From Paludibacteraceae bacterium (GTDB taxonomy: Bacteria > Bacteroidota > Bacteroidia > Bacteroidales > Paludibacteraceae), in assembly GCA_017461505.1 (NCBI GenBank), contig JAFTXV010000005.1, forward strand, positions 54,523 to 118,522: a stretch of 64,000 bases of DNA. Reading direction: 5' to 3'. This document shows, piece by piece, positions 1-64,000 of the stretch. Numbering within the stretch: the stretch's first letter is position 1; each line of letters opens with the position of its first letter. The notes under the pieces are model-generated. The model made no database searches. It was not told the origin of the DNA and saw nothing but the letters and a program-made list of their open reading frames with translations. Made by a program: the position numbers and the translations under genes.

Positions 1-1
1 A

Positions 2-1588
2 TCCTTCAACACACCGATTGAGTTTGTAGAAAATACCGTTTATGACCAAACCAACAATATCTATTCGCTCTATCTCGCTAAAGATTACCTGACAACAGAA
101 GACACACTTCTCTTTGAATCAGACCTCATCATGGAAGATGCTGTCATTGAGAAACTGCTCAAGCACCCTTATCCAGACTTAGCATTGGTGGATAAATACG
201 AGAGTTGGATGGATGGCACCGTTGTAACTATTGATGAAGAAAATCGTATCCAACGCTTTATACCGAACAGTCAATTTAAATACGAAGAGATTCCTTCTTA
301 CTACAAGACGGTGAATGTCTATAAATTCTCGCAGCAGTTTTCCGCCAATATGTATGTGCCCTTTATGGAGGCATATTGCACGGCATTAGGTAAAAACGAA
401 TACTACGAACAGGTCCTTCGCGTTATCACTATGCTGGATAACTCAAGTATGCGCGCTTTGCCTCTTACTGGAGAACAATGGTACGAAATAGATGATATTC
501 AAGACCTTGACATTGCAGAATCTATCTTCACAGACCATCAATACGATTTGCTTTGTTCACGCTATGGCGGCTATTGGCGCTATCCACACATGTTGGACTA
601 CTGCTATTTAGTCAATCCATATTTCCCTAACCAACGCATGCGTGACGAACTATCCGCCAGTTTCAATCGCTTATTGACCGAATACCCATCCGGGCAACGA
701 GTAAATAGTCTGTTAGCTGCCAAGGACTTTAGCGTCAAGCAAGACTATATGGTCGTAGGCAACGGTGCAGCAGAACTCATCAAAGTACTCTTCGAGCAGG
801 TGCTTGGCAAGGTGGGCATAGTGCGTCCTACTTTTGAAGAATATCCCAACCGCTTGATGCCCGAGCAAATAGTAGCATATAAAACACAGTCACCTGATTT
901 CAACTATACCGCAGACGACTTGATGCAATACTTTGCGGATAAAAACATCTGGTCATTGGTACTTATCAATCCCGATAATCCAACAGGCAATTACATCCCT
1001 TATGCCGATTGTTTGCGATTAGCTCAGTGGTGCCAAGAGCGCAATATTATCTTCATATTAGATGAGAGTTTCATTGATTTCTCTACCGAACACCCAACCT
1101 TCTTCTGCAACGACATTCTAGAGCAATACAGCAACTTGGTAGTTATCAAGAGCATATCCAAATCCTATGGTGTGCCTGGACTGCGATTGGGCATCTTAGC
1201 AACTTCTAATGCTATGTTGATGACCAATCTCCGCCGTTCGGTGTCGATATGGAATATTAACTCTTTTGCGGAGTTCTTCTTGCAAATCTTGGGCAAGTAT
1301 GAGAAGAACTACCAACAAGCAATGGATGACTTCCGCGCTGAGCGCACACGCTTTGTAGAGCAACTGCAATCCATTGATTATCTGCGCGTATTGCCTTCAG
1401 AAGCGAACTATGTACTTTGCGAGGTATTACCACCACACACTTCTCGCGAATTGGCGATCCTGCTGCTCAAGAAGCACAATATCCTCATCAAGGATTGCAC
1501 CTCCAAGTGTCAAGCACCATATATCCGCCTTGCAGTACGCGACACTCAAGATAATAACCAACTTATCAGTGCATTGAAGACACTATGA
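2..1588 (+). CDS. Nucleotidyltransferase-aminotransferase fusion (5' end outside window)
   Basis: The reading frame is open from base 2, so the start lies upstream. The first ~130 visible residues look like the C-terminal half of a LicC-type sugar/choline nucleotidyltransferase: an acidic site in FESDLIM and the closing motif WYEIDDIQDLDIAE. From about base 560 a fold-type I PLP aminotransferase follows, with VLINPDNPTGN, DESFIDF and the Schiff-base lysine in SISKSYGVPGLRLG. Such fusions probably make and activate an amine-bearing headgroup for a surface polymer; the substrate cannot be read from sequence. The stop overlaps the next start by ATGA, implying translational coupling with the cyclodeaminase-like gene and then a LicD gene, which supports a glycan-decoration role. 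Confidence 0.85.
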   Translation, partial: SFNTPIEFVENTVYDQTNNIYSLYLAKDYLTTEDTLLFESDLIMEDAVIEKLLKHPYPDLALVDKYESWMDGTVVTIDEENRIQRFIPNSQFKYEEIPSYYKTVNVYKFSQQFSANMYVPFMEAYCTALGKNEYYEQVLRVITMLDNSSMRALPLTGEQWYEIDDIQDLDIAESIFTDHQYDLLCSRYGGYWRYPHMLDYCYLVNPYFPNQRMRDELSASFNRLLTEYPSGQRVNSLLAAKDFSVKQDYMVVGNGAAELIKVLFEQVLGKVGIVRPTFEEYPNRLMPEQIVAYKTQSPDFNYTADDLMQYFADKNIWSLVLINPDNPTGNYIPYADCLRLAQWCQERNIIFILDESFIDFSTEHPTFFCNDILEQYSNLVVIKSISKSYGVPGLRLGILATSNAMLMTNLRRSVSIWNINSFAEFFLQILGKYEKNYQQAMDDFRAERTRFVEQLQSIDYLRVLPSEANYVLCEVLPPHTSRELAILLLKKHNILIKDCTSKCQAPYIRLAVRDTQDNNQLISALKTL

Positions 1589-2487
1589 TACACATTTATA
1601 ATCAAGATATCGTAAATCTGGGCATATCCCCCTATCAATGTGTAGAATGGGTAAAAGAAGCGTTTTGTTTAAAATACGAAGCACAACTGCCTCCTAAAAT
1701 CAGTTTGCATCCTCAGGGCAATGACTTCTTCAACACCATGCCTTGCCTATTACCCCAAAAGTATGATCGATTTGGCGTAAAAATTGTGTCTCGCATTGCT
1801 GGCAATAAACCTTCATTGCACTCAGATTTATTATTATATCAAACATCCACAGGTCAATTGCTGAGCTTTATGGAAGCGGATTGGATTACACAAATGCGGA
1901 CAGGCGCTGTAGCCGCATTAGCGATTCAAACACTACAATCCTCTACAGCCAGCACTTATGCCTTTGTAGGATTAGGAAGTACAGCGATAGCCACTATGCA
2001 ATGTCTATTAGCCATCCTTCCTACAGCCAAACCCATCACCTGCAAACTGCTGCGATATAAACAACAAGCCGAGCAGTTCACCCAATTATTTGCAGCTAAT
2101 ACCCATGTACACTTTGAGATAGTGGATAGTCACGAAGAACTTATCCAAGACTCCGATGTCATCGTTTCTGCTGTGACAGAGATGCCATCCCTCTTCTGCG
2201 AAAATAATGAACTGTATAAAGAAGGTGTACTCCTTGTTCCTATTCACACACGCGGATTCCAAAACTGTGATTTGTTCTTCGACCATATCTTTGCTGATGA
2301 TACCGCTCATGTATCTGGATTCAAGTATTTTAATCAATTCAAACAATTCAACGAACTCAGTGAGGTGCTGCTCCATCAAATCCCTGCACGCCATTCAGAT
2401 AAAGAGCGCATAATCGCTTACAACATAGGTTTAGGTTTACACGACATTTATTTTGCACACCATATTTATGAGAGACTTACTCGTTAA
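1585..2487 (+). CDS. Ornithine cyclodeaminase/mu-crystallin family protein
   Basis: The 300-residue protein matches the family in length and layout: an N-terminal substrate domain, the arginine-bearing motif QMRTGAVAALA near residue 110, and a Rossmann segment FVGLGSTAIATM near 130. Known members are NAD-dependent cyclodeaminases, imine reductases or opine-type synthases such as SbnB. The conserved acidic residue after the Rossmann half is not obvious here (VPIHTRGFQNCD), so the reaction is open. It starts inside the stop codon of the fusion enzyme and overlaps the LicD gene, so the three are one operon and likely act on the same small molecule. This pathway link is inferred. Confidence 0.8.
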   Translation: MIHIYNQDIVNLGISPYQCVEWVKEAFCLKYEAQLPPKISLHPQGNDFFNTMPCLLPQKYDRFGVKIVSRIAGNKPSLHSDLLLYQTSTGQLLSFMEADWITQMRTGAVAALAIQTLQSSTASTYAFVGLGSTAIATMQCLLAILPTAKPITCKLLRYKQQAEQFTQLFAANTHVHFEIVDSHEELIQDSDVIVSAVTEMPSLFCENNELYKEGVLLVPIHTRGFQNCDLFFDHIFADDTAHVSGFKYFNQFKQFNELSEVLLHQIPARHSDKERIIAYNIGLGLHDIYFAHHIYERLTR

Positions 2488-3154
2488 AATAGCTCTTCAA
2501 TTGGGAATTTACCAACAAATCGTTGAATATATCAATCGCATAAAGTTTGCCATTCAATCACGTCGCATGCGCAAGAATGGTTTACATATGCTCGATGCTG
2601 CCACTCAGGTGTTTGACGCCATGCACATACCTGCTTTCCTTACCTACGGAGCACTTTTAGGTGCTTATCGCGACAAAGGATTTATCTCCTACGACCCGGA
2701 TATAGACTTAGGTGTATTGGCTAATCAGATACCCTCCGACTTACATGAACAGATGGCTAAAGCGGGTTTCCAACTGCACCGCCAAAGCGTGTTGAGTAAT
2801 GATCAAGTATTTGAGGAGACATATATCTACCGAAAACTGCACTTAGACATCTTCTACTATTTCCAAGAAGGCAAAGATTACTACAGCATTATTGCCCGTA
2901 AGCACGAAACCAAAGAGTGGAAAGAAGCCAATGCTACAGATGGTTTTCCTTGTGACCGAAGTTATGTTCCTATTTCGGAATTTGAGAAACGTGATTTCTT
3001 GGGACTCCAAGTCTATATGCCTATCAAAACGGATGAGTGGTTGCGTGCTATATATTCCGACTCATACATGACACCTATCAAAAACTGGAACGCAAAAGAT
3101 TATAAGACACGTATTATCCATACTGCAGAACGCAGTTATAGAAAGTTCTTTTAG
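2468..3154 (+). CDS. LicD family phosphotransferase
   Basis: The signature TYGALLGAYRDKGFI followed by YDPDIDLGV (about residues 55-80) is the LicD motif: a GxLLGxxR helix and a DxD-type metal site. LicD proteins move phosphocholine or similar phospho-groups onto teichoic acids, LPS or glycans at the cytoplasmic face. Length (228 residues) is normal. I chose ATG 2468, which overlaps the upstream stop by 20 bp; an in-frame TTG at 2453 is possible. Together with the LicC-like fusion upstream it suggests attachment of a CDP-activated headgroup to a polysaccharide. Downstream is a convergent gene, with an 11-bp repeat array between. Confidence 0.85.
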   Translation: MRDLLVKIALQLGIYQQIVEYINRIKFAIQSRRMRKNGLHMLDAATQVFDAMHIPAFLTYGALLGAYRDKGFISYDPDIDLGVLANQIPSDLHEQMAKAGFQLHRQSVLSNDQVFEETYIYRKLHLDIFYYFQEGKDYYSIIARKHETKEWKEANATDGFPCDRSYVPISEFEKRDFLGLQVYMPIKTDEWLRAIYSDSYMTPIKNWNAKDYKTRIIHTAERSYRKFF

Positions 3155-3190
3155 TAACCACCTATATGCTGTGTAAAATTCCCTACCAGC

Positions 3191-3234
3191 ACCACACTAT
3201 TACCACACAATAACCATACAATAACCACACTATT
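3191..3234. repeat. 11-bp tandem repeat array, 4 units
   Basis: Four adjoining 11-mers (ACCACACTATT, ACCACACAATA, ACCATACAATA, ACCACACTATT) fill the gap between the convergent licD-like and glycosyltransferase genes. Similar arrays with other units lie at 16761, 31121, 44412, 53254 and 55925. Confidence 0.85.
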
Positions 3235-3237
3235 AGA

Positions 3238-4140
3238 CTACCATCCAAGCAGTCCAGCGGTCACATTTTTGCGAAAAAGGACTAGTTTCCAGCCTTTCAT
3301 AGGGTGGCCTTGTAGGGTGTAGATACTTAGCAATGCCAATGTTCCTCCCCACTTCACTACCTCTGAAGCCAATCGAGAGAGGTATTTACCTTTTGATATA
3401 GCGCGCGTGCGCATACGCTCGCTACGACCGATTTGTAGGGTTAAGCGATTGAAATAGTCTTCCTCTAACTTCGCTTGAGGAATACTATGGTGCAACACAG
3501 GAGTTGGCAAATAGAGCACCTTCATTCCCAAAGCCTTCATCTTGTCGAAGATATCCTTCTCCTCGGATGCCAATAGCAAACTGCCTTTTCTTCCCAATTC
3601 AGTATTAAACAACCCCACTCTATCGAAGATATCTTTCCGATATGCAGCATTTCCACCACCAGGGTAACGTCCTTTAGGATACTCGCGCACCTTATCGCCA
3701 TAGTTCATCCATGCTGTCAGCAGCGCTTTGGTGTAAGGCGACATCCATGACGGCTCTGCTGTTTCATACAATGGTTCTATAGGACCACCTGCCGCCATCG
3801 TATCGGAATGAGCAGCAAAATGCTCGGCATAGATACGGATATAGTTGCTGTCCACCAAGGCATCGTCATCCACATAGATGATAATATCCCCTTTTGCCTC
3901 TTTGATTCCCTTATTACGAGCTGCGGACAATCCTTGCTCTGGCTCTACGACATAGCGTAATGTCACTTCAGGATGCGCTGCGGTAAACTGCTCGCACACT
4001 CCATGCGTATTGTCGGTGCAGTTGTTGTCCACCAATACAATCTCGTAATCCGTTGTTGGATAGTCGTTTTTGGCGATACTCTCCAACAATGGACCAATAT
4101 ATTTCTCACGATTATATGTACAAATAATAAGGGTAATCAT
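3238..4140 (-). CDS. GT2 family glycosyltransferase
   Basis: A GT-A fold enzyme of 300 residues: the N-terminal nucleotide-binding strand MITLIICTYNREKYI, EQGLSAARNKGI, and the metal-binding DxD in IYVDDDALV (about residue 92), then an acceptor region with LASEEKDIFDKM. The C-terminal ~40 residues contain a hydrophobic patch that may associate with the membrane. GT2 enzymes transfer a sugar from a nucleotide or lipid-phosphate donor during polysaccharide or O-antigen assembly; donor and acceptor are unknown. It lies 15 bp after yfhO on the same strand, so the two are probably cotranscribed. Confidence 0.88.
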   Translation of the reverse strand: MITLIICTYNREKYIGPLLESIAKNDYPTTDYEIVLVDNNCTDNTHGVCEQFTAAHPEVTLRYVVEPEQGLSAARNKGIKEAKGDIIIYVDDDALVDSNYIRIYAEHFAAHSDTMAAGGPIEPLYETAEPSWMSPYTKALLTAWMNYGDKVREYPKGRYPGGGNAAYRKDIFDRVGLFNTELGRKGSLLLASEEKDIFDKMKALGMKVLYLPTPVLHHSIPQAKLEEDYFNRLTLQIGRSERMRTRAISKGKYLSRLASEVVKWGGTLALLSIYTLQGHPMKGWKLVLFRKNVTAGLLGW

Positions 4141-4155
4141 GATGTAAAGGATTGG

Positions 4156-6726
4156 TTATTTTTTCTTTCTCCACAATGGATAGGTCAATCCTCCTGCACT
4201 CAAGAGCAGTGCCAATATCAGGATTGCCATGCTCCACTTGTCCGTTTGTTTAGCATGTGGTTGGAACTCCATCACGAGTTGGTGATGACCCGCAGGAATA
4301 ACCGCAGCGCGGAGGGTATAGTTCACACGAGCAAGTTGCAATTCCATCTTCTCACCATTGTTATTCACGATATACAAGTGCCAATCATATGGATAATAGA
4401 TCTCTGAGAACACTGCCACTTGGTTGCGCTCGTTCATCGATTCGTACGTGAGGCTATTGGGGGCATACGATGTCAATTGAATCAAGGTTGTATCAAAGGC
4501 CATCAATGGTGTCACCTCTGGTTTGGTAATATCCAATGCCTCGGCGAATTTCTTATCGGCTACTGCTTGCTTGTGCAAATCAATCTCGCTCAGCAAAGCA
4601 CACTCCCCGTCTGGTGTATCTACCCAAATCACCTCATCCACAAACCAACAGTTGCCCATCGCATATGGATTCTGTACGGGGGCTTGTTTGCCACCTTGCA
4701 ATGGCACCACCGCATACTTCATATTGAGCATATTCAGTACTGGAAAATCCTTACCCTCATTCTCATCAGGCAGCATAAATCCTTGTGTGCGCATCACTGT
4801 TTGCATCAATGGGTTCATCTCTTTGGAGATATGCTCATCAATCAAGTCCTGATAACGGCGCAGTTTAGCTGCGGAATAACCACCAATAGACTTCAGTCGA
4901 TAACTGGTGCGTGCATCATTGAACGTATTAGTAGCCAAATTCAATACACGATAGTACGATTCATCTTGCAGAATCTGTTGCTCGTATGGCTGCATAGCAA
5001 AATACGCATCCGCATCTTTGGCTTTTACGAAATGGTCATTGCCAAAGAAACGCTTGTTCACAGGAAGCATGTCTGCTAGTACCAATACTGCTAACGCACC
5101 ATAAAAGGCGATATGGCGATAAGGCGATGAGGCGAGAGGCTGGGTATTTGATTTCCATGCATACCAATATACCACCGCAAAGCCCAATGCGATAAAGATA
5201 AACGAACGCCAAGCATCGGCTTTGATCATGGCAGTACGCTCATTGAAGATAGCATCGCGCAGCCAAGTAGGCACTTGGTTCACCCATTGTGCGTCATAAC
5301 TGCTGGTAACATCCACCACGCTTGCAAACAATGCAAAGAAGAGGCACAAGCTCGCAGTCACACCACCTGCAATGAACATATTTACACGCAGTTTCTCCCA
5401 TGCTATCTTTTTATCCACAATCTGCTGCAGAGCCAAAATACCCAGCAATGGCATCGTAATCTCTGCCACTACGAGGATACTCTCCACTGCGCGGAACTTA
5501 TTGTACATTGGGAAGTAGTTGAAGAACAATTCCGTGATCCACATCATATTTCTTCCCCACGCTAAAGCCACAGAGAAGAGTGTAGCCACCAATAGTGCCC
5601 ATTTGTATGGTCCTGGCACAATCAGCAAGCCCAGTACAAACAAGAAGCAGATAATCGCTCCCATATACACAGGACCACTGGTAAAGGCCTTCTCTCCACG
5701 ATAGGTAGGCACTTGTTGGCAGAACTGCTCGGCAGAGCGTTTAGGTATGCCATTGTCCTTCATTGTCTCGCACAATTGCGACTTCTCACCCACATTATAG
5801 CCACTCGCACCACCTTCCCAGTTAGGAATAAGGAAGGTCATTGTCTCATCCACACCATAGCTCCATGCAGTAGCGTAGTCAAGACTAAGACCGCTATTGC
5901 TATTAGAAGTTGGACCGCTATCGCTGTTAGATGTTAGTTCTGAGTGTCCGCCACGCATGGTCTCTTTGAGATAGGATTGGTTCATTTCTAACCAACTGGC
6001 TTTCGTACCTACAACCAGCAGCAGACTCAGTACCAAAACGCCAAGCGATATGCCCAAATCCTTCCATGCTTTATCCTTGATGTGAATATAGAGTTCGGCA
6101 CATGCCATCACACCTATGAGCATAAAGATATAATAAGTCATCTGTGGGTGGAGTGTCAAACTCAATATACCATAAAGCACTACCAATGGTGCTCCTAACC
6201 AATATTGTTTACGAAAAATGGCATAGAATCCACCTATTACTGGCGCCAAGAAGCCCAAAGCAGCTGCTTTGGTCATGTGCCCAGCAGGAATGATGAGCAA
6301 GAAGTAGGTCGAGAAACCTATTGCCAATCCACCTATGATGCTCAACCATGGATTGATTTTGAAGCAACGTAGCATGAGGAAGAAGCCAAAGAAGTAGGCG
6401 AAAATGATACCCACAATGGCCCAATCTCCTGCAAAACCAGCATGAGAAATCTGTTCCATAGTAGCTCTCAATTCACTCGTTGGCAAATTGCCTGTGATTT
6501 GATAGGTCGGCATACCACTAAACATTGAGTTAGTCCACCATGGACTATATCCGTGCTCATCATAGAAAGTACGTGCCTCTTGCGCCGCACCTTTCCAGTT
6601 GTTTACATCACCTTGCACCAGCACTTTGCCCTCTAATAGAGGCGCACAATAAATCATTGCTATCGCCACAAATGCCACAATTGCCACGGCATAGGGCAGC
6701 AGTTTCTTCCAATCAAATTGCTTCAT
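4156..6726 (-). CDS. YfhO family membrane protein
   Basis: A protein of 856 residues with about a dozen predicted membrane helices, opening with MKQFDWKKLLPYAVAIVAF and closing with a further helix and the tail RKKK. The arrangement (early loop with PWWTNSMFSGMPTYQ, long outer C-terminal domain) is that of YfhO, a family related to lipid-linked-sugar glycosyltransferases; some members glycosylate lipoteichoic acid. Two local oddities: residues ~262-280 hold a duplicated 8-residue PTSNSxSG unit from a 24-bp tandem repeat, and an 8-bp repeat (5105-5144) encodes part of the loop before a later helix. Followed by a GT2 gene, so envelope glycan work is likely. Confidence 0.88.
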   Translation of the reverse strand: MKQFDWKKLLPYAVAIVAFVAIAMIYCAPLLEGKVLVQGDVNNWKGAAQEARTFYDEHGYSPWWTNSMFSGMPTYQITGNLPTSELRATMEQISHAGFAGDWAIVGIIFAYFFGFFLMLRCFKINPWLSIIGGLAIGFSTYFLLIIPAGHMTKAAALGFLAPVIGGFYAIFRKQYWLGAPLVVLYGILSLTLHPQMTYYIFMLIGVMACAELYIHIKDKAWKDLGISLGVLVLSLLLVVGTKASWLEMNQSYLKETMRGGHSELTSNSDSGPTSNSNSGLSLDYATAWSYGVDETMTFLIPNWEGGASGYNVGEKSQLCETMKDNGIPKRSAEQFCQQVPTYRGEKAFTSGPVYMGAIICFLFVLGLLIVPGPYKWALLVATLFSVALAWGRNMMWITELFFNYFPMYNKFRAVESILVVAEITMPLLGILALQQIVDKKIAWEKLRVNMFIAGGVTASLCLFFALFASVVDVTSSYDAQWVNQVPTWLRDAIFNERTAMIKADAWRSFIFIALGFAVVYWYAWKSNTQPLASSPYRHIAFYGALAVLVLADMLPVNKRFFGNDHFVKAKDADAYFAMQPYEQQILQDESYYRVLNLATNTFNDARTSYRLKSIGGYSAAKLRRYQDLIDEHISKEMNPLMQTVMRTQGFMLPDENEGKDFPVLNMLNMKYAVVPLQGGKQAPVQNPYAMGNCWFVDEVIWVDTPDGECALLSEIDLHKQAVADKKFAEALDITKPEVTPLMAFDTTLIQLTSYAPNSLTYESMNERNQVAVFSEIYYPYDWHLYIVNNNGEKMELQLARVNYTLRAAVIPAGHHQLVMEFQPHAKQTDKWSMAILILALLLSAGGLTYPLWRKKK
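5105..5144. repeat. 8-bp tandem repeat inside yfhO-like gene
   Basis: Five 8-mers on the plus strand: AAGGCGAT, ATGGCGAT, AAGGCGAT, GAGGCGAG, AGGCTGGG. Reversed they read ATCGCCTT, the same unit seen inside recR at 53819. They encode a short loop just before a membrane helix. Confidence 0.75.
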
Positions 6727-6740
6727 TGTTGTATCAATTA

Positions 6741-6773
6741 GTCCGACCTGTCGGACGAATCTGACAGGTCAGA
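6741..6773. repeat. Two linked palindromes between yfhO and rnfA
   Basis: GTCCGAC-CT-GTCGGAC (7-bp arms) is followed at once by TCTGAC-AG-GTCAGA (6-bp arms). The build of distinct short palindromes in series resembles the larger arrays at 7398, 8876, 15072 and 63768. A terminator role for rnfA's upstream neighbours is possible, but there is no T-run. Confidence 0.7.
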
Positions 6774-6784
6774 CGTTGTTCATG

Positions 6785-7378
6785 TTATACTACGCCGCTA
6801 AAACCCATGAATGCCATAGCCAAGAGGCCAGCAGTCAAAAGAGCGATAGGTGTACCTTGCATAGCTTTTGGCACTTTAGCCAACGCTAATTGCTCGCGCA
6901 TACCTGCGAACAATACCAATGCCAACGCAAAACCAATAGCTGTTGCAATGGCAAACAACATACCGGTCAACAAGCCTGGTTCTGCGCCCATAGGCAGTTT
7001 ATATGTGCCACTGGCTACCATGATAGCCACACCCAACAAACAGCAGTTCGTTGTGATCAATGGCAAGAACACACCCAATGCTTGGTACAAAGATGGAGAG
7101 ATCTTCTTAAGGATAATCTCAATCATCTGCACGAGAGCAGCAATCACCAAGATAAACAAGATGGTTTGCAAAAAGCCCAAGCCCCAAGCGTTCAAGAGTT
7201 GTTGCAAAAGGTAAGTCACCAATGTTGCCAATGTCATGACAAACAACACGGCAGCACCCATACCCAGCGCAGTATTGATCTTCTTACTTACGCCCAAGAA
7301 AGGACAGATACCCAAGAACTGGCTCAATACGATATTATTCACGAATATCGCAGAGATAAATATCAAGAAATATACCAT
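6785..7378 (-). CDS. rnfA: Rnf electron transport complex subunit A
   Basis: RnfA is an integral membrane subunit of the Rnf complex, which moves electrons between reduced ferredoxin and NAD and pumps Na+ or H+. The protein has 197 residues and about six helices. It opens with VYFLIFISAIFVNNIVLSQF, the family's start, and has the conserved cysteine segment TTNCCLLGV near the middle, which in this family helps bind a membrane [2Fe-2S] cluster together with RnfE. It is the last gene of the operon, separated from rnfE by a 178-bp spacer full of small palindromes. Confidence 0.96.
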   Translation of the reverse strand: MVYFLIFISAIFVNNIVLSQFLGICPFLGVSKKINTALGMGAAVLFVMTLATLVTYLLQQLLNAWGLGFLQTILFILVIAALVQMIEIILKKISPSLYQALGVFLPLITTNCCLLGVAIMVASGTYKLPMGAEPGLLTGMLFAIATAIGFALALVLFAGMREQLALAKVPKAMQGTPIALLTAGLLAMAFMGFSGVV

Positions 7379-7397
7379 AATTATTTTCGTTTTTAGA

Positions 7398-7551
7398 TCA
7401 CTTCGTTGTAGTTCGCTCGTTTCACTCGCTGTAGTTCACTTCGCTGCGCTCGTTGTAGATGCTCTTTAGTCTACAGGCGCTTTGCGCCGATCTACAGGGC
7501 GTTAGCCCGATCTTCAGCCCATTGGGGCGATCTACAGGCGATAGCCGATCT
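7398..7551. repeat. Palindrome-and-spacer array A (rnfE-rnfA)
   Basis: The right half alternates the spacer GATCTACA with different short palindromes: GGCGCTTTGCGCC, GGGCGTTAGCCC, GCCCATTGGGGC, GGCGATAGCC. The left half has units ending in CTGTAG or TTGTAG with purine/pyrimidine-biased cores such as TTCGCTCGTTTCACTCG. The same modules recur in another order at 8876 and 15072. It would be transcribed as a string of small hairpins within the rnf mRNA. Confidence 0.85.
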
Positions 7552-7556
7552 AATAA

Positions 7557-8147
7557 TTATTTTTTCAAAAGTTTTTGTACCAATGCCATCAAGTAGCCCA
7601 ATACGATGAACGCACCAGGAGCGAGCACGAAAAACAACATACCATAGGTCTCGCTGTAGAGGTTCATGCCGAACAAGCTACCTGTACCAAGCAGTTCACG
7701 CACTGCACCAATCAAAGTCAATGCCAATGAGAAACCAAGACCCATACCCAGACCGTCCAAAGCAGATAAGCCAACGGTATTCTTAGCAGCAAAGGCCTCT
7801 GCACGACCAAGTACGATACAGTTCACCACAATCAGCGGAATGAACAAACCAAGCACCTCATAGATAGCAGGCAGATAGGCTTGCATCAGGAGCTGTACCA
7901 TGGTCACGAAAGTAGCAATCACCACGATAAACGCAGGGATACGCACTTTGTCAGGAATCAAATTCTTCAAGAGTGAAATCACCACGTTCGAGCAGATAAG
8001 CACGAAAGTGGTAGCGAGTCCCATAGACATACCATTGATAGCAGAAGTGGTAGTCGCCAAAGTAGGACACATACCCAACACGAGAGCGAATACTGGGTTC
8101 TCGCGCAAGATACCGTTCAATACGGTATTTAATGCTTTATTTTTCAT
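7557..8147 (-). CDS. rnfE: Rnf electron transport complex subunit E
   Basis: RnfE is a polytopic membrane subunit homologous to RnfA, and together they carry the membrane [2Fe-2S] site. The protein has 196 residues with six likely helices; MCPTLATTTSAINGM and LIVVNCIVLGRAEAFA match the family, the latter with the conserved cysteine. I chose ATG 8147 because it overlaps the rnfG stop (ATGA) and is preceded by a strong ribosome site, AAAGGAGG, unusual for this window. The operon order G-E-A fits other Bacteroidota. Confidence 0.95.
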   Translation of the reverse strand: MKNKALNTVLNGILRENPVFALVLGMCPTLATTTSAINGMSMGLATTFVLICSNVVISLLKNLIPDKVRIPAFIVVIATFVTMVQLLMQAYLPAIYEVLGLFIPLIVVNCIVLGRAEAFAAKNTVGLSALDGLGMGLGFSLALTLIGAVRELLGTGSLFGMNLYSETYGMLFFVLAPGAFIVLGYLMALVQKLLKK

Positions 8148-8857
8148 TGTTGGCCTCCTTTCTGTTTTAGACAATATTGCTCAGCACATCCTCTGCCTGC
8201 ACACTCCAATGGGTCATTGCCATTTGGACAAACAAATACTTCTGCTGGCTCCACCTCTACTTTCTCAATCAGCATAGGTTGTTGAGCAATTGCATTATAG
8301 GCTCTCACCACAACCTCTAAGAATGCACGAGATGTAATAGTAGAAGCGGTGATAGCATCTACATCGCCACCATCTTTGCTTACGCTGAAATTGGTAGTAG
8401 CGGGGTTCTTGCCAAGGATGTTGGACTTTGGTTTATCAGGATTGCAGAACCATGTGCTCATCAGTGCACCTAGACCTGGGGTCTCTGCTTGCTCCAATAC
8501 CACATAGCGAACTACATCGCCTACATTGTTGAAACCAACCATCAGGCGGAAAGTGCCGCCGAATGGCATGTTTTGGTTACCCTCGGTGCTTGCCTCTACG
8601 GCAGTACCGATCCACTCTTCGCCTACATACGCTTTGTATAGGGTCACGCCATTGCTCTCCTCAGCTTCAGCAATACGGATATCGCCTTCTACCTCAGGGA
8701 GCACTTGCATGATAGCGCTTTGTTGCTTCTCAGTCATTGCCGCAGCGATAGGATCTTTGGTCAGCATATATACGCCAGCCAAAGCAGCCGCAGCCACCAA
8801 CGCGATAAGCGTCAGCGATAGCAACATATTCTTAAATGAACTTTGTAATTTTGCCAT
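8144..8857 (-). CDS. rnfG: Rnf electron transport complex subunit G
   Basis: RnfG is anchored by one N-terminal helix (about residues 12-32) and carries covalently bound FMN on its outer domain. The flavinylation site is the threonine-rich DAITASTITSRA near residue 175, a variant of the usual SGAT motif. FMN_bind features such as ETPGLGA are present. The tail is odd: after the normal end it adds a ~30-residue segment with four cysteines (spacing C-x8-C-x4-C-x4-C), which could bind metal or form disulfides. It is coupled to rnfE by an ATGA overlap. Confidence 0.94.
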   Translation of the reverse strand: MAKLQSSFKNMLLSLTLIALVAAAALAGVYMLTKDPIAAAMTEKQQSAIMQVLPEVEGDIRIAEAEESNGVTLYKAYVGEEWIGTAVEASTEGNQNMPFGGTFRLMVGFNNVGDVVRYVVLEQAETPGLGALMSTWFCNPDKPKSNILGKNPATTNFSVSKDGGDVDAITASTITSRAFLEVVVRAYNAIAQQPMLIEKVEVEPAEVFVCPNGNDPLECAGRGCAEQYCLKQKGGQQ

Positions 8858-8875
8858 AATACTTTTGTTTTAGTT

Positions 8876-9030
8876 CGTTTCACTATAGATCGTTCGCTTT
8901 GCTCACTGTAGATCGCTCGTTTCACTCACTGTAGATCACTTCGCTTCGCTCGTTGTAGTACTATTTTCTACAGCCCGAAGGGCGATCTACCATCTACAGG
9001 CGCTTTACGCCGATCTACAGGGCGTAAGCC
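8876..9030. repeat. Palindrome-and-spacer array B (rnfD-rnfG)
   Basis: The right half reads CTACA-GCCCGAAGGGC, then GATCTACCATCTACA, GGCGCTTTACGCC, GATCTACA, GGGCGTAAGCCC, GATCT. The left half holds three units ending in CTGTAG/TTGTAG. The modules are those of arrays A and C, shuffled. It fills the whole 181-bp gap between rnfD and rnfG. Confidence 0.85.
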
Positions 9031-9038
9031 CGATCTAA

Positions 9039-10037
9039 TTATTTCTTTTTCTCGCCAAAACGCTTTGGGCGAATGAGGTTCAACAATGGTGCACATGCAT
9101 TCATGATTAGGATAGCGAACGACATACCCTCTGGGTAAGCACCCCAAGTACGGATTACCATAACAATCACACCGATACCCACACCGAAGATGATCTTTCC
9201 CCAGTTGCTCATAGGAGAAGTAACATAGTCGGTAGCCATGAACCATGCACCCAGCATCATACCACCGGTGCAAAGACTCAGCATCACATATTCGCCTGTG
9301 CATACGCTCTCTGGCAACATTCCAGCCCAACCAGTCACCGCAGCAAACAATGCCACAGTAGCCATGATGCTCACTGGGATATGCCATGTGATGACGCGCT
9401 TAGCGATGAGGAAGATACCGCCTGCGAGCAAGAGCAATGCGCTCACCTCGCCAAGACTACCACCCATCTTACCGATAAGGATATCCCACATCTCTGGCAG
9501 TTCATTGAGTACGCTAGCTTCGCCGCTCTTGATAGCCTCTTTCAATGCAGCCAGAGGAGTAGCACCTGTAGCAGCATCCACATATGAGGTAGCAAAACCT
9601 TGTGGCACTGGCCATGTAGTCATCTGAGCAGGGAAAGAGATCAAGAGGAACACACGACCCACAAGAGCAGGGTTGAAGATGTTTTGTCCTAATCCACCGA
9701 AACTCATTTTCGCTACGCCGATAGCCACCAACGCACCGATAATCACGATCCACCAAGGCAAGTTGCTTGGCAAGTTGAATGCCAACAACAGACCTGTCAG
9801 TACAGCAGAGAGGTCGCCGATAGTGGACTTTTGTTTCAAGATATATTTCGCAATCAGCCACTCAAACAGCACACATGCTGCCACGCTGATGGCGGTGGTG
9901 ATGAGTGCGCCCCAACCGAATTGCCAAACGCTGACTGCGTAAGCTGGCAGGAGGGCGATAATCACCAACAGCATATTTTTCCGCACGCTATCACCACTAT
10001 GGAAGTGTGGTGCGGGAGATACTATAAGTTGTTTCAT
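9039..10037 (-). CDS. rnfD: Rnf electron transport complex subunit D
   Basis: RnfD is a membrane subunit with covalent FMN. The protein (332 residues) begins with the typical SPAPHFHSGDSVRKNML, has about nine helices, and carries the flavin attachment motif ATGATPLA near residue 160, where the threonine is the anchor. It ends in KRFGEKKK. It follows rnfC after a short gap containing a heptamer repeat and precedes rnfG after the palindrome array B. Together with RnfG it relays electrons across the membrane to RnfA/E. Confidence 0.96.
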   Translation of the reverse strand: MKQLIVSPAPHFHSGDSVRKNMLLVIIALLPAYAVSVWQFGWGALITTAISVAACVLFEWLIAKYILKQKSTIGDLSAVLTGLLLAFNLPSNLPWWIVIIGALVAIGVAKMSFGGLGQNIFNPALVGRVFLLISFPAQMTTWPVPQGFATSYVDAATGATPLAALKEAIKSGEASVLNELPEMWDILIGKMGGSLGEVSALLLLAGGIFLIAKRVITWHIPVSIMATVALFAAVTGWAGMLPESVCTGEYVMLSLCTGGMMLGAWFMATDYVTSPMSNWGKIIFGVGIGVIVMVIRTWGAYPEGMSFAILIMNACAPLLNLIRPKRFGEKKK

Positions 10038-10045
10038 TATTCTAG

Positions 10046-10080
10046 CCTTTAAACTTTAAACTCTAAACTTTCAACTACTT
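10046..10080. repeat. 7-bp tandem repeat at the 3' end of rnfC
   Basis: Five heptamers: CCTTTAA, ACTTTAA, ACTCTAA, ACTTTCA, ACTACTT. The array overlaps the rnfC stop codon and fills the rnfC-rnfD gap. It is close in sequence to the long array at 30996 and to the one inside rnfB at 11448. Confidence 0.75.
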
Positions 10081-11418
10081 ATTCGCTGCTTGACGAGCAC
10101 GAATAAGTCCTCCCACTTTCGCTTTACCCATGCGCACATAGTCGAGCAGTGGCAAGTGGCTTGGGCAGGTGAATTGGCAGCAACCGCACTCAATGCAGTC
10201 CATGATGTTGTGGTCTTCCATCTCGTCCCACATGCTGTGCCATGCTTGTTTGCTGAGCAGCCATGGCTCCAAGCCCATTGGGCAAGCACCAATACATTTG
10301 CCGCAGCGCACGCAGTTCGTAATCTCTTGGCGCAGACTCTCTGCCTCTGGCAAGAACAGCAGACCGCTCACGCGCTTGTTGCTTGGCATGTCAATATTGC
10401 TCATCGCGCGACCCATCATAGGACCACCGCCAATCACTTTACCTGTATCCTCTGGCACACCGCCTGCAAGAGCCACAACCTCGGTCAATGGTGTACCGAA
10501 ACGTACATCGTAGTTACCAGGTTTAGCGAGACTCTTACCTGTGACGGTCATCACGCGCGAGATGAGTGGTTTATTCTTTTGCACTGCCTCATATACCGCA
10601 TAGATTGTAGCTACGTTATCCACTACAGCGCCTACCTCAATTGGTAGCGCACCACTTGGTACTTGGCGACGGATACATGCATCAATGAGCTGTTTCTCGC
10701 CACCTTGTGGATATTTCAGTTTGAGGGCTTTCACCTCAATGCCCAGCACTTTGCTTGCGAGAGCAGTCATGTGCTTGATAGCATCGGGTTTGTTGGCCTC
10801 GATACCGATAATCGCTTTCTCAATGTTGAGCGCACGCATCAGCAGTTGAATACCGATGATAATCTCCTCGCCGTGCTCAAGCATGAGTTGGTGGTCGCAA
10901 GTCAAGTATGGCTCGCACTCCACGCCGTTCACGATCAGCACTTCTGCTTTCTTGCCTGGAGGAGGAAGAAGTTTCACGTGGGTTGGGAAACATGCGCCAC
11001 CCAAACCTACGATACCTGCCTCTTGTACCTTATCTATAATATACTTTGGTTCGTAGTCTAATTTGCGCACGATATCCTTGCTGCGGTCGATGGTCTCAAG
11101 CCACTCGTCGCCCTCCACATCCATGAAGACAGCAGGCATTTTCATGCCCCATGCATCGATGGTTGAGTCGATCTTGGTGATGGTACCACTGAAAGGAGCA
11201 TGGATATTCGCACTCACGAAACCACCTGCTTTGGCGATCAATTCGCCTACTTTCACTTTCTGTCCTTTCTCCACTACTGCTTGCGCAGGCGCACCAATGT
11301 GTTGTACCAACGGAATAATTGCTTTCGCTGGCAATGGGCATTCGGTGATAAGTTGATGAACAGAGTATTGCTTATTATCATGTGGATGTACTCCACCTAT
11401 TCTAAATGTTGCTTTCAT
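10075..11418 (-). CDS. rnfC: Rnf electron transport complex subunit C
   Basis: RnfC is the soluble NADH-facing subunit. The 447 residues include an N-terminal RnfC barrel, the NADH/FMN-binding GLGGACFPTHVKL near residue 137, a SLBB region, and two [4Fe-4S] ferredoxin motifs near the C-terminus, CVRCGKCIGACP and CIECGCCQFTCP. Length is usual for the short (non-fused) type. Its start overlaps the rnfB stop by ATGA. It exchanges electrons between NAD and the RnfB/RnfD relay. Confidence 0.97.
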   Translation of the reverse strand: MKATFRIGGVHPHDNKQYSVHQLITECPLPAKAIIPLVQHIGAPAQAVVEKGQKVKVGELIAKAGGFVSANIHAPFSGTITKIDSTIDAWGMKMPAVFMDVEGDEWLETIDRSKDIVRKLDYEPKYIIDKVQEAGIVGLGGACFPTHVKLLPPPGKKAEVLIVNGVECEPYLTCDHQLMLEHGEEIIIGIQLLMRALNIEKAIIGIEANKPDAIKHMTALASKVLGIEVKALKLKYPQGGEKQLIDACIRRQVPSGALPIEVGAVVDNVATIYAVYEAVQKNKPLISRVMTVTGKSLAKPGNYDVRFGTPLTEVVALAGGVPEDTGKVIGGGPMMGRAMSNIDMPSNKRVSGLLFLPEAESLRQEITNCVRCGKCIGACPMGLEPWLLSKQAWHSMWDEMEDHNIMDCIECGCCQFTCPSHLPLLDYVRMGKAKVGGLIRARQAANK

Positions 11419-12368
11419 GCCTTTGCCTCCTCTTGTTTAGTTTCTACGCCTTTAGCCTCTAACCTTTCGCCTTTAACCTCAGTTACTACTGGCGCAGCCT
11501 TTGGCGCTGCTGGAGCAGTTTTCACCTCTCCGTTTTCAGTTTTCACCTTCCTTGGTGGGAAATTTACCGCATGAATAGCCCCTGTTGGGCACGCATCCTC
11601 GCACTTGCGGCAGAGGCGGCACTTGTTGTAATCGATGTACGCCAAGTTATTCTCGATGGTGATTGCATCAAACTCGCACACCTTTTGGCACTTGCTACAA
11701 CCGATACATGCGTTTGTACATGCCTTGCGTGCTACAGCACCTTTGTCTTTGTTCACGCACATCACTACCATGCGACGGTTCTTTGGACCTTTCTTGCGGA
11801 GCTCAATGATGTTGCGTGGACACGCTTTCACACACTTACCGCAACTGGTACATTTCTCGTCGTCCACTTCTGGCAACCCTGTCTCGGGGTTCATGTGGAT
11901 GGCATCAAACTCGCAGGCAGCCACACAGTCGCCGCAGCCCAAGCATCCGAACGGACAAGCCGACTCACCCACATAGCAGTTATGCAGGATCTGGCAACTC
12001 TTAGCACCGTCGTAGGTGCTAGTTTTTGGTCGTGCCTCGCACGTACCGTTGCAGCGTACTACTGCTACTTTGGGGTCGATGTTTCCGACCGCCATTCCAA
12101 GAATCTCACCTACTGTCTTCATCGTAGGTGCACCGCCTACAGGGCAGAGAAGTCCATCCAGCGAGTCCGCTTTCACGCAACTCTCGGCAAAAGCGCGACA
12201 GCCCGCAAAACCGCAACCACCGCAGTTGGCACCTGGCAACGCCTCTTGCACCTCATCGATACGTGGATCTTCTTCTACCTTGAACTTCTGAGCTACGAAA
12301 TAGAGTAGCACGGCTGCTACCAATCCCGTCACGCCCAAAACGGCTAAAGAAATCAGAATTAAATTCAT
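11415..12368 (-). CDS. rnfB: Rnf electron transport complex subunit B
   Basis: RnfB accepts electrons from ferredoxin. From ATG 12368 it has one membrane helix (residues ~1-27), an Fe-S domain with CGGCGFAGCRAF near residue 50, then four ferredoxin [4Fe-4S] motifs (CLGCGDCVAAC, CTSCGKCVKACP, CIGCSKCQKVC, CRLCRKCEDAC), making 317 residues. In-frame codons upstream of 12368 are antisense-like extension and not part of the protein. The last ~50 residues are a Lys/Glu/Ala-rich tail whose DNA contains two 7-bp tandem arrays (11448 and 11518), absent from typical RnfB. Confidence 0.96.
   Translation of the reverse strand: MNLILISLAVLGVTGLVAAVLLYFVAQKFKVEEDPRIDEVQEALPGANCGGCGFAGCRAFAESCVKADSLDGLLCPVGGAPTMKTVGEILGMAVGNIDPKVAVVRCNGTCEARPKTSTYDGAKSCQILHNCYVGESACPFGCLGCGDCVAACEFDAIHMNPETGLPEVDDEKCTSCGKCVKACPRNIIELRKKGPKNRRMVVMCVNKDKGAVARKACTNACIGCSKCQKVCEFDAITIENNLAYIDYNKCRLCRKCEDACPTGAIHAVNFPPRKVKTENGEVKTAPAAPKAAPVVTEVKGERLEAKGVETKQEEAKA
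11448..11482. repeat. 7-bp tandem repeat inside rnfB tail (CCTTTAG type)
   Basis: Five plus-strand heptamers: GCCTTTA, GCCTCTA, ACCTTTC, GCCTTTA, ACCTCAG. This is the same CCTYTAR family as the 16-unit intergenic array at 30996. On the coding strand it encodes a charged stretch around VKGERLEAKG. Confidence 0.8.
11518..11552. repeat. 7-bp tandem repeat inside rnfB tail (GTTTTCA type)
   Basis: Five plus-strand heptamers: GTTTTCA, CCTCTCC, GTTTTCA, GTTTTCA, CCTTCCT. They encode KVKTENGEVKT on the minus strand. A near-identical array in the next gene upstream (12659) encodes GKVKTEN. Confidence 0.78.
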
Positions 12369-12391
12369 TGTTTTTTTTATGTTTTTATTAG

Positions 12392-12841
12392 TTATTTTTT
12401 CTTCTTTGCTGTAAAAGAGAATTCTTTTTGCAATCTGTCTTTGAACAGTCCCAACACGATATAGTACAACGCCATTGCGCAAAGTGCTGCTGTGCCGAGG
12501 ATTTCCTCGCGCACATTCCACAACGCATTGCCCATAAATATCACTGCCAACATAACAAAGAACGGCAGCAGATATGCCAGTATCACGGCTTTCCATCCCA
12601 TCTTCTGTTGTACCATCACTTCCACGGTATCGCCAACATGGTAGGATTGTGTAGAATTGTTTTCCGTTTTTACCTTTCCGTTTTCGCCTAAAAGTACAAC
12701 CGTCATCTCCTTCTCCGCACTCTCCGCGCTGGCGCACATGGCTTTGGCTTTGCATGCGGCGCATGCGCTTGTTTGCACGATGCGCACAAGGGCGGTCCCG
12801 TCCTCATTCAACGCGATGATTATGCCGTCATGTTTGATCAT
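12392..12841 (-). CDS. RseC/SoxR-reducing-system-like protein
   Basis: This 149-residue membrane protein heads the rnf operon. The N-terminal domain has the family's cysteine cluster CAACKAKAMC near residue 31, two helices follow (about 83-103 and 107-127), and the tail is lysine-rich. RseC-family proteins are regularly encoded beside rnf genes and may help assemble or regulate the complex; the biochemical role is not settled. Residues ~54-64 (GKVKTEN region) are encoded by a 7-bp tandem repeat. It starts 23 bp upstream of rnfB. Confidence 0.88.
   Translation of the reverse strand: MIKHDGIIIALNEDGTALVRIVQTSACAACKAKAMCASAESAEKEMTVVLLGENGKVKTENNSTQSYHVGDTVEVMVQQKMGWKAVILAYLLPFFVMLAVIFMGNALWNVREEILGTAALCAMALYYIVLGLFKDRLQKEFSFTAKKKK
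12659..12693. repeat. 7-bp tandem repeat inside the rseC-like gene
   Basis: Five heptamers: GTTTTCC, GTTTTTA, CCTTTCC, GTTTTCG, CCTAAAA. They are homologous in unit sequence to the array in rnfB at 11518 and produce the same KVKTEN peptide in an otherwise unrelated protein. Confidence 0.75.
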
Positions 12842-12887
12842 TCGTCTACCTTTAAAACTTTTAGACCCCTTAAAACTTTCTCACCAT

Positions 12888-13082
12888 TTAGAAAGTTGGC
12901 ACTGGCTCGTTGTATAGTTTCACGAACAACTCGCGTGCGGACACTTCCACCCATCCGCCTTTACCGTCTCCTTGAATGAGCGTTTCATTTCGCATAGCTT
13001 TATCGCGAAGCATACGATACTCCGCCAGTTCAAGACCATGAAGCAAATCTTCTTGATATTGTTTCTTTTCAGTCGTTGACAT
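12888..13082 (-). CDS. Small protein partner of zeta-toxin-like gene
   Basis: A 64-residue charged protein, MSTTEKKQYQEDLLHGLE at its start, with one likely long helix and a C-terminal block AREL FVKLYNEP. I do not recognise a family. It overlaps the 3' end of the zeta-toxin-like gene by 14 bp (ATG 13082), so the two are cotranslated; a TTG at 13091 is the alternative start. Position and size suit an antitoxin or accessory subunit, but here it follows the toxin-like gene rather than preceding it, and there is no visible DNA-binding motif. Function is inferred only from context. Confidence 0.7.
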   Translation of the reverse strand: MSTTEKKQYQEDLLHGLELAEYRMLRDKAMRNETLIQGDGKGGWVEVSARELFVKLYNEPVPTF

Positions 13083-13632
13083 ACGTCTCAATCTTTTTAT
13101 AAAGTTCTACATCCAATATATCCTCATCCGTAGCAATCACATGCCGTGGGTTGCAAGCATTATCTACTAATGTCCATGTATCTACTGCGTCCTTGTAGAG
13201 ATGAAAGAAGTTTTTCAATCCCAATTCATAACGCCTACGGATTACATCTGCTGCTATATCATGCCCTCCTTCGCTTACGCGTTGGGCTACTCGTTGCACT
13301 GCCAGTTCTGGGCTCTCAAGCCAAAAGAACAAAATATTCACCACATATCCTTCTGCTTGTGCGCGTTTTACCAATTGCAGGTACGAGCGTGTCGCCAATG
13401 TTGTTTCAATAGAGAACGATATGCCTTGTTGTAGCAGTTCTTCTATGCGTTGCAGCATGATTCGCCCTGCGGGAATAGCCATACTGTTGGGGTTGAGCGG
13501 AGATAATCCACGTGCTATCTCATCCGCATTCACAAACTCCTGACAATGCCAAATCTCTGGCAAAATGGTAAAGGATGCAGTTGTTTTTCCTGCACCATTA
13601 CATCCTGCGATTATGTAGAGTGTTTTTGACAT
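13069..13632 (-). CDS. Zeta-toxin-like P-loop kinase (predicted ABC-type ATPase family)
   Basis: The 187-residue protein opens with a Walker A motif, YIIAGCNGAGKTTASF, followed by FVNADEIARGLSP, FSIETTLATRSY and an arginine-rich helix VQRVAQRVSEGGHDI, the layout of the zeta-toxin/'predicted ABC-type ATPase' family. True zeta toxins phosphorylate UDP-N-acetylglucosamine; many short chromosomal relatives have no proven toxicity. I chose ATG 13632, just downstream of a good promoter (13660-13690). The small partner gene overlaps its end, giving a two-gene unit. Whether this is a toxin-antitoxin pair or a housekeeping kinase is open. Confidence 0.85.
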   Translation of the reverse strand: MSKTLYIIAGCNGAGKTTASFTILPEIWHCQEFVNADEIARGLSPLNPNSMAIPAGRIMLQRIEELLQQGISFSIETTLATRSYLQLVKRAQAEGYVVNILFFWLESPELAVQRVAQRVSEGGHDIAADVIRRRYELGLKNFFHLYKDAVDTWTLVDNACNPRHVIATDEDILDVELYKKIETYVND

Positions 13633-13659
13633 TATTTCTTTTGCTCTGCAAAAAACGCG

Positions 13660-13690
13660 CAAAATTAGTAAAAATTTCTCACATACGCAA
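13660..13690 (-). promoter_or_regulatory. Bacteroidota-type promoter of zeta-toxin-like gene
   Basis: Minus strand: TTG (13690-13688), 20-bp spacer, TAATTTTG (13667-13660). Predicted transcription starts just before the ATG at 13632. Confidence 0.7.
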
Positions 13691-13707
13691 GTAAATACGA
13701 ACAAAAC

Positions 13708-13738
13708 TTGCATATTCCAAAAAAATACAGTACTTTTG
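13708..13738 (+). promoter_or_regulatory. Bacteroidota-type promoter of winged-helix regulator
   Basis: TTG (13708-13710), 20-bp spacer, TACTTTTG (13731-13738). It is back to back with the promoter at 13660-13690, 17 bp away, so the two divergent units share a control region. Confidence 0.72.
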
Positions 13739-13761
13739 TCCCATCAAATCACCTATCTTTG

Positions 13762-14355
13762 ATGAAATATCGTTTTGCTGACATAGTTATAGACAGTTCT
13801 GCGCATTGTGTTATGCGTCGTGCGCAGGTTGTGCGACTGACCAATATCGAGTTTCGATTGCTCGAATACTTGGCTCAAAACGCCGACCAAATATGCTCGC
13901 GCGAGGATATCTTGAACCATGTCTGGGGACAGCAATTTCAGTACGATACGGGCACGATAGATGTCCATCTCCATTCTCTACGCCGCAAACTGGATTTTGA
14001 TAACCAATATCCCATCGAATCGATTCGTAATGTGGGTATTATCTTGTACACGCAACCTAAACAACAACTCCATACACTCAATATACAAGAGTTTGCCATT
14101 CAGTGGATTACGGATCATGAGGCGGACTTTCAAGCCAAGCAACTCACCCCTCGTTTGCACCTTGATCCGTTTGTGAGTGAAATTACTATCTCACCACAAG
14201 ATCTTCGTCAGATGTTGGACGGTATTTTGCAAGTCCTTTTGCCTGTTTCTCACCCGGGTATTATTCGTATCAAATCCCACTTGGGTAGCCACTATTTCTC
14301 CTTGTCGTTGGATGTGAATGGCACCGTCAATGAACTTCGTATTCCGTTGGCGTGA
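13762..14355 (+). CDS. Orphan winged-helix regulator without receiver domain
   Basis: The 197-residue protein begins directly with an OmpR/PhoB-type effector domain: VVRLTNIEFRLLEYLAQNA, CSREDILNHVWG and the recognition helix IDVHLHSLRRKLD, then the wing ESIRNVGIILY. No phospho-acceptor receiver precedes it; the promoter at 13708-13738 excludes an upstream extension. The C-terminal ~90 residues resemble a degenerate histidine-kinase ATPase fold (SPQDLRQMLDGILQVLL, then an alternating strand region) but lack the asparagine and glycine boxes. It is a DNA-binding regulator whose signal input is unknown. The divergent zeta-toxin-like gene and the downstream barrel gene are candidate targets. Confidence 0.82.
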   Translation: MKYRFADIVIDSSAHCVMRRAQVVRLTNIEFRLLEYLAQNADQICSREDILNHVWGQQFQYDTGTIDVHLHSLRRKLDFDNQYPIESIRNVGIILYTQPKQQLHTLNIQEFAIQWITDHEADFQAKQLTPRLHLDPFVSEITISPQDLRQMLDGILQVLLPVSHPGIIRIKSHLGSHYFSLSLDVNGTVNELRIPLA

Positions 14356-14396
14356 TAATTTAAGGTATATTTAAGTCCATTTTATTTTAAAACCAC

Positions 14397-14404
14397 TACC
14401 TTTG
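14397..14404 (+). promoter_or_regulatory. Promoter -7 element of outer-membrane-like gene
   Basis: TACCTTTG 18 bp upstream of ATG 14422; no clear TTG at the -33 position. Confidence 0.55.
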
Positions 14405-14421
14405 CCGCAAATTTCATAATT

Positions 14422-15057
14422 ATGCGACAAAGACTATTTCTTTTTCTTCTTTTTTGCCCGCTTTGGGTGTTTGCAGCCAAGGACTCTACGGCTGTTTTTC
14501 AGGGCTATAGTGGCGGCATGATGGTGCATGCAGGTTATCTGTTTGGCGACAATCCCGCTGCGGTTCTTCCCTCGGGCGAATCCCTCTCTTCACAGGGGCT
14601 CACGGCTGGTATTGGTGGCTCACTACGCATTAACCTTAAACGACATCTTCGTGTGGGGTGCGAGGGTTTTGTTTCTACGATGAATAGCCAACTGACCAAT
14701 CAACGAAACTATTTGCAATCAGGCAGTTATGTTCGTACGGGTTGGGGTGGAGTGTTGGCAGATGCTTGTTGGCGAGGCGAACGTTTTTGGCCTTTTATTG
14801 GCGGCTCAGTAGGTGGTGGTGCTATGCATACTTTGGCGGTTGCAGAGGGTCGCGAAGAAGACTGGTTGCCCGAAGAGTCGGCCGTCTTGCACAAACAAAG
14901 TTTCATGTATGTTAATCCCTATGCGGGTATCGATTTTTGCCTCACTCCTCGTGTGCATGTCTGCCTTCGTGTGGATTGGATGCTGGCTTTCGCCAAACGC
15001 TCTATAGTTCATCCTACTGGCCCTCGCCTCTATGTCGGCTTTATGTTCTGTCATTAA
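14422..15057 (+). CDS. Outer-membrane beta-barrel-like protein
   Basis: A 211-residue protein with a signal peptide (RLFLFLLFCPLWVFAA, cleavage after ~19) followed by alternating hydrophobic/polar strands rich in glycine and aromatic residues (GGSLRIN, LRVGCEGF, GWGGVLADACW, FIGGSVGGGAM, LYVGFMF), which suits a small eight-stranded barrel. I do not recognise a named family. It has its own promoter element and lies after the orphan regulator, so it may be under that regulator's control; this is inference. The final residue is histidine rather than the aromatic residue usual for barrel proteins. Confidence 0.7.
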   Translation: MRQRLFLFLLFCPLWVFAAKDSTAVFQGYSGGMMVHAGYLFGDNPAAVLPSGESLSSQGLTAGIGGSLRINLKRHLRVGCEGFVSTMNSQLTNQRNYLQSGSYVRTGWGGVLADACWRGERFWPFIGGSVGGGAMHTLAVAEGREEDWLPEESAVLHKQSFMYVNPYAGIDFCLTPRVHVCLRVDWMLAFAKRSIVHPTGPRLYVGFMFCH

Positions 15058-15071
15058 ATAACATTAAATAA

Positions 15072-15222
15072 GATCGCCCTTCGGGCTGTAGATCGGCGCA
15101 GAGCGCTTGTAGATGGTAGATCGGGCTTACGCCCTGTAGACTACTAGGAAACTACAGTGGAGCGATAGCGTAACGATCTACAGCGAGCAAGGCGAGCGTT
15201 CTACAGCGAAGCGATCTACTAA
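15072..15222. repeat. Palindrome-and-spacer array C
   Basis: Reverse complement of the A/B arrangement: GCCCTTCGGGC, TGTAGATC, GGCGCAGAGCGCT, TGTAGATGGTAGATC, GGGCTTACGCCC, TGTAGAC, then units such as GAGCGATAGCG and GCGAGCAAGGCGAGCG joined by ATCTACA or TTCTACA. It fills the gap between the barrel gene and the DUF4491 gene, so the arrays are not confined to the rnf operon. Confidence 0.85.
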
Positions 15223-15236
15223 CTAAATAATCATAT

Positions 15237-15521
15237 ATGAATTTCTCAGGTATTCTTCTCGGTTTAGTTGCTTTTCTTTGTATTGGTTTGTTCCATCCTT
15301 TAGTGATCAAAGGCGAGTATTATTTCGGCACCAAATGTTGGTGGGTGTTTGCTTTGGTGGGGGTAGGTATACTTATTGGCTCGTTGTTTGCAAGCAATAT
15401 GTATCTATCTGTGATTCTAGGAGTTATTGCTTTCTCTAGTTTTTGGTCTATCCTCGAACTCTTCCATCAGGAGAAGCGTGTCCAACGTGGTTGGTTCCCC
15501 AAAAATCCCAAACGGAAGTAG
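15237..15521 (+). CDS. DUF4491 family membrane protein
   Basis: A 94-residue membrane protein with three helices. The segments FHPLVIKGEYYFGTKCWWVF and the tail RGWFPKNPKRK are hallmarks I recognise from DUF4491, a small Bacteroidota family of unknown function. Length equals the family's. The start ATG 15237 follows array C closely. No partner is evident: the next gene is convergent. Confidence 0.85.
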   Translation: MNFSGILLGLVAFLCIGLFHPLVIKGEYYFGTKCWWVFALVGVGILIGSLFASNMYLSVILGVIAFSSFWSILELFHQEKRVQRGWFPKNPKRK

Positions 15522-15582
15522 GCTTACCAACCTACTTGGTCGCAAAAAAAACAGAACGACAACACTAATACATCCCAATAAA

Positions 15583-16647
15583 TCAAACAATAAACAATAG
15601 GTAAATGCTTGTAAATACAAACATCGAGAGAATCTCTAACCATATGACTAGCACTTTGTTATCTTCCAGGTCAAATGAAGAAATCAGTTCTTGTCGCTCC
15701 AAAGAGTTTTCCTCTTGATAACATGCATAGAAATAATTGGCACTATCAACGATTTTTTGCACGGGCAACAGGTTTAAGGTGATAATCTTTTTTGGTGATT
15801 CTAGATTAGATTTATAGAAAAACGCCAAACCTGCAACCCATCCCAATCTTCCTACTGGAGTATGCATTATTTCGGCTGAAGCAACGGACTTCCATTGGAT
15901 ATTAACTTTCTTAAACTTAGGGAATAGTGAGAAAGTATGGAGTTCTTTGTACACGCCACGAATTCCTTTTCTGTCAATGATTAAGTAACACTTTCTCTCC
16001 ATTATGCATCCTATCAATAAAAAAATGAAGAGGATAAGAAATATGGAGAATAACACGAATATAAAGACAAATGCCCATTTATCTTCGCCCTGAACCATCT
16101 GTGGCGCAAGATGGAAACAAAATCCAGCCAAAAGCAGGATAGCAACCAACATATATGCGTTGCGACCATGGTATCCTATCCTACTTGCAACATCAAACCG
16201 AACACTTTCTGCGTTAATGAGATAAGGAGGCAACGTTTTGGGAGCAACAACACCTTCTTCTTCCAAATGTTTTCGTGCTTTCACAAATAATTTTAGCAAC
16301 CATTTTGGGATTACGATTGACAAAAGCACTAAAATGATTAGTGGTAATATTTTTACGCCTTGATATCTTTTACGAGTTGGTTGTGGTCGAAAATCGCTCT
16401 TATTTTTTTTGTAGTTTTTGTTCTCAAACTCCTTTGTTCGGATTACCACAACTCCGCCGGAAGCACGTTCGCCATAGATATTTACAGCCTCCGCAGAATC
16501 AAGTATAGTCACACTCTCTATTTGTTCTGGTGACAATTGATTTTGAGTTTCAAAAGAGCCGTCTATTAGGTATAAAGGCGCCTTCTTTGTTGCCATAGAC
16601 AACATCGAAAATAGCAAAACAAATAATATACAAAATAATCTACGCAT
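15583..16647 (-). CDS. Membrane protein with SusC-plug-like N-terminus
   Basis: A signal peptide (RRLFCILFVLLFSMLSMA) leads into residues ~22-65, which read like the core of a TonB-receptor plug: APLYLIDGSF, LSPEQIESVTILDSAEAV, IYGERASGGVVVIRTK. No barrel follows. Instead there are helices near residues 95-120, 160-180 and 190-215, then a soluble region with a PH-like feel (KCYLIIDRKGIRGVYKE) and a C-terminal helix. Total 354 residues from ATG 16647; a promoter is at 16671-16701. The plug fragment is also seen fused to M56 peptidases in Bacteroidota, so it may be a binding module. Function is unknown. Confidence 0.75.
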   Translation of the reverse strand: MRRLFCILFVLLFSMLSMATKKAPLYLIDGSFETQNQLSPEQIESVTILDSAEAVNIYGERASGGVVVIRTKEFENKNYKKNKSDFRPQPTRKRYQGVKILPLIILVLLSIVIPKWLLKLFVKARKHLEEEGVVAPKTLPPYLINAESVRFDVASRIGYHGRNAYMLVAILLLAGFCFHLAPQMVQGEDKWAFVFIFVLFSIFLILFIFLLIGCIMERKCYLIIDRKGIRGVYKELHTFSLFPKFKKVNIQWKSVASAEIMHTPVGRLGWVAGLAFFYKSNLESPKKIITLNLLPVQKIVDSANYFYACYQEENSLERQELISSFDLEDNKVLVIWLEILSMFVFTSIYLLFIV

Positions 16648-16670
16648 AATTGTTTTTATATTAAGGTCTG

Positions 16671-16701
16671 CAAAGTTACTACATTTTTTTAATCTATGCA
16701 A
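16671..16701 (-). promoter_or_regulatory. Promoter of plug-like membrane protein gene
   Basis: Minus strand TTG (16701-16699), N20, TAACTTTG (16678-16671), 24 bp before the ATG at 16647. Confidence 0.7.
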
Positions 16702-16760
16702 GCAAGCTCAAAGATTTCGTTATTTTTTTTCTTTAAATTTCCCTCTTATAGCCAATTGCA

Positions 16761-16837
16761 TGCCACCTATTTGCCACCCATCTCCATCGGAATCTCATCG
16801 GAACCTGATCGGAACCTCATCGGAACCTCACTGAATG
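16761..16837. repeat. 11-bp tandem repeat array, 7 units
   Basis: Units: TGCCACCTATT, TGCCACCCATC, TCCATCGGAAT, CTCATCGGAAC, CTGATCGGAAC, CTCATCGGAAC, CTCACTGAATG. It is homologous, unit for unit, to the reverse complement of the array at 44412-44499. It lies between two minus-strand genes. Confidence 0.88.
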
Positions 16838-16860
16838 ATTTCCCTATCATCAAACCACCA

Positions 16861-17220
16861 TCACTGGGCCTTGAACAACTCTCTTTTGATGTAATCATAC
16901 AATCTCGCAGGCACCGCAGGTTTGCCTTTTGCATCGGGCATACGCTGATGTCTGCTGGCTTCGCGCAAGGCAGCATGGTGTTTCTCTGCCCATGTTTCGC
17001 GTTGTACAGGGTCACGCAAGATAGCACTTGCCTCTTCTGAAACTTTGCTAAATGCCTTAACCATAGGACGTTCCGCCATTTCTTTGCGTTTCTTCTTTGA
17101 GTAGTCTGGTTTGTGACAATAGGCAGCGTAACCTGGTCTGCCTGGGAGGGGGCGGAGGTAATGATCCTTGTCAATTGACCCTCCAATACTTTCTAAAAAC
17201 GATGCTACATGTACAATCAT
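16861..17220 (-). CDS. Small hypothetical protein
   Basis: A basic, mostly helical 119-residue protein. The start MIVHVASFLESIGGSIDKDH and the middle (SEEASAILRDPVQRETWAEK) resemble a recurrent Bacteroidota hypothetical family of about this size whose members often end in a helix like LYDYIKRELF. No catalytic motif or membrane segment is visible. A complete promoter (17256-17286) precedes the ATG at 17220, so it is probably expressed alone. I cannot assign a function. Confidence 0.7.
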   Translation of the reverse strand: MIVHVASFLESIGGSIDKDHYLRPLPGRPGYAAYCHKPDYSKKKRKEMAERPMVKAFSKVSEEASAILRDPVQRETWAEKHHAALREASRHQRMPDAKGKPAVPARLYDYIKRELFKAQ

Positions 17221-17255
17221 AGTTGGTAATATTTTCAGTAGTTAATTTGCGACTG

Positions 17256-17286
17256 CAAAGGTAATAAAAATTTCTCATTTTTCCAA
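17256..17286 (-). promoter_or_regulatory. Promoter of the 17220 hypothetical gene
   Basis: Minus strand TTG (17286-17284), N20, TACCTTTG (17263-17256). Confidence 0.72.
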
Positions 17287-17359
17287 ATTTTCATAGCAAT
17301 AATTTTCCAAAAGAATGCCTGATACATCTTCACTCAGGAAACTTTTTTTGTAAAAATAT

Positions 17360-17390
17360 TTGTATAATTCAAGGATTTTCAGTACCTTTG
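17360..17390 (+). promoter_or_regulatory. Promoter of flavin reductase gene
   Basis: TTG (17360-17362), N20, TACCTTTG (17383-17390); start codon 36 bp further at 17426. Confidence 0.75.
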
Positions 17391-17425
17391 CGGCGAATCA
17401 TAAATTGACATAATCCAACCACAAT

Positions 17426-17989
17426 ATGAAAAGTTTAAAACCAAATGCTTGGGTACTTCCCCAACCAGTATTAATCATTGGCACATACAATGCCGATGGT
17501 TCTCCCAACGCCATGAACGCTGCATGGGGCGGACAATGGGATAAGACACAAATCGTTATCTCGATGGGCATACATGCTACAACAGAGAATCTGGCAATTT
17601 CGCCCGATTTCACCGTAAGTTTTGCTACCACCGATACCGTTGTAGCGTCGGACTTTGTGGGCATCGTGAGTGCAAAGAACGACCCACAGAAAATGGCAAA
17701 GACAGGATGGACAGCCATACCTGCTGAACATGTAAATGCGCCCGTATTCATCGACTTTCCGATGACACTGGAGTGCCGCTTGGTGCAGAAATACGAGGAG
17801 TCGGAAGGAGGCTACTGCCTTGTGGCAGATATTGTGAATATCCTCTGCGATGAGCAGTACCTTGCTGCTGACGGAAAGCCCGATGTAGAGAAGATGAAGA
17901 TTATCACTTTTGATCCCGTTCATATGGGCTATATCGAACTCGGTGAGCGCGTAGGCAATGCCTTCGCCGATGGCAAGAAACTGAAATAA
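17426..17989 (+). CDS. Flavin reductase family protein (flavoredoxin-like)
   Basis: The 187-residue protein shows the FMN-binding split-barrel pattern: PQPVLIIGTYNADGSPN at residues ~12-28, VISMGIHATTENL, FTVSFATTD, and C-terminal GYIELGERVGNAF. Related proteins bind FMN and reduce it or act as flavoredoxins in anaerobes. Length is typical. A good promoter precedes it. The following SPFH gene starts 36 bp later on the same strand, so cotranscription is possible but a functional link is not evident. Confidence 0.88.
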   Translation: MKSLKPNAWVLPQPVLIIGTYNADGSPNAMNAAWGGQWDKTQIVISMGIHATTENLAISPDFTVSFATTDTVVASDFVGIVSAKNDPQKMAKTGWTAIPAEHVNAPVFIDFPMTLECRLVQKYEESEGGYCLVADIVNILCDEQYLAADGKPDVEKMKIITFDPVHMGYIELGERVGNAFADGKKLK

Positions 17990-18025
17990 AGAAATATAAT
18001 TATCCACCATTTAAACAACTGAATT

Positions 18026-18874
18026 ATGAAAGAATTTTTTAAGACTAAAGGTGTCATGAGTATTGTAATATTTTTGGTACTCGTGGTATGTTGCAGTATT
18101 TTTGTGCGTTGTACACGCGTAGATTCCTCAGAAGTAGGTATCAAGTTCAATAAACTCTCTCTGACCGAACAAGGTACTTTGGATGCGACTCCTGTGACGG
18201 GTTATGTGTTCTATTGCCCCATTACAACGGATGTGTTTACTTACCCAATATTCGTGCAACGCGTAGATTATCACCCATTTAATGTCAACACCAAAGATGC
18301 GGCTATCTTCGAGATGGACCCAACGATGGCATATTACCTCAACCGTGATAAAGCAGTGGATGTGTTCTTCAAGTATCGCCGCTCGCTAAGCGACATTGAG
18401 GAAGGATATATGCGTACTGTCATTTATGATGCATATCGTGTAGTAGCTAACAACTACACTTCTGATGAACTGATGGCTAATCGTGCAAGTTTTGAGAGTG
18501 AAGTGCGCATCATGCTAGACTCTACACTGACTACAGAAGGCTTTATTGTAACCGAGTTTACATCACAAATTACACCTCCTGAGTCACTGCGTCAAATGAT
18601 TGATGCCAAGAATGCAGCCGTACAAGCAGCATTGAAAGCTGAGAACGAAGTTAAGCAAGCTGAAGCGAATGCTAAGATTGCTATTGCCAAAGCCGAAGGT
18701 GAGGCACAGGCTATGAAAATCAAAGCGGATGCCGAAGCGTACTATAATCGCACAATCTCCGCTTCGTTGACCCATAATATTGTGCTCGAAGATTGGATTG
18801 AGAAATGGGACGGCAAGATGCCACAGATTCAAGGCAGCAATAATATGATGCCTATGATTAATTTCACGAAGTAA
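18026..18874 (+). CDS. SPFH/band 7 (prohibitin-like) membrane protein
   Basis: One N-terminal helix (about residues 11-29, MSIVIFLVLVVCCSIFV) anchors a band-7 domain of about 150 residues, followed by an alanine/glutamate-rich coiled coil (KAENEVKQAEANAKIAIAKA) and a short tail DGKMPQIQGSNNMMP. This is the standard layout of prohibitin/HflK-like scaffold proteins that form membrane rings and organise proteases or lipids. The cysteine in IFVRCTR is not a clear lipobox. Length (282) is normal. The partner protease is not encoded nearby. Confidence 0.88.
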   Translation: MKEFFKTKGVMSIVIFLVLVVCCSIFVRCTRVDSSEVGIKFNKLSLTEQGTLDATPVTGYVFYCPITTDVFTYPIFVQRVDYHPFNVNTKDAAIFEMDPTMAYYLNRDKAVDVFFKYRRSLSDIEEGYMRTVIYDAYRVVANNYTSDELMANRASFESEVRIMLDSTLTTEGFIVTEFTSQITPPESLRQMIDAKNAAVQAALKAENEVKQAEANAKIAIAKAEGEAQAMKIKADAEAYYNRTISASLTHNIVLEDWIEKWDGKMPQIQGSNNMMPMINFTK

Positions 18875-18883
18875 TCTGTTTTG

Positions 18884-18891
18884 TACTTTTG
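18884..18891 (+). promoter_or_regulatory. Promoter -7 element upstream of ridA
   Basis: TACTTTTG lies 32 bp before the ATG at 18924, just after the SPFH stop; the -33 TTG is not evident. Confidence 0.5.
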
Positions 18892-18923
18892 CGGCATATT
18901 ACGAATTCATAAACATATAAACG

Positions 18924-19304
18924 ATGAAACAAATTATTTCTACTTCTGAAGCACCTGCTGCGATTGGTGCTTATAGTCAAGCCGTAATGGCGAATGGAAT
19001 GTTGTTCGCTAGTGGACAACTGGGTATTGATCCTGCTACGGGTGAGTTTGCTGGTGCGGATTTTCGTAGTCAAGCGGAGCAAGCAGTAAAGAATGTAGCT
19101 GCAATCTTGAAAGCTGCAGGCACAGATGCAAACCATGTGGTAAAAACAACAGTTTTCCTTACCGATATGGCAAATTTCGCCGTACTCAACGAAGTATATT
19201 CCACTTTGTTTGCCGCGCCATTCCCAGCACGTTCTGCTGTGGCCGTGGCAGCGTTACCAAAGGGCGGACTCGTTGAAATCGAGATACTTGCCGTATTGGA
19301 GTAA
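18924..19304 (+). CDS. ridA: RidA family reactive-intermediate deaminase
   Basis: RidA hydrolyses reactive 2-aminoacrylate and related enamines/imines released by PLP enzymes. At 126 residues it is the usual size of this trimeric cytosolic protein. Diagnostic segments: APAAIGAYSQAV, FASGQLGIDPATG, VKTTVFLTDMANFAVLN and PARSAVAVAALPKGGLVEIE, where the arginine in ARSA binds the carboxylate. A separate promoter element precedes it. Confidence 0.95.
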   Translation: MKQIISTSEAPAAIGAYSQAVMANGMLFASGQLGIDPATGEFAGADFRSQAEQAVKNVAAILKAAGTDANHVVKTTVFLTDMANFAVLNEVYSTLFAAPFPARSAVAVAALPKGGLVEIEILAVLE

Positions 19305-19360
19305 TGACATTTTGTCTTTTCAAAAATGATTTGGCACGATAATTGTCGTGCTTTTGGTGT

Positions 19361-20284
19361 ATGAAACAAATAGGAATTATCATTTCTGTGCTTCTGTTTG
19401 GTATTACTGCCCAAGCTGCGGTATATACCCCTACTTCGTTACCTAATCCGAAGGAGATAAACCGCTATGACTATGTCTGCAACCCCGATGGAATTGTAGA
19501 CTCCAACGAAGTAATAGCGCTCAATCGCCTAGCACGCCAATTGGAGGATTCTACAGAGGTAGAGCTTTGTGTAGTGGCGGTGGAGAGTATCGGAGAAATG
19601 GAAGCCTTCGACTTTTGCTACGAACTGTTTCAGCGTTGGGGTATAGGTAAAGAAGGTAAAAATACAGGTGTGTTGCTGTTTCTAGCTGTTGAGTCGCGTG
19701 ATATCCGCATCATGACTGGTGGAGGTATCGAAGGTATTCTTACGGATGCCATTTGTCATGATATAATCCAAAAAGTAGCGATTCCACCGCTACGAAATGG
19801 CGATTATTCCGATGGGTTAGCCTTGAGTGCCTTGCGCATTTATGAGGTGTGTAGCGATGGTAGTGCTCCAGAGGAGTTACGCAGTATGATTTCGGCAACA
19901 AATCGCTATCATTATGCCGATGAATCCGAGGAAAAAGCATGGTTAGAGATATTTTACTATGTGGGTGTTCCTTTGCTAGTGTTTGCGCTGATTATGGTGC
20001 TGTCGTGGATGCCCAAGAAATGTCCAAAATGCGGTAAACGTAGTTATCATAAAACCAACGAACGGGTCATTGTACGCGCAACTCTGCGCAACGAGGGGCT
20101 AGGCATGCGTACCTTTACGTGCAAACACTGTGGTTACAGCGAGGAAAAATCATATATCATTCCTAAAGAAGTGCCTATTATGATTGGTGGTGGAAGTTCT
20201 CGTGGCGGATTCGGAGGGGGTAGTTTTGGTGGTGGATTCGGAGGAGGTAGTACCTTCGGCGGTGGAGCAGGTGGAAGATTCTAA
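19361..20284 (+). CDS. TPM-domain membrane protein
   Basis: A signal peptide at the N-terminus (from ATG 19361; an upstream in-frame TTG is less likely) is followed by a TPM domain (about residues 35-165: VDSNEVIALNRLARQLE, RWGIGKEGKNTGVLLFLA, RIMTGGGIEGILTD). Then come one membrane helix (~202-222), a zinc-ribbon pair CPKCGKRS and CKHCGYSEE, and a Gly-Ser-Phe tail of about 30 residues. TPM proteins are often paired with LemA, as here (lemA starts 40 bp later), and have been linked to envelope stress and photosystem repair in other lineages. Exact role unknown. Confidence 0.88.
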   Translation: MKQIGIIISVLLFGITAQAAVYTPTSLPNPKEINRYDYVCNPDGIVDSNEVIALNRLARQLEDSTEVELCVVAVESIGEMEAFDFCYELFQRWGIGKEGKNTGVLLFLAVESRDIRIMTGGGIEGILTDAICHDIIQKVAIPPLRNGDYSDGLALSALRIYEVCSDGSAPEELRSMISATNRYHYADESEEKAWLEIFYYVGVPLLVFALIMVLSWMPKKCPKCGKRSYHKTNERVIVRATLRNEGLGMRTFTCKHCGYSEEKSYIIPKEVPIMIGGGSSRGGFGGGSFGGGFGGGSTFGGGAGGRF

Positions 20285-20323
20285 ACGAAACAAATCATAA
20301 ACTATTGAACAAATTTAAACAGT

Positions 20324-20914
20324 ATGAATAAGAAAATCGTAGTATTGATTGCAGTGCTTGGAGTATTGGCAATCGCAGTTATTTGGGGCGTTAGTCGCTA
20401 CAACGCAATTATCACAGCAGAAGAAGATGTGAATACCGCTTGGTCACAAGTAGAAAACCAATATCAACGTCGTGCAGATTTGATTCCTAACCTCGTTGAA
20501 ACCGTGAAAGGCTATGCAGCCCATGAGAGTGCGACACTCGAAGGTGTGGTGGCTGCTCGTGCTAAAGCTACGCAAGTAGTGATAGATCCTACCCATGCTA
20601 CTCCTGCACAAATGGCGGCATTTCAAGAAGCACAAGGTGAGTTGACACAAGCATTGGGCAGACTGATGGCTATTTCAGAGAATTATCCTGATTTGAAAGC
20701 GAGTGCGAACTTTTCTGCATTGCAATCACAATTAGAGGGAACAGAGAACCGCATCACGGTGGCTCGCAATAACTTCAATGAAACAGCTCGTAAGTTCAAT
20801 ACGATGATTCGCCGTTTCCCAACCAACCTCATTGCTAACGCGATGAATGCGGAGAAACGTCCATACTTTGAGGCAATTGCAGGTGCAGAACAAGCACCAC
20901 AAGTACAGTTTTAG
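20324..20914 (+). CDS. LemA family protein
   Basis: A single N-terminal helix (residues ~4-24) anchors a four-helix coiled domain. NTAWSQVENQYQRRADLIPN near residue 38 is the LemA signature, and the tail FNTMIRRFPTNLIAN matches the family. 196 residues is normal. It sits between a TPM gene and a DUF456 gene, the usual pairing of LemA with TPM proteins. Its biochemical function is not known. Confidence 0.92.
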   Translation: MNKKIVVLIAVLGVLAIAVIWGVSRYNAIITAEEDVNTAWSQVENQYQRRADLIPNLVETVKGYAAHESATLEGVVAARAKATQVVIDPTHATPAQMAAFQEAQGELTQALGRLMAISENYPDLKASANFSALQSQLEGTENRITVARNNFNETARKFNTMIRRFPTNLIANAMNAEKRPYFEAIAGAEQAPQVQF

Positions 20915-20933
20915 TCACTAAACACTCAACTAA

Positions 20934-21536
20934 ATGGATATAGTTCTCATCGTTCTTGGTGCGATTTGCCTATTGATAGGTTTGCTGGGAAGTGTGTTGC
21001 CCGTATTACCAGGAGTGCCACTCTCGTATCTTGGGTTGTGGCTATTGCATTGGACAGACCGTGCCAGTTTCTCTTGGCAGTTTCTGACGGTGTGGGCAGT
21101 GGTAGTTCTTGTCATTCAGCTACTTGACTACTTCATCCCTGCGTGGGGAACTAAGAAGTTTGGTGGAACTAAATGGGGAGTTTGGGGGAGTACGATTGGC
21201 TTGCTACTAGGCTTCTTGATGGGACCATTGGGTATTGTGTTAGGCCCATTTGTAGGTGCAGTAGTGGGTGAATTGCTCTATTTTAACCAACACCCAGAGA
21301 CACTTGTACCACCCACACCTACTATCATCATGCCACAAGAAGAGGATACTCAATCTGAAGGTGATACCGAATCACCTAGACAAGTCAAACCGGTGATTAA
21401 ACCCAAACCACAAACACCCTTCAATCGTGCGCTCCGTGCGGGATTTGGATCGTTTATTGGTTTGCTAGCAGGAACAATCGTAAAAATTGTCTGCTGCGGT
21501 ATGATGATCTACTATTTTGTAAAAGAACTTATCTAA
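20934..21536 (+). CDS. DUF456 domain-containing membrane protein
   Basis: A 200-residue protein with about five helices. The N-terminal GSVLPVLPGVPLSYLGLWLL and the glycine-rich GTKKFGGTKWGVWGSTIGLL are typical of DUF456, a small family related to glycine-zipper membrane proteins. A cytoplasmic loop (residues ~125-160) is acidic then proline/lysine-rich. It begins 19 bp after lemA and may be cotranscribed. Function unknown. Confidence 0.85.
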   Translation: MDIVLIVLGAICLLIGLLGSVLPVLPGVPLSYLGLWLLHWTDRASFSWQFLTVWAVVVLVIQLLDYFIPAWGTKKFGGTKWGVWGSTIGLLLGFLMGPLGIVLGPFVGAVVGELLYFNQHPETLVPPTPTIIMPQEEDTQSEGDTESPRQVKPVIKPKPQTPFNRALRAGFGSFIGLLAGTIVKIVCCGMMIYYFVKELI

Positions 21537-21619
21537 TTTTTGTTCTTTTGATAACTTTTGCACGGTTTTTGTTACAAGATAACAGAAACTAACTAAACCT
21601 ATAAACCGAATAAAAATTT

Positions 21620-22855
21620 ATGAAAATGAAACCTACATCCACTCATCTAATCCTAACTTTCGCTCTTTGTGGCGTATTGGCTTTGCAAGGTGCTGATTAT
21701 GTCATGCTCAGTCCGTTAGACACAACAGTATTGCCCGTTATTCCCGCGAAAGATCAAGGAGGTAACTTGGTGCGCCAAACATTGGAAAAGGATGCCATTT
21801 GGCAGAGTACCCAACGTCAGCTTGCTCGCAATCACTTCTCTGACGAGAGCGTGTATCGAACTATGGTAAAGATGTATCGCTACACCAACAAACATTATGT
21901 TACTTTTCCTGTGGCATATTGGAGTACAGATCCACAGGGCGATTCACTCTTGGTGTCTGGACGCGTGTATCTTCCCAAACAACGCTATCTGAATGGAATT
22001 ATGATAGGCTGCCACTATACGATGACTTCGGACATAGAGGCGCCAAGTAATATGCTATCGATGGAGAGTCTATTCGCGATGAAGGGATATGCGGTGATTA
22101 TGCCTGACTATGTGGGGTATGGGTTATCACGCGATAAAGTGCACCCTTATCTGCATTGGCGTAGTGCTGCGAAGACAGCAGTGGACATGCTGAATTGTAT
22201 GCCTGAACTTTTGGAATACTACGGCTACTCATATCCAATAGATGTGGTTGTGACGGGATATTCACAGGGAGGAGCAGTGGCATTGGGTGTGACACGTATG
22301 TTGGAGGAATTGGATAGTATGTGGATAGTGCGTAAACTATATGCGGGGGCTGGTCCGTATGACCCTGCGGGTACATATCTATATAGTATGGAGCGCAATG
22401 AGATGGGAATTCCTGCTGCAATCCCATTGATTGTTATGGGATTGAGCGATGCGTATGACTTGGAATTTGAACTAGAGGATTTCTTCTTGGAACCACTATT
22501 GTCTAATTACGAGGAGTGGGTTCTATCGAAAGAATATACCGTAGGTGATATTAATTATTTGATGGGTTCTACCGTTATGACGGAATTGATGACAGAAGAG
22601 GCACTTGATATGGATAGTCCACTAGCAGATATGCTCTACGAGGTGCTGCTGTGGAATAGCAATGTGGGATATGATTTGCGATCACCAGCGTATTTTCTCC
22701 ATAGTATAGATGATGAGGTCGTACCTATACTGAATACGATTAATCTACAAGAGCAAATGCCCGATGAAAGCGGGAAAACCTACGATTATGGTAACTATGG
22801 CACACATATGGAAGCCAGTGTGCCGTTTATGAAATATATCTACCAAGATCTTTAA
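21620..22855 (+). CDS. Secreted alpha/beta hydrolase (lipase-like)
   Basis: A signal peptide (HLILTFALCGVLALQG) precedes an alpha/beta-hydrolase core. The nucleophile serine lies in VVTGYSQGGAVALG (about residue 215), a plausible acid in HSIDDEVVPIL near 370, and the histidine in GTHMEAS near the C-terminus. YVGYGLSRDKVHPYLH resembles secretory lipases. At 411 residues with a lid-like insertion between strands 6 and 7, it probably cleaves an ester in the periplasm or outside the cell. The substrate is unknown. A -7-like TAACTTTTG lies ~60 bp upstream. Confidence 0.85.
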   Translation: MKMKPTSTHLILTFALCGVLALQGADYVMLSPLDTTVLPVIPAKDQGGNLVRQTLEKDAIWQSTQRQLARNHFSDESVYRTMVKMYRYTNKHYVTFPVAYWSTDPQGDSLLVSGRVYLPKQRYLNGIMIGCHYTMTSDIEAPSNMLSMESLFAMKGYAVIMPDYVGYGLSRDKVHPYLHWRSAAKTAVDMLNCMPELLEYYGYSYPIDVVVTGYSQGGAVALGVTRMLEELDSMWIVRKLYAGAGPYDPAGTYLYSMERNEMGIPAAIPLIVMGLSDAYDLEFELEDFFLEPLLSNYEEWVLSKEYTVGDINYLMGSTVMTELMTEEALDMDSPLADMLYEVLLWNSNVGYDLRSPAYFLHSIDDEVVPILNTINLQEQMPDESGKTYDYGNYGTHMEASVPFMKYIYQDL

Positions 22856-22926
22856 CCTCTCTTGCCATTACTATCATTTATCTCCCTAGGGAGTCTCTAT
22901 ATATAACCTCAAAAAACTAAACAACT

Positions 22927-23436
22927 ATGAAAAAGATTTTCTTAATGGCTTTCGTTGTCAGCCTATTCTCAGCATGCGATGCATCTGATATTGACAACAG
23001 TACTGTAAAATCAGTAGATTTGAATCGCTACCTCGGTAGTTGGTATGAGATTGCTAAGTACGATCATTATTTTGAGCGTGACTTAGATTATGCTATGGCG
23101 CGCTATACCTTGCGCGATGATGGCAAGATTGATGTTCTGAACACAGGCATCAAAGATGGCAGGGCAAAAGATGCGAAAGGCATCGCCAAAACGACAGATG
23201 TGCCTGGTTTGCTACGTGTTTCCTTCTTTGGACCATTTTTTAGTGATTACCGTATAATGATGCTAGACGAAGACTACCAATATGTGTTGGTCGGCGGTAG
23301 TACGGATAAATATCTATGGATCTTATCTCGTACAGCCGAATTGGATGACGCCACCCTATCGCTCATTCTTGCCGAAGCTGATCGTCGCGGTTATGATACT
23401 AGCAAACTTATTTGGGTGAAGCAAAGTGCTCAATGA
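22927..23436 (+). CDS. Lipocalin (Blc-like) lipoprotein
   Basis: A lipoprotein signal with the lipobox LFSAC (Cys ~17) leads into a lipocalin barrel: the GxW motif in LNRYLGSWYEIAKYDHYFE and the late strand YVLVGGSTDKYLWILSR. At 169 residues it matches bacterial Blc/outer-membrane lipocalins, which bind lysophospholipids or other lipids and are induced on envelope stress. It is only 6 bp from the convergent rmuC gene. Confidence 0.93.
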   Translation: MKKIFLMAFVVSLFSACDASDIDNSTVKSVDLNRYLGSWYEIAKYDHYFERDLDYAMARYTLRDDGKIDVLNTGIKDGRAKDAKGIAKTTDVPGLLRVSFFGPFFSDYRIMMLDEDYQYVLVGGSTDKYLWILSRTAELDDATLSLILAEADRRGYDTSKLIWVKQSAQ

Positions 23437-23441
23437 CACGT

Positions 23442-24752
23442 TTAAGCGATGTCATCGTCTGTGGATTCGTTTATATACGATTCAGGTAGCGCCTTCTTGG
23501 TTTTAACACCCATATCACGTAGGCGATAGCCTGTATCGAGTACACTGCGGGAGCCAATCATCAACTGATGGTTGGCTTCTTCATATGCCTTGGTGGCTTG
23601 TTGCAGGCTCTTTTCTATCTTACCAAATTTCTCGATGAAACCGTTCAATCTATCCAATAATAATCCCACCGTTTGGAATACCTTGGCGTAGCTCTTGTTT
23701 TGTTCGATCTGACGCCAAGTCACATTCACAATGCGCAGCGCCGCATACAGATTCATCTCGCTGACAATGAAAATGCGATCTTTGAGAAAAGTATCACGCC
23801 AAAGGTTCTTCTCATGCGCTAAAGCCACCTGCATCGCCCCCTCATTTGGAATAAACATAAATACGAAATCGGCAGATTTTCTGCCGTTTTCGATGTAAGC
23901 GGCATAGTTGGCTCGACGCAGTTCGTTGATGTGGTTATGGATACTAGTAAGAATCTCTTTGGCATACATTTCCCGCTCATCATCGGTCTTGGCGTGCACG
24001 TAATTATCATACGAAGTAATCGTCATTTTGGAGTCAATAATCACATCTTCTTTCTCATCCAGATGTAGAATGAAATCAGGTCGCATGATTTTATTGGTCT
24101 CCTCATTACGCAAGGTTTGACCCTTTTCATCGCGCAAAGTAGGTTGATAAATGTAATGGATTCCTTCCTTGAGTCCTTGGCTCTCCAACATCTCTTTGAC
24201 AACCAACTCACCCCAGTCACCTTGTGACTTGGGTTGATAGAGTAGGGTCTCTACCAATCGGTCAGCTCGATGGCCGATGGATTCGGTCTTTTCAACAAGA
24301 TTCTTGATGCTTTGCTCCAAACGAGTAGTGGTATTACCATGTTGTGTCTGGGTGTCCTTCATTTCTTTCTCCAGTTTGGATATAGTCTCTTTGAGTGGAT
24401 CAATGATGGAGGACATCTGTGTGCGGTTGGTTTGTTCTAACTTCTCACTACGGACGTCTAGCAGTTTTTGTGTCGTATTGGTTAGTTCCGCCTGAAGATA
24501 TTTGATCTGTTCTGCCAGTTTCTCATCAGCTTGTTTGCGGGATGCTTCGTTGTTTTTGCGCTCTAATTCGAGTTCTATTTCTTTGCGCGATAGCTGCTTC
24601 TCCGCTTCAATTGCTTTTTGCTGTTCGTTGGTTAACGCCTGTTGGGTGCTAGAAAGATGCTCACGAACTTGCACCAATTGGTGGCGCATAATGAAAAACA
24701 CGCCTGTTCCAGCGACTAAAATTCCTGCTACTAATGCGATGATGAGTTCCAT
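23442..24752 (-). CDS. rmuC: DNA recombination protein RmuC
   Basis: A 436-residue protein: an N-terminal membrane helix (residues ~2-22), a long coiled coil to ~residue 150, then the RmuC domain with a PD-(D/E)XK-like core (GDWGELVVKEMLESQGL, RPDFILHLDEKEDVIIDSKM). RmuC limits inversions and acts as a nuclease-like factor on DNA; some homologues help defence against incoming DNA. The Asp and Asp-Ser-Lys of the core are visible. It ends beside the lipocalin gene and starts after the terminator at 24770. Confidence 0.93.
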   Translation of the reverse strand: MELIIALVAGILVAGTGVFFIMRHQLVQVREHLSSTQQALTNEQQKAIEAEKQLSRKEIELELERKNNEASRKQADEKLAEQIKYLQAELTNTTQKLLDVRSEKLEQTNRTQMSSIIDPLKETISKLEKEMKDTQTQHGNTTTRLEQSIKNLVEKTESIGHRADRLVETLLYQPKSQGDWGELVVKEMLESQGLKEGIHYIYQPTLRDEKGQTLRNEETNKIMRPDFILHLDEKEDVIIDSKMTITSYDNYVHAKTDDEREMYAKEILTSIHNHINELRRANYAAYIENGRKSADFVFMFIPNEGAMQVALAHEKNLWRDTFLKDRIFIVSEMNLYAALRIVNVTWRQIEQNKSYAKVFQTVGLLLDRLNGFIEKFGKIEKSLQQATKAYEEANHQLMIGSRSVLDTGYRLRDMGVKTKKALPESYINESTDDDIA

Positions 24753-24769
24753 ATATTACATAATTAATA

Positions 24770-24796
24770 AAAAATGGAGCAATTGCTCCATTTTTA
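24770..24796 (-). terminator. Terminator of the GHL10 gene
   Basis: A perfect palindrome with core TGGAGCAATTGCTCCA flanked by A- and T-runs on both sides. It lies 15 bp after the stop of the minus-strand GHL10 gene and before rmuC; it would work in either direction. Confidence 0.8.
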
Positions 24797-24810
24797 GTTC
24801 GTTAATTAAA

Positions 24811-26001
24811 TTATTTTCTTGGAGCAGGTACGTAGGTAGGATAGAAAACTTGCTTTAGGCTATCCGTGAGATGGCAACGATTGTTTACCAAATCGCAGGC
24901 ACGGAAGTAACATTCGCCTGTGATACCTGGGATAGTGCGATTGAGACGCAATTGGCGGCAAATCTCATTTCCTTCACGCCAGGCAGCAGCACCTTTTTCT
25001 TCACCTAAGTGGAATGGAGCCATACCGATATATACCTTGCAAGTTTCACTTGCGTGTTGTGCCCACCAATATGCCAATGTTTTATAATCAGCCACTTTCT
25101 TACCAATTTCCCAATAGAGTTGGGGTACTACATAGTCGATCCAACCTTTTTCCATCCAGAGGAGGATATCTGCATAAAGTTGATCGTAGTTTTGCAGACC
25201 ATTAGTTTCGCTACCGCGTGGGTCGTTGGCTTTGTTGCGCCAAATACCGAATGGTGAGATTCCAAATTCTACGTTAGGTTTTATGCTGTTGATGGTGTTA
25301 TGTACTGCTTCAATAGCAAGGTTTACGTTGTTACGACGCCAATCACCGATGTTACTAAAACCACGAGAATCCTTTGCAAATGCCTCTGCATCAGGAAAAT
25401 CCTCGCCAGAAATAGGATAAGGATAGAAATAGTCGTCCATATGAATAGCTTGGATATCGTAGCGAGTTACAAGGTCTGCTACTACCTTGCATAGAAAATC
25501 ACGTGTTTCCTGCAAGTGAGGTGCATAGTACCATTGTTTGCCATATTTCACAAACCATTCTGGGTGTTGGTTGTACATATGAGTTGGTGCAAGTTTCTCA
25601 ATGTCCATAGCAGGAATCGTCACACGATATGGGTTGATCCACACGTGTACATCGATGCCACGTTTGTGTGCTTCTGTACACACAAATTCCAAAGGATCAT
25701 ATGTGGCAGCTTGGCCTTGTTTGCCAGTCAGCCAATGACTCCATGGCTCTAATTCCGATGGATACAATGCATCAGCTGTAGGACGCACTTGAAATACCAC
25801 GGCGTTAAGATGCATAGCCTGAAAGGCGTCCAACATAGCAATCATTTCAGATTTCTGCTGCTCGCAATTGCCAATAGCCGCTTTACTTGGCCAATCGATA
25901 TTGGCCACCGTACTAATCCATGCAGCGCGGAAATATGGTTCTGTAGCATTACATAGCACTACAATCATCACAAATAATGATGTCAATAGAGATTTTTTCA
26001 T
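24811..26001 (-). CDS. GHL10 family glycoside hydrolase-like protein
   Basis: A signal peptide (LLTSLFVMIVVLCNAT) precedes a TIM-barrel domain of the GHL10 type (formerly DUF187): YFRAAWISTVANIDWPS, VVFQVRPTADALYPS, HVWINPYRVT, IHMDDYFYP and VEFGISPFGIWRN. The 396 residues match family size. Relatives cleave denuded or modified peptidoglycan or glycans in the periplasm. Acidic residues in the HMDDYFYP strand end are likely catalytic or metal-binding. It is followed by its own terminator. Confidence 0.9.
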   Translation of the reverse strand: MKKSLLTSLFVMIVVLCNATEPYFRAAWISTVANIDWPSKAAIGNCEQQKSEMIAMLDAFQAMHLNAVVFQVRPTADALYPSELEPWSHWLTGKQGQAATYDPLEFVCTEAHKRGIDVHVWINPYRVTIPAMDIEKLAPTHMYNQHPEWFVKYGKQWYYAPHLQETRDFLCKVVADLVTRYDIQAIHMDDYFYPYPISGEDFPDAEAFAKDSRGFSNIGDWRRNNVNLAIEAVHNTINSIKPNVEFGISPFGIWRNKANDPRGSETNGLQNYDQLYADILLWMEKGWIDYVVPQLYWEIGKKVADYKTLAYWWAQHASETCKVYIGMAPFHLGEEKGAAAWREGNEICRQLRLNRTIPGITGECYFRACDLVNNRCHLTDSLKQVFYPTYVPAPRK

Positions 26002-26055
26002 GAGAGTATATGATTTTGGGATTAATTTTTATTCCTAATAATTCATGATTCACAA

Positions 26056-26910
26056 TTAGAATAGTCGCTGTGCGAAGATAGTAAGATAATCCATCCAATT
26101 CTCCCACGTGTGTCCCCCTTCAGACTCGTGGTATTCATATGGATATTGTTTCTCATCTAGGTATTGGCGATATACTACATTGTCTTGGTAGAGAAAATCA
26201 TCCGCGCCGCAGGCAATCCAGTATAATTGTGGTGGATTGGCGAATTGCTGTTGCAGCAGAATCTCTGTTTGGTTGTACGCAGGCTTATCGGATAATGCCA
26301 AAGCACTAATCTCTATCGCACGTTCTGAGTGAGGTTGTTTCGTATGTGGCACATACAACGCAGAAAATATACCTACATAGTCAAACGCTTGGTTCAGCAA
26401 TGCTGCCGTGTGCATCGTGTGAAAACCGCCCATTGATAAGCCAGCAATCGCTCTGTGTTGCTTATCTGTTAGGGTGCGATAATGCGATTCGGTCCATGCA
26501 ATGAGTCGGCTGAAATTTTCTTCGAAGGTGCTCTCCATCCAGAGTCGTGTCTCATTAGGGTAATGTTTGCCCGTTTGCTCTAGGTATCCATTAGGCATTA
26601 CTACAATCATTGGTTTGCATAACTTGTTAGTAATCAATGAATCTAGTAGCGCTTTGGCACGACCTTTGGTAATCCATCCGGTTTCATCATCTCCACTTCC
26701 ATGTAATAGGTATAACACGGGGTATTTTTCTTTGGAACTCGCATATCCTTCTGGCAGATATACGGATACGCCAGATTCGCCCATACTAGAAGGATAAGAA
26801 GTAACCACAACTTGACTAGGGGCGTTTGTTGGTTTAACTTTTGGACAACATCCAGTGCACGATGCCACCAACAATGCAAGTGCGAAGATGTTCAAAAAAA
26901 TGCTCTTCAT
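26056..26910 (-). CDS. Esterase-family lipoprotein (feruloyl esterase-like)
   Basis: A lipoprotein signal with lipobox LLVASC (Cys ~18, then TGCCPK) precedes an esterase-D/feruloyl-esterase fold. Visible are YPVLYLLHGSGDDETGW, the nucleophile in AGLSMGGFHT (about residue 148), an acid in CGADDFLY near 230 and the histidine in GGHTWENW near 265. The length (284) is typical. It is probably surface- or periplasm-anchored and releases acyl or feruloyl groups from plant polysaccharide; the substrate is inferred only from family. It has its own promoter at 26954. Confidence 0.88.
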   Translation of the reverse strand: MKSIFLNIFALALLVASCTGCCPKVKPTNAPSQVVVTSYPSSMGESGVSVYLPEGYASSKEKYPVLYLLHGSGDDETGWITKGRAKALLDSLITNKLCKPMIVVMPNGYLEQTGKHYPNETRLWMESTFEENFSRLIAWTESHYRTLTDKQHRAIAGLSMGGFHTMHTAALLNQAFDYVGIFSALYVPHTKQPHSERAIEISALALSDKPAYNQTEILLQQQFANPPQLYWIACGADDFLYQDNVVYRQYLDEKQYPYEYHESEGGHTWENWMDYLTIFAQRLF

Positions 26911-26953
26911 GTTATTTTTGTATTAGTTGTTATTATACATCAATAAATCGCTG

Positions 26954-26984
26954 CAAAGGTAAGAAAAAAAAAATAATCTCGCAA
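26954..26984 (-). promoter_or_regulatory. Promoter of esterase gene
   Basis: Minus strand TTG (26984-26982), N20, TACCTTTG (26961-26954), 44 bp before the ATG at 26910. Confidence 0.75.
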
Positions 26985-27033
26985 GAAAAACAACTATAAA
27001 ATATCCATACTGAGTGAAAAAATAGCAAAGAAC

Positions 27034-27064
27034 TTGCGTGTATGGAATATTTTTTGTACATTTG
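27034..27064 (+). promoter_or_regulatory. Promoter of membrane histidine kinase
   Basis: TTG (27034-27036), N20, TACATTTG (27057-27064). The element ends 4 bp before the GTG at 27069, so the mRNA should have almost no leader. Confidence 0.75.
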
Positions 27065-27068
27065 CAGC

Positions 27069-29267
27069 GTGAAATGGATAAACTATATATGGTTTGCTAT
27101 TTTATTGCTAGTGCTATCATCCTGCGATTCTCTCACTCGGGATGGTGCTCGCATGCAGAAGACGTTGCACGAGCAGCAGCGGCGTGCTGAATCTTTGCTC
27201 TCACATGTGATTGAGGCCTTGGATACGCATAATTTTGATTCGTTGGAGCATTATACCCACAATGCAGATGATGTCATCCTGTATGTATATAGGGGGCAAC
27301 AGTTGGTATATTGGACTGGCTCATGGTTGAGTTCTCTGCGCTATCCGTTGCGTAATGTATATGATGTGTGGCAATTTGCATATTGGGATAATGCGTGGGG
27401 CGTGTGCAAACGCGTGCGAGCTGGAGATGTGCGCATATTGGCGGTTATACCTATAAAATATAACTATCAAGTAACATCTGAGAATCTGCATAATACTTTC
27501 ATTCTTCCGTTCAAGGGTGATGAGCAATGGCATTTGTCATTGCGTCAAGACCATACAGGTGCTAATTACCCCATTTATTCGTACACGGGCGAGTATTTGT
27601 TCTCGGTGGTAGCATCTGCCAATAGTACACCGCATAGCAAAGTGCGTATCGAAAACTTCTCCTATCAAGCTATTTTAGCATCCGAGAAGCATGACCATGT
27701 TACTCGCAACAAGATATATGTGTACTACGGTTTTGCTATCTTGGTGGTGGGTGCATTGTTGGTGTTTGCTCTTGTGCGTATCATTAAGAGTAGAGGCGTG
27801 CAGCGCTTGTCGTTGGCGGGACGTTTGCAGTTGGTCTTGACGCCAGTGATGATGTTGGTGTTGGCATCTATTTTCCTCTTGTCGGTGATACACATTCGTG
27901 AGGTCTTTGTAGCGCGTCAGCGGGATAATCTGCAAGAAAAAGCAAAGTATATCCAGCAGGCATTGCAAAATATGTACTATTGGGATTTAGGATTAAGTCA
28001 GGCCAATAGTAATGCACTGAATATTGATCTGCGTGACATCAGTTTTGTCTTTGAAACCGATATCCACGTTTATGATTTGAATGGTCAGTTGCTAGGTAGT
28101 TCAACTCCACAGATCTTTGATTATGGAATAGTCTCACATTCGATTGCTCCAGAAGCATTCTTCGCGGATGATCCAACATTGGTGCAATACGAACAGATAG
28201 GTGATATGCGCTACTTGTCGGCATACACCGAGTTCGTGAATGGTAGTTTCACCCGCATTGGTTATATCGCGGTTCCTAGTTTTATATCCCAAAATGAAAT
28301 GAATGCGGATGTGGAAGAGTTCGTGATGCGTATATTGCCGCTGTATATCATACTATTATTGCTATCTATTCTTGTCGTATGGTTGTTTGCTCGTGGTGTG
28401 TCAGCACCATTGAGAGCGATCACATTGCAGTTGAAGAACTATCGTCTCGGAGGAAAAAGCAAGCATATATCTTATGCTTTTCAGGATGAGGTAGGCGACC
28501 TCTTGTGCCACTATAATCGAATGATGGATGCGTTATCTGAATCGATTGATAAGTTGGCTCGTTCCGAACGTGAGGGGGCGTGGCGTACCATGGCAAGACA
28601 AGTGGCGCACGAGATTAATAATCCATTGACTGCGATGAAACTTACCCTCCAGCAGTTGCAACGCCGCAAGGGCAGCGAGCAGTTCAATGATTATTTTGAT
28701 CGTTCCACCAAACTGCTTATTGAACAAATCGATAACCTTGGCACAATAGCCACATCCTTCTCGTCATTCGTTAAAATGCCTGATGTAAAGCCAGTTGCGA
28801 TGGATATTGCTGCCAAGTTGAGTGCGTTTATTACCTTGCTCAAGAATAATTCATCCAACATCCCTATTCGTTATATCGGTCCAGAAAGCGGAAAGATGGT
28901 GATGGCGGATGCAGAGCAGATAATCCAGGTATTCACCAATATCGCTCGCAATGCCATTCAAGCCATGACTGGGCAGGAGAATGGCGACCTGATAATCATC
29001 CTCAAAGCAGTGCTCAATGACCAACGCACAGCCTTGGGCTTGTCAGAGGATGCAGAATGGGTGGAGATATCCTTCTCAGACAACGGGCCAGGTATTCCAA
29101 AGGATATTCAGGACAAAGTGTTTATCCCTAATTTTACGACCAAAAACACAGGAGCAGGATTGGGATTAGCCATATCCAAGAATATTGTAGAGGGCAGTGG
29201 GGGTAAAATTACCTTCCGTTCTTCAGAAAAAGGTACGATATTTTTTGTGTATTTGCGAAAAAAGTAG
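27069..29267 (+). CDS. Multi-domain membrane sensor histidine kinase
   Basis: I chose GTG 27069: the in-frame ATG at 27042 lies upstream of the promoter's -7 element, and from the GTG the protein opens with a lipoprotein-like signal, FAILLLVLSSC. The 732 residues contain an outer domain, a helix near 225-245, another near 262-285, a second outer domain, a helix near 425-445, HAMP, a dimerisation domain with phospho-accepting His514 in QVAHEINNPL, and an ATPase domain (NIARNAIQA, DNGPGIP, GAGLGLAI). It is NtrB/AtoS-like in its kinase half. No response regulator adjoins it, so its partner is elsewhere, perhaps the NtrC-type regulator at 57218. Confidence 0.88.
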   Translation: MKWINYIWFAILLLVLSSCDSLTRDGARMQKTLHEQQRRAESLLSHVIEALDTHNFDSLEHYTHNADDVILYVYRGQQLVYWTGSWLSSLRYPLRNVYDVWQFAYWDNAWGVCKRVRAGDVRILAVIPIKYNYQVTSENLHNTFILPFKGDEQWHLSLRQDHTGANYPIYSYTGEYLFSVVASANSTPHSKVRIENFSYQAILASEKHDHVTRNKIYVYYGFAILVVGALLVFALVRIIKSRGVQRLSLAGRLQLVLTPVMMLVLASIFLLSVIHIREVFVARQRDNLQEKAKYIQQALQNMYYWDLGLSQANSNALNIDLRDISFVFETDIHVYDLNGQLLGSSTPQIFDYGIVSHSIAPEAFFADDPTLVQYEQIGDMRYLSAYTEFVNGSFTRIGYIAVPSFISQNEMNADVEEFVMRILPLYIILLLLSILVVWLFARGVSAPLRAITLQLKNYRLGGKSKHISYAFQDEVGDLLCHYNRMMDALSESIDKLARSEREGAWRTMARQVAHEINNPLTAMKLTLQQLQRRKGSEQFNDYFDRSTKLLIEQIDNLGTIATSFSSFVKMPDVKPVAMDIAAKLSAFITLLKNNSSNIPIRYIGPESGKMVMADAEQIIQVFTNIARNAIQAMTGQENGDLIIILKAVLNDQRTALGLSEDAEWVEISFSDNGPGIPKDIQDKVFIPNFTTKNTGAGLGLAISKNIVEGSGGKITFRSSEKGTIFFVYLRKK

Positions 29268-29275
29268 TAACTTTG
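29245..29275 (+). promoter_or_regulatory. Promoter of gdhA
   Basis: TTG (29245-29247), N20, TAACTTTG (29268-29275). It overlaps the last codons of the kinase gene. Confidence 0.75.
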
Positions 29276-29330
29276 CAGCGGGAAATGAAAATTCAAACAA
29301 AACAACCATATTAATTAAAATTTAATTACA

Positions 29331-30674
29331 ATGAAAACCGAATTAATCATGCAGCATCTTGCTGCAAAGCATCCAGGCGAGGCAGAGTACTTGCAAGCCG
29401 TACAAGAAGTATTGGAGTCTATCGAGGAGGTTTACAATCAACATCCTGAGTATGAGAAGGCTAAGATCGTAGAGCGTATGGTAGAGCCTGATCGTATTTT
29501 TACTTTCCGCGTGACTTGGGTAGATGATCAAGGCGAGGTACAAACCAACCTTGGTTACCGCGTGCAGTTCAATTCAGCGATTGGCCCTTACAAAGGCGGA
29601 TTGCGTTTCCATAAGGCTGTTAATCCATCCATGCTTAAGTTCTTGGGCTTTGAGCAAACTTTCAAAAACGCTCTCACTACTCTTCCTATGGGCGGTGCAA
29701 AGGGTGGTTCTGACTTCGATCCTGTTGGCAAGTCTGATGCAGAGATTATGCGTTTCTGCCAAGCATTTATGCTCGAACTGTGGCGCAATATTGGCGTAGA
29801 TACCGACGTTCCTGCAGGTGACGTTGGCGTGGGCGGTCGTGAGATCGGTTTCCTCAATGGTATGTATCAAAAGCTCGCACGCGAGTATCATACGGGTGTC
29901 CTCACAGGCAAGGGTATGACATGGGGTGGCTCTATCCTCCGTCCAGAGGCTACTGGCTACGGCGCACTTTATTTCACAGAGCATCTTCTTGCGCAAGCAG
30001 GTAAGAATATCCAAGGTAAGACTGTAGCGTTGTCTGGTTTTGGTAACGTAGCTTGGGGCGCTGCTCAAAAGGCTACTGAGCTTGGTGCCAAAGTGGTAGC
30101 TATTTCTGGTCCTGACGGCGTATGTGCTATACCAGAGGGTATCACAGCAGAGATGATTGATTATATGTTGGTTATGCGCGCAAGCAACCGCAATAAGGTG
30201 CAAGATATGGCGGACAAATTCCCTGCACAAGCCTTCTTCACAGCAGGCAAGAAAGCATGGTCAGTTCCTTGCGATATTGCTCTTCCATGTGCTTTCCAAA
30301 ACGAGCTTAGCGAAGACGATGCTAAGGAATTGAAGGCCAATGGCTGCTGGTGCTGCTGCGAGGTTAGTAACATGGGTTGCCAACCTGGCGCTATCCACTA
30401 CTTCCAAAATAATGGCGTGCTCTTTGCTCCTGGTAAAGCTGTCAACGCAGGTGGTGTGGCTACATCAGGCTTAGAGATGACTCAAAACTGCGAGCACCTC
30501 AGTTGGACTGCACAAGAGGTAGATACTCGTCTCCACCAAATTATGCAATCTATCCACGAGCAATGTGTGAAGTTTGGTAAACAAGCTGATGGCTCAATCG
30601 ACTACGTAAAGGGTGCTAACATCGCTGGCTTCATGAAGGTAGCTCAAGCTATGTTGGAGCAAGGTATCATCTAA
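29331..30674 (+). CDS. gdhA: Glutamate dehydrogenase (NADP-type)
   Basis: GdhA interconverts 2-oxoglutarate plus ammonia and glutamate, the main ammonium assimilation step in many gut Bacteroidales. The 447 residues match the hexameric NADP-type enzyme. GPYKGGLRFH, LPMGGAKGGSDFDP (catalytic Lys) and PAGDVGVGGREIGF are invariant motifs, and the dinucleotide fold has SGFGNVAWGAA. Its own promoter overlaps the end of the kinase gene, and a strong terminator follows at 30735. Codon use is regular, as in a highly expressed gene. Confidence 0.97.
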   Translation: MKTELIMQHLAAKHPGEAEYLQAVQEVLESIEEVYNQHPEYEKAKIVERMVEPDRIFTFRVTWVDDQGEVQTNLGYRVQFNSAIGPYKGGLRFHKAVNPSMLKFLGFEQTFKNALTTLPMGGAKGGSDFDPVGKSDAEIMRFCQAFMLELWRNIGVDTDVPAGDVGVGGREIGFLNGMYQKLAREYHTGVLTGKGMTWGGSILRPEATGYGALYFTEHLLAQAGKNIQGKTVALSGFGNVAWGAAQKATELGAKVVAISGPDGVCAIPEGITAEMIDYMLVMRASNRNKVQDMADKFPAQAFFTAGKKAWSVPCDIALPCAFQNELSEDDAKELKANGCWCCCEVSNMGCQPGAIHYFQNNGVLFAPGKAVNAGGVATSGLEMTQNCEHLSWTAQEVDTRLHQIMQSIHEQCVKFGKQADGSIDYVKGANIAGFMKVAQAMLEQGII

Positions 30675-30734
30675 TCCTACTTATAACTATAGTTATAACT
30701 TATAGTTCATAACTCATAGTTTATACCTAAAAAA

Positions 30735-30755
30735 GCCTCGAGTCAGACTCGAGGC
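30735..30755. terminator. Bidirectional terminator between gdhA and rubredoxin
   Basis: The stem GCCTCGAGTC/GACTCGAGGC is perfect, with A6 before and T5 after. It serves gdhA on the plus strand and the convergent rubredoxin gene on the minus strand. Confidence 0.92.
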
Positions 30756-30763
30756 TTTTTGCA

Positions 30764-30925
30764 TTATTCCGCTGCGGAAAATTCATCTTTTCCAACGCCA
30801 CATAATGGGCAAACAAAATCTGCGGGTACATCTTCCCATGCGGTTCCTGGAGCAATACCTGCGTCTTCTACACCTACTGCTGGGTCATACTCCCAACCAC
30901 ATACATCACAAATGTATTTTTTCAT
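30764..30925 (-). CDS. Rubredoxin
   Basis: A 53-residue protein read from ATG 30925. It begins [18 protein letters not shown] and has the second iron site [13 protein letters not shown], so the four cysteines (6, 9, 39, 42) form the classical Fe(Cys)4 centre. Rubredoxin is a small one-electron carrier, in anaerobes often feeding rubrerythrin or flavodiiron proteins that remove peroxide and oxygen. It shares a terminator with the convergent gdhA. No partner enzyme is adjacent. Confidence 0.96.
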
Positions 30926-30995
30926 ATTTCAAAAGTTTTAGTCGTTAATAAATGTTCTGTCACTCCTTTCACTACAAAAACTATGCCATTCTTCC

Positions 30996-31107
30996 CCTTT
31001 CGCCTTTAACCTTTAACCTTTAACCTCTAACCTTTAACCTCTAACCTCTCGCCTTTAACCTCTAACCTCTAACCTCTAACCTCTAACCTCTAACCTCTCA
31101 CCTTTCT
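30996..31107. repeat. 7-bp tandem repeat array, 16 units
   Basis: Sixteen heptamers of the form CCTYTMR, mostly CCTTTAA and CCTCTAA with CCTTTCG, CCTCTCG and CCTCTCA variants. It is the largest block in the 359-bp gap between rubredoxin and dnaX. The rest of the gap holds an 11-bp array (31121-31175) and the dnaX promoter; I see no other gene there. Confidence 0.92.
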
Positions 31108-31120
31108 CTTACCTTTACTT

Positions 31121-31175
31121 AGTGATTAGTTAGTGATTAGTTAGTGATTAGTTAGTGATTAGTTAGTGATTAAGC
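31121..31175. repeat. 11-bp tandem repeat array, 5 units
   Basis: Four exact copies of AGTGATTAGTT and a fifth, AGTGATTAAGC, set 13 bp after the heptamer array. Confidence 0.92.
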
Positions 31176-31236
31176 AGTCTTTACAATAGGATTACCATAA
31201 TATCAAACTACTAAACTTCAAACTCTAATCAAAAAT

Positions 31237-31267
31237 TTGCATATATCGCTTTTTTTTACTACCTTTG
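31237..31267 (+). promoter_or_regulatory. Promoter of dnaX
   Basis: TTG (31237-31239), N20, TACCTTTG (31260-31267); ATG at 31285. Confidence 0.78.
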
Positions 31268-31284
31268 CGCGTTAATTGTGTACT

Positions 31285-33021
31285 ATGGAGAATTATATCG
31301 TATCAGCAAGAAAGTATCGTCCTACGACTTTCGAGAGTGTGGTCGGTCAGGAAGCGCTCACGCAGACATTGCGTAACGCTATACGTACCAACCACTTAGC
31401 GCATGCTTACCTCTTCTGTGGACCACGCGGAGTGGGTAAAACAACATGTGCGCGTATCTTTGCAAAAACCATCAACTGTTTGACTCCAACAGCGGAGAAT
31501 GATGCATGTAATCAATGTGAATCTTGTGTAGCATTCAACGAACAACGTTCGTTTAATATCCACGAATTGGATGCTGCATCCAACAACTCTGTGGATGACA
31601 TTCGTTCACTCATTGACCAAGTGCGTATTCCGCCGCAGATTGGTAAGTATAGTGTGTATATCATTGATGAGGTACACATGCTTTCTCAAGGTGCGTTCAA
31701 TGCGCTGCTGAAGACGTTGGAGGAGCCACCTTCATATGCTATCTTTATCTTGGCAACAACCGAAAAGCACAAGGTGTTGCCTACCATCTTAAGCCGTTGT
31801 CAGGTATATGACTTCAGCCGTATCACGGTGGCGGATACTATTCACCACTTGCAATATGTAGCTCAGCAAGAGGGTATCAACGCAAGCGAAGAGGCACTCA
31901 ACGTGGTGGCTCAAAAAGCGGACGGCGGTATGCGTGACGCGCTGAGTATCTTCGATCAGTTGGTGTCGTTCTGCGGAACAACTATCACTTATGAGCAGGC
32001 GATTGCGGTGTTGAATGTGCTAGATGCGGATTATTATTTCCGCTTGGTGGATGCTGCATTGGCGGGCAATGTGAGTGATGCCTTGTTATTGCTCAACGAG
32101 GTGTTGGTAAAAGGTTTTGATGCTGGCAATTTCGTCACGGGCTTTGCTCAACACTTGCGCGATGTGTTGGTGAGCAAAGATATGGCTACGATACAACTGC
32201 TTGAGACATCTGACACAATACGTCAGCACTATCAAGAGCAGGCACAACGTTGCAACGCAAAGTGGCTCTTCAATGCATTGGATGTGATGAATACTTGCGA
32301 CATCCAATACCGCACTGCAAAAAACAAACGTTTGACCGTAGAGCTCGCATTGGTCAAGTTGTGTCGACTAACTGAGCCAACTGAAGCGATGCCTATGCAG
32401 AAGACTTCTGCACCTGTCAAGCAACCGGTTCAGACTAGTCCTGCTGTCGCTTCTACACCACGTCCAACCGCTGCACCTGCAACCACTCCTAGCCCAACTG
32501 TTAATGTAAATACACCGAAACCTGCGACCACGAAACCTGCTACGGCAATGCCATCCTTGGGAGCGATGCCATCTTTAGGTAACTTGGGTATGGTTGGTCA
32601 GGCTACTCCAACTACTCCGACTAGTCCGACTGCACCACCTGCTACTAACACGCAGCGAAACAACCCTTTTACGGCTGACCAACTCGTTGACGCGTGGGTT
32701 GGTCTGAGCAAACACTTCAAGAAAGAAGAGCGTCTGTTGGCGATGTTGTCAGCATGCCAACCTGTACTGGTCAATCCTGAATTATGCCGAATCACAGTTG
32801 CTAACCCTTGGCAAAAACAAGAGTTCGCACGCTTCGGCAAGCAGGTGATGGATATAGTGCGTGATACGCTACAAAACGACTTGCTAAAATTGCAAGTGGA
32901 TGTAGCGGAATATGACCGAAGCAAAAAAGCATATACTGCTTCTGAGAAATACAAATTACTTGCAGCGCAGAATCCCCATTTGACGGAATTGAAGACAAGA
33001 TTAAACTTACAATTAGAGTAA
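31285..33021 (+). CDS. dnaX: DNA polymerase III gamma/tau subunit
   Basis: DnaX is the clamp-loader ATPase. From ATG 31285 (578 residues) it shows RKYRPTTFESVVGQ, Walker A in GPRGVGKTTCARIF, a four-cysteine zinc site (CLTPTAENDACNQCESC), Walker B IIDEVHML and sensor LSRCQVYDF. A Pro/Thr/Ala-rich linker (residues ~375-455) leads to a C-terminal domain (VDAWVGLSKHFKKEERL) typical of tau in Bacteroidota, so a full-length tau-like product is expected. I see no clear slippery sequence for a gamma product. It has its own promoter. Confidence 0.95.
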   Translation: MENYIVSARKYRPTTFESVVGQEALTQTLRNAIRTNHLAHAYLFCGPRGVGKTTCARIFAKTINCLTPTAENDACNQCESCVAFNEQRSFNIHELDAASNNSVDDIRSLIDQVRIPPQIGKYSVYIIDEVHMLSQGAFNALLKTLEEPPSYAIFILATTEKHKVLPTILSRCQVYDFSRITVADTIHHLQYVAQQEGINASEEALNVVAQKADGGMRDALSIFDQLVSFCGTTITYEQAIAVLNVLDADYYFRLVDAALAGNVSDALLLLNEVLVKGFDAGNFVTGFAQHLRDVLVSKDMATIQLLETSDTIRQHYQEQAQRCNAKWLFNALDVMNTCDIQYRTAKNKRLTVELALVKLCRLTEPTEAMPMQKTSAPVKQPVQTSPAVASTPRPTAAPATTPSPTVNVNTPKPATTKPATAMPSLGAMPSLGNLGMVGQATPTTPTSPTAPPATNTQRNNPFTADQLVDAWVGLSKHFKKEERLLAMLSACQPVLVNPELCRITVANPWQKQEFARFGKQVMDIVRDTLQNDLLKLQVDVAEYDRSKKAYTASEKYKLLAAQNPHLTELKTRLNLQLE

Positions 33022-33051
33022 AGTTGAACGATGAGTAATAAGTGATAAGTT

Positions 33052-34857
33052 ATGAGTATATTTTCTATTCTATGTCTGTCTTTTGCGTTGCTGACGGATA
33101 CTCATATCAGCACCAGTAATCCACGTCCGATGGAGGATTTGCAACGCTCTATAGCGGATATCAATCAGAATCCGAATATTGAGTTTGTAGTCGTTACTGG
33201 AGACCTGACTGAATCAGGTGACCGTGCTTCTATTGAAGCGGTAAAAGCAGCATTAGAACAGCTTAATGTGCCATTCTATGCGGCATCGGGTAATCATGAA
33301 ACTACGTGGTCGGAGTCTGGTGTGATGGATTTTAGTCGTGTGTTTGGCGATAGTCGTTTCGCATTCTCTCACAATGGGATGTACTTTATTGGCTTCAATT
33401 CAGGTCCTGTAATCCGTATGGCAGATGGACATGTGGCACCGCAAGATATAGCATGGCTCCAGCATAACTTAGATAGTGTATCACGGGCAGGTGATGCTCC
33501 GATATTCGTCTTTACCCACTATCCTCTGCGTAATGGCGATGTGGACAATTGGTACGACGTGACTGATGTGCTCCGCCAACACAATGTGCAATGTATTATG
33601 GGAGGACATTATCATCGCAATTTGCTTTTCGACTGCGACGGAATAGCGGATGTGCTCAACCGCTCGAACTTGCGCGACAAAGATACCATCAATGGATACT
33701 CCATCATCACAATCACCGATAGCATCCGTTTTCACGAAAAACGTATTGGACTAGAGGCAGAACATTGGTTGAGTTTGCCTTTTGGTCAAAAAGAATATGG
33801 ACCATCAGATGCGAGTCTGCGCCCTGATTTCTCTGTGAATAAAGAGTATAAGAACGTTAAACGCTTATGGCATAAAGCGCTGAAAGGAGGTATCTATTCT
33901 ACACCAGTTACCGATGGTAGTAGTCTTTATATAGGTGATGATGTGGGCGTAATGTATTCATTGAATCTCAAGGATGGTACAACTAATTGGACATTTGACA
34001 CGGGTATGCGTATTGTAGGATCGCCTGCGGTGAGCGATGGAGTGGTAGTCTTTGGTAGTGCCAATTACAATATCTATGGTTTGGATTCTAAGACTGGCAA
34101 GGAACTGTGGCATATTGCTACCAATCAAGCCGTAATGGGAGCTACCACTATCCACGATGGAGTAGCATATATTGGCGGTGGTGATGGAAGAATGTTTGCT
34201 ATTGATATTCATACAGGTGAAGTACAATGGGCATTCAGAGAACTCAAGAACTACGTACTTACTCGCCCTTTGGTGTACAACGACAAACTCTATTTTGGCA
34301 CTTGGGATACATACTTCTATGCCCTCAACCTTGCTGACGGTTCGTTGGTTTGGAAATGGAACAATGGAAGAAGTAATCCTAAACTATCGCCTGCTAGCGT
34401 ATGGCCTGTGGCTGCCAATGGTAAAATCTTTATTACAGCCCCCGACCGCTACTTCACTTGTCTTGACGCAGAAACAGGCGAACAAATATGGCGTACTAAT
34501 GAGTATAAGGTGCGTGAAACAGTGGGGCTGAGCGAAGATGGCAAGACCATCTATTCAAAATGTATGTGGGATACCATAGTCGCTTTGGATGCCACTACCA
34601 ATGACGTGCAAGTGCGTTGGGTAAGTAATGCCGAGTTTGGCTATGAGCATAATCCTGCTATGCCATTGGAGAAAGATGGTACCTTATGGGTGAGCACAAA
34701 GAATGGCTTGCTCCTCGGTATGGATGCACTGACTGGTAAAGTATTGTGGCGCCATAAGATAGGCAACTCCATCCTCAATACGTCATTACCATTAAGCAGC
34801 AAAGAATGTATCTTCACCAGTAGTGAAGGTACTATTACTTATATCCGTGTAAAGTAG
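33052..34857 (+). CDS. Metallophosphoesterase fused to PQQ-type beta-propeller
   Basis: The N-terminal ~230 residues are a calcineurin-like phosphoesterase: LTDTHIS, VVTGDLTESGD, SGNHET, FTHYPLR and GGHYHRN give the full set of metal ligands. From ~residue 270 to the end there are seven or so PQQ-like propeller blades (GKELWHIATNQAVMG, GEVQWAFREL, GSLVWKWNNG, GEQIWRTNEY, GKVLWRHKIG). The start has a short hydrophobic stretch that may be a signal peptide. It is probably a periplasmic phosphodiesterase or phosphatase with a binding platform; the substrate is unknown. ygiQ follows 32 bp later after a degenerate 7-bp repeat. Confidence 0.88.
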   Translation: MSIFSILCLSFALLTDTHISTSNPRPMEDLQRSIADINQNPNIEFVVVTGDLTESGDRASIEAVKAALEQLNVPFYAASGNHETTWSESGVMDFSRVFGDSRFAFSHNGMYFIGFNSGPVIRMADGHVAPQDIAWLQHNLDSVSRAGDAPIFVFTHYPLRNGDVDNWYDVTDVLRQHNVQCIMGGHYHRNLLFDCDGIADVLNRSNLRDKDTINGYSIITITDSIRFHEKRIGLEAEHWLSLPFGQKEYGPSDASLRPDFSVNKEYKNVKRLWHKALKGGIYSTPVTDGSSLYIGDDVGVMYSLNLKDGTTNWTFDTGMRIVGSPAVSDGVVVFGSANYNIYGLDSKTGKELWHIATNQAVMGATTIHDGVAYIGGGDGRMFAIDIHTGEVQWAFRELKNYVLTRPLVYNDKLYFGTWDTYFYALNLADGSLVWKWNNGRSNPKLSPASVWPVAANGKIFITAPDRYFTCLDAETGEQIWRTNEYKVRETVGLSEDGKTIYSKCMWDTIVALDATTNDVQVRWVSNAEFGYEHNPAMPLEKDGTLWVSTKNGLLLGMDALTGKVLWRHKIGNSILNTSLPLSSKECIFTSSEGTITYIRVK

Positions 34858-34889
34858 GTTAAAGGTTAGAGGTTTTAAAGGCTAGAGTA

Positions 34890-36671
34890 ATGTACGACCT
34901 GAAAGCATATTTACCAACAACCAAAAAGGAATTGCAACTCCGCGGTTGGGACGAAGTGGATGTGATCCTCTTCTCGGGTGATGCATATATCGACCACCCT
35001 GCTTTTGGTGCAGCGGTGATAGGTCGTGTACTGGAAGCCAATGGCTATCGGGTTGCGATTGTACCACAACCTGATTGGCGTGGAGATCATCGTGATTTTA
35101 CCAAGTTAGGACGTCCGCGACTCTTCTTTGCAGTCACTTCGGGTAGTATGGACTCAATGGTCAACCACTATACAGCAGCTAAACGCCTACGATCGGATGA
35201 TGCCTATACCCCAGAGGGGAAGGCAGGTATGCGTCCAGACTACTGCACTATTACCTATTGCAATATCCTCAAGCAACTCTACCCTGATGTACCTATTGTC
35301 ATTGGAGGTATAGAGGCTTCTATGCGACGTCTGACCCACTATGACTATTGGTCGGATCGTTTGATGCCAAGTATCTTGGTAGATTCCAAAGCGGACATAT
35401 TGGTATATGGTATGGGAGAAAAACAGATTGTAGCAATTGCTAAAAGTATAGAGAATGCTTCGCTACAGAACAGCAGTATGACTACCTATAGTTTAGAGGC
35501 AATCCCGCAGACAGCATATTTATCTACTCACTCTCCTTTGGAAGGAAAGGCAGGGGGAATCCTACTTCATTCCCACGAAGCAGCACTCAAAAGCAAACAA
35601 GTGCACGCCGAGAACTTCCGTTTGATTGAGACCGAGAGCAACAAAATAAACGCTGCTACAATCGTACAACCAGTGGGTAATCAGTATGTCGTTGTCAATC
35701 CTCCATACCCTACAATGAGCACAGAGGAGTTGGATGCTATCTATGATTTGCCATTCCAATATCATCCGCACCCAAAATATAAAGATAAGCATATCCCCGC
35801 TTACGAGATGATACGTTTCTCTGTATGTATGCATCGTGGATGCTTTGGAGGATGTAGTTTCTGCACTATCTCTGCTCATCAGGGAAAGCAAATCACCTCG
35901 CGTTCAGAGAAGAATATCCTTCAACAGATCAGCAAACTCAAAGACTTGCCCGACTGGAAAGGATATTTGAGTGACTTAGGAGGACCAAGTGCCAATATGT
36001 ATGGTATGCATGGTAAGGATATGACCTTGTGCGAGCAGTGTGCACGTCCGAGTTGCTTGTATCCCAATATATGCAAAAACCTCAATCAGGACTTTACAAA
36101 GCTATTGCATATATATAATAAGGTAGATAGTCTGCCTTATATCAAGAAATCGTTTGTTGGTAGCGGTATTCGCTACGATCTGATGAATGAGCAGTATGGT
36201 CGAGAACTAATCACGCATCATGTCTCTGGACGACTGAAAGTGGCGCCAGAACATACATCGGATAATGTGCTGAAGATTATGCGTAAACCATCGTGGGAAC
36301 AATACGAGCGTTTTCATCGTTTCTTCGAAAAGGTGAATAAAGAGGAAGGAATGCGTCAACAGTTAATACCGTATTTTATATCTTCCCACCCAGGGTGTAC
36401 CAACAAGGATATGCAACAATTAGCAGAGCGTTGCCGACAGTTGCACTACCGTCCCGAACAGGTACAAGATTTCACGCCAACGCCTATGACGCTTGCCACT
36501 ACAATGTTTTATACAGGGCTAAACCCCTATACGATGGAGTCTGTGTATGTGGCTAAGACAAAAGAGGAAAAGCAAAAGCAAAATAGTTATTTCTTTTGGT
36601 GGAAACCCCAAGGAGAGATAAAAAAGAGTTCTAACAATTTTAAGAGTTTCAAAGGTAAAAAAGGTAAATAA
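34890..36671 (+). CDS. YgiQ family radical SAM protein
   Basis: A 593-residue protein with the large N-terminal YgiQ domain (GWDEVDVILFSGDAYIDHPA, FAVTSGSMDSMVNHY) and a radical SAM core whose cysteines lie in CMHRGCFGGCSFCT near residue 315, an unusual CxxxC-x3-CxxC arrangement typical of YgiQ. The family's reaction is not established. An insertion near residues 212-222 (STHSPLEGKAGG) looks like translated repeat DNA and is absent from the flanking conserved pattern. It overlaps closely with the M23 peptidase gene (2-bp gap). Confidence 0.92.
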   Translation: MYDLKAYLPTTKKELQLRGWDEVDVILFSGDAYIDHPAFGAAVIGRVLEANGYRVAIVPQPDWRGDHRDFTKLGRPRLFFAVTSGSMDSMVNHYTAAKRLRSDDAYTPEGKAGMRPDYCTITYCNILKQLYPDVPIVIGGIEASMRRLTHYDYWSDRLMPSILVDSKADILVYGMGEKQIVAIAKSIENASLQNSSMTTYSLEAIPQTAYLSTHSPLEGKAGGILLHSHEAALKSKQVHAENFRLIETESNKINAATIVQPVGNQYVVVNPPYPTMSTEELDAIYDLPFQYHPHPKYKDKHIPAYEMIRFSVCMHRGCFGGCSFCTISAHQGKQITSRSEKNILQQISKLKDLPDWKGYLSDLGGPSANMYGMHGKDMTLCEQCARPSCLYPNICKNLNQDFTKLLHIYNKVDSLPYIKKSFVGSGIRYDLMNEQYGRELITHHVSGRLKVAPEHTSDNVLKIMRKPSWEQYERFHRFFEKVNKEEGMRQQLIPYFISSHPGCTNKDMQQLAERCRQLHYRPEQVQDFTPTPMTLATTMFYTGLNPYTMESVYVAKTKEEKQKQNSYFFWWKPQGEIKKSSNNFKSFKGKKGK

Positions 36672-36673
36672 TT

Positions 36674-37645
36674 ATGGCAGCAAAAAAGAAGTATAAGATT
36701 AATCCAGAAACCCTTGCTATGGAGCAAGTGGAGAGTGGCTTGGGCTATTGGCTGCGCCAGACCGGTATTTATATCTTGAGTGGTATAGTATTGGGCGTCG
36801 TCTTTTTATACCTATTCTTAATATTTTTCCCTTCTCCACGCGAGAAGCAATTATTGAGAGAGAAAGAGGCTATGCAATCGCAAATGGAAACCCTCAACCG
36901 TCAGGTGGATCAGATGCAGATTGTAATGACCGACCTGCAGCAGCGTGATGATAATCTCTACCGCGTATTGTTCGGCGCAGAGCCAATACCATTGAATATT
37001 CGACAGGGTACACAGCGCAAGATTTCTTATTACGAAGAAATTGCACAAATGACCAACAGCCAATTATCAGCAGACTTGTCGCTTAAGGTAGATGTATTGG
37101 AGAAGGAATTATATGTACAGGCAAAGTCCTATGATGAGGTGCTAGAATTGGCTAAGACACAAGAAATACGTATGGAGAATATCCCTGCCATTCAGCCAGT
37201 TCTGAATAAGGATTTAAAGCGAGTGGCATCCGGTTATGGTGTGCGTATTGATCCTGTATATCATGTGCGCAAATTCCATCAAGGAATGGACTTTACTGCA
37301 CCAACAGGTACAGAAGTATTTGCAACGGGTAATGCGAAAGTGTCTTTTGTAGGTTGGAAACAAGGATATGGCAATACTGTTATTTTGGATCACGGATTTG
37401 GCTACCAAACTCTATATGCTCATCTCTTCAAAGCATTGGTGCGTAAAGGACAGAAAGTACGTCGTTCGGATATCATTGCATTGGTGGGAAATACTGGTAA
37501 ATCTACAGGTCCACACTTGCATTATGAGGTGCGTCTGCATGGTAAGCCGGTTGACCCACGCAACTACTATTTCTACGATCTATCACCTGAGGAGTATGAC
37601 CAGATGATACAATTGTCCAACAACTTCGGTCAGATGTTGGATTAG
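36674..37645 (+). CDS. M23 family metallopeptidase
   Basis: One N-terminal helix (about residues 28-52), a coiled coil (65-100), and a C-terminal LytM domain with the zinc ligands in FHQGMDFTAPTGT and GPHLHYEVR, plus YAHLFKALVRKGQKV. At 323 residues it resembles the membrane-anchored M23 peptidases of Bacteroidota (MepM/NlpD-like) that open peptidoglycan cross-links or activate amidases. All catalytic residues are present. It begins 2 bp after ygiQ. Confidence 0.93.
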   Translation: MAAKKKYKINPETLAMEQVESGLGYWLRQTGIYILSGIVLGVVFLYLFLIFFPSPREKQLLREKEAMQSQMETLNRQVDQMQIVMTDLQQRDDNLYRVLFGAEPIPLNIRQGTQRKISYYEEIAQMTNSQLSADLSLKVDVLEKELYVQAKSYDEVLELAKTQEIRMENIPAIQPVLNKDLKRVASGYGVRIDPVYHVRKFHQGMDFTAPTGTEVFATGNAKVSFVGWKQGYGNTVILDHGFGYQTLYAHLFKALVRKGQKVRRSDIIALVGNTGKSTGPHLHYEVRLHGKPVDPRNYYFYDLSPEEYDQMIQLSNNFGQMLD

Positions 37646-37646
37646 G

Positions 37647-38597
37647 TTATGCCAAGAGTTGGCTGATAGATTGTTGAGCTTGGCTACCCACTACTACCAG
37701 TCGATACACCAATAGTTCACGGAGTTTGTTGGCTAAATCAAATGGTTTGGTTTTTGCAAACGAAGACAAGCGGAAAAAGCGATATAATTGCTGAATATAT
37801 CCGTTGGTAACAATCGTCTTTCCTTGCATGTCCATACCCACTTCGCGCAACGAGTCAACCGACAACTGACTCTTAATCATTTGCTTAAACGATTTATACA
37901 TATGGCATAGTGCGTACTTGTCGCTGTCGCACAATGGCCATAACTGCATGAGGGATTCTACCTCATTGCGGTCTTCTTCATCTATGCCAAGCAATGCTTC
38001 ATCCGTCCATGGCAAGAGCCAATTGGCTGCTTGTGCTCGGAAGAATGGAGTGGAGTAGAACTCGCGGAAGAGCAGGAAGTTTTGATCAAGATGCATTTTG
38101 GCAATATGCTCCATCTCACTTTGACGGCTGCGGATAATATCGTAAAATTCGTTAGAGGCACGGTCATTCATCAGTGGCAGTAGTTCTTTGGTCAACTGTG
38201 CATTAAACTGCTCCATACGCTTCATTTGCGTAGTGCGTGCGATATTGGATAAGGCAGTGAAACTGAGTTCTGGAGCATAGGTGAGCACCTCTTGTATTTC
38301 GCCGAGCAAATTGCGATCACGACGGATATACGTATCGTGTTGCATCATCGCGAGCAGCAATCCTACCACTACACGCTCAAATCCTTCAGGCGATATGCCA
38401 TCACAACAAGTGATGAGGAGCATCAGATGATCCTGATTCCATGGGTTCTCTAGTAGGTTGATAGTCAGCCCTGCAATCGCCATTAAACCATCTGTTGGAT
38501 GCACAGAGTCTTGGGTATAGACATAGAAATCTGCCACGTCATCTTGTGAGAATGAGGTGGCAGATCTATAGTATTCAAAAATCTCGTTAGCGCTCAC
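37647..38597 (-). CDS. Hypothetical protein, helical
   Basis: A 316-residue soluble, mostly helical protein; I do not recognise the family. It starts with GTG at 38597 (SANEIFEYYRSATSFSQ) and contains repeated acidic helices and the segment LLITCCDGISPEGFERVVVG near residue 80. No membrane segment, signal peptide or catalytic motif is visible. It lies 28 bp downstream of the GT2 gene on the same strand, so they may be cotranscribed, and is convergent with the M23 gene (1-bp gap). Confidence 0.72.
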   Translation of the reverse strand: MSANEIFEYYRSATSFSQDDVADFYVYTQDSVHPTDGLMAIAGLTINLLENPWNQDHLMLLITCCDGISPEGFERVVVGLLLAMMQHDTYIRRDRNLLGEIQEVLTYAPELSFTALSNIARTTQMKRMEQFNAQLTKELLPLMNDRASNEFYDIIRSRQSEMEHIAKMHLDQNFLLFREFYSTPFFRAQAANWLLPWTDEALLGIDEEDRNEVESLMQLWPLCDSDKYALCHMYKSFKQMIKSQLSVDSLREVGMDMQGKTIVTNGYIQQLYRFFRLSSFAKTKPFDLANKLRELLVYRLVVVGSQAQQSISQLLA

Positions 38598-38625
38598 CTT
38601 TGGAACCGTTAGAACTTTTAAACTA

Positions 38626-39576
38626 TTAGAACTCCTCTTTGATGAGGTAGTTGTTGCGCTCAGATGAGTTGCGGATGATGAGTTCCCCTAAGAAACCCGC
38701 CAAGAAGAGCATACAACCAAGAATCATCATCAAGATACTGAGGTGGAAATATGGATTTACCCCCACGAGCATAGCCGATACGCTATGTGCCAATGCATAG
38801 AGTTTCATACTACCCACAACGATGATGGCGATAAAACCGAGCATAAACATCACACTACCTACTAAACCAAAGAAGTGCATAGGTTGTTTACCAAACTTGT
38901 TCAAGAACCAAAGAGTCATCAAATCAAGATAACCATTTACAAAACGGTTAAGACCAAACTTGCTAACGCCAAATTCGCGTTTGCGGTGTTGTACCACTTT
39001 TTCGCCAATCTTGGTGAAACCAGCATTCTTGGCAAGATATGGAATATAACGGTGCATCTCCGAAAAGACTTCAATATTCTTCACCACTTCTTGACGGTAT
39101 GCTTTGAGCCCGCAGTTCATATCATGCAGTTTGATGCCAGTGACCCAGCGCGCAGTAGCGTTGAAAAGCTTGCTAGGAAGATTCTTAGTCAGTTTATTAT
39201 CATAGCGCTTTTGTTTCCAACCACTTACGAGGTCATAGTCCTCCTCCTTAATCATACGGAATAGTTCGGGTATCTCATCGGGTGAGTCTTGCAAGTCAGC
39301 ATCCATCGTTATGACTACATCGCCTTTAGCAGCCTCAAATCCGCAGTAGAGCGCAGCCGACTTACCATAGTTGCGACGGAAGCAAATACCATGCACATTG
39401 GCATTCTTCTCTCGCAACGCTTGAATTACTTGCCACGAATCATCCGATGAACCATCATTGATGAATAGGATCTCGTAGGTGTAATGGTTTTCTTGCATTA
39501 CACGTTCGATCCAATCATGAAGTACTGGCAAACTTTCTGCTTCGTTATATAAAGGTACGATTACTGAAATATCCAT
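38626..39576 (-). CDS. GT2 glycosyltransferase, bactoprenol-glucosyl/DPM1-like
   Basis: A 316-residue protein with a GT-A domain: DISVIVPLYNEAESLPVL, FINDGSSDDSWQV, CFRRNYGKSAALYCGFE and ITMDADLQDSPDEIP (DxD near residue 93). QRYGV-like KREFGVSKFG follows, then two C-terminal helices (~235-260 and 272-295). This is the layout of undecaprenyl-phosphate sugar transferases (GtrB/ArnC-like) that load a sugar onto the lipid carrier for use by YfhO/PMT-type enzymes in the envelope. Its product could feed the YfhO protein at 4156; this is inference. Confidence 0.92.
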   Translation of the reverse strand: MDISVIVPLYNEAESLPVLHDWIERVMQENHYTYEILFINDGSSDDSWQVIQALREKNANVHGICFRRNYGKSAALYCGFEAAKGDVVITMDADLQDSPDEIPELFRMIKEEDYDLVSGWKQKRYDNKLTKNLPSKLFNATARWVTGIKLHDMNCGLKAYRQEVVKNIEVFSEMHRYIPYLAKNAGFTKIGEKVVQHRKREFGVSKFGLNRFVNGYLDLMTLWFLNKFGKQPMHFFGLVGSVMFMLGFIAIIVVGSMKLYALAHSVSAMLVGVNPYFHLSILMMILGCMLFLAGFLGELIIRNSSERNNYLIKEEF

Positions 39577-39628
39577 AAATTCTGTCTTGAATGTCTAATG
39601 TTGAACGGAAAAGTTTCAATTGCGACTG

Positions 39629-39636
39629 CAAAAGTA
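39629..39636 (-). promoter_or_regulatory. Promoter -7 element of GT2 gene
   Basis: Minus strand TACTTTTG, 53 bp before ATG 39576; the -33 position reads ATG rather than TTG. Confidence 0.5.
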
Positions 39637-39676
39637 GTAAAAATATTCGAAATAATCATAATAATTTGCTTTTTTT

Positions 39677-39707
39677 TTGCAAGTTTCGATAAAAATGACT
39701 ATCTTTG
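39677..39707 (+). promoter_or_regulatory. Promoter of CRP-family regulator
   Basis: TTG (39677-39679), N20, TATCTTTG (39700-39707), 41 bp before ATG 39748. Confidence 0.75.
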
Positions 39708-39747
39708 CAGAAAAATTTTAGGTAAGTCTGTTTAAAACTGCAAACGT

Positions 39748-40446
39748 ATGCGTAGAAACGAAGAAGATTTCGGTAAGCTCTGGGAGCTGAATCTCGTCTG
39801 GAATCATCTAACTCCAGACGAAAAGGAATTTATTGACCAACATACGTCGGTAAGGTATTACCGCAAGAATGAAATTATTTACAATGAGGGCGACCTGACG
39901 GAGCATGTGGTAATGGTGGTTCGCGGTACGGTGCGTTTGTCGAAAGAGGGAGTAGGTCAACGTTTACAGATTATTCGTTTGTTGAAGCCGTATGATACGT
40001 TTAGTTATCGCAGCGCGATGGCTGGAGATTGCCACTCTACTTCAGCGACTGCACTAGAACCTACTGTCTTGTATTATGTGGAGCGTGATGCATTCTTAGA
40101 GGTAATCCAAAAGAATATCAAGTTTTGCTATGCCGTATTGGTTGCGATGTCCAAAGACTTGGGAATATCGGAGACACAGACTGTCAACTTGACGCAAAAG
40201 CATATTCGTGGTCGATTGGCAGAGACCTTATTAACCTTGAAGGATACCTATGGTTTGGATGGTGATGGTGCAACCATCGCCATGTATATGGCGCGAGAGG
40301 ATTTGGCAAATATGTCGAACATGACTACATCTAATGCCATTCGTACCCTTTCACAGTTTGCTGCAGAAGGGTTAATCAGCCTAGATGGACGCAAAATCAA
40401 ATTGCTAGATGAAGACGAACTGACCCGCATCAGTCGTTTAGGATAG
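39748..40446 (+). CDS. Crp/Fnr family transcriptional regulator
   Basis: A cyclic-nucleotide-binding-like beta-roll (residues ~20-135: YNEGDLTEHVVMVVRGTVRL, KPYDTFSYRSAMAGD) joins a dimer helix and a C-terminal winged helix (residues ~160-225: ARGRLAETLL-like IRGRLAETLLTLKD, MAREDLANMSNMTTSNAIRTL). No iron-sulfur cysteine cluster as in FNR is present, so it senses something else. The PEGA protein gene starts 2 bp after the stop, so the regulator and that gene are coexpressed and perhaps functionally linked. Confidence 0.92.
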   Translation: MRRNEEDFGKLWELNLVWNHLTPDEKEFIDQHTSVRYYRKNEIIYNEGDLTEHVVMVVRGTVRLSKEGVGQRLQIIRLLKPYDTFSYRSAMAGDCHSTSATALEPTVLYYVERDAFLEVIQKNIKFCYAVLVAMSKDLGISETQTVNLTQKHIRGRLAETLLTLKDTYGLDGDGATIAMYMAREDLANMSNMTTSNAIRTLSQFAAEGLISLDGRKIKLLDEDELTRISRLG

Positions 40447-40448
40447 AT

Positions 40449-42548
40449 ATGAAAGCACTACGATATTTGCTTATATTAATGTTCGCGTGCGCGCTTGCGT
40501 TTACGTCGCGCGCGCAATCGCTAGAGATATTGCACGAATTTGAATTGATTCCGAGCAGTATGGTGACTGCTATGTATAAGAATCAGTTTGGCAAATGGGA
40601 GAAGCCGTTGCTAGATGATACGTTTCCTTATACCGTGATTCGTGTGGTGTTAGAAGGTAATGAGCGCGAAGTGACCGAAGCGAAAAAGAAGATAGGTCTC
40701 TATCTCGGTCTGCAACGTATGGTGGTAGATAGATGTCTTGATTTTGAAAACGAGATTCTCTTCCTAATACCTTCGGCAGCTGGCTACGTGCAGATGCAGT
40801 GTGGCGACGGATGCGAACGCCAGACTATTCTAGATTTTCCGCGTTTGAAGTCGAATCAAGTGTATTGGGGTAGGGTGCATTATACTCCTGCTGAGGATAA
40901 TGTGATGACTATTGTGCAAGCTCCTAAGCGCCAATACTTCAAGTTTTTTGTTACGCCTGCGGACGCGAGTATCCGCGTGAAGGTAGGTAACGAGTGGCAA
41001 TGGTGGCCTACTGAAGAAGGTATGGCAAGCAAGTCGCTAGATTATGGCAGATACCAGTACGAGGTGTCGGCTAATCGCCACCATAGCAAGACGGGGACTA
41101 TCACCGTGTCTGCTCAATCACAGCAGTTAGAAGTGGCATTGCAACCAATGTTTGGTTGGTTGAACATCCCATGCGACCCTGCCTTGGAAGGAGCGTATGT
41201 CTATGCTATCAATACTGCCACTTCTTCATCTATTCGCCTTGGTCAATTGCCATTAAAGAACAAAGACCTAGATGTAGGTACCTATCGCATTGAGATTCAA
41301 AAAGAGAAATACAAGGATTATTCTACCACGGTGACTATTACCTCGAATGAAACGGCTACCCTTACGCCAGAGATGGCACCCAATTTCGGTTACGTAACAT
41401 TGAAGGTGGAAAATGGCGCACACATTTATCTGGATAATCAACTATTGGCTAAAGGTGCATGGATCAATACCTTGGAATATGGTACCTATAATATTGAAGC
41501 ACGCAAAGATAATCATTATTCTACATACACCACAATTGAAGTGAAACCGACCAGTGAGATGCAGACTTTCACGCTCAATCCTCCTATTCCCATGACGGGC
41601 GCATTGGCAGTGGAGGGAAACCCTGCTATGGCTACTATCTACGTAGATAATGAGATGGTGGGTAAAACTCCTATGATTGTCAACCAGTTGTTGGCAGGTA
41701 AGCATACTGTGCGTGTGGAGAAAGAGGGGTATAAGTCTGTCACCAAAGAGGTGGTTGTAGAGGAGAGTAAAGAGCAATTGGTGAAGTACGAACTTACTAA
41801 ACTTGCAGCCTCACCAACGGTGAAGCCACTTGCCAATTCGGGAACAAAACCCTCTGAGAAAACAACGGTAACGGCTGTGAAAAAGCCTACTCTCAATCTA
41901 CGAGGGACATTGCCTGCGAATATGCAAGAGTCGGTAGCAAAGGCTGCAAAGGATACTAAGAAAGAGCCCGCTCAATCTTCCAAGAGCAAGAAGCAAACTC
42001 TCATTCTAGCTAATGGTGCTACTTCGTTTAAGTCGCAACTATGGGGTGTAGGTTTGATGATAGGTCGTTTGCACAATGGTTATGGTTGGTATGTGAAAGG
42101 ACGCTCCAACTTCCAAGGTGTGAAAACTCTGTCGGGTGTGCAATGTGATGCGACGGGTGCTATCGTATCAGGCGACAACAACCCATTCTTTGATTACAAT
42201 GGAGATGGTGTGAATGATGCAGGTGTTGTGCCTTTCTATTCGGGCAAAACCAAGGCGTCCGAGTGGATGGTGAGTGCTGGCTTTACTATGGATTTCCTAA
42301 CCAAGAAAGTATTGCGCAATAAGAATAGTGTGATAGGATTGTATGCGGGTCTTGGTTATGGAGAGGTGCGTTATGCTTGGGAGACTGCAGATGGCAATTG
42401 GATTAAATATGCGCCTTGGTCTGTTGCGGGTGTGACTGCTGATGCGGGATTGATAGGTAGTATTGGAGGCTTTACAATGGCTTTGGGATTCTCTACCATC
42501 AACTTCAAACATATGGAGTTGGAGGCAAGTATAGGTTGGACATTCTAA
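40449..42548 (+). CDS. PEGA-domain secreted protein
   Basis: A signal peptide (ALRYLLILMFACALAFTSRA) opens this 699-residue protein. The middle holds at least three PEGA repeats, beta-rich modules such as GWLNIPCDPALEGAYV, GYVTLKVENGAHIYLDN and GALAVEGNPAMATIYVDNEM with LLAGKHTVRVEKEGY. A Thr/Lys-rich linker (~450-520) follows, then a C-terminal domain of glycine/aromatic strands ending in ASIGWTF, like an outer-membrane barrel. It probably sits at the outer membrane. It is translationally close to the CRP-type regulator and followed 13 bp later by the lipoprotein gene. Confidence 0.85.
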   Translation: MKALRYLLILMFACALAFTSRAQSLEILHEFELIPSSMVTAMYKNQFGKWEKPLLDDTFPYTVIRVVLEGNEREVTEAKKKIGLYLGLQRMVVDRCLDFENEILFLIPSAAGYVQMQCGDGCERQTILDFPRLKSNQVYWGRVHYTPAEDNVMTIVQAPKRQYFKFFVTPADASIRVKVGNEWQWWPTEEGMASKSLDYGRYQYEVSANRHHSKTGTITVSAQSQQLEVALQPMFGWLNIPCDPALEGAYVYAINTATSSSIRLGQLPLKNKDLDVGTYRIEIQKEKYKDYSTTVTITSNETATLTPEMAPNFGYVTLKVENGAHIYLDNQLLAKGAWINTLEYGTYNIEARKDNHYSTYTTIEVKPTSEMQTFTLNPPIPMTGALAVEGNPAMATIYVDNEMVGKTPMIVNQLLAGKHTVRVEKEGYKSVTKEVVVEESKEQLVKYELTKLAASPTVKPLANSGTKPSEKTTVTAVKKPTLNLRGTLPANMQESVAKAAKDTKKEPAQSSKSKKQTLILANGATSFKSQLWGVGLMIGRLHNGYGWYVKGRSNFQGVKTLSGVQCDATGAIVSGDNNPFFDYNGDGVNDAGVVPFYSGKTKASEWMVSAGFTMDFLTKKVLRNKNSVIGLYAGLGYGEVRYAWETADGNWIKYAPWSVAGVTADAGLIGSIGGFTMALGFSTINFKHMELEASIGWTF

Positions 42549-42561
42549 ATAGTGGAAAGAG

Positions 42562-44295
42562 ATGAAGTGCTTGAGATATATAGTCTTGCTGGTGAGTGTG
42601 CTGCTTGTTGCTGCATGCGAGCAACTTCCTTTGCCCGATACAGAGTTGATTTTGGCAAAACAAGGAACAGTAGAGCTAACCGACAACTCTGCAGTGATAG
42701 AGATAGAGTTTCACCCTACTGCTGCCACTATTCAGACCGTTACAGCCTGCTATACTGGTGGACTCAAGAAGGAGATGACACATGTCAAGGGGTTAGTCTA
42801 TCGTGTAGAGTTGAAGAATCTGCAGAGCGATACGGAATACCATGTGTATTATGAGGTATCCAATGTGTTCTCTACCGTAGTGGTGACTGGTAACTATAGT
42901 TTCAAAACCGCCAAGAAAGGAGAAAAACCAGATAATCCAAATACTCCTACAGCAACTCCTGAATATGTGGACTTGGGCTTGCCAAGTGGTGTGAAATGGG
43001 CTACATTCAACGTGGGTGCCACCAAACCGGAAGAGTACGGTGATTACTTCGCATGGGGAGAAACAGAGCCAAAAGAATTGTATGATTGGAGTACATATAA
43101 ATGGTGCGACGGATCATATAATACGCTAACTAAGTATAATACCGATAGTGAATATGGTGTAGTCGATAATAAAAAGATTCTTGAGTCATCTGATGATGCA
43201 GCGACTGCTAATTGGGGTGGCGATTGGCGTATGCCTTCTACTGAGGAATGGAATGAATTACTAAGTCATTGTTCGTTGAAGTGGGAAGAGCGCAATGGCG
43301 TGTCAGGTGTAGCTTTAGTCAGTGTGCAAAATGGGAATAGCCTCTTTTTGCCTGCAGCTGGTGTCTATTATTATGACAATGGTTTAGTTAACCTGAATGT
43401 AGAGGGTTGGTATCGTACAAATTCTCTTGATGAGAGTCGTGGTACAATCAGTTTAGGCTTTTCTTATACTGGTTCTATCAATTGGTACGCCAATGATCGT
43501 TGTTTCGGACAACCTGTGCGGCCTGTATATGATGCGCGTGGAGACGAAACTATCAATGAGCCTTATTTTTCAGTGAGTGAAACCCAAAAAGTGACTTTCT
43601 CTCCTGGTAACTTGCAATATCATCCAGCAAATAACGAGTGGCGTTTTGCTCCTAGTCAATTGGATTATATTGGTACTGCAAATAGCAATTGTTCTTCTAC
43701 TTATAATGGTTGGTTAGATTTATTTGGTTGGAGTACAAGTGCTACAAATTTTGGTGTAAGTACTTCTTACGATGAAAATGATTACTCAGGTTCATTTGTT
43801 GATTGGGGTACGAATACGATTGGAAATGATGCTCCTAATACATGGCGTACATTGACTTATGATGAGTGGTATTATCTCCGATATGATCGTACTAATGCTA
43901 ATAATTTAGTAGGTGTAGCTCAGGTGAATGGTGTGAATGGTTTGATCTTCCTGCCAGATAATTGGACATGTCCATCAGGTGTTTCTTTTGAGGCCGTTTT
44001 TCATATTAGTAGTGGTGTAGATAATTACGCAGCTTGTCAAACCTTTACTGCTGAGCAATGGTCTAAGTTAGAGGCTGCAGGTGCAGTTTTCCTCCCCGCT
44101 GCGGGTTATCGCGCCGGCTCCGCTGTGGACGGCGTGCGGCAGCGCGGCTACTATTGGTCTGCCACTGAGGACATTTATGCCACTGAGGACATTAGCAACT
44201 TCGTGTTCCAGCTCTTTTTCTACTCGCACGAAGCGGACATGAGCAGCAGACTTCGCTACACCGGAAGCAGTGTCCGTCTCGTTAAGGATTTATAA
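42562..44295 (+). CDS. Lipoprotein with two 'major paralogous' (C-type-lectin-like) domains
   Basis: A lipobox LLVAAC (Cys 19) and an Ig/fibronectin-like domain (residues ~30-120) lead to two repeats of the Bacteroidota/Fibrobacter 'major paralogous domain': the first from YVDLGLPSGVKWATFNVGAT to GQPVRPVYD, the second from VTFSPGNLQYHPANNEW to SSVRLVKDL. The last ~190 bp (from about 44095) are far richer in G+C than the rest, contain a 15-bp direct repeat (GCCACTGAGGACATT at two places), and end in the SVRLV motif seen in variable lectin-fold proteins. A 16-bp perfect hairpin follows at once. It could be the target gene of a diversity-generating retroelement; see findings. Confidence 0.85.
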   Translation: MKCLRYIVLLVSVLLVAACEQLPLPDTELILAKQGTVELTDNSAVIEIEFHPTAATIQTVTACYTGGLKKEMTHVKGLVYRVELKNLQSDTEYHVYYEVSNVFSTVVVTGNYSFKTAKKGEKPDNPNTPTATPEYVDLGLPSGVKWATFNVGATKPEEYGDYFAWGETEPKELYDWSTYKWCDGSYNTLTKYNTDSEYGVVDNKKILESSDDAATANWGGDWRMPSTEEWNELLSHCSLKWEERNGVSGVALVSVQNGNSLFLPAAGVYYYDNGLVNLNVEGWYRTNSLDESRGTISLGFSYTGSINWYANDRCFGQPVRPVYDARGDETINEPYFSVSETQKVTFSPGNLQYHPANNEWRFAPSQLDYIGTANSNCSSTYNGWLDLFGWSTSATNFGVSTSYDENDYSGSFVDWGTNTIGNDAPNTWRTLTYDEWYYLRYDRTNANNLVGVAQVNGVNGLIFLPDNWTCPSGVSFEAVFHISSGVDNYAACQTFTAEQWSKLEAAGAVFLPAAGYRAGSAVDGVRQRGYYWSATEDIYATEDISNFVFQLFFYSHEADMSSRLRYTGSSVRLVKDL

Positions 44296-44331
44296 AATTT
44301 TGCTGAACGCTTCTAGCGTTCAGCAAAATTT
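44295..44331. other. Perfect 16-bp hairpin just after the variable-like gene
   Basis: Arms AAATTTTGCTGAACGC and GCGTTCAGCAAAATTT enclose the loop TTCTA; the left arm begins on the last base of the stop codon. There is no clear T-run beyond the stem, so it may be a terminator or the cruciform that follows DGR variable repeats. Confidence 0.9.
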
Positions 44332-44411
44332 AAGGGCATAAAAAATTTGGCTTTTGTTCGCAGGCATAGCCACGACAAAAGCCAGTGGTGATAGCGAGAA
44401 GGTATAGTTAA

Positions 44412-44499
44412 ACTATGGCGAGGTTCCAATCAGGTTCCAATCAGGTTCCGATGAGCTTCCGATGGAAGTAGGGGGCAAGTAAGTGGCAAGAAGGTGGAA
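44412..44499. repeat. 11-bp tandem repeat array, 8 units
   Basis: Plus-strand units: ACTATGGCGAG, GTTCCAATCAG (twice), GTTCCGATGAG, CTTCCGATGGA, AGTAGGGGGCA, AGTAAGTGGCA, AGAAGGTGGAA. The reverse complement aligns unit for unit with the array at 16761-16837. Confidence 0.88.
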
Positions 44500-44555
44500 G
44501 TAATAGGGAATTAAGAATTTTGAATTAAGAATTTTGAGCAAAAAATTGTTTTTAT

Positions 44556-44586
44556 TTGCACATATCAAAACTTTTTACTACCTTTG
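44556..44586 (+). promoter_or_regulatory. Promoter of TPR gene
   Basis: TTG (44556-44558), N20, TACCTTTG (44579-44586), 46 bp before ATG 44633. Confidence 0.75.
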
Positions 44587-44632
44587 CAGGGTTATTTGGA
44601 AAGTAATATAGAATAATTAATACAAAAAGAAT

Positions 44633-45310
44633 ATGGCAAAGACAAAAGTAACAAAAGAGGATCAAAACTTGGAGAACGTACAAGAGGCCCTCAACACCAC
44701 CAGTGCGTGGATCGAGAAAAATCAAAACAAACTGACTTGGGCTGTGACTATCATTGTAGCAGTAGTAGTGGGTGTGTTGGCACTCAATACCTATGTGATT
44801 AAGCCAAAAGCAGTAGAGGTAAGCAACGAGAATGCTAAAGCAGTGACCTACTTTATGCAAGGCGATTGGGAGAAAGCTTTGAACGGCGATGATGCAGAGT
44901 GCATTGGCTTCCAAGCAATTGCAGATGAGTATGAGATGTATCAAGGTGGTAAGTTGGCTGCTCTCTATGCTGGCGTTTGCTACTACCAATTGGGTCAATA
45001 CGAGGATGCTGCTGCCTACCTCAGCAAGTTCTCAGCCAAAGACTTGACCATTGAGCCAGCTGCATTGCAACTCTTGGGCGATGCATACGTGCAAATGGAA
45101 GAGTATGACAAGGCTGCAAAAGCATTTGAGGTTGCGGCTAATTCTGGCAACGAATTGATTGCTCCTATGAGTTTGATGAAAGCAGGTAAGGTATATCTTG
45201 AACTTGGCAACAATGCTGCTGCTAAGAAAGCTTTTGAGACCGTTAAGGCTCAATATCCTACTTCTGCTGAAGCTCAAGATGCAGATAAATATATCGCTAT
45301 TGCCGAGTAA
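44633..45310 (+). CDS. Membrane-anchored tetratricopeptide repeat protein
   Basis: A cytoplasmic N-terminus with helical charge, one membrane helix (about residues 33-55, WAVTIIVAVVVGVLALN), then outer TPR units: YEMYQGGKLAALYAGVCYYQL, PAALQLLGDAYVQMEEYDKA and KAGKVYLELGNNAAAKKAFE. The arrangement resembles YfgM/BamD-like anchored TPR proteins of 200-230 residues. It probably mediates protein contacts in the periplasm; partners are unknown. ribH follows 55 bp later, across an 8-bp repeat array. Confidence 0.87.
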   Translation: MAKTKVTKEDQNLENVQEALNTTSAWIEKNQNKLTWAVTIIVAVVVGVLALNTYVIKPKAVEVSNENAKAVTYFMQGDWEKALNGDDAECIGFQAIADEYEMYQGGKLAALYAGVCYYQLGQYEDAAAYLSKFSAKDLTIEPAALQLLGDAYVQMEEYDKAAKAFEVAANSGNELIAPMSLMKAGKVYLELGNNAAAKKAFETVKAQYPTSAEAQDADKYIAIAE

Positions 45311-45315
45311 TTGTC

Positions 45316-45355
45316 GATTAGACGGTTAAACGGTTAGGCGGTTAAACAGTTATAA
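45316..45355. repeat. 8-bp tandem repeat between TPR and ribH genes
   Basis: Units GATTAGAC, GGTTAAAC, GGTTAGGC, GGTTAAAC, AGTTATAA, filling most of the gap. Confidence 0.75.
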
Positions 45356-45364
45356 ATAAGATTT

Positions 45365-45901
45365 ATGACAACAGATTTATCGCGATATGATGCGAATGAA
45401 TTGCCTAGCGCTGACGTGCTTAAACGTCAGCGCTATGCTATTGTAGTAGCAGATTGGAACAGCGAGATTACCCACGCTTTGGCGCAAGGTGCGATAGATA
45501 CCCTGCTCAAACATGGCGTGCAAGAGGAGAATATCGACGTGATGCATGTGCCAGGTACGGTGGAGCTGACCTATGGTGCGGCACAGTATGTCTCTGGTCG
45601 CAAAAAAGGCGGTATGTTGATGGGCTGTGGCGTGGATGCTGTGATAGTGATTGGATGTGTGATTAAAGGCGATACACCGCACTTTGATTATGTATGCCAG
45701 TCGGTTACTCAAGGCGTGACACTGCTCAATGCACAAGGTGCAATGTGGACAGGGCAAAGCACAGTCAATTATTGCCCCGTGATTTTTTCTGTCTTGACCA
45801 CCTTGGACAAGCAACAAGCGCTCGACCGCGCTGGCGGTCGCCTCGGCAATAAGGGCGTGGAAGGTGCTGTGACAGCCATCAAGATGGCTAATCTTGTTTA
45901 G
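45365..45901 (+). CDS. ribH: 6,7-dimethyl-8-ribityllumazine synthase
   Basis: RibH makes the lumazine precursor of riboflavin and forms hollow capsids. The 178 residues include the core strand [41 protein letters not shown] (catalytic His) and [16 protein letters not shown]. The N-terminal ~22 residues before the core are encoded in part by a perfect 12-bp hairpin (45406-45435). No FMN-riboswitch fold is visible upstream. Aspartate kinase follows on the same strand. Confidence 0.95.
45406..45435 (+). other. Perfect 12-bp hairpin inside the 5' end of ribH
   Basis: TAGCGCTGACGT (45406-45417) and ACGTCAGCGCTA (45424-45435) with the loop GCTTAA. It lies about 40 bases after the start codon, within the coding part before the conserved core. 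Confidence 0.9.
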
Positions 45902-45918
45902 GTTCTGGAGTTTAGTGC

Positions 45919-47148
45919 ATGAAAGTATATAAGTTTGGTGGTGCTTCGGTGAAGGATGCCAACGGCGTTCGCAACCTAAAGGAGATTGTTGCTCAGTCGA
46001 GCGACGATCTGATGGTGGTGATCTCTGCTATGGGCAAGACTACCAATGCCTTGGAGCGCGTGGTGGCAGCCCTATCCAAGGGGGATGAGCAGACCGCAGA
46101 AACGGAATGGTTGGGCGTGTTGGATCAACATGTCTATACTATGCAAGACCTTGGGCTTCAGCCTAATGTGGATGTTCGTTTGCCTATGATGCCCGAATAT
46201 AATACGGAGTGGAGCTACGACCAGAACTATGACCAGATTGTGAGTTGGGGCGAGATTATGTCCACGCAGATTGTAGCTGTTTATCTGCTCAAAAGCGGTA
46301 TCCCGACTGAGTGGTGGAATATGCCTAAGCTTTTGCAGACCGATGACATATGGCGCGAAGCGCAAGTGGATTTGCAGACTTCGGCGCAAGTGATTCGTGC
46401 AGGCTGGGATAGAGCGAAAAGACCACATGTAGTTGTAGCACAAGGATTTATCGGCGGTACTGCGGGTGGATTGCGTACCACACTTGGTCGCGAGGGATCG
46501 GATTATACAGCAGCATTGTTGGGCAACTTCTTGGATGCCGAGTCGGTAACGATCTGGAAGGATGTACCCGGTATCTTGAATGCAGACCCCCGATTGGTTG
46601 CCAACACTATCAAGATTGACCAACTGACCTATCATGATGCGGTGGAATTAGCTTATAGCGGCGCACAAGTGATTCACCCTAAGACCATCCGTCCGCTAGA
46701 AAATAAGAAGATACCGCTATATGTCAAGCCATTTGGCGATCCTACGGCTGCAGGATCTGTGATTACAGAGAATGCCAAGCCAATCAATGTGCCAGTGTAT
46801 ATATGGCGTATGAACCAAGTGCTGATAACCTTGCGCGCAAAAGATTTTGCGTTCGTGCTAGAGGAGAGCTTGAGTCATATCTTTGGAATAATCCACGCGA
46901 ATCGCTTGCGCGTGTCGTTGATCCAATCGAGTGCAGTCACCATTTCGGTATGTGTCGATAATACCCGTTTTGTGGCACAAGCCATTGAGCAACTACAAGA
47001 TGCGTATCGCGTGACTTGGAATGACAACCTGAGCCTGCTCACCGTGCGCGGCACTACGCCTGAAATCCTCAAGCGTGAGCAAGAGGGTAGGGATATACTA
47101 TTGAGTCAATTAACCCGCCGTACGGCGAAACTTGTGATAAAAGATTAA
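45919..47148 (+). CDS. Aspartate kinase
   Basis: Phosphorylates aspartate, the first step to lysine, threonine, methionine and diaminopimelate. The N-terminal kinase motif KVYKFGGASVKDA, SAMGKTTNALE, FIGGTAGGLRTTLGREGSDYTAALLG and WKDVPGILNADPR are clear. The C-terminal region has two ACT-like segments (about residues 300-400). At 409 residues it is the short Bacteroidota type without a fused dehydrogenase. The following YitT gene starts 5 bp later; a joint role is not known. Confidence 0.93.
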   Translation: MKVYKFGGASVKDANGVRNLKEIVAQSSDDLMVVISAMGKTTNALERVVAALSKGDEQTAETEWLGVLDQHVYTMQDLGLQPNVDVRLPMMPEYNTEWSYDQNYDQIVSWGEIMSTQIVAVYLLKSGIPTEWWNMPKLLQTDDIWREAQVDLQTSAQVIRAGWDRAKRPHVVVAQGFIGGTAGGLRTTLGREGSDYTAALLGNFLDAESVTIWKDVPGILNADPRLVANTIKIDQLTYHDAVELAYSGAQVIHPKTIRPLENKKIPLYVKPFGDPTAAGSVITENAKPINVPVYIWRMNQVLITLRAKDFAFVLEESLSHIFGIIHANRLRVSLIQSSAVTISVCVDNTRFVAQAIEQLQDAYRVTWNDNLSLLTVRGTTPEILKREQEGRDILLSQLTRRTAKLVIKD

Positions 47149-47152
47149 TACA

Positions 47153-48262
47153 ATGAATAACACAGTAAAGCAGTACTTTTCAATAGGTTATTGGAAAGAA
47201 TTACTATTGGAGTTTGTACACGCATTGGGTACAAAGAAGTTTTGGAAAGAGTTGGTGGTGATGACCATTGGTATTACCATTGGAGCAGCTGCGGTGTATT
47301 ATTTCTTGATGCCGAGCCATCTGATTATTGGTACTATTTCGGGATTAAGTATTGTTATTAATACCCTTATTGGTGGTAATGCCGACACGTTCTCTTACTT
47401 GGTAATGGCCATTAATGCTGTATTGCTGGTGATGGCTTTCTTGCTGATAGGCAATGAGTTTGGAGCGAAGACGGTCTATACCGCTATGATTCTTGGTCCG
47501 CTGACCCAATTATGGGATCGCATTTATCCTTATACCAATCTTACTCACCGTGTGATTGAGAATCCTGACGTGTTGGCGCAATTGCAGGCTGGGCAGACTG
47601 TGATGGATATGAATGGCAATCCATATTTATTGAGTCGTGCGGGAGAGGTGCTTGAGCAGGTGAAAGACTCAGTTATGTCTGCAGGCTTAGGAATGGGAGA
47701 TGTATGGTTTGATTTGATTTGCTTTGTCTTGTTGCTATCGGTTAGCCAAACGATAGAGTTCCGTGTGAATGCATCTACAGGCGGCTTGGATATCTTGGCG
47801 AAGATTATCAATAAGTTCTTGCACTTTGATATCGGCATGTCGGTGTCCATTGGTGGTGCTCTGATCTGCTGTACTGCATTCTTAATCAACGACTTCCGCA
47901 TGGTAGTGATAGGTTTGATAGGTACATGGCTTAATGGTATAGTTATTAACTACTTTACTGCCTCCATGGATCGTCGTAAACGCGTTTGTATCATCACGCG
48001 CGAACATGATAAGGTGCGACAATATATTGTACATACCTTGTTGCGTGGCTGTTCACTCTACCGAGTGGAAGGAGGATATAGTGGCGAGGAATATATAGAG
48101 ATTCAAGCGTTGCTCACACAAGAGGAGTTCGCCAATGTGCTTGCTTTTATGCGTGAAAATAATATCCAGGCATTCACTACCGCTGGTAACTGCTCGGAGG
48201 TGTATGGTCTATGGGCAAAACACAGAAAACGTCACGGAAAGCTAGAAGTTGAAAATGATTAA
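47153..48262 (+). CDS. YitT family membrane protein (DUF2179)
   Basis: About six helices in the first ~275 residues (YYFLMPSHLIIGTISGLSIVIN, YLVMAINAVLLVMAFLLIG, ASTGGLDILAKIINKFLH) followed by the soluble DUF2179 domain (RKRVCIITREHDKVRQYI, GCSLYRVEGGYSGEE). The order is that of YitT/DUF161 proteins; their transport substrate is not established. A central loop of ~70 residues between helices is longer than usual. Length 369. The next gene, a nucleotidyltransferase, begins 19 bp later. Confidence 0.9.
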   Translation: MNNTVKQYFSIGYWKELLLEFVHALGTKKFWKELVVMTIGITIGAAAVYYFLMPSHLIIGTISGLSIVINTLIGGNADTFSYLVMAINAVLLVMAFLLIGNEFGAKTVYTAMILGPLTQLWDRIYPYTNLTHRVIENPDVLAQLQAGQTVMDMNGNPYLLSRAGEVLEQVKDSVMSAGLGMGDVWFDLICFVLLLSVSQTIEFRVNASTGGLDILAKIINKFLHFDIGMSVSIGGALICCTAFLINDFRMVVIGLIGTWLNGIVINYFTASMDRRKRVCIITREHDKVRQYIVHTLLRGCSLYRVEGGYSGEEYIEIQALLTQEEFANVLAFMRENNIQAFTTAGNCSEVYGLWAKHRKRHGKLEVEND

Positions 48263-48280
48263 TTCTTAAAACTACATACA

Positions 48281-49183
48281 ATGAAACCTACATTATTTAT
48301 TCTTGCGGCAGGCATGGGTAGCCGCTATGGTGGACTCAAGCAATTGGATGGACTAGGTCCAAATGGTGAAACAATCATGGATTATAGCGTGTTCGACGCG
48401 ATGCGCGCTGGTTTCGGCAAAGTGGTGTTCGTAATTCGTAAAGATTTCGAAGAAGACTTCCGTCGTGTGGTGCTCAGCAAATATGAGAACCATGTGCCAT
48501 GCGAAGTGTGTTTCCAAGGTATCGACTGCTTGCCAGAGGGTTTTACCCGCAATCCAGAGCGTACCAAGCCGTGGGGTACTAATCACGCAGTGTTGATGGC
48601 GAAAGACCTTATTAATGAGCCATTTATGGTAATTAATGCCGATGATTTCTATGGTAAAGAATCCTTTGAAGTAATGGCAAAATTCTTGTTGTCTGTTCAT
48701 GGAGAGCAAGGTAAATACTGCATGGCTGGTTACCGAGTGGGCAACACGCTGAGCGAACATGGTACGGTGAGCCGTGGTGTGTGTGCAACCGACAAAATGG
48801 GCTTCCTCACCGATGTGGTGGAGCGTACTGCTATCGAATCTAGGGATGGACATATCGTTTTTCCTGATGAGAATGGTAATGAAGTGGAGATTCCATTTGA
48901 CACCCCTGTTAGTATGAATATGTGGGGCTTCACGCCAGAATACTTCCAATATACCGAAGAAGCGTTCAAGGAATTTTTGACAAAATACGGACAAGAACTC
49001 AAGACGGAGTTCTATATCCCAACTTTGGTCAATGACCTCATCAAGGCTGGCAAAGCAACTTGTCAGGTGTTGGATACCCCTGCTAAGTGGTTTGGCGTGA
49101 CCTATGCTAATGACCGTCAAATGGTAGTAGAGAAAATCCAAGCCTTGGTGGATGCGGATGTATATCCAAGCAAACTCTTCTAA
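48281..49183 (+). CDS. Nucleotide-sugar pyrophosphorylase family protein
   Basis: A GT-A-like nucleotidyltransferase of 300 residues: FILAAGMGSRYGGLKQLDG is the NTP loop, MVINADDFYGKESFE the metal-binding acidic pair, and MNMWGFTPEYF the acceptor strand. It belongs to the UDP-sugar/hexose-1-phosphate uridylyl- or thymidylyltransferase superfamily; which sugar it activates cannot be told. It directly precedes galE, so an activated hexose for envelope glycans is the best inference. Confidence 0.88.
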   Translation: MKPTLFILAAGMGSRYGGLKQLDGLGPNGETIMDYSVFDAMRAGFGKVVFVIRKDFEEDFRRVVLSKYENHVPCEVCFQGIDCLPEGFTRNPERTKPWGTNHAVLMAKDLINEPFMVINADDFYGKESFEVMAKFLLSVHGEQGKYCMAGYRVGNTLSEHGTVSRGVCATDKMGFLTDVVERTAIESRDGHIVFPDENGNEVEIPFDTPVSMNMWGFTPEYFQYTEEAFKEFLTKYGQELKTEFYIPTLVNDLIKAGKATCQVLDTPAKWFGVTYANDRQMVVEKIQALVDADVYPSKLF

Positions 49184-49218
49184 AATAGAATATTAACTAC
49201 TAATTATTAACTATCTAG

Positions 49219-50244
49219 ATGGCAAGAATTCTCGTTACAGGCGGTACTGGCTACATTGGTTCACACACAACTGTCGAACTCATGCAGCAAGGTTATGATG
49301 TGGTGATTGTGGACAACTTGAGCAACTCCAATGCGGATGTGTTGGATGGTATAGAGGCTATAGTGGGTACTCGTCCGCCTTTTGAGCAGGTGGACTGCAA
49401 CGATGCTGTAGCCATGGCGGATGTGTTTGCACGTTACACAGATATTGTGGGTGTAATCCACTTTGCGGCTAGCAAGGCTGTGGGTGAGTCGGTGGAGCAA
49501 CCGCTCTTGTACTACCGCAACAATCTCATGTCGCTCGTTACACTCCTTGAGCAGATGAAGGCGCACAATGTGCATAATATCGTCTTCTCTAGTTCGTGCA
49601 CCGTGTATGGTCAGCCCACTCCAGAGCACTTGCCTGTGGATGAGACGGCTCCTATACAGGTGGCATTGTCGCCGTATGGCAATACCAAACAGATCAACGA
49701 AGAGATTATTCGTGATGAGGCGCATGCCGATAAGTCGCTGCAAGCCACTATTTTACGCTACTTTAATCCTATTGGTGCACACCCATCGGCTATGATAGGA
49801 GAACTGCCTAATGGTGTGCCACAAAACCTCTTGCCTTTTGTCACACAAACGGCTATTGGTTTGCGCAAGGAGCTCAAGGTGTTTGGCAACGACTACAATA
49901 CTCCTGATGGCTCATGTATCCGCGATTATATCTATGTCGTGGATCTTGCTAAGGCTCATGTGAAGGCGGTGGAACGTATGCTTAGTGGTACTGCTCTTGA
50001 CCAAGTAGAGGTATTCAACCTTGGTACGGGTCGTGGATTAAGTGTCTTGGAGATTCTTAATACCTTTATGCAGGTTACAGGTGTGAATGTGCCATATCAG
50101 ATTGTAGGACGCCGCGAAGGAGATATTGAGCAAGTATGGGCAAAACCTGACAAAGCTAACAATGTGCTGGGATGGAAAGCCGATACACCTATCGAACAAG
50201 TGCTACAGAGTGCTTGGAAATGGGAACAAAAACTCCGTTCGTAA
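49219..50244 (+). CDS. galE: UDP-glucose 4-epimerase
   Basis: GalE interconverts UDP-glucose and UDP-galactose using bound NAD. The Rossmann start RILVTGGTGYIGSHT, FSSSCTVYGQP (catalytic Ser) and the YGNTKQINEEI YxxxK motif are present, as is RYFNPIGAHPSAMIGE. The 341 residues are normal for the extended SDR family. It follows the nucleotidyltransferase gene, making a two-gene sugar-nucleotide unit, and is convergent with rsmD. Confidence 0.96.
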   Translation: MARILVTGGTGYIGSHTTVELMQQGYDVVIVDNLSNSNADVLDGIEAIVGTRPPFEQVDCNDAVAMADVFARYTDIVGVIHFAASKAVGESVEQPLLYYRNNLMSLVTLLEQMKAHNVHNIVFSSSCTVYGQPTPEHLPVDETAPIQVALSPYGNTKQINEEIIRDEAHADKSLQATILRYFNPIGAHPSAMIGELPNGVPQNLLPFVTQTAIGLRKELKVFGNDYNTPDGSCIRDYIYVVDLAKAHVKAVERMLSGTALDQVEVFNLGTGRGLSVLEILNTFMQVTGVNVPYQIVGRREGDIEQVWAKPDKANNVLGWKADTPIEQVLQSAWKWEQKLRS

Positions 50245-50289
50245 ATACGAACAAATCTATACCTTTACCGAAGGTTGCGGCGTACTATC

Positions 50290-50820
50290 TTACTGGAAAA
50301 ATGTGAAATGTACGCTTCCGTAGCTACGTTGTTCTACAAAGTGCGGATGATTGTAAAAGTCATTTGCCTTCGAGTGCTCCAATACGAAATATCCGCCATC
50401 TTTCAATATCCCTTGTTCAAAAATCAAGTCGGGCAGAGTGGGTAGCAGTTCTAAATCGTATGGAGGGTCGGCGTATATAAAGTCATACTTCACGTGGCAC
50501 GCCTTCACAAACTTAAACACATCTCCTCGAATTAAATGTAAGTTCTTGACACCCAGTTGCTTACAACAAGAGATAATGAAGTTTTGTTGGGTATGTGCCA
50601 TCTCCACTGCTGTCACCTCGCGTGCACCACGTGATATAAATTCCAATCCAATACCTCCCGTACCAGCAAATAGATCTAGCATATCTACACCCTCAAAATC
50701 CATACGATTGGTAAGGAGGTTAAACAAACTCTCCTTGGCAAAATCCGTAGTAGGACGTGCTGTGATATTTTTAGGGGGCATCAACCGACGCCCCCTAAAT
50801 GTTCCTGAAATAATTCTCAT
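50290..50820 (-). CDS. rsmD: 16S rRNA (guanine(966)-N2)-methyltransferase RsmD
   Basis: RsmD methylates G966 of 16S rRNA. The protein (176 residues) has the N-terminal signature RIISGTFRGRRLMPPK and RPTTDFAKESLFNLL, the SAM-binding MLDLFAGTGGIGLEFISRGA and the catalytic DPPY in FIYADPPYDLELL. Codons 8-17 form a perfect 10-bp hairpin (50770-50799). It is convergent with galE. Confidence 0.94.
   Translation of the reverse strand: MRIISGTFRGRRLMPPKNITARPTTDFAKESLFNLLTNRMDFEGVDMLDLFAGTGGIGLEFISRGAREVTAVEMAHTQQNFIISCCKQLGVKNLHLIRGDVFKFVKACHVKYDFIYADPPYDLELLPTLPDLIFEQGILKDGGYFVLEHSKANDFYNHPHFVEQRSYGSVHFTFFQ
50770..50799 (-). other. Perfect 10-bp hairpin in the 5' coding part of rsmD
   Basis: TTTAGGGGGC and GCCCCCTAAA flank a 10-base loop. 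Part of the sequence encodes the conserved RGR motif, so chance is possible. Confidence 0.85.
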
Positions 50821-50828
50821 ATTTCTTG

Positions 50829-50882
50829 CCTATAGCCTATAACCTATAGCCCCAAGGGCTTCCTATAGCCTATAACCTAAAT
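50829..50882. repeat. 7-bp tandem repeat with a central hairpin
   Basis: CCTATAG, CCTATAA, CCTATAG, then a 12-base block forming the hairpin AGCCC-CAA-GGGCT with its flank, then CCTATAG, CCTATAA, CCTAAAT. It fills the gap between rsmD and the upstream gene. Confidence 0.8.
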
Positions 50883-50883
50883 A

Positions 50884-51642
50884 TTACTCCCAGTTACCTG
50901 CGTTGTTGTTAGGTGCATCTACCGAACCAACCTTCAAACCAGGATAGTGATCCAACTTCTCCTCTTTATCAATGAGGTTTACACGCTCTTGGTTGTTCAG
51001 GTCGTGCAGATAGGTATCGTAGTGAGCACGAATCTCAAAAATAGGTACCTTGATACCTTGTGAGGTGGTGTACTCATTGTTGGTCTCAACTTCAAACTTT
51101 ACATTATCGGTATAAGGGATATAAACAATCTCGCCAATAGTCTCCTCGGTATATTGACCCTTGTAGAGAGCTTGAATCATATTGGTGAGGATAGTATCAC
51201 GACGGAAACCTCGCAAGCCAGTTGCTTTTACCTCGCGATCTTTTTCCCAAATATAGTTGTAGAGGAGATCCAAACTGTCAGTACCTTGGAATTTCATCTT
51301 GCGTTGTGCTTTCAAGCGAGCGCGCTCCAAAATCTTAGCAGCTTTGTTCTCGGTCATACCATCTTCCATTTGCTTCTCGGTCAATGAACCTACCTTATAT
51401 ACCTCCTTCTTAGGAGTGGTTTTCAAATAATCAATCAGCGAATCCAAGTCAGCAGTAAAATAGCCCTTGTCCAAACGGAATTGAGCCTCAGCAGTACGCA
51501 AGCTAACAAGATTGTTGATTACCTTGACCTCACGTTGTACACGTGCTTCTTCAAAGCGGATAGGAGTAACAACGCTGTTTACGCAAAGATATGCCATAAA
51601 TACTACGGCAATACCTAACAATACACGAATAACGATTTTCAT
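50884..51642 (-). CDS. Hypothetical membrane-anchored protein
   Basis: From ATG 51642 (252 residues) there is one N-terminal helix (VIRVLLGIAVVFMAYLCVN), then a helix with AEAQFRLDKGYFTADLDSLI that recalls type II pseudopilin-like sequences, and a mixed outer domain rich in Lys/Glu. Upstream in-frame codons reach past the promoter and are not used. I do not recognise the family. It is probably anchored in the inner membrane with its bulk outside. It diverges from the Rel-type gene. Confidence 0.78.
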   Translation of the reverse strand: MKIVIRVLLGIAVVFMAYLCVNSVVTPIRFEEARVQREVKVINNLVSLRTAEAQFRLDKGYFTADLDSLIDYLKTTPKKEVYKVGSLTEKQMEDGMTENKAAKILERARLKAQRKMKFQGTDSLDLLYNYIWEKDREVKATGLRGFRRDTILTNMIQALYKGQYTEETIGEIVYIPYTDNVKFEVETNNEYTTSQGIKVPIFEIRAHYDTYLHDLNNQERVNLIDKEEKLDHYPGLKVGSVDAPNNNAGNWE

Positions 51643-51714
51643 ATTCTTTTTATTAAATTTATACTTTCTAATCGAGCAAATGAGAAAATTGTCCCTTTTC
51701 CCACAAATTCGCTG

Positions 51715-51745
51715 CAAAATTACAAAATCTTTTTTATATATGCAA
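51715..51745 (-). promoter_or_regulatory. Promoter of the 51642 gene
   Basis: Minus strand TTG (51745-51743), N20, TAATTTTG (51722-51715). It partly overlaps the spacer of the divergent Rel promoter (51755-51762), so the two may compete. Confidence 0.75.
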
Positions 51746-51754
51746 ATTTTTTTG

Positions 51755-51762
51755 TAACTTTG
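51755..51762 (+). promoter_or_regulatory. Promoter -7 element of the Rel-type gene
   Basis: TAACTTTG, 29 bp before ATG 51791; the -33 position is a T-run. Confidence 0.6.
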
Positions 51763-51790
51763 CAGCCGAAAAAACATTTTTATAACGATA

Positions 51791-53239
51791 ATGGCAGCTG
51801 AAGATAGTAATAAAGTATTATACGATATTCTGATTGATCGCTTGGAGTTGCTTCGCAGTTTGGACAAAGATGGCGACTCGGATCGTCGTCGGCACGTAGC
51901 ACGTGAGACCAAGGAGTTGCATGCTCCATTGGCTCACCGTCTCGGTCTTTATGCCATCAAAACGGAGATGGAGGACCTCTCACTCAAATTTCTTGACTAC
52001 AAAACATATAAGTATATCGCGCACGCGCTCAATGAGAAAAAAGCGCAACGTGATGCCTATATTACGTCGTTTATCACACCGCTAGAGCAAAAACTTAAGG
52101 ACAACGGCTTCACCTTCACCATCAAGGGACGTCCTAAGTCTATTCATAGTATCTACAACAAGATGCAAGCCCAGCATTGCGATGTGGATCGTATATATGA
52201 CTTATTTGCTATACGTATCATCTTAGACTCTCCGCTCGACCGCGAAAAACTTGATTGCTGGCAGGTCTATTCCCTCATTACGGATATGTATCGTCCCAAC
52301 CCTAAGCGCTTGCGCGATTGGTTGAGTGTCCCCAAAGAAAATGGCTACGAGAGTCTGCACACCACGGTGCTTGGTCCTGAAGAAAAATGGGTAGAGGTGC
52401 AAATCCGCACTCGCCGTATGGACGAGGTAGCCGAAAAAGGTGTGGCTGCCCATTGGTCATACAAGGGAGTGGATGGCAAGGCGATGAATACCGACAAGCA
52501 AAGTGTCTATGTCTTTACCCCTACAGGCGATCTCAAACGTCTTTCTGCTGGGGCTACTGTACTAGATTTTGCCTTTTCTATCCATAGCGATGTAGGATGT
52601 AAGTGTGTAGGAGGACGTATTCGCAATCAAAATGTCAGCATTCGTCAGAAACTCCAAAATGGTGACCAAGTGGAGATACTCACTTCGCCTAACCAAAAGC
52701 CAACAGCCGATTGGCTCAATGCGGTTGTTACGAGCAAAGCGAAAAACAAAATTCGCCAATCTCTCAAGGAAGTAGAATACCGCAATGCCGCAGAGGGAAG
52801 AGAGATGATTGAGCGCCGATTTAAGAACTGGAAAATAGATTTCACAGAAGGTGATCTCTCCCGCATGGCAACCAAACTTGGCTACAAAGCCGTTAGTGAT
52901 TTGTATCAATCTGTTGCTTTGGGTAAGGAGGATCTATTGCGTATTAAGGAGGTATTCCTTATGTTGGATGAACCTTCACGCGAGATGCGCGAGCATATGC
53001 CTTATGTGCCCAAATCTCCGCAAGAAGCACTTGCACTAGAGGTGGATATTAATGTCAAGAGTGTAGAGTATAACCTTGCTACTTGCTGCAATCCACAACC
53101 AGGTGATCCGATATTCGCTTTTATTAGTATCACCAAAGGGATTCGTATCCACCGTTTTGACTGCCCCAATGCAGAGAATATGCGTGAGCGTTACCCCTAT
53201 CGCCTCCTTCCTGCACGCTGGGCAAAAAAGAAAGAATAG
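51791..53239 (+). CDS. Short RelA/SpoT-type (p)ppGpp synthetase
   Basis: RSH proteins make and break (p)ppGpp. Here the order is: the last helices of the HD region (residues ~1-65, KELHAPLAHRLGLYAIKTEM), an intact synthetase domain (~70-220: GRPKSIHSIYNKMQ, IYDLFAIRII, PKENGYESLHTTVLGP, EVQIRTRRMDEVAEKGVAAHW), TGS (~235-295), a helical part, and the Cys-Cys/Zn-finger-like segment NLATCCNPQPGDP. It ends at 482 residues, against roughly 700-750 for full-length enzymes. The hydrolase HD residues and the C-terminal ACT domain are missing. A promoter element directly upstream shows the short form is the real product. Confidence 0.9.
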   Translation: MAAEDSNKVLYDILIDRLELLRSLDKDGDSDRRRHVARETKELHAPLAHRLGLYAIKTEMEDLSLKFLDYKTYKYIAHALNEKKAQRDAYITSFITPLEQKLKDNGFTFTIKGRPKSIHSIYNKMQAQHCDVDRIYDLFAIRIILDSPLDREKLDCWQVYSLITDMYRPNPKRLRDWLSVPKENGYESLHTTVLGPEEKWVEVQIRTRRMDEVAEKGVAAHWSYKGVDGKAMNTDKQSVYVFTPTGDLKRLSAGATVLDFAFSIHSDVGCKCVGGRIRNQNVSIRQKLQNGDQVEILTSPNQKPTADWLNAVVTSKAKNKIRQSLKEVEYRNAAEGREMIERRFKNWKIDFTEGDLSRMATKLGYKAVSDLYQSVALGKEDLLRIKEVFLMLDEPSREMREHMPYVPKSPQEALALEVDINVKSVEYNLATCCNPQPGDPIFAFISITKGIRIHRFDCPNAENMRERYPYRLLPARWAKKKE

Positions 53240-53253
53240 TCACATATTCATCA

Positions 53254-53308
53254 CGCACAATAACCGCACAATAACCGCACAATAATCGCACAATAGATGC
53301 ACAATTAG
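53254..53308. repeat. 11-bp tandem repeat array, 5 units
   Basis: CGCACAATAAC twice, CGCACAATAAT, CGCACAATAGA, TGCACAATTAG, filling the gap between the Rel-type gene and recR. Confidence 0.9.
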
Positions 53309-53311
53309 GCA

Positions 53312-53974
53312 ATGAATACATACCCTTCCATATTACTTTCAGACGCTGTTGACCAGTTTGCTTCGCTTCCTGGAGTAGGTCGTAAGACGGCATTGCGTTT
53401 GGTATTGCATTTGCTCCGTCAGCCTGATAAGGATGTGGAAGCTTTTGCGGGAGCACTCACACGCCTCAAACAGGAGGTGAAGTACTGCCGTGTGTGCCAT
53501 ACGATCTCTGACCAAGAGGTGTGTCCGATTTGTCAGTCGCACTCTCGCGACAAACATACCATTTGCGTGGTAGAGAATGTGCAAGATGTGATGTCCATTG
53601 AGAATACTGGGCAATACAATGGTCTCTACCATGTGTTGGGAGGTATAATTTCTCCAATGGATGGGGTAGGTCCTTCTGACATAGAGATAGATTCTCTTGT
53701 CAACCGCATTGAGAAAGACGATATTCGTGAAGTCATCCTCGCTCTTCCTACTACGATGGAGGGCGATACCACCAACTTCTACATCTATCGTCGCTTGCAA
53801 AACCTCACCAAAGACGACATCGCCTCATCGCCTGATCGCCTTATCGCCTCATTACCTCATCCACTCAAAATCTCCCAAATTGCCCGTGGTGTAGCCATTG
53901 GCAACGAACTGGAATATACCGATGAGATCACCCTTGGGCGTTCTATCGTCAATCGTATAGAATTTAAACTTTAG
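53312..53974 (+). CDS. recR: Recombination protein RecR
   Basis: RecR works with RecF/RecO to load RecA at gaps. Visible are the helix-hairpin-helix [20 protein letters not shown], the zinc site [16 protein letters not shown], the Toprim domain with [17 protein letters not shown] and [16 protein letters not shown], and the end [19 protein letters not shown]. At 220 residues it is ~20 longer than usual. The excess is a loop at residues ~170-186 ([17 protein letters not shown]) encoded by six 8-bp repeats. Confidence 0.95.
53819..53866. repeat. 8-bp tandem repeat inside recR
   Basis: ATCGCCTC, ATCGCCTG, ATCGCCTT, ATCGCCTC, ATTACCTC, ATCCACTC: 48 bp, which keeps the frame. The unit is that of the yfhO-like array at 5105 read on the other strand. 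Confidence 0.85.
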
Positions 53975-53980
53975 AACCAT

Positions 53981-54445
53981 ATGGAAAAGAACATTATCAA
54001 ATCGCTCAATCTGTACTACTATGGCGTACTGATTTTGACCCTCATCTCAGGAACATTGGCTTATTTCCTGATAATCAAAGACATTGTACAACCTATTGAC
54101 CCAATGTCTATGCTCGGACAAGTGCTGCAATATGCCGTTATTTTTGATGCGTTGCTCACTATCCCAGCTGGCTTGTACTTGTGCAAACGACAATGTACCA
54201 AATTGGCAGAACTCACCGACGAGACGAGCAAACTCGCTGGCTATAAACGTGCAGCAACCCTTCGTATCCTGTTGGTTAGCAATACTATGATTTTTGGTAT
54301 TGCAGTTTTCTACCTTATGGGTGCATACCAATCTATGTTGTGGATTACGGCAGTTTCGGCCATTGGTTGGTACTTCACTAAGCCATCCGAAGGCAAACTC
54401 CAAGCTGAACTTCAACCCAAAGACCCTAATCAAGAAAACTACTAA
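53981..54445 (+). CDS. Four-helix membrane protein, unknown
   Basis: A 154-residue protein with helices at about residues 12-32, 45-65, 95-115 and 118-135, and a polar C-terminal tail with KPSEGKLQAELQPKDP. I do not recognise the family and see no conserved catalytic residues. It follows recR by 6 bp and precedes the HAD gene by 11 bp, so it belongs to a recR-led transcript of short, unrelated genes. Confidence 0.75.
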   Translation: MEKNIIKSLNLYYYGVLILTLISGTLAYFLIIKDIVQPIDPMSMLGQVLQYAVIFDALLTIPAGLYLCKRQCTKLAELTDETSKLAGYKRAATLRILLVSNTMIFGIAVFYLMGAYQSMLWITAVSAIGWYFTKPSEGKLQAELQPKDPNQENY

Positions 54446-54456
54446 ATTCTACGAAT

Positions 54457-54876
54457 ATGGTAATCGCAATTGACTTCGATGGTACCATCGTCACCCATGC
54501 ATATCCGGCTATTGGCAAACCTATTCCGTTTGCGATTGATACGCTCAAGAAACTTCAACAAGAGGGACACCACCAGCTTATCCTTTGGACATGCCGTGAA
54601 GGTGAACTGCTGCAAGAGGCCATTGACTATTGTGCCGCACGTGGGTTAGAGTTTTATGCGGTGAACTCCAATTTCCCAGAAGAAACAGCGGATATTGTTC
54701 GTGCCCGCAAGTTGGAGGCAGACCTTTTTATAGATGACCGCAATTTGGGTGGTATTCCTGATTGGGGGGTTATTTATCAAATGATTCGTTCGGGCAACCA
54801 ATTCAAACCCGCTCCTACCAATGTAGCTCCTGAAGAACCCCCACGCAAAAAAGGATTCTTCGGTCTTTTCGGATAA
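54457..54876 (+). CDS. Small HAD-fold hydrolase (BT0820-like)
   Basis: A compact HAD protein of 139 residues: motif I VIAIDFDGTIVTHAYPAIG, motif II LILWTCREG and the late acidic motif DLFIDDRNLGG. It resembles the B. thetaiotaomicron BT0820-type family, cap-less HAD proteins of unknown substrate. The C-terminal ~25 residues (PAPTNVAPEEPPRKKGFFG) form a proline-rich, basic tail ending in a hydrophobic patch. All catalytic aspartates are present. Confidence 0.88.
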   Translation: MVIAIDFDGTIVTHAYPAIGKPIPFAIDTLKKLQQEGHHQLILWTCREGELLQEAIDYCAARGLEFYAVNSNFPEETADIVRARKLEADLFIDDRNLGGIPDWGVIYQMIRSGNQFKPAPTNVAPEEPPRKKGFFGLFG

Positions 54877-54894
54877 AAACGCGTAACCATTAAA

Positions 54895-55425
54895 TTGAAT
54901 AAAGTGAACCTACAATTGCGCAAAATAGAGCCATCCGACCTCGCCTTCCTTTATCAATGGGAGAATGATGCCACTATGTGGGCAGATTCCGACACGCATA
55001 ATCCCCTGTCGCGCCACGACTTACACCAGTATATCGAGAACACCACAGGCGACATCTATCGCGATGGTCAACTCCGCCTCATCATCGAAGACTCTCAACT
55101 CTCAACTCTTAACTCTCAACTCTCAACTAATATAGTAGGCTGCATCGACCTTTTTGACTTCGATGCGCGCAATCGCAAAGCGGCGATTGGTATGTATATC
55201 GCTCCTGATGCTCGTGGCAAAGGGGTAGGGAAGCAAGCAGTCCAATTGTTGCTTGACTATGCTTTTAACTTCTTGCACTTGCGCATGGTCTATGCAATTA
55301 TCAGTGTGAACAATGTGGCATGTTCTCGCCTATATGAGCAGATGGATTTTCTACCATCATCTCCCCTTCGAGCTTGGACATTAGAGGGCGATGCTATCTT
55401 ATGGCAAAAAATGAATACTAACTAA
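54895..55425 (+). CDS. GNAT family N-acetyltransferase
   Basis: A GNAT fold: NLQLRKIEPSDLAFLYQWEN at the N-terminus, KAAIGMYIAPDARGKGVGKQ with the acetyl-CoA loop, and VNNVACSRLYEQMDF. It is close to the RimJ/SpeG-type acetyltransferases. There is no ATG at the conserved start, so translation must use TTG 54895 or GTG 54904. Between strands, residues ~65-80 (DSQLSTLNSQLSTN) are encoded by a 7-bp repeat. Substrate unknown. Confidence 0.88.
   Translation: MNKVNLQLRKIEPSDLAFLYQWENDATMWADSDTHNPLSRHDLHQYIENTTGDIYRDGQLRLIIEDSQLSTLNSQLSTNIVGCIDLFDFDARNRKAAIGMYIAPDARGKGVGKQAVQLLLDYAFNFLHLRMVYAIISVNNVACSRLYEQMDFLPSSPLRAWTLEGDAILWQKMNTN
55091..55132. repeat. 7-bp tandem repeat inside the GNAT gene
   Basis: ACTCTCA twice, ACTCTTA, ACTCTCA twice, ACTAATA. 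The unit is related to those at 10046 (ACTCTAA). Confidence 0.85.
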
Positions 55426-55438
55426 CAATCAAAATACT

Positions 55439-55885
55439 ATGTTAAATATAGGAGATAAGATGCCTGCGTTTAGCGTGGCAGATCAAAATGGAAACATCGT
55501 GACCAACGAACAGTTGGTGGGTAAGAAAACGGTTATTTATTTCTATCCAAAGGATAGCACCCCAGGTTGTACTGCGGAGGCGTGCAACTTGCGCGATAAC
55601 TACCAGCGCTTTTTGGCGGAAGGGTATCAGGTGTATGGTGTGAGCAAAGATAGCCAGAAGTCGCATCAGAACTTCATAGCCAAATACGAATTACCATTCC
55701 CATTACTATCTGATCCATCGACAGAGATGTTGCAAGCTTTTGGCGCATGGGGTGAGAAGAAGATGTGTGGCAAGACCTGTGTCGGTATCTTGCGCAAGAC
55801 TTTTGTTTTTGACGAGCAAGGCACCCTCACGCAACTCATTGAGAAGGTGGACACCAAGAACCACGCTGCGCAGTTGTTGGGGTAA
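55439..55885 (+). CDS. Peroxiredoxin (Bcp/PrxQ type)
   Basis: A thiol peroxidase of 148 residues: GDKMPAFSVADQNG, the peroxidatic cysteine in YPKDSTPGCTAEACNLRDNY (Cys near residue 45, with a resolving Cys five residues on, PrxQ-like), and VYGVSKDSQKSHQNF. Later the segment KKMCGKTCVGILRKTFVFD has two extra cysteines. It reduces hydroperoxides at the expense of thioredoxin. It is the last gene of the recR-led run. Confidence 0.93.
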   Translation: MLNIGDKMPAFSVADQNGNIVTNEQLVGKKTVIYFYPKDSTPGCTAEACNLRDNYQRFLAEGYQVYGVSKDSQKSHQNFIAKYELPFPLLSDPSTEMLQAFGAWGEKKMCGKTCVGILRKTFVFDEQGTLTQLIEKVDTKNHAAQLLG

Positions 55886-55924
55886 ACACTGAGGATTCCT
55901 CTTGGTTTTTCTCCTGTCAATTAC

Positions 55925-55990
55925 GGGTTCTTGATGGGTTCATAACGGGTTGATAGTATCACATCACTATCACATCCGTAGCACATCTAT
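55925..55990. repeat. 11-bp tandem repeat array, 6 units
   Basis: GGGTTCTTGAT, GGGTTCATAAC, GGGTTGATAGT, ATCACATCACT, ATCACATCCGT, AGCACATCTAT: two unit families in one register, between the convergent peroxiredoxin and kinase genes. Confidence 0.87.
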
Positions 55991-56012
55991 TGCTTTTCTC
56001 TTTATTCGCTCG

Positions 56013-57215
56013 CTATCTAAAAACGAGCGTAAAGACAGTGCCCTTTTCGTCGCTGCGAACGAGGCGGATGCTGCCATTGTGTAGGCGCATAATTTGGCGG
56101 GAGAGACTCAAACCAATACCTGAGCCTTCGGGTTTGGTGGTGAAGAATGGAATGAATATCTGCTCCTGACTATCAGGGCTGATAGGATGACCATTATTGC
56201 AGACATCTATTACGACAGCATCGGCATCATCAATCTTGGCTGTGATGGTGATTTGGGTTGCCTCTGCCTGTAAGGCATTGCTAATGAGATTGACTATCAC
56301 CTGCGAGATTTGTCCCTCGTCCGCATATAGCAGAATATCATCGGTCAGTTCGGTGTACTGATAGTTGGCACCTGCGTCATCTATCTGCTGTTTGGTCAGC
56401 TGCTCCACACGCTCCATGAGTTCGCGCAAGTAAAATGGTTTTCTAACTGGCGTTGCCACTCGCGTTAGACTGCGGTAGGTGTTGACGAATTTGATGAGGT
56501 CCTTAGAAGAGGTTGAAATCGTCTGCAAGCCCATTACCAAATCAGGCGAAGCAGGGTCTTTGGAGAGTGTTTCGCTGAGCGAAGCGATAGGCGTGATGGT
56601 ATTCATAATCTCGTGTGTGAGTACACGGATTAGGCGAGACCATGCCAACTCCTCGTTTTCGGCAATCTCGTTGCTAATATCGTTGAAGGCAATGATCTTT
56701 ACTGTTTTGCCATGTATTGCAGCTTCAGTAGCTGTGAGAATGATAGTGCGTTCGCCTCGTTCAGTAAAGAAAGTAGCGCGTTGTTCGCTATTGGCAGAAA
56801 CTTGTCGAAACGCTTCCGCAAGCGATGGATGGATATTATCCAGTTGGCGAAGATTACTGAAGGTCAGCAAGCCCAAGAGTGAGAGTGCAGTCTTGTTGTG
56901 ATAGGTCACTCTGTTGTCCGTGACGGTGATGATACCCGTTTGCACATGGTCAAGCATCTGTCCGAAGTAGCGTTCTTGTTCGCTGATTTCGTGGCGTTCT
57001 TTGTCAAAAAGGTCACGCAGACGGTTGAGTGTTTTGTTGAAACTTCTATTTCGAATGCCTTGCTCATTGAATCTGAAGTTGAGTTCCTTGTCTTCGAGCG
57101 CATCAAGCATGTAATTGATCTTCTTTTGCAATCGCCTTTTCACCACTACCCCCACAACAACTCCCACCACAATAGCAGTGGCAAGGCTAGTGAGTATGAT
57201 GAAAGGTGTATTCAT
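56013..57215 (-). CDS. Sensor histidine kinase (NtrB-like)
   Basis: A single N-terminal helix (about residues 4-24), a basic linker and coiled coil, a PAS-like region (ERYFGQMLDHVQTGIITV, residues ~83-180), then the dimerisation domain with the phospho-accepting histidine in VLTHEIMNTITPIASLSE (about residue 205) and an ATPase domain (VIVNLISNALQAEA, VDVCNNGHPI, GSGIGLSLSRQI). It is cotranscribed with, and 2 bp after, the NtrC-type regulator, its evident partner. With only one short helix it most likely senses a cytoplasmic signal through PAS. Confidence 0.92.
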   Translation of the reverse strand: MNTPFIILTSLATAIVVGVVVGVVVKRRLQKKINYMLDALEDKELNFRFNEQGIRNRSFNKTLNRLRDLFDKERHEISEQERYFGQMLDHVQTGIITVTDNRVTYHNKTALSLLGLLTFSNLRQLDNIHPSLAEAFRQVSANSEQRATFFTERGERTIILTATEAAIHGKTVKIIAFNDISNEIAENEELAWSRLIRVLTHEIMNTITPIASLSETLSKDPASPDLVMGLQTISTSSKDLIKFVNTYRSLTRVATPVRKPFYLRELMERVEQLTKQQIDDAGANYQYTELTDDILLYADEGQISQVIVNLISNALQAEATQITITAKIDDADAVVIDVCNNGHPISPDSQEQIFIPFFTTKPEGSGIGLSLSRQIMRLHNGSIRLVRSDEKGTVFTLVFR

Positions 57216-57217
57216 GA

Positions 57218-58618
57218 TTATATCCCGTACTTTTTCAGTTTAGCGTAGAGGGTTGGGCGGCTGATGTTGAGGGCTTTGGCTACTAAAGACAAGTTGCCAT
57301 CATGTTGCGCCATAGCGTTGCGGATGGCACGCTCTTCGACGGCTTCTAAGGTCTCTACAGCTTCGCTGTCGGCTGTTGGATATTGGCTATTGGACGGCGT
57401 TCTGCCTATTGGGTATGGGGTACTGGATGGCAACGGCAGTTGCAAGTCGGCGAGGGTGAGTATATCGCCTTCGGAGAGGATGACGGCTTTTTCGATGCAG
57501 TTGTTGAGTTCGCGGATATTGCCCGACCAAGTATGTGCCAACAGGGCTTGTTGTCCTTCGGGTGCCAACGCATTCACACTGCGGTGGTAGCGTTCGGCAT
57601 AGGTTTGCATGAAACGTTCAGCCAGCGGCAGAATCTCATCTTGGCGTTGGCGAAGTGGTGGGAGTTGCAGGTGCATCGTGTTGATGCGATAGTACAAGTC
57701 CTCGCGGAAAGTGCCGTCCTGTACCATTTGTGGAATGTCGCGGTTGGTAGCACAGATAAGGCGGATATCAATGGGTATCTCTTTGGTATCGCCAACACGC
57801 ACGATAGCACGGTTTTGCAGCACGCGCAGAAGTTTGGCTTGCAAGTGCAGTGGGATATTACCAATCTCATCGAGGAAGAGTGTGCCGCCGTTGGCTTGTT
57901 CGAACTTACCCACATGGTCGGCATGTGCATCGGTGAAAGCACCTTTGACATGTCCGAACAGTTCGCTCTCGAAGAGTGTTTCGGTGATAGCACCTGCGTC
58001 CACGCACACCATCGGTTGCGCAGCGCGAGCCGAGAGGCGGTAGATCTCGTTGGCAAGGACATCTTTACCCGTACCATTCTCGCCCGTGATGAGGATAGAG
58101 GCATCGGTGGTAGCCACTTTCTCCAGTTGTTTGCGGATAGTGGTCATGGCTGGGCTGGTACCCCAGTGCATTTTGGGCGATGGGCTATTGGTTATGGGCG
58201 ATGGGGTTGGAGATTTCTTGCCTGTGCGTTTGAGTTTCTGTTGGTACGCAAGGGTAAGAGTCTCAACGAGTTTGTTGTTGTCCCAAGGTTTGACAATGAA
58301 ATCGAAAGCTCCGCGTTTCATACCCTCTACAGCGAGTTGAATATCGCCGTAGGCGGTGAAGAGCACCACTTCGATATGGGGTGCAAACTGTTTTATTTCG
58401 GAGAGCCAGTAAAGTCCTTCGTTGCCCGTGTTGATAGCGGTTTGGAAATTCATATCGAGCAGCACCACATCGGGTTGCAGTTCGCGAATAGTGGATTGCA
58501 AGGACTTAGGCGAAGACAGCATCTCCACCTGAGCAAAGAATCGCGGCAGCAACATCTCCAGCGCTGCGCGAATACCTTTGTTGTCGTCCACAACAAGTAT
58601 TTTGGCTTTGGATTTCAT
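57218..58618 (-). CDS. NtrC-type sigma-54-dependent response regulator
   Basis: A receiver (phospho-acceptor Asp55 in DVVLLDMNF), a sigma-54 AAA+ domain (Walker A GENGTGKDVLANE, the loop ELFGHVKGAFTDAHADHVG, Walker B GGTLFLDEIGN) and a Fis-type helix-turn-helix (NLSLVAKALNISRPTLYAKL), 466 residues. The sigma-54 contact loop reads GAFTDA rather than GAFTGA, a known variant. Both linkers, around 140-155 and 400-425, are Pro/Ser/Thr-rich and encoded by 8-bp degenerate repeats. It activates sigma-54 promoters on phosphorylation by the kinase at 56013. Confidence 0.93.
   Translation of the reverse strand: MKSKAKILVVDDNKGIRAALEMLLPRFFAQVEMLSSPKSLQSTIRELQPDVVLLDMNFQTAINTGNEGLYWLSEIKQFAPHIEVVLFTAYGDIQLAVEGMKRGAFDFIVKPWDNNKLVETLTLAYQQKLKRTGKKSPTPSPITNSPSPKMHWGTSPAMTTIRKQLEKVATTDASILITGENGTGKDVLANEIYRLSARAAQPMVCVDAGAITETLFESELFGHVKGAFTDAHADHVGKFEQANGGTLFLDEIGNIPLHLQAKLLRVLQNRAIVRVGDTKEIPIDIRLICATNRDIPQMVQDGTFREDLYYRINTMHLQLPPLRQRQDEILPLAERFMQTYAERYHRSVNALAPEGQQALLAHTWSGNIRELNNCIEKAVILSEGDILTLADLQLPLPSSTPYPIGRTPSNSQYPTADSEAVETLEAVEERAIRNAMAQHDGNLSLVAKALNISRPTLYAKLKKYGI
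58174..58213. repeat. 8-bp degenerate repeat in a linker of the NtrC-type gene
   Basis: Plus-strand units TGGGCGAT, GGGCTATT, GGTTATGG, GCGATGGG, GTTGGAGA. It encodes the receiver-AAA linker (KSPTPSPITNSPSPK). A second, weaker series lies at 57371-57434 in the linker before the DNA-binding domain. Confidence 0.6.
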
Positions 58619-58660
58619 CCGTGTTTTCTTTGTTTAGAGCCACATTTAGACTAAGTTGTA

Positions 58661-59368
58661 CTATATTCGTTTATATATTCCCCAAGGGAGATGCCGCATG
58701 ATAAAATGTACGATACGCCAGCGTTTGGTAACAATGCACGTTGCTTGTTTTTTATTTATCGCACGAAGGATTTGCTTCACAACTACATTTGTAGGCATTA
58801 CCCAAAACAATCCGTCCCCTTTTGCCATTGCTGTATCAACTAAGCCAGGACGAACTTCAGTAATTCTGAGAGATGGCAAATTTTTAAATGCTTTCTTCTT
58901 GAGTGCCTCTGCGTAATTCATTTGATATGCCTTGGATGCAGAATATGCAGGTGCTGCTGGTTCGCCTCGTAATCCTCCAACTGATGTTATTAAAACTAAA
59001 TGCCCGAAACCTTGCTTTTGAAAAGCCTTATACAACAAGTCAACACAATTGGTCCAAGCAGTAACATTAGTTTGCAATGTATTTAGTTCTATAGTATTAT
59101 CTAAAGTCGGATTCAAATCACCAATTCCAGCAGTTACAATAGCTATGTCTATCTTCATCTGAGCAAACAATCCATGAATAGTTGGGGTGGTAGAATCAAT
59201 GTCACAAATATCTAATTGCACTTCTTTTACTGAGGAATTTTGTTTTGATAATTCATTCAGAATATTCTCCCTTCTGCCACATGCTATTACAGAATGCCCT
59301 TGGGCTATATATTGATTCAGCAATTCTTTTCCAATGCCAGAAGTAGCGCCAATAATTAATATATTCAT
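58661..59368 (-). CDS. SDR family oxidoreductase
   Basis: A classical short-chain dehydrogenase of 235 residues: NILIIGATSGIGKELL nucleotide loop, ACGRR (arginine favouring NADP), VTAGIG, and the catalytic SVGGLRGEPAAPAYSASKAY (Ser and Tyr-x3-Lys). The C-terminal ~40 residues form a hydrophobic, basic tail with WRIVHFIMRHLPWGIYKRI that suggests membrane association. The gene is AT-richer than those to the left. A hairpin at 59392 separates it from the nuclease-like gene. Substrate unknown. Confidence 0.9.
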   Translation of the reverse strand: MNILIIGATSGIGKELLNQYIAQGHSVIACGRRENILNELSKQNSSVKEVQLDICDIDSTTPTIHGLFAQMKIDIAIVTAGIGDLNPTLDNTIELNTLQTNVTAWTNCVDLLYKAFQKQGFGHLVLITSVGGLRGEPAAPAYSASKAYQMNYAEALKKKAFKNLPSLRITEVRPGLVDTAMAKGDGLFWVMPTNVVVKQILRAINKKQATCIVTKRWRIVHFIMRHLPWGIYKRI

Positions 59369-59391
59369 AGGATTTTATAGTCTTTGAACAT

Positions 59392-59421
59392 CAACGACCG
59401 CATACAATGAGGGCGGTCGTT
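59392..59421 (-). terminator. Hairpin after the putative nuclease gene
   Basis: AACGACCGCC (59392-59401) pairs with GGCGGTCGTT (59412-59421), loop 10. It lies 27 bp after the stop of the minus-strand nuclease-like gene; the T-run is poor. Confidence 0.65.
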
Positions 59422-59447
59422 TGAGTTATAGAGTTATTAGCGAGATG

Positions 59448-59936
59448 CTATTCGAATAAACCATAAAACTCAGTAGCAGTTATAAATTTATACTTAGGAC
59501 TATTCGAAAACTTTCGTGCAAGTTTACCTATTTTAGTTGGTTGTAATGTTTCACTCTTAAAGAGTATAAAGTTTTTTTCTAAAAAAGAATAATCATCCAT
59601 GCGTAGAATGGACTTGGTATCATTGATCTTCTTCTCCAATTCTTTTTTATCAATATTTTCTACTTTTCCTACTTTAAACTTTGCTTCGGCTAGCATTACT
59701 CTATGATTAGCAACGCAAATTACATAATCAACAGAAGACTTTTTGTCTGTTTTGTTATGCTTTGCAATGCGTTCTTGAAGAGCATCTAAGTATATTGCTT
59801 TAGGCTCATCTGTAAATTTGTTTTCACCATTAGGACATCCTTCCTGTTGCAACAATATATGCATACCTTGTATATCAGTCGATTTTGCACCAGCAACAAG
59901 ATGTATAGTGGGGGTTTCAAACCTATATTTAGTCAT
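59448..59936 (-). CDS. Putative PD-(D/E)XK nuclease subunit
   Basis: From ATG 59936 (162 residues; ATG 59948 is the alternative) the protein shows VDYVICVANHRVMLAEAKFK, in which Asp70 and Glu84-x-Lys86 follow the PD-(D/E)XK pattern of an acidic residue, a strand and an E-x-K. Upstream, a helix with DALQERIAKHN could supply the first acidic residue. The rest is helical and basic, ending in the conserved-looking FITATEFYGLFE. Its start overlaps the end of the ATPase gene, so the two are cotranslated. This suggests an ATPase-nuclease pair of the kind used in defence, but no known system name is assigned from sequence. Confidence 0.7.
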   Translation of the reverse strand: MTKYRFETPTIHLVAGAKSTDIQGMHILLQQEGCPNGENKFTDEPKAIYLDALQERIAKHNKTDKKSSVDYVICVANHRVMLAEAKFKVGKVENIDKKELEKKINDTKSILRMDDYSFLEKNFILFKSETLQPTKIGKLARKFSNSPKYKFITATEFYGLFE

Positions 59937-61218
59937 TATCTGCTCCATATTCCTCTATTAAAGCAAATGATTTATTGAATGACTCAAAAATAGGTTCTAT
60001 GTCCGTATTCAAAGAGCGATAATTATAGGTATATGGATTATCCTTATCTTCTTCGCTTAAATAATAAGATAGAGAATCAAGACATTGTTCCTTTGTTGAA
60101 ATGTATTTAATTGCACTGACAAAATCAGTACTATGAGAAGCTATGAAAAATTTTGTTCCTATATGTTTATGCATAAGAACAATAAGTCTCGCATACTCAA
60201 CAATCCATTGTGGATGGAGGTGGGCTTCTGGTTCATCTATAATTAACAATGTATTTTTATTGATAGAACCATTATTTAATAACATTTGAAGAATAGAGAA
60301 TGATTTAATACCTGTTGCGCTATCAAATAAATTAAAAACTTTATCATCCATACGGTGGTAACGATACATATGCATCATATCCTCATCATAAGAAGCCTTA
60401 CCACGGATTATACTCTCCATCATTTCACTAAAAATCTTTTTGGATATTATTGGCTTTTTTTGCAAAAGTGAATCTAAATCATCCCAATAATCCGATACAA
60501 AGTCACTAACTGCGCCTACAATCACAGGAGTATCTATATAGATAACTTGTTGAATATACTCCATTATCGGGATTGTTTTTACATCAATGCCTACAAAAGA
60601 ATATCCATATTCATTAATTCGTATAGTATCTATCGAATTTCCTAACTTTTCCTCTAAAAAATTCTTAAATATTGTATAATCTCTATTTTCAAGAAGTTTG
60701 CCTGCATCCGAGAAAATTTTCTTTACTAACTTAATAACATCATCAAAATAGTCATCTAAAGACTTGTCTTCCGTTGTTTCTAACAATTTTTTCACAATTT
60801 GGATATATCGTTCTTGCGAAAATCTATCTTGACTATCCTTAATATTTTCTTCAGAGTTTAATAAATCTCGGCTCTTATTAAGCAATTTTAGTAAAGCCTC
60901 TTTCTTATGCTCAAGAGTAATTTCACTGCTATTGTATAGACGGAATATTTTTTTCAATTCTCCATTTTCATCACCAAATCCCTTGCTTTCATATGATAAA
61001 CGAAAAGCAAAGCCATCAATATCGTCTAATTTTTCCCTAACAATTTCCCTTACTATTGTTTCGAACTCATTGGCATACTTAAAGGTATAGTACAATAATT
61101 TAGAAATAGTACTCTTTCCAGAACTATTTACACCGGATAAGACAGTTATACCATTCAACATTATATCAGCCTTATTTACAGCTTTAAATTTACTGATTGA
61201 AACCTCAACATCTTTCAT
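59929..61218 (-). CDS. AAA family (OLD-like, AAA_15/21) ATPase
   Basis: A 429-residue ABC-type ATPase: Walker A in VLSGVNSSGKSTISKLLYY (residues ~27-45), a long central insertion rich in Asp/Lys/Leu coiled helices, then signature-like GIKSFSILQMLL, Walker B in LLIIDEPEAHLHPQW (~320) and the H-loop FIASHSTDFVSAIK. It matches the ATPase half of OLD/AbiLi/RloA-type proteins but carries no Toprim domain. The next gene, with a PD-(D/E)XK pattern, overlaps its stop and probably supplies the nuclease. The region is AT-rich compared with its neighbours. Its own promoter is at 61247. Confidence 0.88.
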   Translation of the reverse strand: MKDVEVSISKFKAVNKADIMLNGITVLSGVNSSGKSTISKLLYYTFKYANEFETIVREIVREKLDDIDGFAFRLSYESKGFGDENGELKKIFRLYNSSEITLEHKKEALLKLLNKSRDLLNSEENIKDSQDRFSQERYIQIVKKLLETTEDKSLDDYFDDVIKLVKKIFSDAGKLLENRDYTIFKNFLEEKLGNSIDTIRINEYGYSFVGIDVKTIPIMEYIQQVIYIDTPVIVGAVSDFVSDYWDDLDSLLQKKPIISKKIFSEMMESIIRGKASYDEDMMHMYRYHRMDDKVFNLFDSATGIKSFSILQMLLNNGSINKNTLLIIDEPEAHLHPQWIVEYARLIVLMHKHIGTKFFIASHSTDFVSAIKYISTKEQCLDSLSYYLSEEDKDNPYTYNYRSLNTDIEPIFESFNKSFALIEEYGADND

Positions 61219-61246
61219 ATAAGTATACTTTTACCAATTTTCGCTG

Positions 61247-61277
61247 CAAAGATAGCGTTTTTTTTTGAAATATGCAA
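61247..61277 (-). promoter_or_regulatory. Promoter of the ATPase-nuclease pair
   Basis: Minus strand TTG (61277-61275), N20, TATCTTTG (61254-61247), 29 bp before ATG 61218. Confidence 0.75.
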
Positions 61278-61299
61278 ATTATCTTTTTGTTTTCAAACA

Positions 61300-61334
61300 A
61301 AATGGGTGGATTTCCCTGTTTCATCCACCCATTT
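61300..61334 (-). terminator. Terminator after the permease gene
   Basis: AAATGGGTGGAT and ATCCACCCATTT form a 12-bp stem with an 11-base loop; on the minus strand TTTGTTTG follows. It isolates the permease from the ATPase-nuclease pair. Confidence 0.8.
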
Positions 61335-61340
61335 CTCTCT

Positions 61341-63752
61341 TTACTCCGTCCTCAGTGCTTCGACGGGGTTGGAGGTGGCGGTGCGGAGGCTGGCGAGGGT
61401 AACCACCATCGCCGTGATAAAGAGCACAGCCAACAACGCTACCACAAACACCCACACGGCTATCGGTGCACGGTACGCAAAAGTGCTATAGTAATAGTCC
61501 GTAATAAAGTAACTGATTGGTGCAGCGATGAGGAAACAAATGCCCACAATAATCATAAACTTGCGGTTGAACATCACCAAGATCTCACGCACAGTGGCAC
61601 CGTTTACACGGCGAATACCAATCTCCTTGCGGCGGTATTGCGTCTCGAAAATCACCAATCCCAACACACCCATCAGCGAAATTATAATCGCCAACATCGT
61701 GAACAACGAGATCGTTGTGGTCAGTTGTTGCTCTTTTTGGTAGTTCTCGCCCAGTTCCTCGTCGAAGAAGTTGATTTTCACTTTCTCGCTGCCGTAGTCA
61801 GGCAGAATCTTGTCGGTGGTTGCACGGATGGCATCAAACACCGCCTTTATATCGGCATTCTCAATGGTGCGTAGCGTGAGGTGTGGCGTTGCGAAGTACC
61901 TCGTTTGTATCTCCGAATCGTAAATGTAGAACGCAAACGCATCGCTCTCCTCGTGTAGTGGTTTGAAGTGGAAGTCGCGGCAGAAACCCGTCGCAGGGAA
62001 GGGGTTACCATTCCAACTTATCACTTCCTCCAGATTGAGGTTGTACTTCTTTTTGGCATACTCGTTGAGAATGATTGCCCCATCGCCCTTCTCATCCGAA
62101 GGCAAGAAATCGCGCCCTTCAAACACCTCTATGCCCATCACTTGCAGGTAGTTCCACGACACAGGCATGACGGTTATCATCATCTGTTCGCCATTACGCC
62201 AGCGTCCCCAAGTCATGCGCATATCTGCCACCATTCGGTCTTGCGACCATGCCACCTCCTTGATATTTGGGTTATTGAGCAACTCACTACTAAACGCATC
62301 GCGCTCGTCCAAACTATTCAGCGGAATGTTCGCTGTGATAAGACACTCTTTGTTGAAGCCCATGTCATAGTTCATCATGTAGCTGTGTTGTTTCTTCAGG
62401 AAGATAGCGCAGATGATGAATGCAATCGAAATCACGAACTGCAAACCAATCAGTGCATAGCGCAGCGACTTGCCTTTTTGCGACATACCAAACGAACCCT
62501 TGATTGCCAGTGCAGGTGGGAAGGAGGTGGCGTACATGGCAGGATACAGACCTGCCATGAGCGTCATCACCAAAGCAATGCCCACGGTGAGCACCGCAAC
62601 AACCATATTTTTACTTAACGCCAAGTCGCAAGAGATAAAGTACGCCCACTCCGATGAACGGAACAGCAGCACCACCACAACCGCCAACACCAATGCAATC
62701 GCCACCAGCACAGCCGATTCTGCCAAGAAACGCCCCACTAATGCTGCACGCGAACTGCCCAAAATCTTGCGCGTGTTCACACTACGAATACGCATGGGCA
62801 CTTGCGCAAAGAAGAAGTTCACATAGTTAATCAGCGTGATAATCACTATCAACGCAGCCACAATCATCAGCGTAATCGTACTGGTCTTGTTGCCTTTCTC
62901 CTGTCCTACGCTCCACTCCAGCGTGTCGTCATAGTACAGATCCCGAATAGGCATCAAAGTGCAATGAATATCATCAATAAACGTCTCCAACTTGTCCAAC
63001 TGCTTGTAGAACGATGGATCGCTATGCTGCATGCCACGATAGCGCTTCAGTTCTTGCGCCATTATCTCCGCGTACTTTTTCGAAATCACCTCCTCGCAGA
63101 GTGCTTTGTCCTCTGTCGAACGCAGTTTCACAAAATACTGATACGACCAGTTGCTGGTGGAGTTCAAATCTTGCTCTTCCAGTTGATTGCAACGAATTAC
63201 TTCTATGTTCTTTAGGTCACTGGCTACAGGCAGATCTTTGTATATTGCGCGCACCACAAAGTAGTTCGTTTGCCCCCAACTCTCCAGTTGCAGAACACTA
63301 TCCACTGCCACGCCCAATCGCTCAGCAGCCGTTTCGCTAATAGCCACATAGCCACCTTCTCCTATTTCTTCAAACGAACCCATAACAGGTTGAATACCAA
63401 AGGTCTCCAGTGCGCCCGAGGTCATTTGAGCAAAGGTTACGCTATGTGTCTTCGCTTCTGTGCCTTCGCCCACAATGACATTTACTTTGTTCACATCATC
63501 CAATTGAGCAACACCATATGCTTCTACATAGATGTTCTCTTCCAAGAAATACTCTGCAAATGGACGTGCGAGGAACGACTGTTGTTTCGTTTCGCCTGCA
63601 CCAAATGAAGGCAATGTCATCAGATACACGCGCTCGGAGTCGGGGATAGCGCGGTTATAGGTCAGGTCGTAATGCACCTGCACGAGAATGATATACAGCG
63701 CAGCAAACGCCGCCGTCATTCCCAGAATATTTAATAACTTTGAAAATTTCAT
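61341..63752 (-). CDS. MacB-type ABC transporter permease (FtsX family)
   Basis: From ATG 63752 (803 residues; GTG 63767 is possible) the protein has an N-terminal helix (~8-28), an outer MacB-like core domain, an FtsX block of three helices (~285-430: NYVNFFFAQVPMRIRSVNTRKILGSS), a helix, a second outer domain, and a second FtsX block (~680-795) containing FETQYRRKEIGIRRVNGAT and ending SNPVEALRTE. This duplicated form is typical of Bacteroidota MacB-like permeases that export or sense compounds. The tail of a probable ATPase partner lies just upstream on the same strand. Helix boundaries are estimates. Confidence 0.92.
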   Translation of the reverse strand: MKFSKLLNILGMTAAFAALYIILVQVHYDLTYNRAIPDSERVYLMTLPSFGAGETKQQSFLARPFAEYFLEENIYVEAYGVAQLDDVNKVNVIVGEGTEAKTHSVTFAQMTSGALETFGIQPVMGSFEEIGEGGYVAISETAAERLGVAVDSVLQLESWGQTNYFVVRAIYKDLPVASDLKNIEVIRCNQLEEQDLNSTSNWSYQYFVKLRSTEDKALCEEVISKKYAEIMAQELKRYRGMQHSDPSFYKQLDKLETFIDDIHCTLMPIRDLYYDDTLEWSVGQEKGNKTSTITLMIVAALIVIITLINYVNFFFAQVPMRIRSVNTRKILGSSRAALVGRFLAESAVLVAIALVLAVVVVLLFRSSEWAYFISCDLALSKNMVVAVLTVGIALVMTLMAGLYPAMYATSFPPALAIKGSFGMSQKGKSLRYALIGLQFVISIAFIICAIFLKKQHSYMMNYDMGFNKECLITANIPLNSLDERDAFSSELLNNPNIKEVAWSQDRMVADMRMTWGRWRNGEQMMITVMPVSWNYLQVMGIEVFEGRDFLPSDEKGDGAIILNEYAKKKYNLNLEEVISWNGNPFPATGFCRDFHFKPLHEESDAFAFYIYDSEIQTRYFATPHLTLRTIENADIKAVFDAIRATTDKILPDYGSEKVKINFFDEELGENYQKEQQLTTTISLFTMLAIIISLMGVLGLVIFETQYRRKEIGIRRVNGATVREILVMFNRKFMIIVGICFLIAAPISYFITDYYYSTFAYRAPIAVWVFVVALLAVLFITAMVVTLASLRTATSNPVEALRTE

Positions 63753-63767
63753 ATCTTTCTGTTTCAC

Positions 63768-63956
63768 TTCGTTTCACGTTATTGGTTCGCCTCGCTCACG
63801 AATGGTGGCTTCACGTTATTGGCTCGCTTCGCTCACGAAATTGGCTTCGCATAGCCATGGTTCGCAGCTCTGCTGCCACTTTCGCTTTAGCCATTTTCGC
63901 ACCGTAGGTGCCACTATTCGTCGCCATAGCGACCACTATTCGCAGCTCCGCTGCCT
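63768..63956. repeat. Palindrome-and-spacer array D
   Basis: Palindromes GGCTTCGCATAGCC, GCAGCTCTGCTGC, GCTTTAGC, GCACCGTAGGTGC, GTCGCCATAGCGAC and GCAGCTCCGCTGC are joined by spacers of the form CACTATTC, CACTTTC, CATTTTC or CATGGTTC. Upstream come units like GGCTCGCTTCGCTCACGAA. The design matches arrays A-C but the spacer differs. It overlaps the last codons of the upstream partial gene. Confidence 0.85.
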
Positions 63957-64000
63957 ACAATTCCCTTGTTACATCTTTCACGATTTCTCCATCGAACAGA
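63955..64000 (-). CDS. C-terminal end of probable ABC transporter ATPase (partial)
   Basis: Only the last 14 codons are inside the window, reading FDGEIVKDVTREL before a TAG at 63957-63955. The FDGxIV motif is the usual end of MacB/LolD-type ATP-binding proteins, and the gene lies upstream of the MacB-type permease on the same strand, the normal arrangement. The array D separates the two. Identification rests on this short stretch and context. Confidence 0.5.
   Translation of the reverse strand, partial: LFDGEIVKDVTREL

Follow-up and report, generated by a model that had tools for sequence, protein, structure and literature searches.

REPINs, according to the passages of PMC3116915 cited here, have conserved inverted ends and a less conserved, hairpin-forming middle, with compensatory changes, and BIMEs are described in the part of PMC2817692 drawn on as regularly spaced REPs in alternating orientations. 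Palindromic insertions within genes of Rickettsia and Wolbachia are cited in the excerpted account of PMC2996958. In the sections of PMC3733652 used here, GTAG-tagged families are assigned to Proteobacteria, Cyanobacteria, Chloroflexi and PVC, and Bacteroidetes appear with CGTC families only.

Here, we describe arrays of hairpin-forming modules from a Paludibacteraceae bacterium (1.74 Mb draft genome, 82% complete), starting from a 64,000-nt stretch of one contig, hereafter the window. Genomes, contigs and loci are numbered with the prefixes G, C and L, respectively. Each of the three arrays in the window (A, B and C; Table 1) is two-sided, its linkers being inverted about a central ∼10 nt: the order is TAGATC, modules with TGTAGATC linkers, the centre, modules with GATCTACA linkers and GATCTA, with some linkers altered. 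A preliminary description had reported four unlike palindromes joined by a constant spacer; all four, and the linker, are present in the sequence, but confined to the right half of array A (7470–7552). It did not include the left half, which is also part of the element and carries the inverted linkers and modules of a G.A type, nor the arrays that occur within genes. The linkers are largely kept, as that description held, but not throughout: in the right half of A, one internal linker out of three is GATCTTCA, and in the left half both internal linkers are TGTAGTTC rather than TGTAGATC. Its claim that modules recur in another order and strand is borne out by B and C, which share GCCCGAAGGGC and GGGCGTAAGCCC, C being inverted together with its genes. 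Exact GATCTACA occurs seven times in the window against 2.1 expected, a count that none of 100 shuffles attained. The arrays are closely fitted between genes: A starts 13–15 nt from the start codon of the rnfA-like gene (7378) and 2 nt from the preceding stop, B lies −1 nt from the stop and 11 nt from the next start, and C lies 10 and 16 nt, respectively, from these points. Rho-independent terminators were also considered; 10 sites are predicted between 6500 and 16000 of the window (8.4 in shuffles), none of them inside A, B or C. Elsewhere in the window, there are tandem repeats with 7- and 11-nt units (31003–31103, 31115–31172, 53253–53305 and 55091–55128), which are unrelated to the hairpin arrays.

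Table 1. Arrays A, B and C and their neighbouring genes, in window coordinates
Feature	Coordinates	Strand	Content or Pfam match
Array A, X half (rnf operon sense)	7394..7459	-	modules ACGAGCGCAGCGAAGT, GCGAGTGAAACGAGC, ACGAAGT
Array A, centre separating inverted halves	7460..7469	.	sequence
Array A, Y half (operon antisense)	7470..7552	+	GGCGCTTTGCGCC, GGGCGTTAGCCC, GCCCATTGGGGC, GGCGATAGCC; linkers GATCTACA or GATCTTCA
Array B, X half	8871..8958	-	ACGAGCGAAGCGAAGT, GTGAGTGAAACGAGC, GTGAGCAAAGCGAAC, GTGAAAC
Array B, centre	8959..8966	.	sequence
Array B, Y half	8967..9037	+	GCCCGAAGGGC, GGCGCTTTACGCC, GGGCGTAAGCCC
Array C, Y half (antisense to + strand genes)	15071..15140	-	GCCCGAAGGGC, AGCGCTCTGCGCC, GGGCGTAAGCCC
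Array C, X half (sense)	15152..15219	+	GTGGAGCGATAGCGTAAC, GCGAGCAAGGCGAGC, GCGAAGC
Gene 3' of array A: Rnf-Nqr membrane subunit, RnfA-like	6785..7378	-	PF02508
Gene 5' of array A: Rnf-Nqr membrane subunit, RnfE-like	7557..8174	-	PF02508
Gene 3' of array B: FMN-binding protein, RnfG-like	8144..8857	-	PF04205
Gene 5' of array B: RnfD-like	9039..10037	-	PF03116
Gene 5' of array C: without Pfam match at E 1e-6	14422..15057	+	
Gene 3' of array C: DUF4491 protein	15237..15521	+	PF14898

These shape-conserved hairpin arrays are a real family, and a larger one than first described. The genome-wide search for the linker that had been proposed, run as TCTACA-N(8..22)-GATCTA, returns 105 matches, among which tandem units may be counted more than once, against two for the reversed control. 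Modules were then bounded by their linkers, not by palindromy; 58 of 99 distinct modules from the own genome (7–16 nt, from clusters among the matches listed, plus the window) are fully Watson–Crick self-complementary, whereas 500 shuffles gave a mean of 1.8 and a maximum of 7, placing the palindromes beyond chance. With relatives added, the figure is 93 of 200 (200 shuffles: mean 3.2, maximum 10) and the pairing fraction 0.735 versus 0.289, for a set that is partly biased: the named relatives were retrieved by a pattern containing one palindromic module, and the array-like clusters of the unnamed relatives were chosen by eye, with isolated matches omitted. Strict linkers bound 147 distinct modules, and at one locus (L036) there is a run of 18 units of 15 nt each. 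What is kept in each module is its ability to fold, not its letters. Bacterial repeat families usually come to notice through a conserved palindrome; in these arrays, the palindrome varies freely while the fold is maintained, and such families can therefore escape homology searches.

The modules are of two kinds. Y modules are Watson–Crick palindromes with diverse stems (GGCGC..GCGCC, GCCAC..GTGGC, GGTGC..GCACC, GTCCC..GGGAC and ACCGC..GCGGT). X modules are purine-rich, have the look of a direct repeat (GCGAGC NNN GCGAGC) and fold as short stems around a tandem G.A mismatch; tandem G.A pairs in such a context are stable. The tandem is kept in 34 of 37 strict 15-mers, two of the other three being plain palindromes. 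Within the 34, pairs 6–10 and 2–14 are Watson–Crick or G-T in 32 and 31 cases, respectively, which 0 and 3 of 5000 partner shuffles equal; pairs 1–15 (34/34) and 5–11 (33/34) hardly vary, and 294 and 560 of 5000 shuffles, respectively, do as well, so that covariation beyond shuffles is seen at two of the four pairs. G-T and A-C mispairs in X are equally numerous (5 versus 5), giving no strand signal. When X modules are folded singly, RNA parameters favour the sense strand in 26 of 34 cases and disfavour it in 6, and DNA parameters favour it in 13 and disfavour it in 1. Of 57 long Y modules, 54 have a slight advantage on the linker strand, the antisense one where arrays lie between genes. For the 7-nt modules, such as GCGAAGC, the parameters used yield no stability value; GCGAAGC is an unusually stable DNA mini-hairpin.

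The predicted sense folds of A, B and C beat those of shuffles (z = −2.7, −4.4 and −3.0, respectively). The string of hairpins that the preliminary description envisaged for the RNA is one fold only, as the minimum-energy sense folds of B and C pair the two halves together. As whole arrays, the sense strand is the more stable in just 10 of 30 with RNA parameters (on average, it is 2.5 kcal/mol worse) and in 15 of 30 with DNA parameters; the simple reading that the arrays are selected for a stable RNA therefore fails.

The arrays are strongly biased in their direction relative to genes. All 64 strict-linker X modules with an orientation are sense with respect to the neighbouring or host gene (seven more are without direction), relatives and orthologues included, and the own genome contributes 20 sense, none antisense and one without direction; outside this strict set, four X-like modules whose letters or linkers are changed read antisense (three at L052 5580 and one at L074 729). 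The 7-mer modules are sense in 107 of 119 cases (42 of 46 in the own genome), and long Y modules (at least 10 nt) are antisense in 56 of 59 cases between co-directional genes and sense in 24 of 32 inside genes. These counts exclude 14 arrays labelled convergent or divergent, and they depend on a crude gene finder (longest ORFs), which classed the G266 array at rnfE-rnfA (L105) as convergent; the full collection of 122 arrays includes orthologues of related species, 40 being from the own genome. At 15 of 16 two-sided intergenic loci, collapsed by hand, Y modules adjoin the stop codon of the upstream gene, and X modules or 7-mers lie ahead of the following start codon. The own genome supplies twelve of these (A, B, C, L036, L037, L038, L044, three in L045, L052 5798 and L057) and relatives three (L065/L160, L174 and L185); the one locus that departs, L052 5580, stands back to back with another array. 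At L036 and L065/L160, the 3' half is made of 7-nt modules alone. The count omits L046 and L158 (divergent), L182 (weak) and the two-sided arrays within ORFs (L055, L165 and L176), whose direction relative to the ORF is alike. Array C, 6 kb from A and B, has the opposite orientation, and the genes around A and B are on the minus strand whereas those around C are on the plus strand; direction thus appears to track the genes rather than the regional direction of replication.

Sixty-three of the 122 arrays, and 19 of the 40 in the own genome, lie within ORFs as called by a simple ORF finder. Of 42 such ORFs listed, 20 were scanned, and 19 of these have a Pfam match at E 0.001, one of which (L045) falls below the curated cut-off; array-bearing ORFs include DXS, glycogen synthase, AroA, DHH phosphoesterase, PheT, LpxB, an ABC ATPase and DnaX. 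Pfam domains flank the insert on both sides in DXS, PheT and the DHH protein, and in FtsH the array sits at the C-terminus. When DXS is aligned across 12 genomes and LpxB across 11 (G213 has no LpxB match and was gapped there in the tree), extra in-frame loop residues are seen in the own copy. Arrays within genes are mostly one-sided and preserve the frame. Those in essential enzymes illustrate how repeat DNA can enlarge protein loops.

Relatives carry other tandem repeats (RLKAKGE, EAMRRLGD and SGKWKVEGG) in the same DXS and LpxB loops (L124–L149); as a single protein loop holds different micro-repeats in different species, the genus seems to grow protein loops from several micro-repeat families. 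At L062 4287–4732, within a DHH phosphoesterase gene, 15-nt hairpin units are read in frame as pentapeptide repeats (PF00805 match). Also of note, the end of L049 and the start of L052 (contigs C7 and C9) both run out in alike in-gene arrays of 24-nt units, and these contig ends are perhaps one long array that broke the assembly.

One specific module was found in 38 stretches among 84,980 species genomes (a count from which the own record was possibly left out), all of them from Paludibacteraceae or Bacteroidales MAGs, mostly of cattle, buffalo, sheep, yak and deer; viral contigs gave no match to either of two patterns. Some match to the linker pattern is present in 195 of 300 genomes of the family, most genomes having 0–3, and the standouts within the own genus are G000 (127), G118 (47), G250 (31), G256 (15), G138 (13), G213 (12), G266 (10), G262 (8) and G203 (6). 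Genomes of other genera with 6–10 matches are, with the control in brackets, G085 with 10 (4), G204 with 8 (1), G068 with 7 (7), G053 with 6 (0), G216 with 6 (0) and G200 with 6 (4); a true-looking array on a G083 contig (L083) is assigned to another genus, and could reflect misbinning.

At the rnfE-rnfA site, a gap of 161–187 nt holds an array in G000, G118, G203 and G266, and the gap is without one in G262 and G213 (4 nt) and in G138 and G256 (31 nt), so that the sister pairs G266/G256 and G203/G138 of a three-protein tree differ in array presence. The idea that units are copied and shuffled gains from this absence in sister species, and from the orthologous arrays of G118 and G203, between which a single 23-nt unit has been gained or lost. 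The 31-nt allele, which lacks an array, is similar to outgroup sequence, and comparison with the empty site reveals no clean target duplication and no exact ends. Because the inner modules are shared, this comparison, made at one intergenic site and across species rather than populations, suggests a single old gain of the rnfE-rnfA arrays, followed by loss or by interspecies exchange. As one sister species has an array at this site and the other lacks it, both movement and an effect on expression can be tested directly. Separately, L045 has three near-identical arrays (2177, 6199 and 7461) in gaps beside gyrB-like, ychF-like and iPGM genes, and relatives (L084, L085 and L089) have two similar arrays in the stretches covered; this suggests that the L045 arrays arose by local copying or conversion.

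The design is not limited to one linker. G250 carries another kind of two-sided inverted array, its linker being TGAAC/GTTCA, at L188 11608–11752 and 13053–13185, the same two rnf gaps that A and B occupy in the genome of the window. The pattern CTGAACA-N(3..18)-CTGAACA has 15 matches in G250, three in G118 and none in G000 or G154, and its reversed control has one in G000 and none in the other three. By eye, 9 of the 15 matches in G250 enclose a palindrome (e.g. GCAGCTTTGCTGC, GCCCGGTTACGGGC and GCGGCTTAGCCGC). Among 61 genomes of the genus (G250 not included), the pattern occurs in 24; many of these matches stand alone and enclose no palindrome, and palindromic ones are found in G316, G262 and G118. 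In G154, intergenic GGCTAAAGCC palindromes (L187 7718–8057 and 15156–15248) are flanked by CGATC and TACGATAG, and these are possibly a third linker family.

The linked transposase that the preliminary description suggested looking for was sought with the profile of the Y1 family (PF01797; Y1/RAYT), which moves REPs. It is found in one of nine array-bearing genomes, and is not adjacent to an array there: PF01797 has no match in the own genome (82% complete) or in seven of eight array-bearing relatives, six of these eight being at least 90% complete, and the sole match (G250 C9:38481) is ∼10 kb from the nearest array among the matches listed. A scan of 29 neighbouring proteins gave no transposase match, and there is no cas gene among the flanking genes scanned. 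Consistent with the suspicion that no named class has this design, there are no Rfam matches at E 1 in window positions 6500–16000, and we found no description of such a family in print within the open-licence literature.

We consider it probable (roughly 60%) that the arrays are copies of a small, non-autonomous REPIN/BIME-like repeat, disseminated within a single clade of the genus, which also enters genes as the Rickettsia palindromic elements do and is kept by its fold rather than its sequence. The units would multiply and shuffle via slippage and hairpin processing of single-stranded DNA, new sites would arise through an enzyme acting in trans, and copies would survive where a folded insert is tolerated, namely, in the gap from a stop to the next start or in a protein loop. 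Intergenic copies, if active in mRNA, might serve as folded spacers shielding the 3' side of the upstream transcript, a role proposed for REPs; X modules would fold via G.A tandem pairing on one strand alone, the sense strand of the gene. That neither the Y1 family profile nor the 29 neighbouring proteins disclosed a mobilizer weighs against an element of this sort, as do the two X pairs at which covariation stays within the shuffles, the linker matches in other genera and the outgroup-like 31-nt allele, at which no clean target duplication is seen. It is very improbable that these are REPs or REPINs moved by a RAYT-type Y1 transposase. The linker does contain GTAG near the palindromes, and inverted conserved parts with compensatory change are also features of REPINs in the passages of PMC3116915 cited; PF01797 is, however, lacking from the own genome and from seven of the eight relatives, its one occurrence, in G250, is remote from the nearest array among the matches listed, and the GTAG is not at the foot of the stem. 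A dedicated enzyme would be superfluous if the arrays were a by-product of replication, one micro-repeat among many, arising by slippage and hairpin-templated correction. The one-unit difference between G118 and G203, the 18-unit run in L036, the other micro-repeats in the same protein loops of relatives and the many 7- and 11-nt tandem repeats in the window are all in keeping with such an origin; yet, template correction should convert G.A to Watson–Crick pairs, and nearly all of the strict 15-mers keep the tandem, and neither the dispersal of the same linker to many unrelated loci nor the direction bias would be expected, so we regard this origin as unlikely.

Another reading is a functional role in mRNA. 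The intergenic two-sided arrays would then be selected intercistronic structures that tune the stability or translation of their neighbours, with X, purine-rich and weakly folded, kept before the start codon and Y, strongly folded, after the stop, the in-gene copies being stray spread; we think this doubtful. The consistent direction at 15 of the 16 hand-collapsed loci speaks for such a role, as do the filling of co-directional gene gaps by A, B, C and most others (exceptions include L036, L038, L044 and L052), the sense folds of A, B and C that surpass shuffles and the occupation of the same two rnf gaps by the TGAAC-linker array of G250. Set against these are the sister species that lack an array at rnfE-rnfA, the location of over half of the arrays inside ORFs, the lack of a common family among the scanned flanking genes, rnf subunits aside, and the sense strand not being the stabler. 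It is possible, and we put it forward tentatively, that the arrays represent a separate repeat class with a constant linker and hairpins of free sequence, comprising two or more families that differ entirely in linker (GATCTACA and CTGAACA) in one genus and at the same intergenic sites across species, in which selection or a copying enzyme would read shape and strand instead of sequence. Since the G.A tandem allows a purine-rich hairpin that can form on the sense strand but not on its complement, such an element would be polarized to transcription, and an enzyme would probably recognize it as RNA or as single-stranded DNA exposed by transcription. The sense-only G.A modules offer a natural test of RNA- versus DNA-level selection on small repeats.

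Returning to the preferred reading of a small repeat kept by its fold, the earlier statement that the arrays are unlike REP, ERIC or CRISPR was too strong, given the features of REPINs and BIMEs in the excerpts cited. Like REPINs and REP doublets of Pseudomonas and others, they are short and dispersed, with inverted conserved parts and a fold maintained by compensatory change (PMC3116915, in the passages cited). In REPINs, the REP is the conserved element and clusters neighbour RAYT genes; in the present arrays, conservation is in the linker and the palindromes vary. The inverted halves and the covariation at two of four X pairs agree with REP/REPIN organization. There is, however, no conserved palindrome as the unit, given the 147 distinct modules, and no RAYT gene (PF01797) beside a copy (0 of 1 in the own genome and 1 of 8 in relatives, that one non-adjacent, in drafts that are incomplete). 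BIMEs of E. coli and others likewise combine palindromic units, in varying orientation, into composite arrays (PMC2817692, in the part drawn on). Here, too, an intergenic mosaic of palindromic units and linkers is seen. In BIMEs, the palindromic unit is the conserved part and falls into few conserved classes, and the element binds IHF, gyrase or Pol I; on that definition, as generally understood, the module diversity found here departs from BIMEs, for which we know of no G.A class. The GTAG- and CGTC-tagged REPs are also tetranucleotide-tagged stem-loops, some of them inside genes, but the tag ends the stem-loop there, whereas here GTAG lies within the 8-nt linker (PMC3733652, in the sections used).

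Inside genes, the nearest likeness is to the palindromic elements of Rickettsia and Wolbachia (RPE and WPE), which are in-frame palindromic insertions in housekeeping genes, and PARCELs are similarly tandem, palindromic, coding and thought to be mobilized, but consist, in the account excerpted, of a 75-nt repeat coding one 25-residue motif rather than of a constant linker with variable hairpins (PMC2996958). The inserts in DXS and LpxB are in frame in functional genes and absent from orthologues, as in the Rickettsia elements. RPEs are single longer elements; here, by contrast, there are modular arrays with variable hairpins, and intergenic copies too. Hairpin repeats of organelles (Volvox and the sponge RHE) also fill intergenic DNA in a lineage-specific manner, but those of the sponge RHE have conserved stems and differing loops, and the setting is organelle DNA (PMC2670323 and PMC2800124, in the passages cited). 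As for CRISPR, a constant repeat with non-palindromic spacers is not what is found, the modules being short and largely self-complementary. Overall, the closest behaviour is that of REPINs and BIMEs between genes and of the Rickettsia palindromic elements inside them, the arrays being, by the comparisons made, a full member of neither.
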